This document shows, piece after piece, positions 1-64,000 of a DNA stretch of 64,000 nucleotides (its first letter is position 1; each line of letters begins with the position of its first letter). The translations under genes were made by a program, and so were the position numbers. This DNA is from Antedon mediterranea (taxonomy: Eukaryota > Echinodermata > Crinoidea > Comatulida > Antedonidae). Under the pieces are notes generated by a model. That model had not been told where the DNA came from. It searched no databases and saw nothing but the letters and a program-made list of their open reading frames with translations. The stretch is taken from positions 38,808,501-38,872,500 of the forward strand of contig NC_092672.1 in NCBI RefSeq assembly GCF_964355755.1, read 5' to 3'.

Positions 1-85
1 CCTAATATTTTTATAATAATAATATTTTTTCTATTTCTTGTGTTCACAGATTTCTACATGAAAAGAAACCAAAAAGATTAATGTC

Positions 86-2551
86 ATGGATAGCGCAACA
101 TTTCTGTCAAAGGTTAGGGAAGGCAGCGGAACAGTTGAAGATCTTAATCAACTTATTTCGGTAAATGGAGATATAAATGCCGTAGACAATGTTGGTAATT
201 CAGCTCTTTTTTACTCCATTTCAAATAACGACGACGAGTTATTTTCATCCTTAATGGAATCTGGATCAAATATTAACTATAAAAACAAAGATGGATGGAC
301 GGTACTAATGAAAGCAGCTGCTAGAAATAATATTGAACACATTAAAAGTCTTGCCTCAAAAGGAGCCCTTCTGAATGAAACCTCATTCCAACAAGAAACC
401 GCTGTGATTATAGCAGCTGAAAGAGGAAATAAACGAGCCTTAGAAACGTTGCTGGATATAGGTGCCTGCAAGTATCATGAAGCTAGACTATTTACAGCTA
501 TTCATTTACCAACATTAGCTTTTGCAATATACCGTGGAAGCCATGTTGAGTCTGCTGTCTTAGACACAGCACTAAGTCTGATTGAGTTAAGTAAACATGA
601 TATGTTTATTCAAAGTTGTCTGGATTTTGGGTTTGGTGCTTTACATCTAGCGGCAATATCTGGTGTTCTTGACCTTGATAGCTTACGTGGGAAAGGCTTG
701 GAGGTTGACCCACTAACAGAAGCAGGACGAACACCATTGATGCTGGCAGCGCAAAGTAATAATTTACCTTGTGTAAAATGGTTGGTAGAACATGATGCAA
801 ATATCCAACATTCTGATACCTATGGCGTGACTGTTCTACACTTGGCAACTGCTACTGGACATACTAAAATAGTAGAATATCTTCTTAAAGAGGGAGCATG
901 TGTTGATGCTGTAGATAATACTGGTTTAACATCATTAATGTTTGCTACATACTTTAATCATGAACAAACGATTGAAGTTCTCTTGAGCAGTGGAGCTGAT
1001 GCATCTGTAGGATCCAAAGCAGGAATCTCAGTGTTGCACATAAGTGCATTTCAGAACAAGAAAACGATCATTGAACTGTTTGCGTCTAAAGGCCTGCCAC
1101 TTGATGTTGTAACTGAAGATGGACGCACAGCATTAATGTATTGTATTCCAAAATCTTGCATAAATGCCTTAAAAGCTCTTATTTCAGCTGGTGCAGATGT
1201 GAATGGAAAGGACATGAATGGGTGGACTGCGTTACATTACTCTTGTATTTTTGGAAATCTTGAAGTCACAACCATTCTCCTAGATAAAGGAGCAGATGTC
1301 AATACAGTAGCACAGAAGACAAATGAGGTTATAGAGGAAGAGTTGAACTGTTCTATGGATGATGATGAAGTTAGCAAGAGTGTTTTTGGTATTGAATGGG
1401 TGCCGTTAACTGTAGCGTCCTTGCTATCCAAAGTGGATATAGTTAGATTACTTCTAGGACGTGATGCTGGGGCAGCAGGAAAAGCAGATACAGCTTTGAT
1501 TAGCTGTATTGGAGGAGCTATACTTAAAAAGTTTGGCTATAATGATGGTATAAATAATTATGCAGACATTGTGAGTTTATTGGCGGCACATGGGGCTGAT
1601 GTTAATTGTAAAACATATGATGGAAGCTCAATGTTAATGTTTGCATCCACTCATGGTTTAGAACGTATTGTTGTTAGACTTCTGGAATTGGGTGCTGATC
1701 CTCTCTTTCGTAAAGAAGACAATACTACTGCTTTGGGCTTAGCAACAAGAAACCATCAAGAAAAGGTTGTGAAAATCCTTCAAGATTGGATAGTAAAGGT
1801 TCAACCTCATTATCGTGGCAACTTTGATGAGGTTGATGCAGCGCCTGCAGGTCCAGCAACAAGCGCAAAAGTTATAGATCAATTATATTCCGACATGCAG
1901 GATATGAAACGTCTTATGAGTCATATGCAGTCAGCCATGAGGACGCAGATGTCTCCAGGTGGAGACCCAACACCACCCAGTATTACTTCGTCTGTTGGTA
2001 ACTACTTTTCAGGTGATGGTGAGGTTGACCAAGAGCTAGCCAAACTTGCTGAGGATCTTGGACCAGAATGGAAGGACTTGGCCATATCTTTAGGTTTTAA
2101 CAGCGCTCAAGTTAGCCATTTTGAATCAGTTCCGGGTGATGTGCCAAATCATATCACATCAATGTTGATGAAATGGAGGAATACTGTTGCAGATAAAACA
2201 GAACGAGACAAAATTTTGTCGGAAGCACTGAAAAATAGTTGTCGTCGCTATGATCTTGCGGAAAAAATTACCAAGATAGATAGTGTAGATAGACCGAGTG
2301 AGAAAAAAACTCTTTTAGCACTTTCTAGTAGTCTTGGTGCAGAATGGAAACCTGTTGCAATATACTTACGTGTTCCTAGTGGTGTAATTGAACAGAAACA
2401 AATGCAACATAAAGTGGTTAAGGATCAAATTTATGCCGTGTTGTTGGTGTGGGCTCGTGGACCTATGCCAAAACCTTGGAAATCAGAGCTAGAGTTTGCT
2501 TTAAGAGAAGTTGGTCGCATTGACTTGGCTGATTCTATAAACATACTGTAA
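86..2551 (+). CDS. Ankyrin-repeat protein with two C-terminal death-like domains
   Basis: An 821-aa open frame in one coding exon. A 3' splice site (pyrimidine run then CACAG, ending at 49) puts the exon start at 50, so at least one 5'UTR exon lies upstream, and the ATG at 86 is the first in-frame start. Residues about 20-590 are ankyrin repeats: recurring DGWTALHYS, GRTPLMLAA and GADVN-type motifs at ~33-residue spacing. A linker (about 590-645) follows. Residues ~645-730 look like a death domain (LGPEWKDLAISLGF, then MLMKWRN), and ~740-821 like a second, more diverged one (LGAEWKPVAIYL, LLVWARG). Death domains form homotypic assemblies in apoptotic or innate immune signalling; ankyrin stacks bind partner proteins. 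A role as an immune or apoptotic adaptor is inferred from the architecture only. No kinase, NACHT or protease part is visible. It is an isolated gene facing a large repeat block. Confidence 0.85.
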   Translation: MDSATFLSKVREGSGTVEDLNQLISVNGDINAVDNVGNSALFYSISNNDDELFSSLMESGSNINYKNKDGWTVLMKAAARNNIEHIKSLASKGALLNETSFQQETAVIIAAERGNKRALETLLDIGACKYHEARLFTAIHLPTLAFAIYRGSHVESAVLDTALSLIELSKHDMFIQSCLDFGFGALHLAAISGVLDLDSLRGKGLEVDPLTEAGRTPLMLAAQSNNLPCVKWLVEHDANIQHSDTYGVTVLHLATATGHTKIVEYLLKEGACVDAVDNTGLTSLMFATYFNHEQTIEVLLSSGADASVGSKAGISVLHISAFQNKKTIIELFASKGLPLDVVTEDGRTALMYCIPKSCINALKALISAGADVNGKDMNGWTALHYSCIFGNLEVTTILLDKGADVNTVAQKTNEVIEEELNCSMDDDEVSKSVFGIEWVPLTVASLLSKVDIVRLLLGRDAGAAGKADTALISCIGGAILKKFGYNDGINNYADIVSLLAAHGADVNCKTYDGSSMLMFASTHGLERIVVRLLELGADPLFRKEDNTTALGLATRNHQEKVVKILQDWIVKVQPHYRGNFDEVDAAPAGPATSAKVIDQLYSDMQDMKRLMSHMQSAMRTQMSPGGDPTPPSITSSVGNYFSGDGEVDQELAKLAEDLGPEWKDLAISLGFNSAQVSHFESVPGDVPNHITSMLMKWRNTVADKTERDKILSEALKNSCRRYDLAEKITKIDSVDRPSEKKTLLALSSSLGAEWKPVAIYLRVPSGVIEQKQMQHKVVKDQIYAVLLVWARGPMPKPWKSELEFALREVGRIDLADSINIL

Positions 2552-3095
2552 TATCAGAATATACACTGGATGGAATATACATCTGTGATTTAATCATTGT
2601 ATTAAATAGTACAGTATAAGTTAAAATAACTATAGCGAGGCAGTTTAAGTATTTTATAGTTTTCAACATTCCTCTGCAATTTCCATTGAAAGTTTTCAGG
2701 CAATGATAACAATTATGCTTAATGCAAAAAATAGGCCATAACAACAAACATTAGATTTACTTGCGTGTATAGAGTCCTGAATCATTGGATTATAAGAGGG
2801 CCCCTGAAATGTGTTTTTTGTTATAAATTAAGAGGGTCCCTGAAATTGTTATTAAAACATTTAAAATAAAAGAACAGAATTAGACACAACCTCATGAAGT
2901 ATTTTGCACATAAACAGTCATCATAGTAAAATAAAAATATTAATTTTACTGCAACATTTTTCATAAAGTATTTTAGGTATTTTGTGTTACTTTTTATTAA
3001 TGTGCTTATCTACCAATATGTGCTTTTATTTGGTTGTGTATAGCATCCCATGATGTTTGTAATAAAAAAGTAACAAAAACAATCATATTTGCCCT
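2552..3095. other. 3'UTR and downstream flank of the ankyrin gene
   Basis: AT-rich sequence after the stop codon with several AATAAA-like signals (for example near 2863). No further coding potential is seen. A short imperfect repeat (agagggccccTGAAAT / agagggtccCTGAAAT) occurs near 2796-2845. Confidence 0.4.
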
Positions 3096-3198
3096 CCTGA
3101 CTTTATTATATGATATCAGGAATACTCCCTGGGTTAGGGTTAGGGTAACCCTAACCCTAACCCTGACTTTATTATATGATATCAGGAATACTCCCTGG
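3096..3198. repeat. Telomere-like palindrome between identical 37-bp direct repeats
   Basis: Two identical 37-bp direct repeats (3096-3132 and 3162-3198) flank a 29-bp spacer (3133-3161). The spacer is a perfect palindrome of GTTAGGGTTAGGGT and its complement around one central A, that is, TTAGGG repeats head to head. It resembles a short interstitial telomeric sequence captured with a target duplication. A structurally similar locus is present at 62827-62977. Confidence 0.85.
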
Positions 3199-3800
3199 AT
3201 AATGCAAAGATAGAGTACAACACCATAAGTACATTCTGGTGGTACACTGCACTTTACATGATGTAACTCAATTTATGCATGAATGGCGCTCCATAGTTGG
3301 TTAGTGAACAAAGATCGTATACTGTATACTGCCGGGTATTGACAAACTGCAAGCCAGCGAGGCATGCGATTCGTATTGACTCGCCTTATAAAACAGCGAA
3401 AATCGGGTAACACTAGCCCTTCACTCTTCTCTTGGATAGAGTTAGAGAATACAATGGCGTTGATACCTGATATGTTAAAAAAAATTTCTTAAATAACAAT
3501 TTAAATTATAAAAAGTATGCTTATAAATACGTCTTTTTAAATGACCTGGATAAGTACTGTAATGACATGTTTGATGTTATGGATTTTATTCCAAAGTGTG
3601 GCACATGAATAATTAACAGAAATTGTCCAGTGTTTTTTTTTTTTTTTAATGATAACTTGATAAGATTACCCTTGTTTGTGATCTTGTTACACGACTGTAA
3701 AATATTGATGAATTTCATGCATGGGTTCAAATACCATGCTGGTCGGATCAGGGTTTACATCTCCCTGGTCGGATAGACATGAATTGCATGCCTTGCTGAG
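3199..3800. other. Intergenic DNA without recognised features
   Basis: AT-rich DNA with a T homopolymer near 3632 and a small repeat of the word ctggtcgga near 3741 and 3766. I see no gene. Confidence 0.3.
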
Positions 3801-3870
3801 CTATATTGTGTAGTCGTTTTTTGATAACTGAGAACTATCAGTGTGTATCATCCTCGTACATAACTGTTTC
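3801..3870 (+). repeat. Left member of a ~70-bp inverted pair
   Basis: Shares the core GTTTTTTGATAAC, then GAGAACTATCA and CATCCTCGTA, with the reverse complement of 16124-16194, over about 70 bp and by eye at roughly three-quarters identity. Its TTGATAACTGAG core also resembles the adjacent 97-bp satellite monomer. Together the two copies bracket the whole satellite block. Confidence 0.6.
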
Positions 3871-4072
3871 TTAGTTGTAATAAAGATCACATTATTATAA
3901 CATCTAGCATGTTATTATAGTATATAAATTGATAGGTACCAATACTAATATTTTTATTTTCAAAAAAATTCGATAAGTATTTTAATAACACTAAAACAAC
4001 ATTCTTAATATAACAAATGATATGTAGTACTACTAAATCAATGTCTAATGCATAAAGGACTATGTACAGTAT

Positions 4073-7000
4073 TATGATCAGTGTAGTTACAATTTGATAA
4101 CTGAGCACGCATCTTTTAATATCTACCTCATCAATAATTAGCATTGATATCATATATCAGATTGTTGGATATGATCAGTGTAGTTACAATTTGATAACTG
4201 AGCACGCATCTTTTAATATCTACCTCATCAATAATTAGCATTGATATCATATATCAGATTGTTGGATATGATCAGTGTAGTCATAATTTGATAACTGAGC
4301 ACGCATCTTTTAATATCTACCTCATCAATAATTATTATTAATAATCTATATCACATTGTTCGATATAATCAGTGTAGTCAAAATTTGATAACTGAGCACG
4401 CATCTTTTAATATCTACCTCATCAATAATTATTACTAATAATCTATATCACATTGTGCGATATGATCAGTGTAGTCAGAATTTGATAACTGAGCACGCAT
4501 CTTTTAATATCTACCTCATCAATAATTATTATTAATAATCTATATCACATTGTTCGATATAATCAGTGTAGTCAAAATTTGATAACTGAGCACGCATCTT
4601 TTAATATCTACCTCATCAATAATTATTACTAATATATCACATTGTGCGATATGATCAGTGTAGTCAGAATTTGATAACTGAGCACGCATCTTTTAATATC
4701 TACCTCATCAATAATTATTATTAATATCTTATATCACATTGTTGGATATGATCAGTGTAGTCATAATTTGATAACTGAGCACGCATCTTTAAATGTTTAC
4801 CTCATCAATAATTATTATTAATAATCTATAGCACATTGTTTGATATGATCATTGTAGTCATAATTTGATAACTGAGCACGCACCTTTTAATATCTACCTC
4901 ATCAATAATTAATGTTAATAATCTAAATCACATTGTTGGATATGATCAGTGTAGTCATAATTTGATTACTGAGCACGCATCTTTTAATATCTACCTCATC
5001 AATAATTATTATTAATATCTTATATCACATTGTTGGATATGATCAGTGTAGTCATAATTTGATAACTGAGCACGCATCTTTAAATATCTACATCATCAAT
5101 AATTATTAATAATAATCTATATCACATTTTGGGATATGATCAGTGTAGTCATAATTTGATAACTGAGCACGCATCTTTTAATATCTACCTCATCAATAAT
5201 TATTATTAATATCTTATATCACATTGTTGGATATGATCAGTGTAGTCAGAATTTGATAACTGAGCACGCATCTTTAAATATCTTACCTCATCAATAATTA
5301 TTATTAATAATCTATATCACATTGTTGGATATAATCAGTGTAGTCATAATTTGATAACTGAGCACGCATCTTTTAATATCTACCTCATCAATAATTATTA
5401 TTAATAATCTATAGCACATTGTTTGATATGATCAGTGTAGTCATAATTTGATAACTGAGCACGCATCTTTAAATATCTACATCATCAATAATTATTAATA
5501 ATAATCTATATCACATTTTTGGATATGATCAGTGTAGTCATAATTTGATAACTGAGCACGCATCTTTAAATATCCACCTAATCAATAATTATTAATAATA
5601 TCATATATCACATTGTTCGATATGATCAGTGTAGTCAGAATTTGATAACTGAGCACGCATCTTTTAATATCTACCTCATCAATAATTATTATTAATATCT
5701 TATATCACATTGTTGGATATGATCAGTGTAGTCAGAATTTGATAACTGAGCACGCATCTTTTAATATCTACCTCATCAATAATTATTATTAATAATCTAT
5801 AGCACATTGTTTGATATGATCAGTGTAGTCATAATTTGATAACTGAGCACGCATCTTTAAATATCTACCTCATCAATAATTATTATTAATAATCTATAGC
5901 ACATTGTTTGATATGATCAGTGTAGTCAGAATTTGATAACTGAGCACGCATCTTTTAATATCTACCTCATCAATAATTATTATTAATAATCTATAGCACA
6001 TTGTTTGATATGATCAGTGTAGTCATAATTTGATAACTGAGCACGCATCTTTTAATATCTACCTCATCAATAATTAATGTTAATAATCTAAATCACATTG
6101 TTGGATATGATCAGTGTAGTCATAATTTGATAACTGAGCACGCATCTTTAAATATCTACCTCATCAATAATTATTATTAATAATCTATATCACATTGTTG
6201 GATATAATCAGTGTAGTCATAATTTGATAACTGAGCACGCATCTTTAAATATCTACATCATCAATAATTATTAATAATAATCTATATCACATTTTGGGAT
6301 ATGATTAGTGTAGTCATAATTTGATAACTGAGCACGCATCTTTCAATATCTACATCATCAATAATTATTATTAATATCTTATATCACATTGTTTGATATG
6401 ATCAGTGTAGTCAGAATTTGATAACTGAGCACGCATCTTTTAATATCTACCTCATCAATAATTATTATTAATATCTTATATCACATTGTTGGATATGATC
6501 AGTGTAGTCAGAATTTGATAACTGAGCACGCATCTTTTAATATCTACCTCATCAATAATTATTATTAATAATCTATAGCACATTGTTTGATATGATCAGT
6601 GTAGTCATAATTTGATAACTGAGCACGCATCTTTAAATATCTACCTCATCAATAATTATTATTAATAATCTATAGCACATTGTTTGATATGATCAGTGTA
6701 GTCATAATTTGATAACTGAGCACGCATCTTTAAATATCTACCTCATCAATAATTATTATTAATAATCTATATCACATTGTTGGATATAATCAGTGTAGTC
6801 ATAATTTGATAACTGAGCACGCATCTTTAAATATCTACATCATCAATAATTATTAATAATAATCTATATCACATTTTGGGATATGATTAGTGTAGTCATA
6901 ATTTGATAACTGAGCACGCATCTTTCAATATCTACATCATCAATAATTATTATTAATATCTTATATCACATTGTTTGATATGATCAGTGTAGTCAGAATT

Positions 7001-8150
7001 TGATAACTGAGCACGCATCTTTTAATATCTACCTCATCAATAATTATTATTAATATCTTATATCACATTGTTGGATATGATCAGTGTAGTCAGAATTTGA
7101 TAACTGAGCACGCATCTTTTAATATCTACCTCATCAATAATTATTATTAATAATCTATAGCACATTGTTTGATATGATCAGTGTAGTCATAATTTGATAA
7201 CTGAGCACGCATCTTTAAATATCTACCTCATCAATAATTATTATTAATAATCTATAGCACATTGTTTGATATGATCAGTGTAGTCAGAATTTGATAACTG
7301 AGCACGCATCTTTTAATATCTACCTCATCAATAATTATTATTAATAATCTATAGCACATTGTTTGATATGATCAGTGTAGTCATAATTTGATAACTGAGC
7401 ACGCATCTTTTAATATCTACCTCATCAATAATTAATGTTAATAATCTAAATCACATTGTTGGATATGATCAGTGTAGTCATAATTTGATAACTGAGCACG
7501 CATCTTTAAATATCTACCTCATCAATAATTATTATTAATAATCTATATCACATTGTTGGATATAATCAGTGTAGTCATAATTTGATAACTGAGCACGCAT
7601 CTTTAAATATCTACATCATCAATAATTATTAATAATAATCTATATCACATTTTGGGATATGATTAGTGTAGTCATAATTTGATAACTGAGCACGCATCTT
7701 TCAATATCTACATCATCAATAATTATTATTAATATCTTATATCACATTGTTTGATATGATCAGTGTAGTCATAATTTGATAACTGAGCACGCATCTTTAA
7801 ATATCTACATCATCAATAATTATTAATAATAATCTATATCACATTGTGGGATATGATCAGTGTAGTCATAATTTGATAACTGAGCACGCATCTTTAAATA
7901 TCTACCTCATCAATAATTATTATTAAGATCTTATATCACAATGTTGGATACGATTAGTGTAGTCAAAATTTGATAACTGATCACGCATCTTTAAATATCT
8001 ACATCATCAATAATTATTAATAATAATCTATATCACATTGTGGGATATGATCAGTGTAGTCATAATTTGATAACTGAGCACGCATCTTTTAATATCTACC
8101 TAATCAATAATAATTATTAATACTTAATGTTGGATATGATCAGTGTGATT
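4073..8150 (+). repeat. 97-bp satellite array (~42 monomers)
   Basis: Tandem monomers of 97 bp; ATCAGTGTAG recurs at 4077, 4174 and 4271. The core is TTTGATAACTGAGCACGCAT, followed by an AT-rich ATAATTATTATTAATA stretch. Monomers differ by a few bases and form subtypes. Blocks are reused as higher-order units: the GATTAGTG-type monomer recurs at ~6301, ~6883 and ~7661, spacings of about 6 and 8 monomers. No coding potential. Confidence 0.95.
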
Positions 8151-8819
8151 TTGTTAGATTTACTGTATACAAGAGATCGAGTCGATGGGTTTTGAAAATG
8201 TGTTATTCTTTTGTTCCTAATCACCCTATTGATTTGTATCCGTTTGCTGTTTAAATTTATACTTTTAAGAACGCATCGTTTATGATGAACGTGTGCCGTT
8301 GTAAAAATAAAAATATTCCATATCTTTTTATGTTTGATATGTATTGTAGGGGCCATCATGAGACATGCTTTGGCTTCTATTGAGGGTCCCAGTTCTTCTT
8401 AACAGAATAAATGTGCAGTGAATGAATAATTTGATAAATGAGGACGTGTGTTTTAACATCGATCTATTCAGACCGTAATACTCTTCCAGAAATGATATGT
8501 TGCTATAATAGGCCTATGACAAATTTCCATTACATTATTAATTCAATTAAGATTTGAAATGTGTCAGAAATACTAAAGAAATCCAGTAATCTTATTGATT
8601 AATAATTATTTATACCATTTCTGATGAACGAACAGAAAACTAAACTTGCAGCCAATCAAAAAGCTGCTGTACTGTATAAGTAGGGAATTTTAAGTAGGAG
8701 TTGTTTTAAATGTCATTGGTCTCGGCTAATCAGTTATTGCCATTTGACTATGATAGGCATCTTTATTACCAAACAATATTAAAATGTAATGATTTCCTTC
8801 ACTTTTTACAACCTAGTTT
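8151..8819. other. Spacer between two tandem arrays
   Basis: AT-rich unique sequence between the 97-bp satellite and the ~190-bp repeat. No gene is seen on either strand; short open frames here have no recognisable domains. Confidence 0.3.
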
Positions 8820-11560
8820 GTGTTTTAAAATGTCAATTTTGGATAAATTTACAGATTTTACTATTTAAACTGCGTAAACTTAATGCTAACTTTAAAAAAA
8901 CACCCACAAACATCATCCAAACAACTTAATATTGATTATACCACTACAAGAACTATAAAAGAGGACAATTTATGAAATAATTTCATTGAAATAGCTCTAG
9001 GTTTGAATTTTTAGGGTAAAAGATGTCAATTTTGGATAAATTTACAGATTTTGCCATGTAAACTGTGCAAACTTTAAAAAAACACCCCACAAACATCATC
9101 CAAACCACTTAATATTGAGTATACCACTACTAGAACTATAAAAGAGGACAATTTATGAAATAATTTTATTGAAATAGCTCTAGGTTTGAATTTTTAGGGT
9201 AAAAAATGTCAATTTTGGATAAATTTACAGATTTTACCATGTAAACTGCGTAAACTTAATGCAAACTTTTAAAAAACACCCACAAACATCATCCAAACAA
9301 CTTAATATTGATTATACCACTATTAGAACTATAAAAGAGGACAATTTATGAAATAATTTTATTGAAATAGCTCTGGTTTGAATTTTTAGGGTAAAAAATG
9401 TCAATTTTGGATAAATTTACAGATTTTGCCATGTAAACTGCGTAAACTTAATGCTAACTTAACAAAAACACCCCACAAACATCATTCAAACAACTTAATA
9501 TTGATTAAATCACTACTAGAACTGTAAAAGAAGAGAATTTTTGAAATCAATTTATTGAAATAGCTCTAAGTTTGACTTTTTAGGGTGAAAAATGTCAATT
9601 TTGGATAAATTTACAGATTTTACCATGTAAACTGCGTAAACTTAATGCTAACTTAACAAAAACACCCCACAAACATCATCCAAACAACTTAATATTGATT
9701 ATACCACTACTAGAACTATAAAAGAGGACAATTTATGAAATCAATTTATTGAAATAGCTCTAAGTTTGACTTTTTAGGGTGAAAAATGTCAATTTTGGAT
9801 AAATTTACAGATTTTACCATTTAAACAGCGTAAACTTAATGCAAACTTTAAAAAAACACCCACAAACATCATCCAAAGCACTTAATATTGATTATACCAC
9901 TACAAGAACTATAAAAGAGGACAATTTATGAAATAATTTTATTGAAATAGCTCTAGGTTTGAATTTTTAGGGTAAAAGATGTCAATTTTGGATAAATTTA
10001 CAGATTTTGCCATGTAAACTGTGCAAACTTTAAAAAAACACCCCACAAACATCATCCAAACCACTTAATATTGAGTATACCACTACTAGAACTATAAAAG
10101 AGGACAATTTATGAAATAATTTTATTGAAATAGCTCTAGGTTTGAATTTTTAGGGTAAAAAATGTCAATTTTGGATAAATTTACAGATTTTACCATGTAA
10201 ACTGCGTAAACTTAATGCAAACTTTTAAAAAACACCTACAAACATCATCCAAACAACTTAATATTGATTATACCACTACTAGAACTATAAAAGAGGACAA
10301 TTTATGAAATAATTTTATTGAAATAGCTCTGGTTTGAATTTTTAGGGTAAAAAATGTCAATTTTGGATAAATTTACAGATTTTGCCATGTAAACTGCGTA
10401 AACTTAATGCTAACTTAACAAAAACACCCCACAAACATCATTCAAACAACTTAATATTGATTATATCACTACTAGAACTGTAAAAAAAGAGAATTTTTGA
10501 AATCAATTTATTGAAATAGCTCTGAAGTTTGACTTTTTAGGGTGAAAAATGTCAATTTTGGATAAATTGACAGATTTTACCATGTAAACTGTGCAAACTT
10601 TAAAAAAAACACCCCACAAACATCATCCAAACAACTTAATATTGATTATACCACTACTAGAACTATAAAAGAGGACAATTTATGAAATCATTTTATTAAA
10701 ATAGTTCTAGGTATAAATTGACACATTTTACCATGTAAACTGTGCAAACTTTTAAAAAACACCCCACAAACATCATCCAAACCACTTAATATTGATTATA
10801 TCATTATTAGAACTATAAAAGAGGACAATTTATGAAATAATTTTATTGAAATGGCTCTAAGATTTTTTTAGGAGTGAAAAATGTCAATTTTGGATAATTG
10901 ACAGATTTTACCATGTAAACTGCGTAAACTTAATTAAAAAATACCCCACAAACATCATTCAAACAATTGAATACTGATTATACCACTACTAGAACTATAA
11001 AAGAAGACAATTTATGAAATCATTTTATTAAAATAGTTCTAGGTTTGACATTTTTGGGGTGATTATGAAATAATTTTATTGAAATAGCTCTAGGAATAAA
11101 TTGACACATTTTACCATGTAAACTGTGCAAACTTTTAAAAAACACCCCACAAACATCATCCAAACCACTTTGATTATATCATTATTAGAACCATAAAAAG
11201 AGGACAATTTATGAAATAATTTTATTGAAATGGCTCTAAGATTTTTTTAGGAGTGAAAAATGTCAATTTTGGATAATTGACAGATTTTACCATGTAAACT
11301 GCGTAAACTTAATTAAAAAATACCCCACAAACATCATTCAAACAATTGAATACTGATTATACCATTACTAGAAATATAAAAGAAGACAATTTATAAAATC
11401 ATTTTATTATTAAATAGCTCTAGGTTTGACATTTTTGGGGTAAAAAACCACTTAATATTGATTATCACTAAAACTATAAAAGAAGACAACTTATGAAATG
11501 ATTTTATTGAAATAGGTCAAAGTTTGACCTTTTGGATAAATTGAACTTTACAATGCAAAA
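8820..11560 (+). repeat. ~190-bp tandem repeat array (~14 copies)
   Basis: Recurring words are TGTCAATTTTGGATAAATTT, ACATCATCCAAACAACTTAA and GAACTATAAAAGAGGACAAT, with starts near 8830, 9024, 9207, 9399, 9594, 9787, 9979, 10164, 10354 and 10548. Copies degrade after about 10.7 kb. A larger period is visible: roughly 8.89-9.50 kb is repeated almost exactly at 9.85-10.46 kb, so blocks of five monomers were copied together. Non-coding. Confidence 0.92.
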
Positions 11561-11619
11561 AAGGCCATCTGCAATCATCCTTCAAACCACTTATTATATT
11601 AAGACAATATTAATATTTG

Positions 11620-12236
11620 AAGCAGATATAAAATGATGCATGCTCAGTTATCAAATGACTAGGCCTACACTGATCATATTTGATATTGGTATATAGACAA
11701 TTAATATTAATTATTGTTGAGGTAGTTCAAACTATGATTACACTGATCATATCCAAAATTGTGATATAGAATATTATTAATAGTTATGGAAAAGATAGAT
11801 ATTAAAAAACTAAACAGATCATATCCAACAGTTTGATATAGATTATTAATATTAATTAATGATGATGCAGATATTAAAAGATTTTTGCTCAGTTATCAAT
11901 TTATGACTACACTGATCATATCCAACTATGTGATATAGATTATTAATAATAATTATTGATGAAATAGATATTGAAAGATGCATGCTCAGTTATCAAATTA
12001 TGACTACACTAATCATATCCAACATTGTGATATAGATTATTAATGATAATTATTGATGAGGTAGATATTAAAAGATGCATGCTCAGTTATCAAACTATGA
12101 CTACACTGATCATATCCAACATTGTGATATAGGATATTATTAATAGTTATTGATAAGGTAGATATTAAAAAACCAAACAGATCATATCCAACAGTGTAAT
12201 ATAGATTATTAATATTAATTATTAATGAGGTAGATA
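11620..12236 (-). repeat. Inverted copies of the 97-bp satellite, first block
   Basis: Reverse complement of the 4.1-8.1 kb monomer: ATGCTCAGTTATCAAATTAT followed by GACTACACTGATCATATCCA. Copies are more diverged than in the forward array. The block is interrupted at 12237 by an inserted dispersed element. Confidence 0.9.
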
Positions 12237-12592
12237 TTCTTCTTCTTTATTGTATCAAACAAAAACAATTTCAATACAAAAGGTAGCCAAGGTATAGCCG
12301 AAGCTAATCAAGCTTGGTACCTTTTATCTTAAACTAACTTAAGCTACGAAATTAACAAATGAATAACAGAACTTAAAAGAAAATAAAAATTTGATAACGT
12401 CAAAAACCAAACAAAAAATGTTGAATAATAAATAAATAACATAACATAAAGTGCTGTATGTACTATGCTGTAATAAACAAAACCATATCAGTTCAATAGA
12501 TAATATCTGATGAATTCACAATATATAAAACATTGTAAATTATAGATTATTCTTTTATATACTTAAATAAAAGTAATTCTAAAGATGTATGC
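12237..12592 (-). mobile_element. Dispersed element 3' end (second copy at 47882-48412)
   Basis: A ~356-bp segment interrupts the inverted satellite and is closely similar to 47882-48235 in an intron of the ABC transporter gene. Read on the minus strand it ends with AATAAAGAAGAA, so it resembles the polyadenylated 3' tail of a retroelement inserted in minus orientation. Superfamily not determined. Confidence 0.7.
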
Positions 12593-12840
12593 TCAGTTAT
12601 CAAATTATGACTACACTGATCATATCCAACAATGTGATATAAATTATTAATAATAATTATTGATGAGGTAGATATTAAAAGATGCGTGCTCAGTTATCAA
12701 ATTCTGACTACACTGATCATTATCGAACAATGTGATATAAGATATTAATAATAATTATTGATGAGGTAGATATTAAAAGATGCGTGCTCAGTTATCAAAT
12801 TCTGACTACACTGATCATATCCAACGTGATATAATATATT
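12593..12840 (-). repeat. Inverted copies of the 97-bp satellite, second block
   Basis: About two and a half reverse-complement monomers (GCGTGCTCAGTTATCAAATT type). They match the forward array better than the first inverted block does. Confidence 0.9.
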
Positions 12841-13598
12841 ATTAATATTACATAGCCTATGTAAATACGCGAACGTGATTGGTTGAAACTGCATCACATG
12901 ACTACCGCTGCGAGGATCGTAAATCGTATATATCCTCGAGAACGATGATATTGACTGTGTAATTTTCGCGTAATAATCGTGTCCCCTGTCATTAATCATA
13001 TAAATTCTCGAGTACGATGATATTGACTGTGTAATTTTCGTGTGCAACACTCGAGTTTGCCGATAAATAAACAAAAGTCATCTACTCGATCTTGAACTCG
13101 GGTGGAATTGTCACTCCATCGCAAGACAACGTTTCATCCGCTGGGCCACGGAATTTGCTTGAAGATATTAATCTTCTAAACTATTTAAGCTATGCATACA
13201 TAGCGCCCTCATTTGTTATAAGTCCACCCTAAATGTGATGAAACACCGTTTGTGATTGGTCAATACTCACGGTAGTAACCTAGTAACTAGTACGCGCTGA
13301 ACATCCGGTGATTCGGCTCCTCGAAGATCGAGTGAAGACGAATTGTTTATTCGGCCTACCTGATTATAATATTATTATTAATAGGCTTATTGATGGAAAT
13401 TCTTCTGTTAATTTAAACGACCTAGGCCTAAGTGAATATTTTATTGCCAAGGAATCATCAATTAGTAATTATCTGTATATTATTCTTCGCAAGGTAAGGT
13501 GTCTAGGCAGGCTTGTTTTAAATACAATACAAATACTATAGGAGGCCTAGCCTAGCTTCACCCAACCCAGCAGACTTGTTCTTGGCTATATAATATAA
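12841..13598. other. Less repetitive island inside the inverted satellite
   Basis: Contains a ~40-bp direct duplication (ACGATGATATTGACTGTGTA at ~12942 and ~13016). An open frame at 13308-13541 runs to a donor-like GTAAGG near 13491 but lacks an ATG start and shows no domain; I do not call it a gene. Possibly the body of a transposon. Confidence 0.35.
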
Positions 13599-13783
13599 CA
13601 GATATTGCCTTTTATATCGGTTAAATATAAGATTTGACATCCCCTCGGGAATGATATTAAGTTCTCGGGGAATATATATTTCCCTCAGCTGGCGCTTCGG
13701 GAAATATATATTCCCTCGAACTTAATATCATTCCCTCGGGGATGTCAAATCTTATATTTAACCTCTAAGCAGTCAATATCTGT
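13599..13783. repeat. Near-perfect ~65-bp-arm foldback
   Basis: Arms 13619-13683 and 13699-13763 are reverse complements with few mismatches (GGTTAAATATAAGATTTGAC and its complement at the ends; AATATATATTTCCC near the loop), around a ~12-bp centre including GCTGGCGC. An outer pair, ACAGATATTG at ~13599 and CAATATCTGT at ~13773, extends the fold to about 184 bp. Confidence 0.85.
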
Positions 13784-13784
13784 A

Positions 13785-14735
13785 TAATAGTTATTGATAA
13801 GGTATATATTAAAAAACTAAACAGATCATATCCAACAATGTGATATAGGTTATTAATATTAATTAATGATGATGTAGATATTAAAAGATTATTGCTCAGT
13901 TATCAAATTATGACTACACTGATCATAACCAACAATGTGATATAGATTATTAATAATAATTATTGATGAAATAGATATTGAAAGATGGGTGCTCAGTTAT
14001 AAAATTATGACTACACTGATCATATCCAACATTGTGATATAGGATATTATTAATAGTTATTGATAAGGTATATTAAAAGATGCGTGCTGTTATTAAATTA
14101 TGACTACACTGATCATATCGAACAATGTGATATAGATTATTAATATTAATTATTGATGAGGTAGATATTAAAAGATGCGTGCTCAGTTATCAAATTATGA
14201 CTACAATGATCATATCCAACAATGTGATATAAATTATTAATAATAATTATTGATGAAGGAAATAGATATTGAAAGATGTGTGCTCAGTTATCAAATTATG
14301 ACTACACTAATCATATCCAACATTGTGATATAGGATATTATTAATAGTCATTGATAAGGTATATATTAAAAGATGCGTGCTCAGTTATCAAATTCTGACT
14401 ACACTGATCATATCGAACAATGTGATATATTATGATATTAATATTAATTATTGATGAGGTAGATATTAAAAGATGCGTGCTCAGTTATCAAATTATGACT
14501 AACACTGATCATATCCTACATTGTGATATAGGACATTATTAATAGTTATTGATAAGGTAGTTATTAAAAGATGTGTGCTCAGTTATCAAATTTTGACTAC
14601 AAAGATCATATCCAACATTGTGATGTAGATTTATATTAATATTAATTATTGATGATGTAGATATTATAAGATGCATGCTAAGTTATCAAATTGTTACTAC
14701 ACGGATCATATTTGATATTGTGATTGATGATATAT
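13785..14735 (-). repeat. Inverted copies of the 97-bp satellite, third block
   Basis: About ten reverse-complement monomers with variable spacing and small indels, running out near 14735. Together with the first two blocks this mirrors the forward array at 4.07-8.15 kb. Confidence 0.9.
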
Positions 14736-15850
14736 TCATATAAAGAGTGTACAATACTCACAGTATTTTTTAATCCATCCACATGAAGAAGAGACACAAG
14801 AAGAGTTGTTTGAAATTGTGAAGCCTCACAACCTTACTAATTGTGATGACATTTAATATAATATTACAGCCATACACAAACAGTAAGGTAGTTAGGGTCA
14901 CTACAATCTATTAAAATAATTAACATTAATTTAACTGGAAACATTGTTAATTATCAGTTTGAGTTTGACTTTTGTCTCTTTTGTTGTAGAATTGAATCTC
15001 TGTTTATCCATTGCTTTCAACCTGAAAATAAACAGGCCTAATACCTTGGCATTAGCAATGAAATCAACTTACACACTGATGAATCTTAATACTCCTACCT
15101 ACCTATCTAATATTTTATATAGATAGGCTGTCTATGACCCCCCAGCCTATCCCTAGCTAGGCCTATGCCTCTCTAGACCATTCTGCTGGCTAGCTAGCAA
15201 GGCCCTAGGCCTAGTCCTATAATTAATAGCACAGGTCTCATATAGATAGGCCTAGCTAGAGTGTTTAGACTGAGCCTGGTTATATGCCTATTTATTTAAC
15301 TAGGACTAGGCAGGCCTAATCAGCCTAAACTAAGGCCTAATAAACTAGTCTAGGCCCTAACTAGAATACATAGAGCTAGCTAGTTAGGCAGCCTAGGCCT
15401 AGCTACTTATTAGCTAGTAAGTAGGCCTAGCTAGCTAGCCTACCAGTTCCCTAGTAGGGCCTAACCAGGTGGGCCTACTAGCCTAGCCTACTACTCTAGC
15501 TAGGCTAGGCCTAGATCTTTCTATTTCTAGGCCTAGCTAGACAAGGCTAGCCATAGTAGGCCTAGTAGTACTAGGCCTACCTAGTTTTTAGGCCTAAACT
15601 ATTAGCTAGAGTAGAGAGATGCTAGCCTAACTAGGCCTAGGCCCTAGCTAGCTAGCTAGGCCTAGACTAGGCTAGCCTACAGGCTATAGCCTAGGCCTGC
15701 CCTCTAGGCCTAATCTGCCCTTTTTGGAGGCTAAAATATTGTCTGAAATAAGCTATGACCTACAAATATAGCTTAACTATCTGTTTAAGGGTGACACTGA
15801 TGATGGGTAATCAATAAAATATGCTTCTAAATCTACCTTTTTGGCTTGCA
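14736..15850. repeat. GGCCTA/CTAG-rich low-complexity tract
   Basis: From about 15015 to 15720 the sequence is dominated by overlapping AGGCCTAG, CTAGGCCTA and GCTAGCTAG words, largely palindromic. No coding frame is credible. The same words cluster near the inferred starts of other genes in the window (26.1-26.5, 44.6-44.7 and 56.08-56.16 kb). Confidence 0.75.
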
Positions 15851-16123
15851 ATCATAATATCCAGTCTAGCCTAGGCCTAGGCCTGCACGGATCAGGTAGC
15901 GAAACGAACGAAGTGAGAGCAGAGAGCTGAGGAGGAGGAGGCCTCCTCCTCGGCCTAGGTTTCAGGCAGAAAAGAACATCTTGAGTTTGTGTAATTATAT
16001 ATCTATTTATAGTTATTTTAAAATATATCCCTAACATTTAAAAAATTATATATATTACTGACAATTAATTCTAAGAATGATACTCTATCTAATGATAAAA
16101 TCAATTAAATGTATTTTCCGTAC

Positions 16124-16194
16124 GAAATTAATTATATACGAGGATGGCATAAGTGATAGTTCTCTGTTATCAAAAAACAACTACATACTATACC
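16124..16194 (-). repeat. Right member of the ~70-bp inverted pair
   Basis: The reverse complement matches 3801-3870 (shared GTTTTTTGATAAC, GAGAACTATCA, CATCCTCGTA). It lies ~115 bp upstream of the RWDD4 start codon, so the edge of the repeat block abuts the RWDD4 promoter. Confidence 0.6.
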
Positions 16195-16307
16195 TGCCTT
16201 GCTGGCTCGCACTCTTAGGCAGCAACACAATACTCAAGTGCGCAGTGTGATATGAGAGCAAACATGCTGTTAACTTGGTTGAGATCTGTATTTTAAAAGA
16301 AAAAGAG

Positions 16308-19300
16308 ATGGATGGGCCTAGTAGTGAAGAATCACAAGATGTAAGTTTTATTCAATGAATACTTTTAGAGAATGTATTGGGCTAATTTTTGACAAATATA
16401 ATGGTTCAAGAAACCATTTTATCCTAGCCACTACTAACTAAACTACCTAGCTAGGCCTAGCAGCTAGCTAGGGTGCCTTGGCTCGGCCCGTACTACTAGC
16501 AAAGAACTTATAACACAAGAATCTCCTGTTCTTCAATTTGCATTCAAAACACAGTATCGGAAGTACAGGGTTAAAAGGTCAAACTGGGCGACGCCATTTC
16601 ACAGCATGGGAGCAGCGCCCCCTCCAAACTAGGAAGTCAATTACTCTACCCCTCTATGATTTTGACTTTCTAATTTGATGCGGGCGCCCTACTCCTCAGT
16701 CAATTACTCTATCCCCCCTAGAGCATTAGCAGATCCCCTCTATGATTTTGACTTTCTAATTTGATGCGGGCGCCCTACTCCATGGCTCACAATGGCGCCA
16801 CCCATAGCTCTATTCTATCCCACAATGCCTTTCGAAATTGTTACGCGCTTCGGACGAACAAGAGATTCTTGTGTTATAAGTTCTTTGCTACTAGCTTGCA
16901 AGTTAACGGGTATGGAACGCCAATGTAGCAACAAAAGTATTAAAACATTTTTTTTTGTAGGAGGAACGGCAAGTGTTGCTATCGATCTACGAGGGTGATG
17001 ACAATTTCAAGGAGTTAACTCCAACCACATTTCAATATTTGGTATTATTATTATTATTATTATTATTACTTGTATAGCGCACATTTATTACAACATTTAA
17101 TTATAATCAGCGGCGCTTCACATCAATTAGTATCGTAACATTCTTTGAAATATAGTGCTTTTAAATGTTTTTTAAACTGATTATAGTCGTCTAAGTGCTT
17201 AATGTGACTTGGTAATCTGTTCCAAATTTTGGGTCCTGCTACGGCGAACGAACGGTCAACAAATGTCTTTCGTTTAGTTCGTGGGGTTGTCAGGTTATAA
17301 TTGCTGGTGCTTACTGCGAGAAACATTCCGCACAGTAAGAATATCTCTCAGGTAACTTGGAGCGGAACCTTAATGCGAACGCCATACAAGACACGCTATT
17401 TTGAATTGATATCTATGAGACATCGGAAGCCAGTGCAAGGATCGCATATTATACAAATTAATTACGCCGTGGTATAGGATTCAACTGCCCACCGTTAGGG
17501 AATCCGACACGCTATTGCGCATGCCCAAAGCTCTGGGAAGTGAATTATAGCTTGCACTATTATAGTGCCACACACCACAGCACCGAGAGTCGGAGTGTTA
17601 TCGGGATTTACTGTAGCCTAGTTAGTCGTTGCACAAGCGAGAGAGCGATGGATGATTGGCCTAGGCCATACATGAATAAATAATTAAAATACGACTACGC
17701 CACGCGTTAAAATAATTATTATGATATTAATAATAATCAGTATCTATCTAAGAATCGTAATGCTGTAATTAGCGTTGCGACCCCGACTTCAGTTTTTTCA
17801 CATCCACACGGTGGCCGCAGTCAACAAATCAACTTTTGATTGCATGTTGTTATGTACAGTATAATGCGTTATATGAAATCTTTTATTTTGTACTTGAAAA
17901 ATCATAACACTAGTCATGTAATTATATAATTCATAATTATATGAAGTTTATAATATGAATGAAGCAACCACTTTTTAATTACAAAATAAATAGGCCCACT
18001 GGTCACGTCTAACTGGTAGGCCTGCCTAGTATTTACTATTAGTGGATCCCGTATTAGTAGTAGGCATCTAGGCTAGTATAGTTCGCTGTGGCGCAGCTAT
18101 GAAATGACCCATCGCAGTTGATTAGTATAGAGTCGCCAATTACCTCGCTCTGGGCATGCGCAATAGCGTGTCGGATTCCCTAACGCTGGGCAGTTGAGTT
18201 CCGGTGCCGGAATCCTAACCACGGCGAAAATTATAAGTGTGAAATGAGCAGATTATTTTCATGTGTATAATTAATAGATTAAACCTGTTCCCATTTTATT
18301 GTCATTTGGCAGTTGAAGAGTGATTGCACTGAATTTTAGTTTAATCTGGATTGCCTTTGTTTCTCTTTGCCATTTTAATGTCACATAATAGTTATTCACT
18401 TTGATGAAAACAAAGGGAGTGGGTGGGGGAAGGGAGCGATACATCTTTTATACAAATTCATAAGTAAAATTGTTTTTTCCACTATCCAGTATGTATATAA
18501 AAACATTTTTTTAATGTATATTTGATTATAATTTAAAAATAACCATACTTCTCTTCAGGTTGGAGATACAGGTCATTTTAAATCATTTTTATTAGAAATT
18601 GTCTGGGGAGAAAAGTATCCAACAGAAATGCCAAATATCAATTTAGATGCATTCTATAATAATCATATGTAAGTCAACATTTCTCTTGTGCACATGTATT
18701 TAAGGGGTATCAGGGGTTTGTATTCATATGCTATATTTCCAACAATTCTATAGCTGCTATATCTGTATTGTAGATTTGTATACTATGTATTGAAGACATG
18801 CCAACCATGAAGGTATTTTGCCAACCATGGAGGTATTTTGCCAACCATGGAGGTATTTTGCCAACTTACCCAACCCACCAATTCTGAAAATTCTTCTACT
18901 AAAAATGCTAGTTTGGTAGTCCTATGGGGGTTAGCAGGTTGTATACTGTCAATGATTTAACAATTTGTAACACATGGTTTTTTTGTTTACAGTTGATTTG
19001 TAAGGCAAGAAAGTTGCCCAAAATGATTTATCCTAGCAAGTTATACCATAAATATATTTTAGAAACTTTTTACCCACATTACCTTAGGTGATATGTACTA
19101 ATGGATTCATATTGTATTATAATTGTACTGGGGACGTGTAGATGTGTAGAAGTAAAATGGGTTAGGGTTTAACAGTGATATGTACTAGTAAGTAATACTA
19201 TCCCTAATATTGTATTTTGAATACTTTTACTGGTGTAGATGTGCAGAAGTAAAATGCAATGTTGTAATGAAGATTAATGAGGAGGGAGAGCAGTGGTTAG

Positions 19301-22300
19301 AAAGTGCAATGACCTATACATTATTTGAATGGGCCAAGGAAAATGCTGATGTACTCATGACAAATCAAGTTGAGCAGGTCATCCAGTCAAGGGTATTTAC
19401 ACACTTATTTAAATTTTAACTGTCATTTTTTTTAAACAAAATCTGAATTTATGGATGTGTTTTTTTACTATTTTTACCATCTTATTAAGTGTTTTGTATT
19501 TGTTGTCTTTTTTTGGCTTGCATATGCTTGTTCCTCAAAGCTGTGACCTGGGAGTTTGTTACATTCTTATGTTTTTATTTTCCACACAGATTCACCATTA
19601 TATTCACTTCAGTTCTCATCACCAATCTCTTTATGAACAGGAAGACAAGTAGGGTCTATCATAGACTAACATAAAGAATATGCTTTTTCTAAGCTCTGTT
19701 CTATTGCTATAAATGAAGTATTGTTTTATATTACTAGAATGCAAGTGATGCAACTACAGAAGTGCAACAAACAAAGAAAATAAAAGAAAAGAAAGAACAT
19801 ATGTCCAAAGCACAGAAGAGAAAATTAGCAGATAAAACAGGTATGTAATTCTTACAAAAAATGTAACTAACATGTTAACATATAATTGCACTTATTTATG
19901 TATATCATTTATGTATAGTTTAACATTGTTTCTAAATAATCAATGTTTACACCATAAACCTTAATGTTAGATAGTTGGCTACTGCATCATTGATTCTTTG
20001 TTTAGATTTTAAAGGCGAAAAGCCAAGAGGTTGGAACTGGGTTGACATTGTAAAGGTAAGGTACATTTTTTTCTACTTGTGAGTGGTATGTTCTTATTCC
20101 TTGAAACAACCAAACTACCAAAAGTGATTTGTTTTCATGTAAATAATAAAATTATGAATTGTAACTAAGTTAAACTTTTCCCCAGTTCTTGGCTATACAG
20201 TAGGATTTGCATTATGAATTGTAACTAAGTTAAACTTTTGCCCAGTTCTTGGCTATACAGTAGGATTTGCATTATGAATTGTAACTAAGTTAAACTTTTG
20301 ACCAGTTCTTGGCTATACAGTAGGATTTGCATTTACCCTGCAATTTAGGTATACAATGCCAGATGAGATGATGTCATCAATTTTTTTTTTTATTTAATTA
20401 AAATTATTTAAACATTGCACATCTGTCAGGGGTCAACCTGTCGCTTTGGGTCAGGGGTCAACCTGTAGCTTTGGGTCAGGGTCAACCTGTAGCTTTGGGT
20501 CAGGGGTGAACCTGTAGCTTTGGGTTAGGGGTCAACCTGTAGCTTTGGGTCAGGGGTCAACCTGTCAACCTGTAGCTTTGGGTCCTGTACACTACTAGGC
20601 TCGCGCTAACCGCTCGCCAATTCGCCAATGGCGACTGGAGTCTCCATTTGGCGAAAATAATTATTGCCTCGTTCGCCAAATTGGCGAAAATACATTTCCA
20701 AGCCTAGGCCTAGCCTGGTCGGCGTGACTTCTTATGGGGGCGAGAATTCGCCACACTTCGGTACTTTCTGACTCGAGTACACTTTTTACCACAACAGCAT
20801 TTTATGTGACGACGTCACGATCGCCGTGTTCATTTTTTTAGTTCTGTTTAAACAGAGCGTGCCTCGATGACGTTTTAATGACACACAGTTAATGTGATTG
20901 GTTCGTGGCCGGTCGTCGTCGACGTGATGATGAGCGAATAAAAGGGGAAGTCCCTATTCTTCGACGTAGAAAATGAACTTCGAGAAGAAAATGTAAACAG
21001 AAACATGTGGACGAATACTTCCGTAAACGAGGCTGTTCTGTTATTTAAAAAGGGGAATTTTAAATTTAACAAAGTAATTACCTCAATAGTATAATGTTAA
21101 CATGTTTAATTTTATTTCCCTTTCGATTATTCTAACCGAAAGTTGCGCTTTAAATTGAATAGCTAAGAAACAACGTATACTACAACGGCAACCCTGGCCA
21201 AAGCGCGTTTCGGCCGCCTACATAGAATGGGTTACGGCCGCTGCATAGCAAATTCAAAGCTTCTTAAATTTCTGTGGTACATTTCTTCCTAACGTACTTG
21301 TTTTATATAATAGATTGATAAATATTCCACTTATTAAATAATTTAATAAATCGGTAAAATTGACGTTTCGAAGCAAGTATTCCATGATGAGAGGCGACAT
21401 TTTTCGACATGCCTCGTGTGCGGCGAATACTAGTTCAGAAAATGGAACAGTCCACTGTGCGGGGGTTATCCAATCATTAATTAACGCGCTAATACCTAGG
21501 CGACGGTAATTTAGTAATAAGCGGAGAACTGAATCCCCTGTAAGGAAAATGGTAAACACTGATATTTATGGTAGGGATTATTTTTTTCAGTGGTTGGTCT
21601 TGTTGGCTTCTTCGCACCAGGTCCACGCAAAGTCAAATAAAACGATGTGGTTTATCAAACAGAAATATAAATTAGCTTTAATTCATTACTAAATTAGCCA
21701 GATTTTGATAATGAGAAAGGCTAAAAAATTGTTATCGTTAAAATTGACATATGAGGCGGATGTACATAATAATAATAACCGATTTACATATCAAAATAAA
21801 GAGTATTTAAAGCCTGATAACATGCAACAAAAATTACTCCACCACCTATTATGGACCTCGTGCGATCGGGTGCGAAAATGGGTAGGTGTTTTCCAAAGTT
21901 ATTTTTAGCGCGCAGATTTCGGCTCGCCGGCTTTTGTACCTCATTTTTAACTCGTGTTTTCTATTAAAATATTTAATAAACATAGATTAAAAATATATAA
22001 AAATAATCCCTTAAACAAGATCTTTCCAGGCATATAATTTTTATTCTCATGGGTACATAAGAAATAGTATATTTTTAACTTCAAAGACACGTCACTTTTT
22101 GAAATTTCACGAACGTGTTAAAATCGCGGTAACGAAAATCAGCTTCATTGGGATAAATAATAATAATATAAATGTAAAAGAAGTAAAATAACAAACAAAT
22201 ACATGCATTATTTATTTAATAAACATTTTTGCGAATTTTTATGGTTTTTTAAATTTGGCTAAAGGATTTTCAATTTGGCTAATGTTTTTCAAAACCTTTC

Positions 22301-22741
22301 GCCATTTTGGCGAACGAAAATTTGACCTTAGCGCGAGCGTAGCACTATGTAGATTCTACTGTACTGCCATAGACTGTGAAACACATTTGAATGCAACAAA
22401 TAAATATAATAGTTACTATTAGTAAACATTTCTCTTTTATTTATTTGTTTTATTGGTACTTCTACAAATTGAATACTGTAGCATGTAAGTAACCTTGTTT
22501 TATACGGTTATAATATATTCATCATCTATTTCAATACCTCAATTTAATAAATTTAAATATTGTATACATAGTGGTGTTTGAAATACATTTTGATTTATTC
22601 TTGAACACATATTTATTATTATTAATCTATTGTAATCAGTATTCATGTAATAATAATTTAAATTATAACTATTTCCAATTTTTATTTAAATTTATTATTT
22701 TTCAGCTTTCAAAAACTGGAAAATCGCACGGTGATGTCTAA
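16308..22741 (+). CDS. RWDD4: RWD domain-containing protein 4
   Basis: Seven coding exons joined by consensus GT-AG sites with matching phases: 16308-16340, 16961-17041, 18559-18668, 19239-19392, 19738-19840, 20006-20055 and 22706-22741. They give 188 aa, the length I recall for human RWDD4. Diagnostic stretches are LLSIYEGDDNFKEL (RWD start), AMTYTLFEWAKEN (end of the RWD domain), SKAQKRKLADKT, then PRGWNWVDIVK and LSKTG at the C-terminus. The RWD fold (roughly residues 10-110) is a protein-interaction module shared with GCN2 and RWDD proteins; RWDD4 itself is poorly characterised. Intron 1 is mostly a small inverted-repeat element, intron 2 starts with a LINE tail, and intron 6 holds minisatellites and a 1.75-kb TIR element. 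The exon 4 acceptor region is duplicated just upstream. It converges with SHPK. Confidence 0.93.
16493..16894. mobile_element. MITE-like element in RWDD4 intron 1
   Basis: Terminal inverted repeats of ~39 bp with about two mismatches: 16493-16531, starting CTACTAGCAAAGAACTTATA, against the complement of 16856-16894. Inside, a ~60-bp segment ending GGGCGCCCTACTCC is duplicated (~16637 and ~16730). No transposase frame. It ends 66 bp before RWDD4 exon 2. Confidence 0.75.
17042..17463 (-). mobile_element. Truncated LINE relic (reverse transcriptase C-terminus)
   Basis: On the minus strand, frames carry LHWLPMSHRYQFK (~17431) and then RSFAVAGPKIWNRLP with FKKHLKALYF (17123-17326), the conserved C-terminal region of CR1/L2-like non-LTR reverse transcriptases. 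Frames are broken by stops. The 3' end finishes in GCGCTATACAAG and an AAT microsatellite tail, at 17042-17070 on the plus strand, directly against the RWDD4 exon 2 splice donor. Confidence 0.85.
17465..18226. mobile_element. MITE-like element with ~75-bp inverted repeats
   Basis: The left arm (17465-17540) and right arm (~18150-18226) are reverse complements sharing CGCCGTGGT, CAACTGCCCA, GTTAGGGAATCCGACACGCT and ATTGCGCATGCCCA. No coding capacity in the ~760-bp body. It abuts the LINE relic, so one may have inserted next to the other. Confidence 0.8.
18800..18866 (+). repeat. 20-bp minisatellite in RWDD4 intron 3
   Basis: Three copies of GCCAACCATGGAGGTATTTT (one variant base in the first) plus a partial copy. 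Confidence 0.9.
19085..19256 (+). repeat. Tandem duplication of the RWDD4 exon 4 acceptor region
   Basis: Copy A (19085-19158) and copy B (19174-19256) both contain GTGATATGTACTA, TATTGTATT, a TACTGG-like word, GTGTAGATGTG and AGAAGTAAAATG. Copy B includes the real 3' splice site and exon 4 start. The joint (19159-19173) reads GGGTTAGGGTTTAAC, a telomere-like motif. Reading from copy A would soon meet a stop, so copy A is a relic. Confidence 0.7.
20151..20334 (+). repeat. 60-bp minisatellite (3 copies) in RWDD4 intron 6
   Basis: Three nearly identical 60-bp units containing CAGTTCTTGGCTATACAGTA and GAATTGTAACTAAGTTAAAC. Confidence 0.95.
20425..20586 (+). repeat. ~25-bp minisatellite in RWDD4 intron 6
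   Basis: About six units of TCAGGGGTCAACCTGTAGCT with TTGGG, with small indels, ending at the edge of the 20595 element. Confidence 0.9.
20595..22342. mobile_element. Non-autonomous TIR transposon, 5-bp target duplication CACTA
   Basis: Ends CTAGGCTCGCGCTAA and, at the other end, TTAGCGCGAGCGTAG (15-bp inverted repeats, one mismatch). They are flanked by CACTA at 20590-20594 and 22343-22347. Both ends also carry palindromic CGCCAAATTGGCG-like clusters. A 101-codon minus-strand frame (21254-21559) has no recognisable transposase motif, so the element appears non-autonomous. Superfamily unassigned. It lies in RWDD4 intron 6. Confidence 0.8.
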
Positions 22742-23509
22742 TTTGTAATTGACAAGCATCAGGAGTCATTGGATTTGGCTTCTGTACCCTGGAGAACTGA
22801 CAGTAATAATATGCATCATGACAAATATATTAAAGTATCCAGAGCATAAAATCCCACTTTTGGTGATTAAAAGCTTTCTATGTGGAATATCTGAAATGCA
22901 TCAAGACAAACAATATTATTTTGGATTCTTAATTATAGATACAGTATTTAGTTAGTGGGTCCAGAACACTGTTTTACTCAACACAATTCTATAGACTGCA
23001 AACCCAAAAAAATGTGTTTTTTAGCATAAATTGCAGTTAGTACTTCAGGTTTAGTTCATTTGGACAAAGTTTGCATTACAAATTATTAATATGAATATAT
23101 CTTTCATTAATACCAAGTTTTATGAATAGCCATATATATAGCCATATATATATAGCCATATATTTTTATACTGAAAACTGGAGGAATTTAATTCTTGGGT
23201 GTTTTAATTTCTTTTGAGTATCAGTTGGTGGGAATTCTTCACATATGACTTCATGATTCACTAGTATTAGTAATTTGTTGTTTGCAAATAGCATTAAACT
23301 ATCAATTCAGTATAATTTCTCAGAAGTACATTAATCATTTAGTGGCGGTTTCATCGCTGTTGGTTGTCAACTGAATAAAATATATAAAATTACTTTTTTT
23401 TTGGTCTTTTAACGCTGTGAGACATCCGTAAATAGCACTTTATAAAAGATTATTATTATTATTACTAAATATTACAACAGCCTGTAAATAAATTGTAAAT
23501 TAATTGAAT
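22742..23509. other. Convergent intergenic region RWDD4 / SHPK
   Basis: Contains the 3'UTRs of both genes. On the plus strand TAGCCATATATATA repeats occur near 23130-23163; a TTA microsatellite lies near 23450. No additional gene is seen. Confidence 0.4.
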
Positions 23510-25216
23510 TTATTTTTCGCTGGTATGCCAAAATATTGCAAGTGCAATTGCACTCCCTACTGCAGCATTGACATCATCTGTTGCCATCTCCACTGGTAAA
23601 TCATAAACTCTTTTTAACTCTTCTTGTAAAATTTCATTTTTAAGGAGGGCATTGCCACACCCCACAATCCTTGTAATACCAGCTGTACACAATATCTCCC
23701 TTGGTAACATATCAACCAGATTCTCCATCAATCCAGAACACAGTGCTCTAGACAAATCCCCAATATTCATATTAAATGGTGTGATGTTCCTAACATCGCC
23801 TTTCTTCTTCATTGCATGTCTTTCACCAAAAATTGTGGGATTAATTTTAAGGTCTGTTTTTGTAACATTTTTCCCCTTTTCCATCAATATTGTAATTACT
23901 TTTTCATCAGTGAAGTATTCTTGTGGCACTTGCATAGCCTCCATCATTTGTTGAAACATTTTAACTGTTGCTGCAAGTACATTTCCACCGTTGAGTGATG
24001 CAGCAACTGTTAGGTATGAACCGTTGAAAAAGGGGAAATATTCTAAAGCCTGAGGAAGACTACAACGAGTTGGTTTGAAATCAGAAGGGCATTTAAAGAC
24101 AGCTTGCATTGATGTCCCAACATTTACAACTGAAAGAAAGAATCTGGAGAAATTTCTTTGTGTTGTGCAGGATTGTGGTATCAGGAAATTTGAGTTAATA
24201 AATAATTATCTTGTAATTTATTATAAATGTGGTAGTACATTATTATTTGTTTTGCATTGTTTCTAGCATTAGAAATTTCACACAAGTTATTTAACTGTAG
24301 AACTTGATTTACCTGCATGTGTATCAGATATCAAGTGGGGTAATATTGAACATTGTAGATCACCCATGGCAACACCTACACCAGCTCCTTTTGGTATTCC
24401 TAGCCACGAGGCTTTTAGTTCACCAACTTTTCTGGCTGGTTGAATTACGTTTGGTAGCAAGTTTATTGGAAAACCAGTATTCTGTAGACTGTATAAAGTA
24501 ATTGAATTATTAGATCAAAAATCAATTGACTGTTAACTATTTGCAGAATAAAGACTAACAAAATAAACTTGCATTTACATTTGTTTATTCCATGAATTTG
24601 TGACTGTGTTGTAAAACCCCCAACTTGCTGCATTTTGCACTGACATAACAGGTTTTACTAGGCCACATAATATAGCAGTTAGCATATCCATAATCGTTCC
24701 AGCACAATCAAATCTTACATTTGTGTTACTTCCAAAGAAACTAGGAATATTCTTTTTGATCCATATCAAAGTTGCACATCCATGTCCAGTAGCAAGGTTG
24801 AGATGCGAATCAGGTTGCGGCAGAGTTGTAAGAAAGTCTTCTGAGCATCTCGCATCCTGCCATGTATACAAAGGACTGATGTTATCATCTTGATAACTTG
24901 ATAGATCTAAACAATCATCTATTTGATGGGCGGTAATTAGGTGGGAACTCCATAAAATGACGCCATGCATTTGTCCGGATACAGCAATGCGCCCTATGTG
25001 TTTACGGTGCTCGTCTTTCAGTCTTTGGATGCATGTTGTGCAGGCTTCAAGGATTTTCAAGTGGCATTGCTCACTACCCAATGGTGAAGTATCGCTAACA
25101 ATATCGGCATTGGTATTTTCAGATTGCACATCAAGAACTTGCTGATTTTCACTATCGATGACAGCAACTTTGACAGAGGTTGTACCCAAATCAATACCAA
25201 GTACTAAGAAGCTCAT
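23510..25216 (-). CDS. SHPK: Sedoheptulokinase (carbohydrate kinase-like, CARKL)
   Basis: Three exons on the minus strand: 25216-24579, 24488-24313 and 24129-23510. Phases match, and the product is 477 aa, close to the 478 aa I recall for human SHPK. It phosphorylates sedoheptulose to sedoheptulose 7-phosphate with ATP in the cytosol, feeding the non-oxidative pentose phosphate pathway. FGGY-kinase features are present: GIDLGTTSVKVAV (phosphate-binding, residues ~7-19), SGQMHGVILW, TWQDARC, ATGHGCATLIW, NAASWGFYNT, VAMGDLQ at the domain junction, VGTSMQ (VNISTS-like adenosine motif in the family), SLNGGNV, GERH and VGCGNALLKNEIL near the C-terminus. No broken residues are seen. It is head to head with the ZDHHC gene, with 728 bp between start codons. 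Confidence 0.95.
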
Positions 25217-25944
25217 TTTTCATTTCTGTACTGTATTCTATAAAATAAACACACGACACTAATAAATATTAATATAAAAACATTAATATAAAAACAATAT
25301 TATAGTACTGTAGTATAAACAAAATACTGCATTGCATGGATTCCCTTCTTGTCAATTAAAAAAAATAGACAAACTTCTCATTTCAATTAGATACCTAAAA
25401 TGCCTAATTAAATAATTGATTGTTTGGCTTAAATATATTTCAAATTAAATCATTTTATTGTAAAAATGTACAAACAAATATACAGTATTAACAAAAATAT
25501 GTTGAATGTTGTGTGCATTTATACATTCTCCATGTTTTCCTCCTATTCAGAAATTTCTGTTCAGGCCACCCACCCACCCACCACCATATTTCGGCAGTTC
25601 TCTTATTGAAAAAGATTGACATTTTATATATTTAGAATAATTATTTTTACATAAATTAAAATAAAAAATTAGTTATAAAAATAATATTTTCATTCCTAGC
25701 AATTTTTTATTTTTATACATCTCTTAAAAATATATTACTAGAAGATACAATGTATTTTGAAAAACTTTTTGTGAATACGTAGGCTGTTGGGCGGCGTAAA
25801 AATTGTTGACTACTGCTGCTGCTGCTGCTCGCTCGACGACGACGACCTCTCGGCGGCGGGGTGGAGAGAGACAGATATCACCATATCATTCGGGTCGGCC
25901 TTGGACAAAATGTTGTTAGACTGATCTATCAAACAGTTAATAAA
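25217..25944. promoter_or_regulatory. Likely bidirectional promoter of SHPK and the ZDHHC gene
   Basis: The two start codons diverge across 728 bp. Most is AT-rich, but 25810-25865 is a sharp GC-rich patch (GCTGCTGCTGCTCGCTCG, then CGACGACGACCTC and CGGCGGCGGGG) near the ZDHHC start, consistent with its promoter or 5'UTR. No TATA box is convincingly placed. Confidence 0.5.
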
Positions 25945-28900
25945 ATGGGTTGTTGTAAAAAGAAATGTTTGCCGTCAACAAACATTGTACCAGCCACACT
26001 TGCTTATATATTTCTAATTGGAACCACGTCATTATTTTTTGTATTTATGTAAGTACTATTATGTATTAAAATAATACTGGGTAGAGTTCTTGTTGAAAAT
26101 GTACGTAGGCTAGGCCCAGACCTATGTAGGAGGCAAGACGAGCTAAACTAAACACTCTGAAATTATGTAGCGTCGGCCTAGCCTAGCTAGGTCTTTGTTT
26201 TTGCCATTGGGGAGACGGATTGCTTGTTGATAGACCCAGCTATGTTAGTTCTAACTTGTAGGCTGTATCTTCAAACCAACGCCTTTTTTATTTGGGATTA
26301 ATTGTTAATGTTAGGCCTAATTCTTTCTACTGCCGAGTTAACTGTGAGTGTTGGCCTAGCTAGTAGTAGGTAGCTAGCTAGGCCTAGCCTAGTCCCCCTC
26401 TCTATATAGGCTAGGCCTAGGTTATGCTATATTTTGTATGCCAAAACAAAGTTGTAGTTTTACATGTATTGTTATTTAAAACATGGAGCTTTAAAAATTA
26501 GAATAGAAGGCCTCTCTAGCCTAGCTAGGCCTTTTTCATTGACATTGATTAATTAATCATCATCAGCTGTCAAATGAATAATTTGTAAATTGTAATTATA
26601 TTAATATTATTTGTTAATAATATATTCCAAATTGAATTTTGATTATGTTATTTATCATGATGTGGTCATTGTCAAATTATATACAGGTTATTAACAATAA
26701 TATTAATAAATCTGGCAAAATTTTTATGCGAATTACTTATTCCGGTATTACCTAATCAATATGTGGCGACTGATTCATTCACATTTGTGAAGGAAATCCA
26801 ACATGTTGACACTTCGCACAAATGTATGGTGTCATTTGATGTTGTTAGTTTGTTCACGAACATCCCCCTGTTTGAATGCATTGACATTGCTGTTGACTAT
26901 ATCACTAATGATGTCAATTATAATATGAGCTTAAACAAAAGCGATTTACGCAAATTGTTTTTACTTGCTACAGAAAAAACCAATTTCATATTCAATGGTG
27001 ATATTTATGATCAAATAGACGGTGTGTAAATGGGATCCCCACTTGCACCTGTTTTAGCCAATTTATTTATGGGTCATCATGAACAAACATGGTTAAAGAA
27101 CTTCTCACAAGCTTCGGTCATGTTTTACTGTCGTTATGTTGATGACATTTTTTGTTTATTCAATACAAAAGATGATGCAAATACTTTCTTTGACTATATT
27201 AACGATCAACACCCCAACATAAAGTTCACAATTGAATATGAGATTGACCATTGTCTTCCATTTTTAGATATAATGTTAAACAATAATGGTTCTTCTGTCG
27301 TAACTTCGGTCTTCAGGAAGCCTACCTTCACGGGTCTCCTCACTAATTTTAACAGTTTCACTTCCTTTTCTTACAAAATTGGGCTTGTTCGTACTTTGAT
27401 TGACAGAGTTTACAAATTGAATAATTCCTGGTCTAGCTTTAACAATGACATTTCAACTCTTAAAACCATTTTAAGTAAAAACTGTTTTCCACTCAGTATA
27501 ATTAATGACAATATTTACAGATATCTTAGTAATATTTTTTCTCCTTGCAATGTTGCGTCAGTTGAGTCGATTATTGAACAAAACAAGGTTCTTTATTTTA
27601 AATTACCTTACTTACAGTTTGCCAAATGCGCACAACAAAGAATCGACAAAATTACACGTAAATATTACAAAGGTATTAATATTAAATTAGCTTTCAAATC
27701 ATTCAAAATTTCAAACTTGTTTAGTCTTAAAGACCCTGTCCCTGATGTGTTCCGCTCTTGTGTTGTATATAAATTTAAATGTATGGGATGTAATTCCACG
27801 TATATTGGTGAAACCAATAGACGGTTATCAATGCGGGTGCGTGAACATTTCAGGGACAAGGCTTCTCACATTTTTCAACATCTGTAGGATTCAAAACGGT
27901 GTAAGGCCCTCGCTAATGCGGGTTGCTTCACCGTTCTGGATTCTGCAGATTCCGCTTTCAAACTTAAGGTCAAGGAAGCCCTTCACATCTCGTGGAGTAA
28001 ACCTTCCTTGAACAAACAAATCTATAACTTAGGCGTCACACTTGCCATATGATTGGTTGTTGCCTACATTCCTTGTTTTATTATGCTAATTACTTACCGT
28101 ACCTATTTACATACAATATGTCCTATTGGTATATATAAGCACTCTAGGCGTTGTTTACTGTTCTGATGATGAGAATAGTTTCTCGAAACATGTCACATTT
28201 ACATTTTAAGGCAATTTGCCTTTTTATTAAATGCCTTGTTATAGTCATCCTAACTCGCAAGTTTGGTGGTATTATTCATGATTAATTTATAATTAATATG
28301 GTCAAATCACACCCTCCTCAATGCACCATAAACAGTAATAAAATTCAGACTTAATTTAGTGCATGGAATGCGTAATGTCTCTATGCACTTGACATTAAAA
28401 ACTAAAAAGGCCAACTTCGTCGGATAAAATTAAAATATATTGTAAAGAAAAATTTAATGTATAAAATTAAAAGAATTGTAAAATCGTTGTTGCATGTTGC
28501 AAGTTTCCCCAGAGTATGGTAGTAGGTACTGTATATGGCTTAGCAATGTACTGCTTAGCAATGTATTGCTTAGCAATGTATTGCTTAGCAATGTTTAAAC
28601 TACAGGAATAAATAAAAATACATTTTCATGTACAGTGCTGCATTGTTTTTATTTGGGATCAACTACATTTGAAATGTAGACCTCTGAACCTGTAAAACAT
28701 ATCACCTTTTACTTTATGAATCATTGTTGTAAAAACAAATGTTTAAAATTGAATTTGACAATCTGAATATTAAGCATAGTAATGTACTACTACCATAATA
28801 CAATGGCTGCCTTTTGTAATGCTATTAATTACATAAATAAAAATCAATTATACTTGTTATTACCACAGTGATTCCTAATCTTAGAGTATGCAATCTTCTA

Positions 28901-31900
28901 ATACAAAATACATTATGCATTTTGTATTTGTTCTTTGGATAACCATGAAATTAGACATACTGTTTGTGCTACGTTGTCTCTACTTAGTTTATCCAAAGAA
29001 AAATACAAACATAATTTATTCAAACCAGATGAATTATTTTAGAACAAAGTACATTCTTTTAAAAATGTTTATATGATTTAATGATAATATTTTTCCAAGA
29101 TAGTCTTTTTTGGAAATAAGTAGCCATACTTAAGAATTTTCAAGTACAGTAATATAAACTTCAAGTGTTTTGTTGCACGATTTTCATAATGTTTATTACC
29201 AGTATTGCTGTTTCTTTTTTTTCACAGCATACCAACTCTTACAAAAGATTATACCATATTTATACCAATTTATGATGGTATCTTATTCTTATTTGTTCTT
29301 GGAAATTTTCTTCTGGCAACCTTTGTCGACCCTGGAGTTATTCCACAATGTGAGTATTTTATTTTTAAACAGAACAGATTCTGTCTGAAATATTACGGTC
29401 CTTGTTATTGAATGCAATAAAATGGTTGAACTTCAATAAACAATTGATTGATAATGCTGAAATTTAGTCAATTTAACATTTGTTCAGTTAAGATAATAAT
29501 TCGCTCTAGAGCTCTCAGAATCTCAATGTGCTGATACAGTATGATAAAGTATGTGACATTGAACTTGCATAAAATTAACCAAGCACGTTATTAAAACTGA
29601 TTTATTTTTAAATAAAATTGTCAATATTTATAGCAAAAGGGGATGAAGACAAAGAGGAAGAATCAAGAGCCCCTTTATACAAAGTAGTTGAGATTCAAGG
29701 GTACCAAGTACGCATGAAATGGTGTTCAACTTGTGGATTCTACAGGCCACCTCGTTGCTCACATTGCTCAGTTTGTAATCACTGTATAGAAGTATGTATT
29801 GTTTCTTATTTTAAAACAGCATTTTATTTCTTTATGTCTTGAAGACCTTCCAGTCACGTAATGCAGTGGACAAAGGCCCCTAGTTTAGCGCTCCTAAGGG
29901 GCCCTCCAATACTGAGTAGTTGCATTGGGACTCCTTATGTTCTGGGGTCCAATGCTGGGTTTAGCCAGTGAGAGCTCATAGCCGTTCTGCCACTGGGAAT
30001 TCTAATCACATTGTCTGTGTGTTACAAACAAAGTCCCTTTGTTTTTCCTGTCTTGATATTCTAAAGCTGTGGTAGGTGAACATTCCTGTTAAAACCACAT
30101 TTCTTTTTCTCTCTTTCATTTAAAGTGAAGTAAAAGTTTTAAATCATCTACAATCTTTACATTTAACTACTGTACTTACTAAAGTAGTACTACGGTACAA
30201 ATCAATTAAAAAATGTACAGTTAATTAAATCAATGAATGATATTGAGGATTGTTTTTGTGAAAGCTTTACTTGTGCTTTTAAAGGAAAGATCTCATTTCC
30301 TTGTATGTCATGTGACCTAGCCTTGTGAACTAATAAGCCATTCCTTCAACATGATTCATGTTGCACAAACCATGGATGTATAAAATTAAATTTTATACCT
30401 CCATGGTAACAAACTACTGTATTTCAGAGACAAGACTCTCATTAAAACTGATTCTTTATTATTATTTTGCAGTCCATCCAATTACTTTAAATTATGATTT
30501 GTTTACTATTAATCAACCCTTTTTACTTTTGAAGTATAAAATATACTTTTTATTTTGGCATTGAAGGAAACATTCAAAGTTTAATGCGGGTCCAAAAGTA
30601 AATGAAAGATATAAAGCACTCTCTGTGGAGTATATCTAATACAGGATTCTCATTGAATGTGTTAATGTTCCTGTCTCTAAATTTGACAAAATATGTCCAT
30701 TTGCTTCTGTGATTTCTGTCCTTATTCTTGATGTACAGTACACACATTGTAATCCTCAAAGTACAGTAATAAATTATACTTTACAGCACCTAAAAAGTGC
30801 AGCATAAGAATGTTTATCCAACATATTTATTAAATGTGAATACAGTAAATGAGGTTAAGAATCATCATGTTTCATTTTGCTCCTAACAGTGTTGGCTGAG
30901 ATATTGATATGTTTTGATTTACATTTTCTTCCTTAATTCCTTATTTTGAATCATCATGTTTCATTTTGCTCCTAACAGTGTTGGCTGAGATATTGATATG
31001 TTTTGATTTACATTTTCTTCCTTAATTCCTTATTTTGAATCATCATGTTTCATTTTGCTCCTAACAGTGTTGGCTGAGACATGTTTTGATTTACATTTTC
31101 TTCTTTAATTCCTTATCTTGAATTGTTGCATTAGTTGTTTCAATCCATTGATTGATTTTTGTTTATTACTTTTAAATTCTTTTTATTGATTGGTACGTGA
31201 TTAATTCAGAATTTTTTGGGGATTTTATTTTTGTTAACAAAATCTTGTAAGATGGACATTTTTTAATGAAATTATTGTTGTAAAGTGATTTAACAGAATA
31301 ACATAATAAAACATTGTCACCAAAGATAAAGATTATTTTATGAAACATCGCTGTAAAGCCAGAGGCGACAGTCATGATAATATGGTAATGAATATTACTA
31401 TTGTGTCAAAGCAATATGTTAGAAAGGTCAATTGTTCTAGAATTACTAAGTGAAAAGTTAGATTTAAGTAATTAAGTAAGGAATGAGTCTAACTGGCCTA
31501 CACTAGAGACCAACTTGAAAACCAGGTTCTTCAGAGAACATTTTAAAAATACTCACCTTCATAGATATTTATATTTTGTGTAGAATGATATCATCCAATA
31601 ATTTAGCTAATCAATCAAATAGATTTATAATGCCGCCCTCTACTAATAATCTATTAATCAAATTAATAATTAACTTGAAGATGTATTGTCCTCCCAAAAG
31701 CATGAAAAATGAAGATTAATTAAATCAGACTTTGAATAGGTTATTTTTTAATTTTAATAAAGTAAATCACTTCCGTAGAAAAAACACGGCAAAAAAATAA
31801 TGTTTTCACTTATAAAATAACATGATAAATGGTTAAATTCAACCAAAAATCCATTGGCTGGCAGCCAATTTGACCATTTTTTGCTTTAAATTCCATCCAA

Positions 31901-34900
31901 ATGTTTTATGATCCAATTTTTGGTCAAAGTCAATAACTATTATGTGACATTAAAATGGCATATTCAACAAAAAAAATTTTTGAAAATTATTTTCAGATGG
32001 ACAATACATCTTTAAGACATTTATCACTAGACCTTGTGTCTTTTTAAGATCTTAAAATGGACCTGAAATGGACTTTCGATTTTCAAGAAATTCATACATG
32101 TTATTTAAATGTATCAAATTAACACAAACCCATACAAATAAAAACAAAATGTATAGTATTTTGAGTAAAAACGAAATTTTAAGATACCATGGTAAATTAG
32201 CGAAAATTACTCACGCCATTGCAATATTCTATTTCAACGGCCGTCGGAAGCCTCTATATTCACGACGTCGCATATACACACGATGATATCGAGAGCGTGT
32301 ATGCCGCCCGATAGTCAGTGAATGATCGACGGCCTGGAAAGATACCCGAAGTGTTGACACTAATACTAATTTATTCAATATCTAATGTTGTTGAAATATA
32401 GGTCCCTAAAATGTACTTCGTTTGTTCTAAAACCCGAATTTAGAAGGCCTACTGTACCTCCCAAACCTTTACTAGGCCTAACTAGGCTAGGCCCCCAATC
32501 CAGCGCGCTCCGTTTCATGTGCATCCAAGGACCAAAGCGATATCAACAACTTGCTGTGCTCATTGTCCAGCCAAAGTAAAATATGAATAAAATTCGTTTT
32601 CGAACTGCCTGATTCGTGACAAATAAATTATCATCTCATATTGCTAATTTAATTCTGCTAAACTAAAAACTAAAGAAACTAGCACATTTTAGCAGTATAA
32701 ATTACGAACGATATACAAAATACACGAACAGAAAATATGGATACGCATCATTGCGCACGGAGCTGTATCCCGGACAACGTTGCCAGGCCAACTTCGGTAT
32801 TGCCAGAAAAAAAACGTTGATTTTAAGATTTTAAATCGTCATTTACTCGATAAATAACCGTTTATACGGTAATAATTTTATCTAAAAAAATTCTAAATAC
32901 GTTTCTGCAAATGCACAAGCATTTTTTAGAAAATACTCCATAGATTTCAAGAGTTATAGCCAAAAAACTGCAAATTGTCCATTGGAGGGATAGGAATATA
33001 TTCGCAAAGTGACGTCACCCGCAAATTTTTTTGATTTTCAAATAGGGCTTTCCCCAAAAGGGCCAATTTATATTTTGTAACAATATACATTCTAGCAACA
33101 CCTAATAGCCCCCAAAACATCATTCTAAAATGAAAAAAATCGAAAATCCATTTCAGGTCCATTTTAATGGTACAATAGTTTATCATAACTGATTCAAATT
33201 TAGTGGGCAAGATAAATTTGTGTCTTTTTGACTAGTCTAAGTTGGTTTTAACTTTTAGTGGCGATGCAGGAAATTTATAGAATTTTTTTTTAATTAACCA
33301 TCTACTAGTATTTATCTTTCAGTAAATTTTTTATTTTTTATTTCAGAAATTTGATCATCACTGTCCATGGGTGAATAACTGTATTGGACGTCGGAATTAC
33401 AAGTATTTTGTACAGTTTCTTCTGTCATTGACTATTCATATGGTGTCTGTGTTTACATTCACATTGATCTATATCCTGACTCATAAAGAAGATCTGAAAA
33501 CAACAAAGTGTATTGTTGGGTATCCTTTTTGTTACTAATACGCTACTTTTACACAATCTAGCCTATACAAAATCTATAGGCCTAATTCTTTACCTGTTTT
33601 ATGATGTGTTTCTTTTTAAATTCACCATGATTACTGATTTTTGTAATGTCTTCACATCAAGACAGACATGTTAGGCAATACAATATGTTGTTGATAAAAT
33701 TATAAGAGTATTTTACACAGGTTTTTCAATTTCTTAGAACTATATCTTTTGAATACGGACTAAATAAAATTTTGGAAATTTGAATCAATTCTACACTGTC
33801 CCTCATTTCTACACTGTCCCTCATTTCTACACTGTCCCTCAATTCTACACTGTTGTCCCTCATTTCTACACTGTTGTCCCTCAATTCTACACTGTTGTCC
33901 CTCAATTCTACACTGTTGTCCCTCAATTCTACACTGTTGTCCCTCATTTCTACACTGTTGTCCCTCAATTCTACACTGTTGTCCCTCATTTCTGTGAATA
34001 GTTTCTGTGGTACTTTAGTCATACAGACTCTGTCATGATCCTCTTCGATTTTTTTTAAAGAGTATTTTTGTTTTGTGTTAAAAAACCTTTCAAAAATGTT
34101 GATGAAACTTAGCGACATTTCTGACTCTCAGTTAACATTCTCATGTTTCATTTGTTTACTAATCAAGTTTTCCAATGTTTTATAGAAACGTATAACTGAC
34201 TTGTGTTATTCTTTGTGTTTTACACTCTACTATCCTTCAATACTTGTTACTTGTTATTGTTTTATTGATTGTGTTTGCTTCTTAACCAGCACAGTTTTTG
34301 CGTAGTAGGCATAGTAGCTTTGACATCGTTTCCTGTGTTTGGCCTTGCAGGCTTCCATATGTCCTTAGCAACCAGAGGCCGGACGACCTATGAGCAGGTA
34401 CTTGTGCTGTCGTCCAAAAGTGTGTTGCATGTTAATATATTTGTGCTATGTGCATTTGTCTTGTTTTTACATTGTCTGTGTAATAATGCTACTTTTGAAA
34501 GATGTTTGTTGAAATATGTTGGAAATGTACTGTATGTGGTATGTTTTTTACATCTCACTGTTAATACTTTGTGGGGCGCAGTCATGCATTTTGTAAATAA
34601 ATTTAAATGTTTATGCAAAAATGATTAGTATTTATGTTTAATACAGGACTCCCCACTGACTGCGCCCCAAGCAACGTCATTGTTGTGATTGGTTGTTATA
34701 ATTTCACTGTGATTTTCATATAAATTTTACAAGCTACTGTAAGAGTGCATTGTATATATTTTCATGATCTAGAATCAGTTTTTATCGACAGCACAAGTTT
34801 GGCTAAATGCAAATTTTGTACAAATGTGTAAATTTGCATTATAAGTACTGTATCGTTAATCTTGATGTCAGAGCTTAAGAAAGATGTTTGTGGTACATTG

Positions 34901-37900
34901 AATTTACAATCAATCAATTTGTAGAACAAAGAAGTTAAGCTATGTATTTATCATCATTGACACTAATTCTCAGTATCTGCATTACAAACTATGTTAAAAA
35001 CATTTAAAGTTAAAGAGTGTAAAGTTACAGACTTACATTTGTTTATAGTTGTCTTTTTCACATATTTCTTAATCACAATGGATATTGATGATCAGCTATA
35101 AAATGTCTTCTAACCCTACATTGCGTTTTATTCAGTGATTAGTACATTATCATTCCAGCTTATCCTTCAAATTTGACATCTGATAAATATTTGTTGTGTT
35201 CTATGATCTATATCTTTAAGTAATGTGATACATGTATATTTTATATCCATTTTTAAATATTCACTTATTTTGGTGATTATGTTTTGTATGACTGCATGTG
35301 CTATCATTTCCTTGACAACACTAATTAGTCTTGTTATTTTGGTGATTGTGTTTCTTACATTCATACCGGTCATTATTTTAAGTATATTCCATTCCACCCT
35401 GGTCACCAGGGGGCGCACCACAAATGAACAGGTATGTATACAGCACTGTTTTGTACATTTTATGTCTGCACTATTGAGCACAGGGGGCGCAGGAGTGGTA
35501 TGAACATTGATAAAAAAGTCATTCAACGGGGGCTCTAGCCCCCTCGTCGGGGAGCCTAGCCCCCCGTCGGGGAACACGGGTACTTTTTGTCGGGGAATAA
35601 TAATATACAGTAAAAATCGTTCACTTCGTAGCTTCAGCGCCTAGAAAACCGCGACGTTCCATTGACCGTGAGTACATCAGAGGGCTATTATGCACTATGC
35701 ATTCATTATTGCCAGCGATCTAGCTAAACAGTAGCTAGGTACACACTTGTCTGGCGGTATCCCTTTGTACGAATCGTTCAACGTTGGGTCCAGACGCGTG
35801 ATGTCATGTTCCATCCAGGGACCAAAATGTGTATTGTAGTTACTTTCCAGGCGAAGTTTACCGACGGTTACGTCGTGTACTGTGTGTCGACGTACGCTAC
35901 ACTACAGGAAAAACGAATTATGTTAATTGTTTGTATGTTCACAAATTTTTTGATTTACAAGTAACCCTCTACCATGGGGCACTTAAAATATATATTTCAT
36001 ACATTACTAAACAAAAAAACATGCTATTATTTTCACTTAGCCAACATCTTATTAATTATAGCTAAGTTATTAAATTTTCAATGTCCTGTATGAACTTCTC
36101 ACCACTCGGAAGTTCAGATGGACGTACGTACGCACGCATACACTTGGGAAGTAGGCTATAAACTGATTTCCCCGACTACTAAAAGGTTCTACGCTTGCGG
36201 ACGCACCCCACCTCCCCCTCTAAAATAAAGGCAAAATGGACCACTTTATTTAAGCCTCTAGGCCCGATGTTTCCATAGTATAAGATGCAATTTTTGAAGA
36301 CCTGCAGCTCTGGTTTTAAAAATGTTCTTAGCTCAGCCCCAACCATAAAGCTGGTCATATTTCGAAGAATAATAAGTGCATTTTCCGGGACCTAACAGCT
36401 CTATTTTTCAAAAATGTCTTAGCTCAGTCACAACCATGATAGGGACTATATTTTGTTTCTTGTTTTGAAGTATAATAAGTCCAATTTCCGGGACCTCCAA
36501 CTCTATTTTTCTAAATTTTCTTAGCTCCATCCCAACCACGGTTGTCTGTTTCTGTAGACTTGTAATTTCGTTTCATAGTATCATTAATATGTATATAAAT
36601 TAATTGCAACTTCCGGGGACCTAGCAGCTCTATTTTTCAAAATTTTCTTACGCCTATGCGATAAACAATATAGGCACACCTCTTCGCCTGTTGGTAGCCT
36701 ACGCTTTACGTTTGCGTATATTAATTTTTCTAAGCTACAATTTACCCGATAAATATAGCCATATTTTGAATTTTTTTTTTAAATTGAAAAATATGGATTG
36801 AAACAGTCATCATCGCGCATCGTGTTTTTGCACGCAGTATTTTATTTATGCATTATAAAAAATGGAAAAAGTGGCTACCCTAAATCTTATTAAAATGGCC
36901 TCAAATGACGCTAGAACACCGGGGGCCCTTGGCGGCCCCCAGCCTAGTGATGCTCGCTTCGCTCGCATAGCCCCCTCGTCGGGGAATGTAGCCCCCGCTT
37001 CTGGAAAATCCTGGCGCCACCGCTGTTCTACACGTCTTGTAATTTTGGTAATACACATCAAATACACCTACTTTTAGGTTATTAATCATCTATTTTAGTA
37101 TTCTCATATTTTGAAATGTTACTATTAAGTACTTTCTATCTTAACATCTGTAGTGTAGATACATCATTTATACATGTTATCCAAGTTTTAAAGATTTTGT
37201 CTTTATTTTGTCAGTGTTTAATAATGATAATTTGTACAGCATGATTCTTAATGTAACAAACCGAATGTTTGTAAACAATACTGCTGTAATGTGTATGATT
37301 GATTCCATCATTGTTGGATTGGAAATATATTGATATTATAAAATCCAAAAGTCTGTCATATGAATGGACACTTAATATGCTTGATTTGTGCTTAATGTAA
37401 ATAACATTTTCACATCCTGTTTCAATAATCATGGTCTAAATATTATCTATAAAATATTCACAAAGTTTGTATATGAGTGACTCAAAGCCAACTTGCTCTG
37501 TTTATGTACAGAATGCTTCCATCAATAAACCTTTGCGTCTTTAATGGTGAGATTAATCTTGTTCATCTGTTTAAAATTGTTTTCAATAGGATGAATTAAA
37601 CCATTTTTTTTTAGGTAACAGGCAAGTTCAGAAGTGGTCATAATCCTTTTGATATGGGATGTTGGAGTAACTGTGGTGATGTATTCTGCATACCATGGCG
37701 ACCAAGGTAAATGTCTTATTCTCATTTTAATAAATCTTAAGGGTTATGCAGTCAAATGATACAACAATATCTAAATGAATATGTCTTTATCCTGATATCA
37801 ATCTATCTATCTATCTAATATCTAAATGAATATGTCTTTATCCTGATATCAATCTATCTATCTAATATCTAAATGAATATGTCTTTAATATCCTGATATC

Positions 37901-39627
37901 AATCTATCTATTTATCTATCTAATATCTAAATGAATATGTCTTTATCCTGATATCAATCTATCTATCTATCTAATATCTAAATGAATATGTCTTTATCCT
38001 GATATCTATCTATCTATCTAATATCTAAATGAATATGTCTTTATCTTGATATCAATCTCATTGTTCATGAATATATTGTTATATTTCTGTCTTCATAATA
38101 TTTGTTGTTTGTCTTCATAATATTTGTTGTAATTTTTTTTTCTTCACTATATTCTTTACATTCTATAATTCAATTTTGTCATAGTCTTGAATTTTTAATA
38201 TTTGTATTATCATTCTTGATTCTTATTGTCATAATCATAATCTTTATTGTCATAATCTTTATTGTCATAATCTTAATCTTTGTTGTCATAATCTTTGTTG
38301 TCATAATCTTTATTGTCATAATCTTTATTGTCATAATCATAATCTTTATTGTCATAATCATAATCTTTATTGTCATAATCATAATCTTTATTGTCATACA
38401 ATAATCTTTATTGTCATAATCATAATCTTTATTGTCATAATCATAATCTTTATTGACATAATTTAAGTTGTAAATGTTATCTTTTTCAGTATTGTTGCAA
38501 GCAGAATCATACTAATTTAAGGCAATTTAATTGCACCACTTTTTTTAGTTTTGGATTACAATGGTTATGATTGTCTTTCAGATATTTAGGTTACAAAGGA
38601 TGTACATTGACATTGGCAGCACTCTATGCTCCTCAACCACTTAAAAACCTGTCTGAAAGTGAGATTCGTCTTAACGTCAGTGGAAATGGTGCTCCACCAG
38701 TCTTCAACAGATCAAATAATTACCCAAACTATGTAAATCTCTTGTAATTACTATGTATATTGTATATTACATTGAGCCCAGTACTGTTATTAGGTGTGAA
38801 TAACTGGACATGCATCTAATGGTCAACCAGTGACCACTCTGAGTTAGGGTAGTCATTTTGTAAACATTTATTCTTGTTTTAAACCATTAAAGTATTATCT
38901 CAAACTGATTCAAAATCATAAATAAATTATAAATACATTATAATGCTGAGAGAATATCGTGTTTTGATCATGATGTCTGCTTTTGTTTTCACAGAGTGTC
39001 AATTCCCCTAGTAACCATGCTGTAATGTATGGCAAACCTAATTATCAAGACGAAGGTCAGAGTTTAGACACTGAGGAAGAAGAGCCACCACCATATGCTA
39101 GAACACCACTACGTCAAGACTTTCAGCATTTACGAGAAATGGCACGAGTTGCACCACCTCAGGCTTCTAACAGACACGAACAAAGCAACGGTGATAAAAC
39201 ACCTCCAATGTATGATTACAACCCGGTTGAGAACCTACAGAGTCCATCGTCCCGTCGACAACCAAGAATCGAACAACCTATTCAAAATAATGTTCACATA
39301 GACAATAGAGGGCAAGTTTTACCACCAGATGAATTAAGATCTAATCCAAATTCTGGGAAGCCAATCGGCAGGCACCAAAATATACAACTCGAACAATCAC
39401 GAGTTCGTCGCCCGATTTCATTTGTGACGGCGCTTGAAATGAGCAGAGAGGCTGAAGATATGCAGAAGTCGCAGTCTTCGCCTACTAAAAAGTCAACATC
39501 AATGAAACCAAAGGCCAATGGACGAAACCAACATTTTCGTGGTAACAAGGACTCAACACCAGGCCATGCATATTGTATGCAAGACTCATCACACATGGGC
39601 TCACAGAGTTTTGAAGTTTCTGTATAA
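25945..39627 (+). CDS. Palmitoyltransferase ZDHHC5/8-type with alternative exon 5
   Basis: Eight coding exon positions: 25945-26048, 29228-29349, 29634-29791, 33347-33519, exon 5 as 34295-34397 or 35329-35431, 37615-37706, 38582-38732 and 38995-39627. All phases agree, giving 511 aa. The membrane enzyme transfers palmitate to protein cysteines. The cysteine-rich domain has [19 protein letters not shown] and then [17 protein letters not shown] with the catalytic DHHC at residues 131-134. Four membrane segments flank it; DPGVIP follows TM2. Both versions of exon 5 encode TM4 and the TTxE motif (TTYE or TTNE). [12 protein letters not shown] and the C-terminal FEVSV match the ZDHHC5/8 branch, where an EISV tail binds PDZ domains. 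The N-terminus has MGCCKKKC, possibly self-palmitoylated. It is shorter than vertebrate ZDHHC5/8 (about 700-765 aa) because the tail is reduced. ZDHHC5 and ZDHHC8 are vertebrate paralogues, so no single symbol is given. Confidence 0.93.
26100..26530. repeat. GGCCTAG-rich tract in ZDHHC intron 1
   Basis: Clustered CTAGGCCTAGC-type words just downstream of exon 1, of the same kind as at 15.0-15.7 kb. Confidence 0.6.
26700..28270 (+). pseudogene. Penelope-like retroelement relic (RT plus GIY-YIG endonuclease)
   Basis: It lies in ZDHHC intron 1, same strand. The frame starts about 26704 (AKFLCELL, 5'-truncated) and carries RT motifs: [26 protein letters not shown], the catalytic YVDDIF and RKPTFTG. 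These are followed by [20 protein letters not shown], a GIY-YIG endonuclease as in Penelope/Neptune-type elements. Two stops interrupt an otherwise open frame, TAA at 27027 (just before MGSPLAP) and TAG at 27885. The frame continues past the second stop ([19 protein letters not shown]) to TGA at 28050-28052. A ~200-bp 3' region with a hammerhead-like core follows. The element is inactive as it stands, but little decayed. Confidence 0.9.
28163..28194 (+). ncRNA. Hammerhead ribozyme-like core of the Penelope-like element
   Basis: CTGATGA (28163-28169), then a 5-bp stem GAGAA/TTCTC with a TAGT loop (28171-28184), then GAAAC and ATGTC (28185-28194). This is the order of a minimal type I hammerhead with a very short stem III. 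Stem I (bases before 28163 against bases after 28194) pairs poorly, so catalysis is doubtful. Hammerhead motifs are known in Penelope-like elements; the assignment here is by motif only. Confidence 0.55.
28539..28600 (+). repeat. 18-bp minisatellite in ZDHHC intron 1
   Basis: About four copies of GCTTAGCAATGTATT-type units. Confidence 0.85.
30859..31125 (+). repeat. 89-bp tandem repeat (3 copies) in ZDHHC intron 3
   Basis: Units begin GAATCATCATGTTTCATTTT at 30859, 30948 and 31037. The third has a ~12-bp deletion after TGGCTGAGA. They contain CTCCTAACAG, a splice-acceptor-like word, but no exon. Confidence 0.92.
32056..33163. mobile_element. TTAA-flanked TIR element in ZDHHC intron 3
   Basis: Inverted ends AATGGACCTGAAATGGACTT (32056) and the complement ending at 33163, matching over ~28 bp with about one mismatch. 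They are flanked by TTAA at 32052-32055 and 33164-33167, the target used by piggyBac/Kolobok-like transposases. There is no transposase, so it is non-autonomous. Confidence 0.8.
33784..33995 (+). repeat. 18/21-bp minisatellite in ZDHHC intron 4
   Basis: Eleven or so units of TTCTACACTGTTGTCCCTCA, the first three lacking TTG. Open on both strands but intronic and without domain content. Confidence 0.95.
34295..34397 (+). other. ZDHHC alternative exon 5a
   Basis: 103 nt, preceded by AACCAGCACAG and followed by GTACTT. It encodes 35 codons with the split first codon: [13 protein letters not shown], then [16 protein letters not shown]. It enters in phase 2 and leaves in phase 0, exactly like exon 5b. 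It forms TM4 and the TTxE motif. Confidence 0.88.
34398..34840 (+). promoter_or_regulatory. Complementary intronic segments beside the exon 5a donor
   Basis: Three perfect complementary pairs lie in the intron between exons 5a and 5b. ACTTGTGCTGTCG (34400-34412, positions +3 to +15 of the exon 5a donor) pairs with 34786-34798. Nested inside it, TGGGGCGCAGTCA (34572-34584) pairs with 34657-34669. Just outside, AATGCAAATTT (34806-34816) pairs with 34830-34840. The outer pairing would bury the donor. A regulatory role is inference. Confidence 0.6.
35329..35431 (+). other. ZDHHC alternative exon 5b
   Basis: 103 nt, preceded by CTAATTAG and followed by the consensus donor GTATGT. It encodes the 35-residue alternative [12 protein letters not shown], then [15 protein letters not shown]. 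Of the two it looks closer to vertebrate ZDHHC5/8 ([11 protein letters not shown]), so it is probably the ancestral version. Confidence 0.88.
35470..37025 (+). mobile_element. Transposon-derived insertion in ZDHHC intron 5
   Basis: Related G/C-rich words TAGCCCCCTCGTCGGGG occur at both ends (~35537 and ~36969). Internal CTGGCGGT, TTTGTACGAATCGTTC and CAGGGACCAAA words match, on the opposite strand, the element in ZW10 intron 1 (57097-58122). Exact boundaries and superfamily are not resolved; no transposase is seen. Confidence 0.55.
37790..38065 (+). repeat. ~50-bp minisatellite with CTAT microsatellite, ZDHHC intron 6
   Basis: Six units of ATATCTAAATGAATATGTCT joined by variable CTAT runs. 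Confidence 0.9.
38215..38462 (+). repeat. 15/21-bp repeat in ZDHHC intron 6
   Basis: Imperfect units of TAATCTTTATTGTCATAATC. The resulting isoleucine-rich open frame is a by-product of the repeat. Confidence 0.9.
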
Positions 39628-41806
39628 ATTGGACCAAAATTTGTTGTAATGTTGAAAAAACTGTGAATATCATTTATTTTCGCTCACAAATAGTGTTTAT
39701 GTGAATATCTCATGCAATATAAATAGTGTAGCATTTTTAATAAAGTTGATGGTAAGCTACAGCCTAACATTTAGAGCTTAACAGGCTTGAGGAAATATCT
39801 TTGGATGCAATGTAAACGTGTGGATAGCTTGTTGTCGTCGTCTACAGAATATTTTCCTCGCACTGATTTTCAAGAAGTTGTGTGGATGAATTCTAGAATT
39901 GCTACCAATTCCGTAAATATTTGTATGTTAGAAGACAAACTGTATGTAATATTTGTTGATATTTTAAGACATTTTTGGACATTATTTGTATTAGTACTGG
40001 TACAAATTTGATAATTCTAGAAAGTTTGTATTATTTAGGAAAGCTTCTTATATTTGAGGAGATTATGTTTCTTATTTAAGTATCAAATGATGTATCTCAG
40101 AAGTGTTTTTAGTGTGACTCTCTTGTTTAAATGTGTTTTTTATTTCAATAATGTGTACATCAAACTCTGATAATATAAAGAATGCCTACCGTTCCTCACA
40201 CATTACTACATTTGTACATTTTCTGTGAATTGCTATTAAACCCATAATTCTGCATTGCAACTAATATAACCTACCTGTAATTCTCTAATAAAAAAAAACC
40301 TCTGTAAACTAAATATTGATCATGTGATCAAATTTAAATGGACAATTGTAAATATGTTCAGTTCACTATGCATCTACAATTTAACAGAATCAAGCATTAA
40401 TATTAAAAGCTGATGTAAAATTTGGCTTACACTTGGTTCATACTTTATCACTTATTTTATAATTTTGTTAGACATCACCTTGCTCCTAGTGTAAGTATTT
40501 AAGTTTTAGAACACAATTCGTGCTCATATATTACAATTTCTTTTTATGTGAATTTTCTTGTATTTTTTTGATTGGAATTCAGATATTATATTCTCAATTT
40601 CTGAAGAAAAAAATGTTTGGGGTAATGTTGCACCTTGTTTGAGACATGATGTCATAATTATTCATGCGATATTCTAAAGTAAAACGTTCTTTATTTTATT
40701 TATATCATTGTTTATGATACTGCTGGATTGTATCATGATGTATATATTATATACTTTTAAGATTTGTAAAACACTAACAATTATTATTTTTTAGTATTTA
40801 ATAAAGAAATAGAATGCCTTAGAATGGTTAATATATAAATTATATGAAATGAATATCTCTGTTTATTTAATATAGAGATACCGTACTTGGTAAAACAGAG
40901 TAAGATTCCCTGGTAAAATGCCAAAAAAACTTGGTAGACTCTGATTTCATTGTTTAAAAAAAAATATCATTTTTGTAGTTAAATAGATCAATTACAAGAA
41001 CGGTTTCATCAATATCTGCTGTGAAAACTAATACACTGTCCTGAATATAATAATAGCCACTGCACCAGTTATACCGTGTGTAACATTTTTCAAAAAATGT
41101 AGTGAAAATTGACGTACGATTTTCTATTAAAAATGTACTTATATTATATACAAAGTTCATACACAATCTATTGTATCATGTAATTTTATAGCTCCATGAT
41201 TGTAAATAGTTGATATAGTTAAAATTTACATTATAAAGACGTTTACAGTAATCCAATAACTCTTAAGAATGGTATTATAACTGTAATTTTTATTAATACC
41301 ATTGATAATTATAAAGAGTTATTGAATTACTGTAAACATCACATACAAAACATTTAATTTATTTTGGTAACTAATTTTCAGATGTAAAGATATTAATGTT
41401 AATTAAGAAACTAAATAAATTGGTAATGTCTGAAAAAATGAAATGAATGTTCCTTGAATACTCGCAAGTAATTTATCACAGAGGAGTAATGTTGGCAGAG
41501 CTGCTAGATTTTGTTTTCAGTGTAGTTTTTGTAAATTGCTGGCCAAGTGGACCATCTTGTGACATAAATGTGGGATTTTAATTAATTTTTAAGTTTATAC
41601 AATACGACTAGAACAATCAATTTCTTTGTTGCCAAGTTCAATCGTTTTGTGTATTTAACAATTTGGCTTTTAAATTACCCAAACAAATTGTTTATTTATA
41701 AATCACAATTTAAGAAAATATAATTATTCAAGTTATAGTAATAAAGTGTTAACATAAGAATGCACTGTTATTTATTTCATTTACTACTACAGTACAACTC
41801 CTCATT
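39628..41806. other. ZDHHC 3'UTR and AT-rich intergenic DNA
   Basis: Several AATAAA signals (near 39738 and 40800) may end the ZDHHC transcript. An imperfect hairpin sits near 41247-41336 (AGTAATCCAATAACTCTTAA and its complement). No further gene is seen. Confidence 0.4.
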
Positions 41807-42000
41807 TGGGACACCTCTACTAAGGGGACACTTTTGAGCATGCCAAATGGTACTAAGGGGACACTTTTGAGCATGCCAAATGGTACTAAGGGGACACTTT
41901 TGAGCATGCCAAATGGTACTAAGGGGACACTTTTACACGAAATGAGGGCCATTATAACACTAAAGAAAAATCTCTATTAAAAGGACACTTTTGAGCATGC
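41807..42000 (+). repeat. 33-bp minisatellite
   Basis: About four tandem units of ACTAAGGGGACACTTTTGAG with CATGCCAAATGGT, plus a separate related copy near 41975-42007. Confidence 0.9.
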
Positions 42001-42374
42001 CAAATGGTTGATTTGATAATGGAGGTATAAAAAGGCCATATAGATGGCTGCAGTCGCGTGCTCAAATTTGAGTTAGTGTTTACCGACCGACCGACATAGT
42101 GAGCTGTAGAGTTGCGTTGCATGCGACTGAAAATAAAAATGTAGAACTCCATGATTTGGAGTCGCAAAACAACAAAAAGACCATTCATTAGATGGTTATT
42201 AGGAATAAAGTAGATAAGGACATCATATCTACCAAGGTATTGAATCAGGAACTTACTAAAATTGCAAACTGGTTAAAATCTTTCGTTAAATGTTAAAAAA
42301 AACTAATTTATTATTTTTCGTTCAGTAAATAATCCTCCCCAACATTCCTAAATTATATTCTGGCATCACCGAAA

Positions 42375-42969
42375 TTGAAAGAACAAAAGCAACAACCTTT
42401 CTTTTTATTAAAATACTTATCTTTTATTTCTCACATTAATATAATTTCATTAAAACTATCAAGAGTGGTCGGTGTCCTCAATAAACTTAAACATGCCTTG
42501 CCGACGTCCTCCGTTTTACTATTAATTTATAAATCACTTTTTTTGCCACATTTAATTTATGGTATAACCGTTTGGGGTTTTACTTCAAAAATTAATTTAA
42601 ATTGTATTTATATTTTGCAAAATAGAGCTTTAAGATCAGTTTATAATGTACATTACCTCCACCATTCTGCTCCTCTTTTTGTCTTATCTAATACACTTAA
42701 TATTTACGACTTACTTACAAAAAATGTTGCTTTATTTATAACATAATCAACTGCCCAGAGTTTTTGATAATTATTTTCAAACTTTTAGTTCAGTTCATAA
42801 TTATAATACCAGAATTAAATTAGATTATGCTTATGATTGTTTTAATACGGAGGTTGGCAAAGCATGATATATCTTTTCAAGGACCACAAATATGGAATTC
42901 TATACCAGAAGAACTCAAAATTATTAATTTTATATCTTCTTTTAAGTCCAAATTATATACCTTGTTGTG
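42375..42969 (+). mobile_element. Truncated LINE relic (reverse transcriptase C-terminus)
   Basis: Frame one (from ~42375) has LSRVVGVLNKLKHALP, LPHLIYGITVWGF and LQNRALRSVYNVHYLHHSAP, the thumb and C-terminal region of a CR1/L2-type reverse transcriptase. After a stop and frame change, ISFQGPQIWNSIPEELK runs to a TGA at about 42969. It is 5'-truncated and not functional. Confidence 0.88.
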
Positions 42970-43238
42970 ACGTTAACATATGGCCAGTTGAAGTTAAAAA
43001 GTAGTTTTTTCATCTTTTTCGTCAAAGTTATACAAATTTCAAAGAGCGTGCACAGCGCTTCTACGTGCCAAATTCTCTTCCAATTCTTATATTTATTTGC
43101 TCAATTCATTATCTTTCGAAATTGTCATCATTGAGTTTATTTTGATAATTCTATCATAACAAAAAATTAGAACATGATGTGTGTCCCGTAATTTCACCTA
43201 TGCTGCACTGTATATAGATATGTGATAATACCATACAT

Positions 43239-43310
43239 GACTCTGTGGTCTAGTGGTATGATACTCGCCCTGTAAGCGAGAGGTTGCAGGTTCGAATCCA
43301 GCCAGAGACA
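43239..43310 (+). tRNA. tRNA-like gene, anticodon TGT by fold, copy 1
   Basis: Folds as a tRNA of 72 nt. The anticodon arm is CTCGC / CCTGTAA / GCGAG, the T loop TTCGAAT, and the acceptor GACTCTG against CAGAGAC with discriminator A. It has an A box (TGGTCTAGTGG) and a B box (GGTTCGAATCC), and a TTTTTT Pol III terminator starts at 43311. Anticodon TGT would mean Thr, but position 33 is C not U, and the body (GGTCTAG, GGTATGAT, CTCGC, GCGAGAGGT) resembles eukaryotic tRNA-Pro. A-A mismatches occur in the acceptor stem (2:71) and the T stem. It may be a pseudogene or an anticodon-shifted tRNA. Confidence 0.75.
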
Positions 43311-43607
43311 TTTTTTCATACAACTAAAAATTACGGAACTTTCGCCAATGAGCTATATGCTCGACGCGATTATGAGATCATGTTCCGAATATGAGCACTG
43401 TTTCTATAATTTACAGTATGATTTATATATAATTTACACAGTGCTACGCAACATCATTGATTTACATATACACAATATTATTTAAAAAACCGTTGCAAAT
43501 TAAAGTTGGAATTTATTCTGACTTGTTAAGCCTCCACTGATTGTGAGGCCGTTTGTTGTATGAGAGAATGTATCTGGTGGGTGAAAATCTGTGATAATAC
43601 CATACAT

Positions 43608-43679
43608 GACTCTGTGGTCTAGTGGTATGATACTCGCCCTGTAAGCGAGAGGTTGCAGGTTCGAATCCAGCCAGAGACA
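43608..43679 (+). tRNA. tRNA-like gene, anticodon TGT by fold, copy 2
   Basis: Identical to copy 1 over the tRNA and similar for ~100 bp beyond it (T-run terminator, then CATACAACTAAAAA and CGGAACTTTCGCCAATGAGC). It arose by a segmental duplication with 369-bp spacing. It shares the same stem mismatches and C33. Confidence 0.75.
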
Positions 43680-43941
43680 TTTTTTCATACAACTAAAAAA
43701 TACGGAACTTTCGCCAATGAGCTATGCTCGAAGCGATTATGAGATCATGTTCCGAATATGAGCACTGTTTCTATAATTTACAGTATGATTTATACATTAA
43801 ATATATGTACATATTGTATATGGCATATAATAGGCACAACTCAGCACTATAAGCGTATAATAGGACGTCATACATCAACATTTTCTGATCGTATGATAAA
43901 AAAAAATTAATTTCAGTAAAATGATAAAAATGATCACCTAT

Positions 43942-43971
43942 AATTCGTCAAAGTGACGAATTAAATTCTAG
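43942..43971 (+). mobile_element. Helitron-type 3' terminus, copy 1
   Basis: A 9-bp-stem hairpin AATTCGTCA / AAG / TGACGAATT (43942-43962), then AAATT and CTAG (43968-43971), followed by T. Hairpin plus CTRR next to a T is the Helitron 3' end pattern. A matching end lies at 55475-55503. The 5' end is not located. Confidence 0.6.
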
Positions 43972-44165
43972 TTTCTACTATTATTGTTTAAGTTAATAAT
44001 ATATCTTAAATTATAACTGCATTCGTTAAGTTAAAAATGCCTTTTTTGTTTGTTATCATTTTTACATGTTTCTTACTTTACCTTAACTTAAATATTGTTG
44101 CCTGAACCCCTGGCACATTTTTTCAGAGAAATAAATTATTATTGATATTGATATAATTATAATAT

Positions 44166-44241
44166 TGAAAAACCTCTGGCTTTGTCCAATGCATGAGAGT
44201 TTTCAAAAACCTCTGGCTTTGTCCAATGCATGAGAGTTTTC
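44166..44241 (+). repeat. Tandem duplication, ~37 bp, two copies
   Basis: Two copies of AAAAACCTCTGGCTTTGTCC plus AATGCATGAGAGTTTTC. Confidence 0.9.
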
Positions 44242-45481
44242 ATATAAGTGTACACCAATAATAATGTGAAAACAGAAAATTGACATTTACCATGGAGTAC
44301 TCCATGCATTTACTGACAATTCTTTCAAACAAAGCCATTTAATTGTCTATGATTACATCAATGCTATTTTTAGAACCAGCTTCAGTGTGTGTGTGTAAAG
44401 TGTTGGTGGTGTATGGCGCGTGTGGATGTACGTACTACGTGTAAAAGGGGTCGTGTAAAGATAGATGTGATGACATGATGACACATATATGATAATGATC
44501 ACTCACGTGTGTACTGAAATTCCATTATTAGTTAGTCTTGGGCAAAGTAAAGGAAGTACTGAAAGAAAAAGCTAGTGTCAAGGTACTATTATATTACTTA
44601 GTGGTGGTAGGTTTACCTAGTTAACTAGGCCCAGCCCAATATAATACAGCTAGGAAAGAAAGTAGGCCTACTCTAGGCCTAGGCCTATGCTAGCGTAGCT
44701 TTTGGTTAGTTAGCCGGTCCACTGCTGGCAGGGCCTGGCGCCTGCTGACCCGCTTTGCGTTAGCAGCAGATCGAGTAAAGAAATATGTTATGGTGTGCCA
44801 CCAAGGACAAAAATCTTTATGAAGGTTTTTATGGTAAGGCCATGAATTATATGAAGCCTACCAAGTCCTAGGCCTGCCCTCCCTTCTTGAAAAAAACCAG
44901 CTGCTTGCTGTGAGTGATTTGAACACTTTTTGCAATGTCAAAATGCGCAAGGAAGGGATTTTTTTCTTCATTTTCTAATTTCGCAAAGAGAACTAGCCAA
45001 CAAGGCCTTTGTTTGGCTCTCCTCTTTCTTTTCGAAACCTTTTAAAAACAACACATCCCTCTATGAAAATGGTGAGTAATGCAGTATTCGAAAAGAAAAA
45101 AAAGTGGCACTAGTACCGATGGGAATCAATGCCGAGCACGGGTGTAGCACTCCGGCAGTCTAAGCATACACCATCCAGCTGCTCGTTTATGACAATGGGG
45201 TCTTACATTACAACGCCCTCAATGTATGTAGTGATTGATCGGTGAAGCACACTCCTTGCCATAGGCATAATATGCTACATATGAGCATGAAAATATGTCG
45301 GACGAGGCAAGACACAATTTTCAGCAAAATCCTATACCAGAGGGCGGTATATGCCACATATGATAATTATGCCAGTTTATCATGTAACTATAGTGCTCCA
45401 TGATAGGGATAATTAACACTATGTTATTCAAAACATAATTGATAGATAATTTTATTTTCAGTTTAGCATACATGCAGCAGA
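44242..45481 (+). promoter_or_regulatory. Upstream and 5'UTR region of the ABC transporter gene
   Basis: A GT run (44385-44396) and GGCCTA-rich words (44620-44700) lie upstream. The first coding exon is preceded by a good 3' splice site (TTTTATTTTCAG, ending 45461), so an untranslated exon lies somewhere in this region. An out-of-frame ATG at 45472 opens a 17-codon upstream frame that overlaps the start codon at 45482. Confidence 0.4.
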
Positions 45482-48400
45482 ATGGTGTACAGTTCTTTTT
45501 ATCTTCCTGGAATAAGATTTATTAATCTTACTAGGTCATACATCATCCTTGCTGGTCTTACATCTGTTGTTTTCTGGATCACAGGTTTGTACAATAATTA
45601 GTTTTCATTTTTAATTGATAACATTTGATTTGAATTTACATTCTACTGTATTGTAGACCTATACTCTAAATCATAAAAGTTTAAATTATCTATATATTGC
45701 AAAATTGCTTTTTAAAGTTCGTACCTGAAGATTTTTTTTTATGGAGGCAAATGTCATTGATGTAACAAAATGCTTACAAATTGTTTTTAGGATTGTTTTA
45801 TAAAAATTTAAAAATGTAAATTGTTTATAATTTATATAAATTTAGGTGGACATGATGCTTATCTGGAGCAAACAGTAATCAAGTGGAGTATAACAACATC
45901 AGCCTTTGAGCTTGCCTGTATCGCATTTATCAAAGTTTTCATTCTCTTCTTTCTGTACACTAAGATAGAAGACTACACACTACGGATACTAGATGATCCT
46001 TACAACTTATATTTAGAGAGTCGCAAACGTCTCTACCTTATCTTTATCTTTATTACGTCTTTCATCTGCTTTGGGTATGCGTGTGTCAAAGGTGGTTTGG
46101 TTCTAAACCTGCTTCTTAATGATGCATCCTACCAACCTATGCATGTGATGTATAATGCACTGGTTATTGCATCAATAGTGTTTGGTTTAATAGATGTCTT
46201 GCTATGTTTATCATGCCCATATTTTCTTCGTAAATTGTTAATACTTCGCGTACAAAAACGCTTTAATGATGATCATCAAGAAATAGACGACAATGGAAAG
46301 GTGATGAAGAAGGAATCAAGTGTGTCTTTAGCACGTGTGATGGGTCTAGCTAAAAAAGTAAGTTCTTCTAAAAAAAATGTAGATTTTTAGAAATTCTTTA
46401 AAAAATAATTTTTGGAATTTTTAGATTTAAAAAATGTTGTTGGAAATTCAATTGAAATTTTTCTGGAAGATCATTCGTCATATATTTTCTGTAAACCTTG
46501 CAGATACAATGAGTAAGGGAATAAGTAAGGGAATGAGTAATGAGTAAGGGATTGAGTAAGGGATTGAGTAATGAGTAAGGGAATAAGTAAGGGATTGAGT
46601 AATGAGTAAGGGAATAAGTAAGGGATTGAGTAATGAGTAAGGGAATAAGCAAAAATGCATTCAATTTAGTTCATTCTGTGCAATAAGTAAATATGTTGGA
46701 TGAAAATGAATTATTTTGAATAACGTTCATAACTATACTGGTACTTGAATAACAAACAAAGGTTTAATTGTACATTAAAATGAATCATAATAATAGCTTA
46801 AATTATTTTGTTTAGGAAGCTGGTATTCTGTTTATTGGAACGGTATCTCTGATCTTCTCAAGTGCGTCAACCATGGCATCCCCTCTATTCTTTGGCAAGG
46901 TCATAGATGCAGCAACTGACCCTAATACCAAGGACATGAGTAAGCCAACATTATCACTCATCAGCAATCCACTATTACCATATTATATATATATATATAA
47001 TATAATATTACCCATCCCCAATTTTCATTATTACTTTCCATTGCTATTTTACTGTATTAACAGTTATTGATATAAATAAGAACTCCACAAAATATAAATA
47101 TTTGCTACATGGCTGAAGATTGTTTTTTTCTCTTGTCAGGTGAAGTGAATAAAGCTGTTTTGATATTGTTTGCCATTAATGCTGGTGGCGCTGTTGCCTC
47201 CTTCTTCCGTTCCTGGCTTTTTACACTTGCCGGTACACGTGTTGTGTGCCGTGTTCGTAGCAAACTACTTGCTGCCATTATCCAGCAAGATATTGCATTC
47301 TTTGATATGAACCGCACTGGTGAACTAACTAGTCGATTATCTTCTGACACACAAGTTGTTCAAAATGCTATAACAGTATGTTTTATTTTTTTATTCTGCA
47401 GTCACTTTCAGTACTAGTGCACTAATTTTCAAAGTGGTACAGTAATTGGAAATATCATGACCAACATAATAAAGTAAAGACAAAAGAGTAATCAAAATTA
47501 TAAATAGAGAAAATATACATTAAAAATAGAATATTATTTAATTGATTATTCCTTATGATTGAATATTGGGCAATTTTATCTTATGATGTATAGCAAACTT
47601 AACTTTTTTTAAACAATTTTTTCCACGACAGGTGAATATATCAATGCTGATGCGCTATTCATTCCAGATCCTAGGCTCACTGATTATAATGTTGGTACAA
47701 AGCCCATCACTCACTGGTGTTCTCTTGTCTGTTATACCTATTGTGGCAGTTGGAGCTATGCAGTATGGTATGCTTTTATTAAATTTTACTGGAGTTGGTT
47801 TTCTTTAATTTTTTAGTTTAGTAGAAAAAAGGTAGACATTTTCTGACAAAACCTAAAAATAGAAAAAACATAAAAATAATTATTCTTCTTTATTGTATCA
47901 AACAAAACAAAAATTTTTTCAATACAAAAGGTTGCCAAGATATAGCCAAAGCTAATAAAGCTTGGTACCTTTTATCTTAACTAACTTAAGCTACGAAATT
48001 ATCAAATAAATGACAGAACTTAAAAGAAAATAAAAATTTTATAACGTCAAAAACAAAACAAAACATTTTGAATAATAAATAAATAACATAACATAACATA
48101 AAGTGCTGTATGTACTATACTGTAATAAACAAAACCATATCAGTTCAATAGATAATATCTGATGAATTAACAATATATAAAACATTGTAAATTATAGATT
48201 ATTCTTTTATATACTTAAATAAAAGTAATTCTTTAAGTTGTTTAGAGAAAGCAAATCTAGATGTAATTGTTCGTAATTGTACTCTGCACAAATATATTTT
48301 TTTGGTACTCCAGTTAATTGTATTTGCAGTGGGTAAATTTTTAAATAAAATTAAATTTGTGAGAGACAACTCTTTGATGTTAGTTTCCAGTTGTTGTTAC

Positions 48401-51196
48401 CTTTAAAAATGATATTTTTGTATTTTAAGGTAAATTTGTGAAAGGAATCAGTAAAAAGTTCCAAGATGCCCTTGGGGATGCAAGTACCGTTGCAGAGGAG
48501 TCCATCTCAAGTATTAGAACTGTACGTAGCTTTACAAGTGAACCAAAAGCTATGAAAATGTACAACAAAGAAATTGACCACAGCTATGGATTTGGAAAGA
48601 AAATTGCTCTAGCAGCCGGAATATTCAATGGTATCATTGGCATTGTTGCTCAGGTGAATGAATCTCTTGTGTATTCTTCCAAATAGAAACAATAATAAGT
48701 AAATGTTGTTTTTTCCAATGTGTCCAGCTGTAGGAAGTTAATCTGTACTATTTGTTGTTGATTTATTAGTAGGCCAAACTTCTGGGTGTACATTGCTGCT
48801 GTTGTCAATTGATATGGAATATGGTGGAAGAACATCAATAACAATGTCCTTTCCTTGTTTGTAGGGAGCTATTACATTAGTGTTATGGTATGGAGGCAAG
48901 CTTGTATATAACAATGTCCTTTCCTTGTTTGTAGGGAGCTATTACATTAGTGTTATGGTATGGAGGCAAGCTTGTATATAACAATGTCCTTTCCTTGTTT
49001 GTAGGGAGCTATTACATTAGTGTTATGGTATGGAGGCAAGCTTGTATATAACAATGTCCTTTCCTTGTTTGTAGGGAGCTATTACATTAGTGTTATGGTA
49101 TGGAGGCAAGCTTGTATATAACAATGTCCTTTCCTTGTTTGTAGGGAGCTATTACATTAGTGTTATGGTATGGAGGCAAGCTTGTATATAACAATGTCCT
49201 TTCCTTGTTTGTAGGGAGCTATTACATTAGTGTTATGGTATGGAGGCAAGCTTGTATATAACAATGTCCTTTCCTTGTTTGTAGGGAGCTATTACATTAG
49301 TGTTATGGTATGGAGGCAAGCTTGTATATAATGGTGATATTACTGTTGGTGTTTTAACAGGTACAGTAAAACAATCATCAAAATAAGTTTATTCTAAATG
49401 GTTTAGAATTATATTACAAATGTGTAGTAGCCATCTAAACATGATTCATTAGAATTATTTATCATTTCCCTACATTTTCAACATCTAATGATCAATATGA
49501 AATTCAACCTAAAGAATTTAGCAACTGTATGAATGAGCAACATTAAATAATATTTATTATATTCATTTTTAATAGCATTTATGTTGTATACATTAAATGT
49601 TGCTATGGCATTTGCCTTCTTGAGTTCTCTGTATGGTGACTTTATGAAAGCAGTTGGCGCTTCTGTGCGTGTTTTTGAACTCATGGATCGTGTCCCAGAC
49701 ATAAGTAACAGTGGAGGAAATAAGCTGATAGAATTTGATGGAAGCATCAGATTCGAAAATATCAGTTTCACATACCCATCAAGACCTGATAACCCGGTAC
49801 TTAAGGTAAATCAATTGAATTTTATATACGCATCAAGGCCTGACAACCTGGTATTTCAAGTAAATAAATTGATAGATATTACATACAAGGTTAGACAAGC
49901 AATTTCATGAGTTCTTTTATATAATTTTTTTTCAAAGGATCGGTTTGACAGAAAAATTACAATGCATCGAATAAAGGTCACAATAGTTAGCATAAAAACT
50001 GTTGTGATCTTTCTCAATGCATAATTTGTTTTCACTTTTAACAGGGTGTGACATTTAGTGTAAATCCTGGCCAGATGGTAGCATTAGTGGGCCCTTCAGG
50101 GGGAGGGAAGTCTACTATTGTAAACCTTATTGAGAGGTTTTATGAGCCTGAATCAGGAAGAATTCAATTTGGTAAGTTATTAATGCATAAAATACTTTGT
50201 AAATATGTTTTGAGAACTTAATCAGATACAGAAATGCTTATTTATAATTATTAACAATGGTTTTTTGTTGGTAGGGGGTACTGATTTAAAAACACTTGAT
50301 CCTCAATGGTTTCGTAAGGAGATAGGTATGGTGAGCCAGGAACCAGTACTATTTGCTTGCTCTATAAAAGAGAATATCGCATATGGCAAAGATGCTGATG
50401 ATGAAGAGGTAAGCAATATTTTCTATACTACAGTAGCAACAATATATTATACCAAAAATGTTAGGAAGATAATGAAAGTTATATCTATCTATCTATGTAT
50501 CTACAGATTGTAGAGGCTGCCAAGCAAGCCAATGCTCACGATTTTATTGAATCCTTTGAAGATGGTTATGACACGAAAGTAGGAGAAAGAGGTGTACGAT
50601 TATCTGGGGGTCAGAAACAGCGAGTGGCTATAGCCCGTGCACTTATTATGAATCCATCGGTACTCCTTCTTGATGAGGTTTGTTTTCTTATTCATTCATC
50701 ACTGTCATCAATATATTTATATACGCTTTATAAATCAATCTATTACAATGTATAATTGTTATTTGTTGTTTTTTTGGTTGATATAGGCTACAAGTGCACT
50801 GGATGCAGAAAGTGAGTTTCTTGTGCAAGAGGCTATAGATCGAGCCATGCAAAATAGGACAGTGTTGGTTATAGCACATAGACTATCAACAGTACGCAAT
50901 GCATCTCAGGTTAGTACAGAAGAACATTTTTTTTTCTCCTTTTTTACCATTATAATATTGTGTGTGATAATGATTTCAATGATTAGTTCAGTGATTTAGA
51001 TTATATAAACTTTATGTCTGTACAATATTTTTTAAAGGTCGTAGTTATAAAGGAGGGAACTGTGGCAGAAATTGGAACTCATAATGAACTACTTGAGAAA
51101 GGGGGGGTCTACAAGGACCTTGTACTGAGACAATTGAGCTCCGGAACAGAACCAAAACCTGAGAAGGACCATTCCATTAATGCAGATTTGGACTAA
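45482..51196 (+). CDS. ABC transporter subfamily B half-transporter with N-terminal extra membrane domain
   Basis: Thirteen coding exons: 45482-45584, 45846-46357, 46816-46939, 47140-47375, 47632-47767, 48430-48653, 49285-49360, 49576-49805, 50045-50171, 50275-50408, 50507-50677, 50787-50909 and 51038-51196. Phases are consistent and the product is 784 aa. Residues ~1-170 hold about four hydrophobic segments like the TMD0 of TAP/TAPL. Residues ~205-480 are the six-helix ABC membrane domain ([32 protein letters not shown]). The ATPase is complete: Walker [10 protein letters not shown] (~563), Q-loop VSQEPVLF, signature LSGGQKQR (~666), Walker B LLLDE, D-loop SALD and AHRLST (~722). It should dimerise and export a substrate with ATP; the substrate is unknown. 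The ATPase resembles ABCB8/9/10; I cannot assign the paralogue. Exon 7 is inside a splice-site repeat. Confidence 0.92.
46510..46650 (+). repeat. GAGTAAGGGAATAAGTAA-type minisatellite, ABC intron 2
   Basis: Irregular tandem units of GAGTAAGGGAATAAGTAAGG. The overlapping minus-strand frames rich in PLLITHSLT are repeat artefacts. Confidence 0.9.
47882..48412 (-). mobile_element. Dispersed element (second copy at 12237-12592), ABC intron 5
   Basis: Minus-strand insertion. Its last ~355 bp match the element inside the satellite block, ending AATAAAGAAGAA. The longer copy here also has a frame ending in [17 protein letters not shown], which might be the C-terminus of an element-encoded protein; I could not place the family. 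Confidence 0.65.
48841..49330 (+). repeat. 70-bp array (7 identical copies) spanning the ABC exon 7 acceptor
   Basis: Seven apparently identical 70-bp units start at 48841, 48911, 48981, 49051, 49121, 49191 and 49261. Each contains CCTTGTTTGTAG, the 3' splice site, and the first 46 nt of exon 7 (GGAGCTATTACATTAGTGTT and on). Only the last unit continues into the rest of exon 7 (to 49360). Because 70 is not a multiple of 3, use of an earlier acceptor shifts the frame and meets a TAA. Confidence 0.97.
49815..49880 (+). repeat. Relic duplication of the ABC exon 8 end and donor
   Basis: ATACGCATCAAGGCCTGACA and AACCTGGTATTTCAAGTAAAT with AAATTGATA mirror the true exon end (CATACCCATCAAGACCTGAT, AACCCGGTACTTAAGGTAAAT, CAATTGAA at ~49765-49817). 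It still encodes [10 protein letters not shown]. It is diverged, so older than the exon 7 array. Confidence 0.8.
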
Positions 51197-51312
51197 ATAT
51201 GCAATCAAATTAAAATAATGGTAACATACATCCCTTTATTGTTTAATAATTATTAAGTAAATTATTATTGTACAATAATAATTATAATTTCAAATTTCAA
51301 ATAAATAACTCA

Positions 51313-52697
51313 TGCTTCATACCATAGTATAATGCCAAACAACATAAAAAACTCATGCTTCATACCATAGTATGATGCCAAACAACATTCAAACTCATGC
51401 TTCATACCATAGTATGATGCCAAACAACATTAAAACTCATGCTTCATACCATAGTATGATGCCAAACAACATTAAAACTCATGCTTCACACCATAGTATG
51501 ATGCCAAACAACATTAAAACTCATGTTCCACACCATAGTATGATTCCAAACAACATTAAAACTCATGTTCCACACCATAGTATGATGCCAAACAACATTA
51601 AAACTCATGCTCCACACCATAGTATGATGCCAAACAACATTAAAACTCATGCTCCACACCATAGTATGATGCCAAACAACATTTAAACTCATGCTCCACA
51701 CCATAGTATGATTCCAAACAACATTAAAACTCATGTTCCACACCATAGTATGATGCCAAACAACATTAAAACTCATGCTCCACACCGTAGTATGATGCCA
51801 AACAACATTAAAACTCATGCTCCACACCATAGTATGATGCCAAACAACATTTAAACTCATGCTCCACACCATAGTATGATGCCAAACAACATTAAAACTC
51901 ATGTTCCACACCATAGTATGATGCCAAACAACATTAAAACTCATGCTCCACACCATAGTATGATGCCAAACAACATTATTAAAACTCCTGCTTCATACCA
52001 TAGTATGATGCCAAACAACATTAAAACTCATGTTCTACACCATAGTATGATGCCAAACAACATTAAAACTCATGTTCTACACCATAGTATGATGCCAAAC
52101 AACATTTAAACTCATGTTCTACACCATAGTATGATGCCAAACAACATTTAAACTCATGTTCTACACCATAGTATGATGCCAAACAACATTTAAACTCATG
52201 TTCTACACCATAGTATGATGCCAAACAACATTAAAACTCATGTTCTACACCATAGTATGATGCCAAACAACATTAAAACTCATGTTCTACACCATAGTAT
52301 GATGCCAAACAACATTAAAACTCATGTTCTACACCATAGTATGATGCCAAACAACATTTAAACTCATGTTCTACACCATAGTATGATGCCAAACAACATT
52401 TAAACTCATGTTCTACACCATAGTATGATGCCAAACAACATTAAAACTCATGTTCTACACCATAGTATGATGCCAAACAACATTAAAACTCATGTTCTAC
52501 ACCATAGTATGATGCCAAACAACATTAAAACTCATGCTCCACACCGTAGTATGATGCCAAACAACATTAAAACTCATGCTCCACACCATAGTATGATGCC
52601 AAACAACATTAAAACTCATGTTCTACACCGTAGTATGATGCCAAACAACATTAAAACTCATGTTCTACACCATAGTATGATGCCAAACAACATTTTG
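51313..52697 (+). repeat. 42-bp minisatellite (~33 copies) downstream of the ABC gene
   Basis: Units of CATAGTATGATGCCAAACAA plus CATTAAAACTCATGTTCTACAC, with a gradient of variants: GCTTCATAC at the start, GCTCCACAC in the middle, GTTCTACAC at the end. The 42-bp length (14 codons) leaves long open frames on both strands, which I treat as artefacts. It begins ~115 bp after the ABC stop codon, so it may lie in the 3'UTR. Confidence 0.97.
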
Positions 52698-53155
52698 TAG
52701 TAGTGATTTTTTTCCTTTCTGCTATACTAGTAATTTGTTAGCCAACAAAATTTATTAAATCAAGATTTGACAACATTTTTTTTACAGTTGCAATATTCAC
52801 TGTGGACAGCTATAAAATACATTATGCAGCTTCGAGAGGATCAACTCGACTCAGATTGGAGAAATTTAGGTGTAAAAATTATAAAATATTGTATTCTCAA
52901 TCTGTAGAACAAAGTAATTTTTTCAGGTATTTCATAAAAAAACGTAATTAATTAAGTTTTATAAAGAGTTAAAAGAGATTTATTAATATTATAATACAAC
53001 TATTTTAAAATAATTTTAAATTTCTAAACAGCTAGAGAGGCCTGTAATTACATAATAAATACATTGCAGTATCTGTCTGTTCACTATTGTCTATAAAATC
53101 TCAATTGTAATTATTTTTCTACATATTAATAGTGAGTGAGTGTATTGTCATTATT
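52698..53155. other. AT-rich intergenic DNA
   Basis: No gene or recognisable repeat seen. A good acceptor-like TTTTTTTTACAG occurs near 52788 without an attached coding frame. Confidence 0.3.
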
Positions 53156-53185
53156 AGGTTATATGCATTATCATGCATATAACCT
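53156..53185. repeat. Perfect 13-bp palindrome AGGTTATATGCAT
   Basis: Arms 53156-53168 and 53173-53185 around TATC. The right arm ATGCATATAACCT recurs at 55460-55472, just before the Helitron-type end, suggesting that both belong to one element or family. Confidence 0.8.
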
Positions 53186-54195
53186 CTTGATTCTGTCAAA
53201 ATCTTTGTTTATTTATTCCTTCCTTAGCACTATTTTGTCCGTCAATTATCTTGATATCAGTTTCATCTAGCTAAGTCAATTTTTCAGAGTATATTCCTTA
53301 TGTCCAGGAATCGATGTGGTTATGTTTTCAAGGTGCGCAATCAAAAATTACGCGGTCTACGCGCGATTTAACGAAATCACGTTTGTAATCATATCTTCAC
53401 AAGCATGAATTACAATTAAACAAAATTTGGTACTCATAAATTTCAGGTCATATTTCATCATATGGCAATACAATGACGTGTGTAGCGCATATAACGCATG
53501 CGTACGCGCGCTTAAAATTTTCAAAATTGTCAAAATTTATTTTCGATGAAATTAGAGTATGTTTCAGGCAATTTTAAACGATTAAAAAATTGCCATGAGT
53601 GCGCAGATTTTTGCACGCGCACTGCGCGTTAAACGTTAATGCGCACTATTTTTGTCCGATTTCTGTTGTACAATCTTTCTTTAATAATATCATCATATTT
53701 TATTCACTTTTCAACGCGAAATTGCGTTATACAAGCACGTCAAAAGTGACAGGCTACGCACGTGTAAGTTAACAAAATGGTGAAAATATGCTAAATTTTA
53801 AAATTAATATAGATCGTCAGAATGCTCGGGAACACCTATTTTTTATTTCATTTTCTTGAAGTGTATGTATCTTATGTATGATTTATTATGAAATTAAGAG
53901 AACAAAAGTTGATTAAGTCATCATTAATTGCATTTTAAATTTAACAAATTATGACATTTTCTTAGGCCAAAATAACAAATTTAACAGTAACTTTCTTCCT
54001 TAATATGTTCATATATTAAAGTTAAAAGTATATAGTTTGACAGTGCATCATTTTTTTTACATTTTTAAAGATGTCATCATAGTAAAAAATTATAATTCAT
54101 TGCGGTATGTAATAATCTATTTGCACCAAAGTGGTTACTGCATAGTAAATACACGGAGGAATTTTTCTACAATTTTTAGTCAGTTGTGTATGGCT
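53186..54195. other. Probable transposon-derived non-coding DNA
   Basis: Contains CpG-rich patches unusual for the surroundings (ACGCGGTCTACGCGCG near 53353, GCGTACGCGCGC near 53499, GCACGCGCACTGCGCG near 53614) in AT-rich DNA. No coding frame. Probably the interior of the mobile element ending at 55503. Confidence 0.4.
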
Positions 54196-55107
54196 CTGTC
54201 ACGATAAATATGGTCCGGGGCCAAAATCGGTCCGGCCGGACCAGTTTTGGCTCTAAAATTGTGGCCAAAAGCAGTCCGCCACTGCCAAAATCGGTCCGGG
54301 CTTTTCTTCTGTTGATTTTAATTGAATTACTAGGCCTATGATGCTGTTTTAAGTTGTTTATGGCTAGAAAAATATCCCATGATATATATTTAGTAAGTTA
54401 TTTTGTCGGATAAATACTATAAATAAATGTATTTTATCTACAAACATGACTTAGGTGTTCACTCATATTTCGGCCTGCCACACACTCACATGAACGGGTA
54501 TGAGACGCTGATATTGCCAGCTAGATTTTATTTATGATTGAGGCCTTTTTCCTTCCTCAGCCTAATCAATATTGGATAATTGTTTTATAATAATTGTATT
54601 GAATTGATATATTGATTGATTAACCATTAATAATTAATAAATTAAATTGTTTTTAACATCATGGGGAAACGAAGATGTTAAAAAAGAACAATATGGATTA
54701 AAAACAGGCAGAGATACATATTGTATACAAAAAGCCTAACAATTAGTACTTATTATTGATGAGTTACTACTAATAATGATAATTAAAAAAACAGGCTTAA
54801 TTTATAATATTAAAATAACAAATAAAACCCATAGTTTTCAATATAATGACTAATACATTTTTTTTAATGATATAATACATTATGACTCATTTTGCGCACC
54901 ATATATTTGTAAGACCGGACCATATTTGGCGGCCAAAAACAGTCCTACTGCCCGGACCGATTTTATCCAGGCCGGACCAGTTTTGGCGGCCAAAATTGGT
55001 CCGGCCGGACAGGTTTTGGCAGCCATAAATGGTCCCCCGGACTGATTTTGGCAGCCAAAACTGGTCCGCCGGACCGATTTTGGCCCGGACTGATTTTGGT
55101 GTGACAG
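54196..55107. mobile_element. Foldback-like element with CCGGACC/GGTCCGG subrepeats
   Basis: Ends CTGTCAC (54196) and GTGACAG (55107). Both ends carry multiple GGTCCGGCCGGACC and GATTTTGGC words that can pair across the element; the ~600-bp centre is AT-rich. It appears to be nested in the larger 53.1-55.5 kb element. No transposase. Confidence 0.65.
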
Positions 55108-55474
55108 CTCGATGGTCTGTGCTCGTGTCTATGGCATTCAAGGTACCGAGATCGAGTCTCACCTTGGGAAACGAAATAAGATTTTTTTTATTATCCGTAT
55201 TGTTTGTTCAAATGTATTTGTTAGTGTATAGATTATACACATGATTTATAATGAAATCTAGATAAAAATTAACTTATGTCTTTATTATTATGTAACAACA
55301 AATGTGGTTTATACGCATATGGATCTTTGATCGGATTGTGATACCGGCTATGGTGTTCGCGTTAGCAAGGTCCTATCATATATTATAAATAATTAAAGAT
55401 TCTGAGAAAATCAATCAATCAATATATCTTTTAAAAATCAATTATCTTTATTTAAATCAATGCATATAACCTAT

Positions 55475-55503
55475 AATTCGTCATAGTGACGAATTAAATC
55501 TAG
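55475..55503 (+). mobile_element. Helitron-type 3' terminus, copy 2
   Basis: Hairpin AATTCGTCA / TAG / TGACGAATT (55475-55495), then AAAT and CTAG (55500-55503), followed by T. It matches the end at 43942-43971. It probably terminates an element beginning somewhere near or before 53156. Confidence 0.6.
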
Positions 55504-55912
55504 TTGCATTAATGTTTTTGCATTAGGCTTACTTCAGTAAGTTCAGTAATTATGGATTATATTAGTATATGCCTTGATAAATAAAATTCATTCTTTTCGT
55601 TTATTGTAAAAGTACTAAAATTGATATTGAATAAAATGCAACAATTATAGTAATAGTGTAGTAGATTTTATCACCTTATTGTCTAATCTAATTTATTTAT
55701 GTGAAATAAAGTTAATTATGTTAAGCAAGTACAGTCTTACAATGTTATTAATTATATACTGCATTACATACTACGTACGTATTGATTCTAATTACATGTT
55801 TAGCAATAAATAAATAAAAGTATTCTCCATCAATGACCACATGTTTGGGTTAATACGGCGCGCCATACATATATGACTGTTTAATTATTGGCGGTTGACT
55901 TTTCTGAGAAGT
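55504..55912 (+). promoter_or_regulatory. ZW10 upstream region
   Basis: AT-rich up to about 55850, then a short GC-containing stretch (TACGGCGCGCCATACATATA) just before the ZW10 start. No defined core promoter element is convincing. Confidence 0.35.
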
Positions 55913-58900
55913 ATGGCTTCACTTGTAACAGAAGTATTGGCACATTCAGGTAAAATGTGGCATGTGAAAATAAGTAGAAAAGTTGTTGTTTTAGTAATTT
56001 AAGAGAATTAGGCTCAATTAATCAATGCAGACATTCAGACGGCCCCGTCCACCGCTTCTTGTTGAGAATCTAACCTAGTCCTAGCTAGGCTATAGAAGGC
56101 TAGTCTTGTTTGTAGTAGGCTAAGCGAGCTGACGAGGCCTGTCGCTGAGCCTCATCAGGAGGCCTAACTACTCGCTCGGCAAGATTGATTATTTTGTGTG
56201 GCCGTCCGATTTATATGACACGCCACTCTCGTCAAAATTAGTATGCACTGTGCCACCAATTTTGACTGTTATTATATAACCATGGATATAAATGGCGTTG
56301 TTAACTACAGTATTTTAACTCCCTGCTGTCAGTTTACAACTAACAATACATTGACAGGGTCTGAATTAAACACCAACTCTTCATCACAAGAGGTGGGGTC
56401 TTAAAATTTTAAATCATGAAAATAATAAAGTATTACACTGTCACTAGCGGCTAGTAGCCTAGTTAGACTTGCCCCAAGTCTGTATTGTCTTTTTTTTTTA
56501 TTTCGATTTTTGTCTGAAAATACAGACTTGTAAAACACGTATAGAAATTGATTTGCAGACCGCAAACATCTGATAAGAGAATCACGTAGGTTATCATACC
56601 GTATTTGGCTATATGGGGCGGGCGGTATGTAAATATGGATTTCGAATCAACCAATGATCATTTTGTTTCAAAATGAAAAAGATCGAGTACGTACAGTGCT
56701 GAATGACTTGTACGATCGAGACTGAACAACTGTTAAAATATAAAATCGTGTTGCCAAGTTGTTTTACCAATAAGGTACATCACCACCGGCACACGACAGA
56801 GCTACACACTACCACACAGGGACAGAGTCTGGGCTGGGTGGGAATTAAATCAAATTATCTCCGCATAATAAATGATCCATTCAATGTTTGATTTGCCGAG
56901 AAGCTAGCCTATCATATCAAGACGAGTTTTCATGTTCCCATCAAATGTTTACCAGACTACTAGGCATAAAAAATCATTTCTAGCCTTCAGAAACGTTCAT
57001 CCAATGTACCCAAGTACACATTGTCTAAATGTAACATAGCGCATGTGCATCATCTTAGTTGTTGAGTCTTTGAAATTCTGAAATATGAACAGCGTTCAGG
57101 CTTGTAGCCAGGGGGGGTTTTTATGGTTCGGGCGAACCCCCCTTTACAGCGAACCCTCCTTAACCGACTGCGAATCCCCATCCCCGACATGCCCAATACC
57201 TCACCCTCATCTCCAAAAATCTTCCAAATACGTGCCCCACAGTACAAAAAGTTGTTTGTAAATTGAAAAATTTGTAAACTTGTTCGTGAACCACCTTCTC
57301 TGTATGAGCGTCAACTAGCGATACGTGTCTGTAAATTTCTAAAAGCTGCAAATGAATTGCCGATTTTAACCTGAAAAATAAATGTTTGGTCCCTGCATGT
57401 AACATGATATTGACGCGTCTCATAGCGAACTGGGGCACGAACGATTCGTACAAAGGACACCGCCAGATCACTGGCAGTCAGGCAGCATGCATAAAGTATA
57501 TAGCCTTCCGACGTACATCAGTATTTATGTGTGACTATGAAGTATAAGGTATCATAGAGGATTATAGTGAATATTAATATTTTACACTATAATATCTATG
57601 GTATCAAGTACTGTAGTTCACATTATGGCATCCGATTATTTTTTTCTAGACCACCAGCCGATACGTACTAAAATGTATCAATATCACCTATTTAAATATT
57701 TATATTCCTCAACAAATTGCTGTAAATAAATATTATAGATAGAGCTAGCAAATAGCATTTGCCTTCAACCAGTGTGCTTTTTTCGGGGCTGCTCCTAGAT
57801 GTACGTTCGCATTGAACTTGAACGCAAAACAAAATACGGAGTAAATGATCAAACAATCGGCGGTTCCGCACAGAGCACGCGCATCTAACATACGGCAACA
57901 AATAGTTATTGTCCTTTAAATTATCGACGTGTTTGAGAAGGAGGAAAAAAGTACAATCTTTTTGCTCATTGGTAGCATGCTGCACGAGAGTGTCTTTTCC
58001 GGCCATCTAGGGGTGTCATTTAACAAAATTCGCTTCGCATCAGGCCCCACCCCCAGGGGGGGGGTTGACCCAAATATTTAGTGTCCGAACCCCCCCCTTG
58101 ACAGATCCTGGCTACGGCCCTGGCGTACGAGTGCACCAAGAATTCTTGGTGTCAAACCAGGTGACTTGTACGTGTTTCACCAGACGGAGTATCCAAAATC
58201 AAGTAGTATACGTATGAAACGCCATATGTGCCAAAATATTTATATTTTTACTAATATTTAGACAAAACTCCACCTGGAACCCAGACTATAGCCTAGTATG
58301 AACTGTACAAATATGAGCCAAACATTTTTTCAAAATGATTTAAAAAAAATTAGGTTCATTGGAGAAAGATGATTTGGGCACACGACTTCGTAAGCTGTCT
58401 GGCAGTGTGGATGAAATTAAGGCAGAAGTTTACGATACTGTCAAAAAGAAGTACATGGAATTTCAGCCAAGTCTTGACAAGACGGTAGAATTGGAAAGTA
58501 GGGTTGATGAAATGTCAAATGAACTCAACAATTTAAATGATCAAATCCAGGTCAGTGATGATTCAATGAATTATATGCTAGGGGAGAACATTTTCTTTTT
58601 TTGTAATGCTTATTTTAATCTTTTTATCAGAATGAGATCAAGGTGGATTTGGACATGTCAACAAGTGATTTACAAGATATAACTGCCAGCCATTCGAAAA
58701 CCAAAGCAAAAATACAGGTTCTATATACACTATGCCAGGTAAGCACAAGAACAATAAAAACTGTGGCTGTTCACAGACACAGACACACACACAAACATAC
58801 AGGGGTGAAAATATAACCTCTTTGGTGGAGGTAATTATAAGATGACATGAAAAAAAGGGAAATTGTAAAGAGGATGAATTTTCCTGTCTAAATTCACAAA

Positions 58901-61900
58901 ATTACCAAATCATAAAATAATTAATATTTTTTTGATTGATTCATGCCAAATATTTCTTTTATGTCTTTGCCTGGAGCTGTACATTGTCAGAAATCCTGTT
59001 TTTTGCTTCTCTCAAATGCCTTTTGTTTCCACTCCCCACCCAACATTTAAATAATCAGTGACCTGGTTTAAGACTATTACAACACACAGGCAAAGTTTTT
59101 TTTTTTTTCTCTTTTGTGGTTAACTACCACTTTTATTCATTCTTTCATACAAATTTCGTTCACATTGCATTTTCATACATTAAATTTCTGTTTTCTACTT
59201 TTTTCGTTATTTTCAGATTTTTACTCTTTTAACCTTTATACATATAGTGGTTTGATTATATGCATACACAGGCAAAGTTTATTGTAAATTTCAAATTGTA
59301 ACATAATGTTATTTTCTAGATACATGAAGGGTTGCAATCATTTAAACATTCGGTATCTTCTCAAGATTACATAAATGCAGCTGATAGTTTGGGAAAACTT
59401 GTAAGTAATACAAAGACACAAGAACATTATACCTTATTAATGTATAGAATGTGGCAGCTGTACATTGTAGTAATAATAATAGTAATAATGTATAGAATGT
59501 GGCAGCTGTACATTGTAGTAATAATAATAGTAATAATGTATAGAATGTGGCAGCTGTACATTGTAGTAATAATAATAGTAATAATGTATAGAATGTGGCA
59601 GCTGTACATTGTAGTAATAATAATAGTAATAATAATGTATAGAATGTGGCAGCTGTACATTGTAGTAATAATAATAGTAATAATGTATAGAATGTGGCAG
59701 CTGTACATTGTAGTAATAATAATAGTAATAATGTATAGAATGTGGCAGCTGTACATTGTAGTAATAATAATAGTAATAATAATGTATAGAATGTGGCAGC
59801 TGTACATTGTAGTAATAATAATAATAATAATGTATAGAATGTGGCAGCTGTACATTGTAGTAATAATAATAGTAATAATGTATAGAATGTGGCAGCTGTA
59901 CATTGTAGTAATAATAATAGTAATAATGTATAGAATGTGGCAGCTGTACATTGTAGTAATAATAATAGTAATAATAATGTATAGAATGTGGCAGCTGTAC
60001 ATTGTAGTAATAATAATAATAATAATGTATAGAATGTGGCAGCTGTACATTGTAGTAATAATAATAGTAATAATGTATAGAATGTGGCAGCTGTACATTG
60101 TAGTAATAATAATAGTAATAATGTATAGAATGTGGCAGCTGTACATTGTAGTAATAATAATAGTAATAATGTATAGAATGTGGCAGCTGTACTTTGTAGT
60201 AATAATAATAGTAATAATGTATAGAATGTGGCAGTTGTACATTGTAGTAATAATAATAGTAATAATGTATAGAATGTGGCAGCTGTACATTGTAGTAATA
60301 ATAATAGTAATAATGTATAGAATGTGGCAGCTGTACATTGTAGTAATAATAATAGTAATAATGTATAGAATGTGGCAGCTGTACATTGTAGTAATAATAA
60401 TAGTAATAATGTATAGAATGTGGCAGCTGTACATTGTAGTAATAATAATAGTAATAATGTATAGAATGTGGCAGCTGTACATTGTAGTAATAATAATAGT
60501 AATAATAATGTATAGAATGTGGCAGCTGTACATTGTAGTAATAATAATAATAATAATGTATAGAATGTGGCAGCTGTACATTGTAGTAATAATAATAGTA
60601 ATAATGTATAGAATGTGGCAGCTGTACATTGTAGTAATAATAATAGTAATAATGTATAGAATGTGGCAGCTGTACATTGTAGTAATAATAACAGTAATAA
60701 TGTATAGAATGTGGCAGCTGTACATTGTAGTAATAATAATAGTAATAATGTATAGAATGTGGCAGCTGTACATTGTAGTAATAATAATAGTAATAATGTA
60801 TAGAATGTGGCAGCTGTACATTGTAGTAATAATAATAGTAATAATGTATAGAATGTGGCAGCTGTACATTGTAGTAATAATAATAGTAATAATGTATAGA
60901 ATGTGGCAGCTGTACATTGTAGTAATAATAATAGTAATAATGTATAGAATGTGGCAGCTGTACATTGTAGTAATAATAATAGTAATAATGTATAGAATGT
61001 GGCAGCTGTACATTGTAGTAATAATAATAGTAATAATGTATAGAATGTGGCAGCTTTACATTGTAGTAATAATAATAGTAATAATGTATAGAATGTGGCA
61101 GCTGTACATTGTAGTAATAATAATAGTAATAATGTATAGAATGTGGCAGCTGTACATTGTAGTAATAATAATAGTAATAATGTATAGAATGTGGCAGCTG
61201 TACATTGTAGTAATAATAATAGTAATAATGTATAGAATGTGGCAGCTGTACATTGTAGTAATAATAATAGTAATAATGTATAGAATGTGGCAGCTGTACA
61301 TTGTAGTAATAATAATAGTAATAATGTATAGAATGTGGCAGCTGTACATTGTAGTAATAATAATAGTAATAATGTATAGAATGTGGCAGCTGTACATTGT
61401 AGTAATAATAATAGTAATAATGTATAGAATGTGGCAGCTGTACATTGTAGTAATAATAATAGTAATAATGTATAGAATGTGGCAGCTGTACATTGTAGTA
61501 ATAATAATAGTAATAATGTATAGAATGTGGCAGCTGTACATTGTAGTAATAATAATAGTAATAATGTATAGAATGTGGCAGCTGTACATTGTAGTAATAA
61601 TAATAGTAATAATGTATAGAATGTGGCAGTTGTACATTGTAGTAATAATAATAGTAATAATGTATAGAATGTGGCAGCTGTACATTGTAGTAATAATAAT
61701 AGTAATAATGTATAGAATGTGGCAGCTGTACATTGTAGTAATAATAATAGTAATAATGTATAGAATGTGGCAGCTGTACATTGTAGTAATAATAATAGTA
61801 ATAATGTATAGAATGTGGCAGCTGTACATTGTAGTAATAATAATAGTAATAATGTATAGAATGTGGCAGCTGTACATTGTAGTAATAATAATAGTAATAA

Positions 61901-64000
61901 TGTATAGAATGTGGCAGCTGTACATTGTAGTAATAATAATAGTAATAATAATAATAATAGTAATAATGTATAGAATGTGGCAGCTGTACATTGTAGTAAT
62001 AATAATAGTAATAATGTATAGAATGTGGCAGCTGTACTTTGTAGTAATAATAATAGTAATAATGTATAGAATGTGGCAGCTGTACATTGTAGTAATAATA
62101 ATAGTAATAATGTATAGAATGTGGCAGCTGTACATTGTAGTAATAATAATAGTAATAATGTATAGAATGTGGCAGCTGTACATTGTAGTAGTAATAATAA
62201 TTGGTTCACACTTTTGGAACAGAGAAGCAGAGGTTTGACCACATAACAAAACAACATTTACAAAATATATACAGAGATTTGAAATAAAAGATAAAACATC
62301 CCCCAGAAATACTTGTCCTGTGCAGGGGAGGGTTCGGTTAACTTCTTAAAATCAAAATAAATTAAGTACGGTAATAAACTAAATCAAAATTTCATATGTC
62401 TATATCAAGTATGTATTTTAATATTGATGAGATGACCTGAAATTATATCTTTCAGAAAGGTCTTCTTTTAATAGGTGTGCACCAGTGTGAGTTTGAAATT
62501 GTGGCAGCAATCAGGGTAATTTATACTTTTAGTAATTTTTTATCAAAATCATTAAATAAATACCTAGCTCATTGTGTTAGTATGTCAACATATTACAATA
62601 CTCGGGTACACATATAAAATGAGTAGTTTCTTAACAGACTGAACTGACAGTTCATCAAGAAACTCTTCTGTACTCTCTTGAAGAAATGTGGAAACAAATT
62701 ATAACATGGAAAGCACCTCAAATGGAGCTTCATATAGGTAGGTGTTTAATGGTTTATTTTCAATTGCAATATTGACAGTACAATGTTTCCAGGAAATCTA
62801 GTTTTCAGAATACACAGCAGTTTGATCCTTCAGCAGAGTCAGTAGTATTTCAACATCATTAGGGTTAGGCACAATAACCCTAACCCTTCAGCAGAGTCAG
62901 TAGTATTTCAACATCATTAGGGTTAGGCACAATAACCCTAACCCTTCAGCAGAGTCAGTAGTATTTCAACATCATTAATGATAGTTTTACAATTTATTTA
63001 TTACATTCTATGTATTACATTGTTTATTTAGTATTATTCTTTTGTTTAATTTAAAGCTCATGATGACCATGTAAACAACATGGTAATTTCAATGCATAAA
63101 GTTGGCATTCTGAACAGTAAAATACAATCATTTGGAAAGGATCTATTAAAACATGTGTTCACACCAGTCATTACAAACCCATCTGTGCAGTGTGCCATTG
63201 CTGGAAAGTCAAAGGTTAGTGTATTGTTTCACTATTAAAACATGTGTTCACACCAGTCATTACAAACCCATCTGTACAGTGTGCCATTGATGGAAAGTCA
63301 AAGGTAAGTGTATTGTTTCACTATTAAAACATGTGTTCACACCAGTCATTACAAACCCGTCTGTACAGTGTGCCATTGATGGAAAGTCAAAGGTAAGTGT
63401 ATTGTTTCACTATTAAAACATGTGTTCACACCAGTCATTACAAACCCATCTGTACAGTGTGCCATTGATGGAAAGTCAAAGGTAAGTGTATTGTTTCACT
63501 ATTAAAACACGTGTTCACACCAGTCATTACAAACCCATCTGTACAGTGTGCCATTGATGGAAAGTCAAAGGTAAGTGTATTGTTTCACTATTAAAACATG
63601 TGTTCACACCAGTCATTACAAACCCATCTGTACAGTGTGCCATTGATGGAAAGTCAAAGGTAAGTGTATTGTTTCACTATTAAAACATGTGTTCACACCA
63701 GTCATTATAAACCCATCTGTACAGTGTGCCATTGATGGAAAGTCAAAGGTAAGTGTATTGTTTCACTAATAAAACATGTGTTCACACCAGTCATTACAAA
63801 CCCATCTGTACAGTGTGTTATTGCTGGAAAGTCAAAGGTAAGTGTATTGTTTCACTATTAAAACATGTGTTCACACCAGTCATTATAAACCCGTCTGTAC
63901 AGTGTGCTATTGCTGGAAAGTCAAAGGTAAGTGTATTGTTTCACTATTAAAACATGTGTTCACACCAGTCATTATAAACCCATCTGTACAGTGTGCCATT
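55913..64000 (+). CDS. ZW10: Centromere/kinetochore protein ZW10, 5' part
   Basis: Seven exons in the window, with the gene running off the right edge: 55913-55949, 58354-58550, 58631-58738, 59320-59400, 62456-62515, 62638-62737 and 63057-63214. These give 247 residues. The N-terminus MASLVTEVLAHSG and EKDDLGTRLRKL match vertebrate ZW10 closely. Later segments keep family features (TVHQETLLYSLEEMWKQI, KVGILNSKIQSFGKDLLKHV). ZW10 is a subunit of the RZZ complex (with ROD and Zwilch), which recruits dynein and checkpoint proteins to kinetochores. It also joins RINT1 and NBAS in the NRZ tether for Golgi-to-ER vesicles. The N-terminal region is coiled-coil. Intron 4 carries a ~2.75-kb minisatellite, and the end of exon 7 is duplicated in an 89-bp array. 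The length in the window is about a third of the usual ~780 aa. Confidence 0.93.
57097..58122 (-). mobile_element. hAT-like TIR element in ZW10 intron 1
   Basis: Ends CAGGCTTGTAGCCAGG and the complement of CAGGGCCGTAGCCAGG, with adjoining G/C runs (AACCCCCC type). Internal words match the element in ZDHHC intron 5 in opposite orientation. The flanks share only GCGT, so the target duplication is not clear. A 104-codon minus-strand frame (57692-58006) has no transposase motif. Confidence 0.65.
59440..62195 (+). repeat. 48-bp minisatellite (~57 copies) in ZW10 intron 4
   Basis: Units of ATGTATAGAATGTGGCAGCT plus GTACATTGTAGTAATAATAATAGTAATA. Most are 48 bp, with some 51-bp and 45-bp variants, all multiples of three. 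This keeps frames open on both strands (~970 codons, MYRMWQLYIVVIIIVI on the plus strand). It is intronic by position: exon 4 ends with a good GTAAGT donor at 59401, and exon 5 fits ZW10. Confidence 0.97.
62827..62977 (+). repeat. Telomere-like inverted motif between 35-bp direct repeats
   Basis: Three copies of a 35-bp sequence (CCTTCAGCAGAGTCAGTAGT and on) start at 62827, 62885 and 62943. They are separated by two identical spacers reading GGGTTAGGCACAATAACC with CTAAC, an imperfect head-to-head TTAGGG/CCCTAA palindrome. The period is 58 bp. It lies in ZW10 intron 6. Confidence 0.9.
63143..64000 (+). repeat. 89-bp array (>=10 copies) spanning the ZW10 exon 7 donor
   Basis: Units start at 63143, 63232, 63321, 63410, 63499, 63588, 63677, 63766, 63855 and 63944, and continue past the window edge. 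Each contains the last ~72 nt of exon 7 (ATTAAAACATGTGTTCACAC and on, GGAAAGTCAAAG) and a donor. The first unit, part of the real exon, has GTTAGT; later ones have the consensus GTAAGT. Read-through of the first donor reaches a TAA in the intronic part of the unit. Confidence 0.95.

Follow-up and report, generated by a model that had tools for sequence, protein, structure and literature searches.

Mutually exclusive exons that mix U2- and U12-type splice sites have been described in MAPK8/9 (JNK, exons 6a/6b) and in TMEM87A/B (exons 11/11a) (PMC8329584, PMC3584512). In these genes the intron upstream of the pair is of the U2 type, and the alternative exons carry competing U2 acceptors together with U12 donors (PMC8329584). 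Inclusion of one exon or the other is decided by competition and by class incompatibility (PMC8329584, PMC3584512), and it is established that U12 and U2 sites are mutually incompatible (PMC3584512). This incompatibility explains five human clusters of exclusive exons, or 0.79% (PMC5740500). Human catalogues of mutually exclusive exons describe neighboring homologous exons that share length and phase and lie inside a folded domain, and tandem duplicated exons are enriched in membrane proteins (PMC5740500; PMC9741552). ZDHHC genes are not mentioned by name in the main text of either PMC5740500 or PMC9741552. The fourth intron of ZDHHC8 belongs to the U12 type with GT-AG ends, in humans as well as in flies (Drosophila CG34449/CG32705; PMC2831892). 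The human SNP rs175174, located in this intron, has been linked only to intron retention (PMC1274335), and no second TM4 exon is described for human or Drosophila ZDHHC8 in the literature examined. A preliminary description of the locus reported here knew of no such arrangement in ZDHHC5/8 genes; our search of openly licensed papers agrees, as it found neither this exon pair nor exclusive exons in any ZDHHC gene reported.

The window analyzed here is a stretch of 64,000 nucleotides (C3:38808501-38872500) from the 354 Mb genome of the crinoid Antedon mediterranea. It contains, on the plus strand, a complete ZDHHC5/8 gene (25945-39627; Table 1) with which human ZDHHC5 aligns exon by exon in a tblastn search. 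The eight-exon coding sequence is open from ATG to stop and encodes 511 residues with exon 5a and with exon 5b alike. The predicted palmitoyltransferase comprises the DHHC domain, four transmembrane segments (TMs) and the TTxE motif. Its nearest solved chain is ZDHHC5 (9oa6; 7.9e-42 and 7.9e-43), with ZDHHC9 in second place. The Pfam DHHC score is 108.3 bits for exons 3 and 4 alone, and reaches 129.0 bits after exons 5a and 6 are joined to them, or 132.8 bits with exons 5b and 6. The gene is single copy, and the 5a/5b pair was not found a second time in a search of the genome. The N-terminus predicted from positions 25945-25968, MGCCKKKC, resembles an N-terminal myristoylation/palmitoylation signal and differs from the start of human ZDHHC5. 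Intron 1 harbors a reverse-transcriptase remnant (PF00078; 26661-27887) with a stop between two frames. On the 5' side the gene is flanked by a carbohydrate kinase (FGGY; 24578-25219, minus strand), and on the 3' side by an ABC transporter gene (45812-50755, with PF00005 at 50465-50752). Elsewhere in the window, a ZW10-like exon (58344-58679) adjoins a long minisatellite (59320-62238), which is open in several frames; the latter is low-complexity sequence and not a gene.

Table 1. Coordinates, in the window, of the exons of the ZDHHC5/8 gene and of the predicted splicing elements around exons 4 to 6.
Feature	Position	Strand	Evidence
Exon 1 (coding; MGCCKKKC..., TM1)	25945..26048	+	tblastn with human ZDHHC5; ORF through all exons
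Exon 2 (TM2, DPG motif)	29228..29349	+	tblastn; ORF
Exon 3 (start of DHHC cysteine-rich domain)	29634..29791	+	tblastn; ORF
Exon 4 (DHHC motif, TM3; phase 2 out)	33347..33519	+	tblastn; ORF
U12-type 5' splice site of intron 4, GTATCCTTT	33520..33528	+	0 mismatches
U12-type branch site of 5a, CTTCTTAAC	34278..34286	+	1 mismatch (core) to TCCTTRAC
Exon 5a, alternative (TM4 with GLAG, TTYE; U2-type donor GTACTT)	34295..34397	+	
Predicted RNA structure, 34400-34412 pairing with 34786-34798 (donor +3 to +15)	34400..34798	+	
U12-type branch site of 5b, TTCCTTGAC	35308..35316	+	exact match
Exon 5b, alternative (TM4 with ILSI, TTNE; U2-type donor GTATGT)	35329..35431	+	
Exon 6 (VTGKF..., PaCCT region; U2-type acceptor T9AG)	37615..37706	+	tblastn; ORF
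Exon 7 (cytosolic tail)	38582..38732	+	ORF
Exon 8 (tail; C-terminal SFEVSV, stop)	38995..39627	+	ORF

Exons 5a and 5b are adjacent and homologous, and each is 103 nucleotides long with phase 2 in and phase 0 out. Their translations each contain a full TM4 followed by TTxE, as the preliminary description had stated, and its coordinates for the end of exon 4, for both alternative exons and for the start of exon 6 are exact to the base. Exon 4 ends in phase 2 at the boundary TTGG/GTATCC, and both alternative exons end in CAG/GT. The two peptides share 19 of 35 residues. In a tblastn search within the window each of the two exons retrieves its counterpart (E 3e-7 and 5e-7). The same search gave no third copy in the window, and hence no third alternative exon between exons 4 and 6. 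Both the hydrophobic pattern and the RGRTTxEQ stretch are conserved between 5a and 5b, and synonymous sites look randomized: identity is 18/34 at first codon positions, 25/34 (74%) at second positions and 11/35 (31%) at third positions. When neutral decay to the observed divergence was simulated, 0 of 5000 runs for each copy retained both an uninterrupted frame and the protein similarity seen here, which led us to dismiss a chance similarity. On this evidence the homology of 5a and 5b is old and coding-constrained, with the pattern expected of old duplicates that are each under constraint. An assembly duplicate or a haplotype artifact is ruled out as the origin of the pair, the exons being too diverged and the gene single copy. 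No relatives were found in prokaryotic and viral contig collections. The pair resembles those of the human catalogues in its equal length and phase and its location inside a folded domain, and represents the case of a membrane enzyme. Within 5b, CACCAGGGGGCGC (35404-35416) matches the CTCF-like core CANNAGRNGGCRS, possibly by chance; the window has no other such match, with 0.24 expected. CTCF at exons has been linked to splicing.

The sites that surround the two exons fall into distinct classes. The exon 4 donor, GTATCCTTT, is the only perfect U12-type site among the 7014 GTs of the window, exact over RTATCCTT, and the single window match to RTATCCTTT; the remaining donors of the gene have 3 to 7 mismatches to the U12 consensus, versus none for exon 4. 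Both acceptors that could receive this donor are preceded by a predicted U12-type branch site. The branch site of 5b, TTCCTTGAC, is located 13 nt ahead of the AG at 35328 and ranks first among the 3566 YAG sites of the window. The weaker branch site of 5a, CTTCTTAAC, is located 9-10 nt ahead of the AG at 34294 and belongs to the top 1.4% of the same sites. The spacing of 5b is thus inside the 11-13 nt optimum reported for U12 introns (PMC3584512), and that of 5a is below it. No U12 branch sites were found at the other acceptors of the gene, which score far lower. The donors of 5a and 5b and the acceptor of exon 6 are U2-type in appearance. In the acceptor region of 5a there are two AGs at a distance of five bases. 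The upstream one, a decoy CAG at 34289, is ruled out as the 5a acceptor, as its use gives stop codons. It lies 4 nt past the branch site, compared with 9-10 nt for the in-frame AG at 34294, and the U12 spacing rule therefore favors the latter. The genome contains snRNA genes for U6atac (136.6 bits) and U12 (125.7 bits), as expected for a minor spliceosome. Finally, matched by intron number, intron 4 corresponds to the U12-type intron 4 of human and fly ZDHHC8, which provides independent support for its classification here. Between exon 4 and 5a this intron also harbors a 21-bp tandem repeat in 10 copies (33785-33993).

These site classes suggest how the two exons may exclude each other. The U12 donor of exon 4 would join only U12 acceptors, of which one precedes 5a and one precedes 5b, and the U2 donors of 5a and 5b would join only the U2 acceptor of exon 6. 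Matching by class would give 4-5a-6 and 4-5b-6, whereas 4-5a-5b-6 and 4-6 would be disfavored at the splicing step because each needs a mixed U2/U12 pair. The reading frame discriminates in the same way. Joining 5a to 5b runs into a TGA shortly before 5b ends, and joining exon 4 straight to exon 6 produces an immediate GGG-TAA, so that including both exons or neither is unproductive, as had been proposed. The preliminary description had deduced exclusivity from 103 not being a multiple of three; its arithmetic holds, but the frame is probably just a second safeguard. Were the frame the main cause, splicing would be free and the bad products would be destroyed by nonsense-mediated decay. The stops in both wrong combinations agree with this explanation, which we nevertheless find very unlikely, given that splice-site classes match for the two productive combinations only. 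Most likely, then, splice-site class enforces exclusivity, with the frame break behind it. Steric exclusion between 5a and 5b is ruled out, the two exons being 931 nt apart. The sequence gives good support to the proposal that this ZDHHC5/8 gene has a mutually exclusive TM4/TTxE pair, and we consider it highly probable that the gene produces two isoforms of the palmitoyltransferase, identical outside TM4/TTxE, with exclusivity built into the splice sites.

Compared with MAPK8/9 and TMEM87A/B, the arrangement is a mirror image. The upstream intron is of the U12 type, two U12 acceptors face one U12 donor, and the donors of the alternative exons are U2-type. The locus therefore differs in design from the JNK/TMEM87 type, where the alternative exons have U2 acceptors and U12 donors, but would work alike, through competition and class incompatibility. 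Isoform choice would amount to a competition of two U12 acceptors for a single U12 donor. The pair probably originated by tandem duplication of the exon that follows intron 4 of ZDHHC8, an old U12 intron. The exon, its U12 acceptor and its U2 donor would have been copied together, and a mutually exclusive pair would have resulted at once. That a decision of the minor spliceosome picks the TM4/TTxE variant by this mirror of the JNK scheme, after duplication in one step, seems to us reasonably likely. Two properties of U12 introns count against the model, namely that the choice of U12 acceptors is described as error-prone and alternative splicing of U12 introns as nearly absent (PMC3584512).

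The two exons do not appear to be equally strong. Exon 5b is probably the default form, since its branch site, spacing and donor are better than those of 5a, and 5a is probably the regulated form. With its imperfect branch site and sub-optimal spacing, 5a could also be weak or decaying. Taken further, one exon, likeliest 5a, might be an unused duplicate or a source of unproductive mRNA, leaving effectively one isoform. The poorer branch site and spacing of 5a and its weaker donor (C at +4, T at +5) point in this direction, as do the decoy AG, which leads to a stop when used, and a possible stem that covers donor positions +3 to +6. However, 5a retains its open frame, both splice sites, the TM4 glycines and TTxE in spite of saturated synonymous sites (31% identity at third versus 74% at second codon positions). 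We regard a gene with effectively one isoform as quite unlikely, and a loss of 5a use, if any, is possibly recent.

The stem belongs to a strongly structured segment of the intron that follows 5a. The outer 13-bp stem over the 5a donor (Table 1), with a predicted pairing probability near 1, encloses a second 13-bp stem, also predicted and perfect (34572-34584 / 34657-34669). The 420-nt fold has a z of about -5, and equally strong duplexes are few within 28-42 kb. A mobile element is ruled out as the origin of this segment, as no second copy was found in the genome and no Rfam family matches. Flanking U2-type introns aid U12 splicing by exon definition (PMC3584512), and anything that masks the 5a donor should therefore favor 5b. 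Competing RNA secondary structure might accordingly decide between the exons, with the stem blocking U1 at the 5a donor and shifting splicing to 5b as long as it stays closed. However, the prediction pairs the donors of exons 2 and 3, which are constitutive, to an equal degree, and equal or stronger duplexes occur at 3.8% of window positions, many of them in repeats. The stem is for these two reasons treated as a lead, and a decision by RNA structure seems unlikely: judged from this genome alone, the local structure is strong but without excess over constitutive donors, and a role of the structured intron in exon choice is only suggestive.

If competing U12 acceptors select between 5a and 5b as proposed, the consequences for the protein would concern TM4 and TTxE. 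In the solved ZDHHC20, the four TMs build the acyl cavity, the lining of which sets chain-length preference, and TTxE touches the DHHC domain (PMC8059564, PMC7586229), in agreement with the contact to the catalytic domain that the preliminary description had stated for DHHC enzymes. The variable position of TTxE is Tyr in 5a, Asn in 5b and Ile in ZDHHC20. Against human ZDHHC5, 5a matches at 18/36 residues and 5b at 19/36. The two TM4 glycines of the human protein are kept in 5a alone (as GLAG), and its FI, V and the Asn of TTNE in 5b alone. Where human ZDHHC5 and ZDHHC9 have the small-residue pair GLxG, 5b has ILSI, and the two lost glycines count against the model. Because both versions preserve TT-E and the hydrophobic character of TM4, neither topology nor basic catalysis should be lost. 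A change in membrane position, which had been suggested as one outcome of the switch, is unlikely because 5a and 5b each carry the whole TM4. What probably distinguishes the isoforms is the packing of TM4 or the fit of the acyl chain, not topology. Altered partner binding between them is plausible, as are the effects on regulation or substrate choice that had also been envisaged.

The known class-dependent exclusive pairs carry their U12 sites on donors, whereas here they are predicted on acceptors. At this locus, duplicating the exon downstream of the U12 intron seems to have produced a self-enforcing switch without extra regulators, and the pair may represent a natural test of the minor spliceosome choosing between two acceptors. 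Since the U12 character of intron 4 extends from flies to humans, the duplication can be looked for in further animals. Finally, the swap of TM4 and TTxE would touch both the acyl cavity and the DHHC domain, and the two isoforms would thus constitute a natural structure-function pair.
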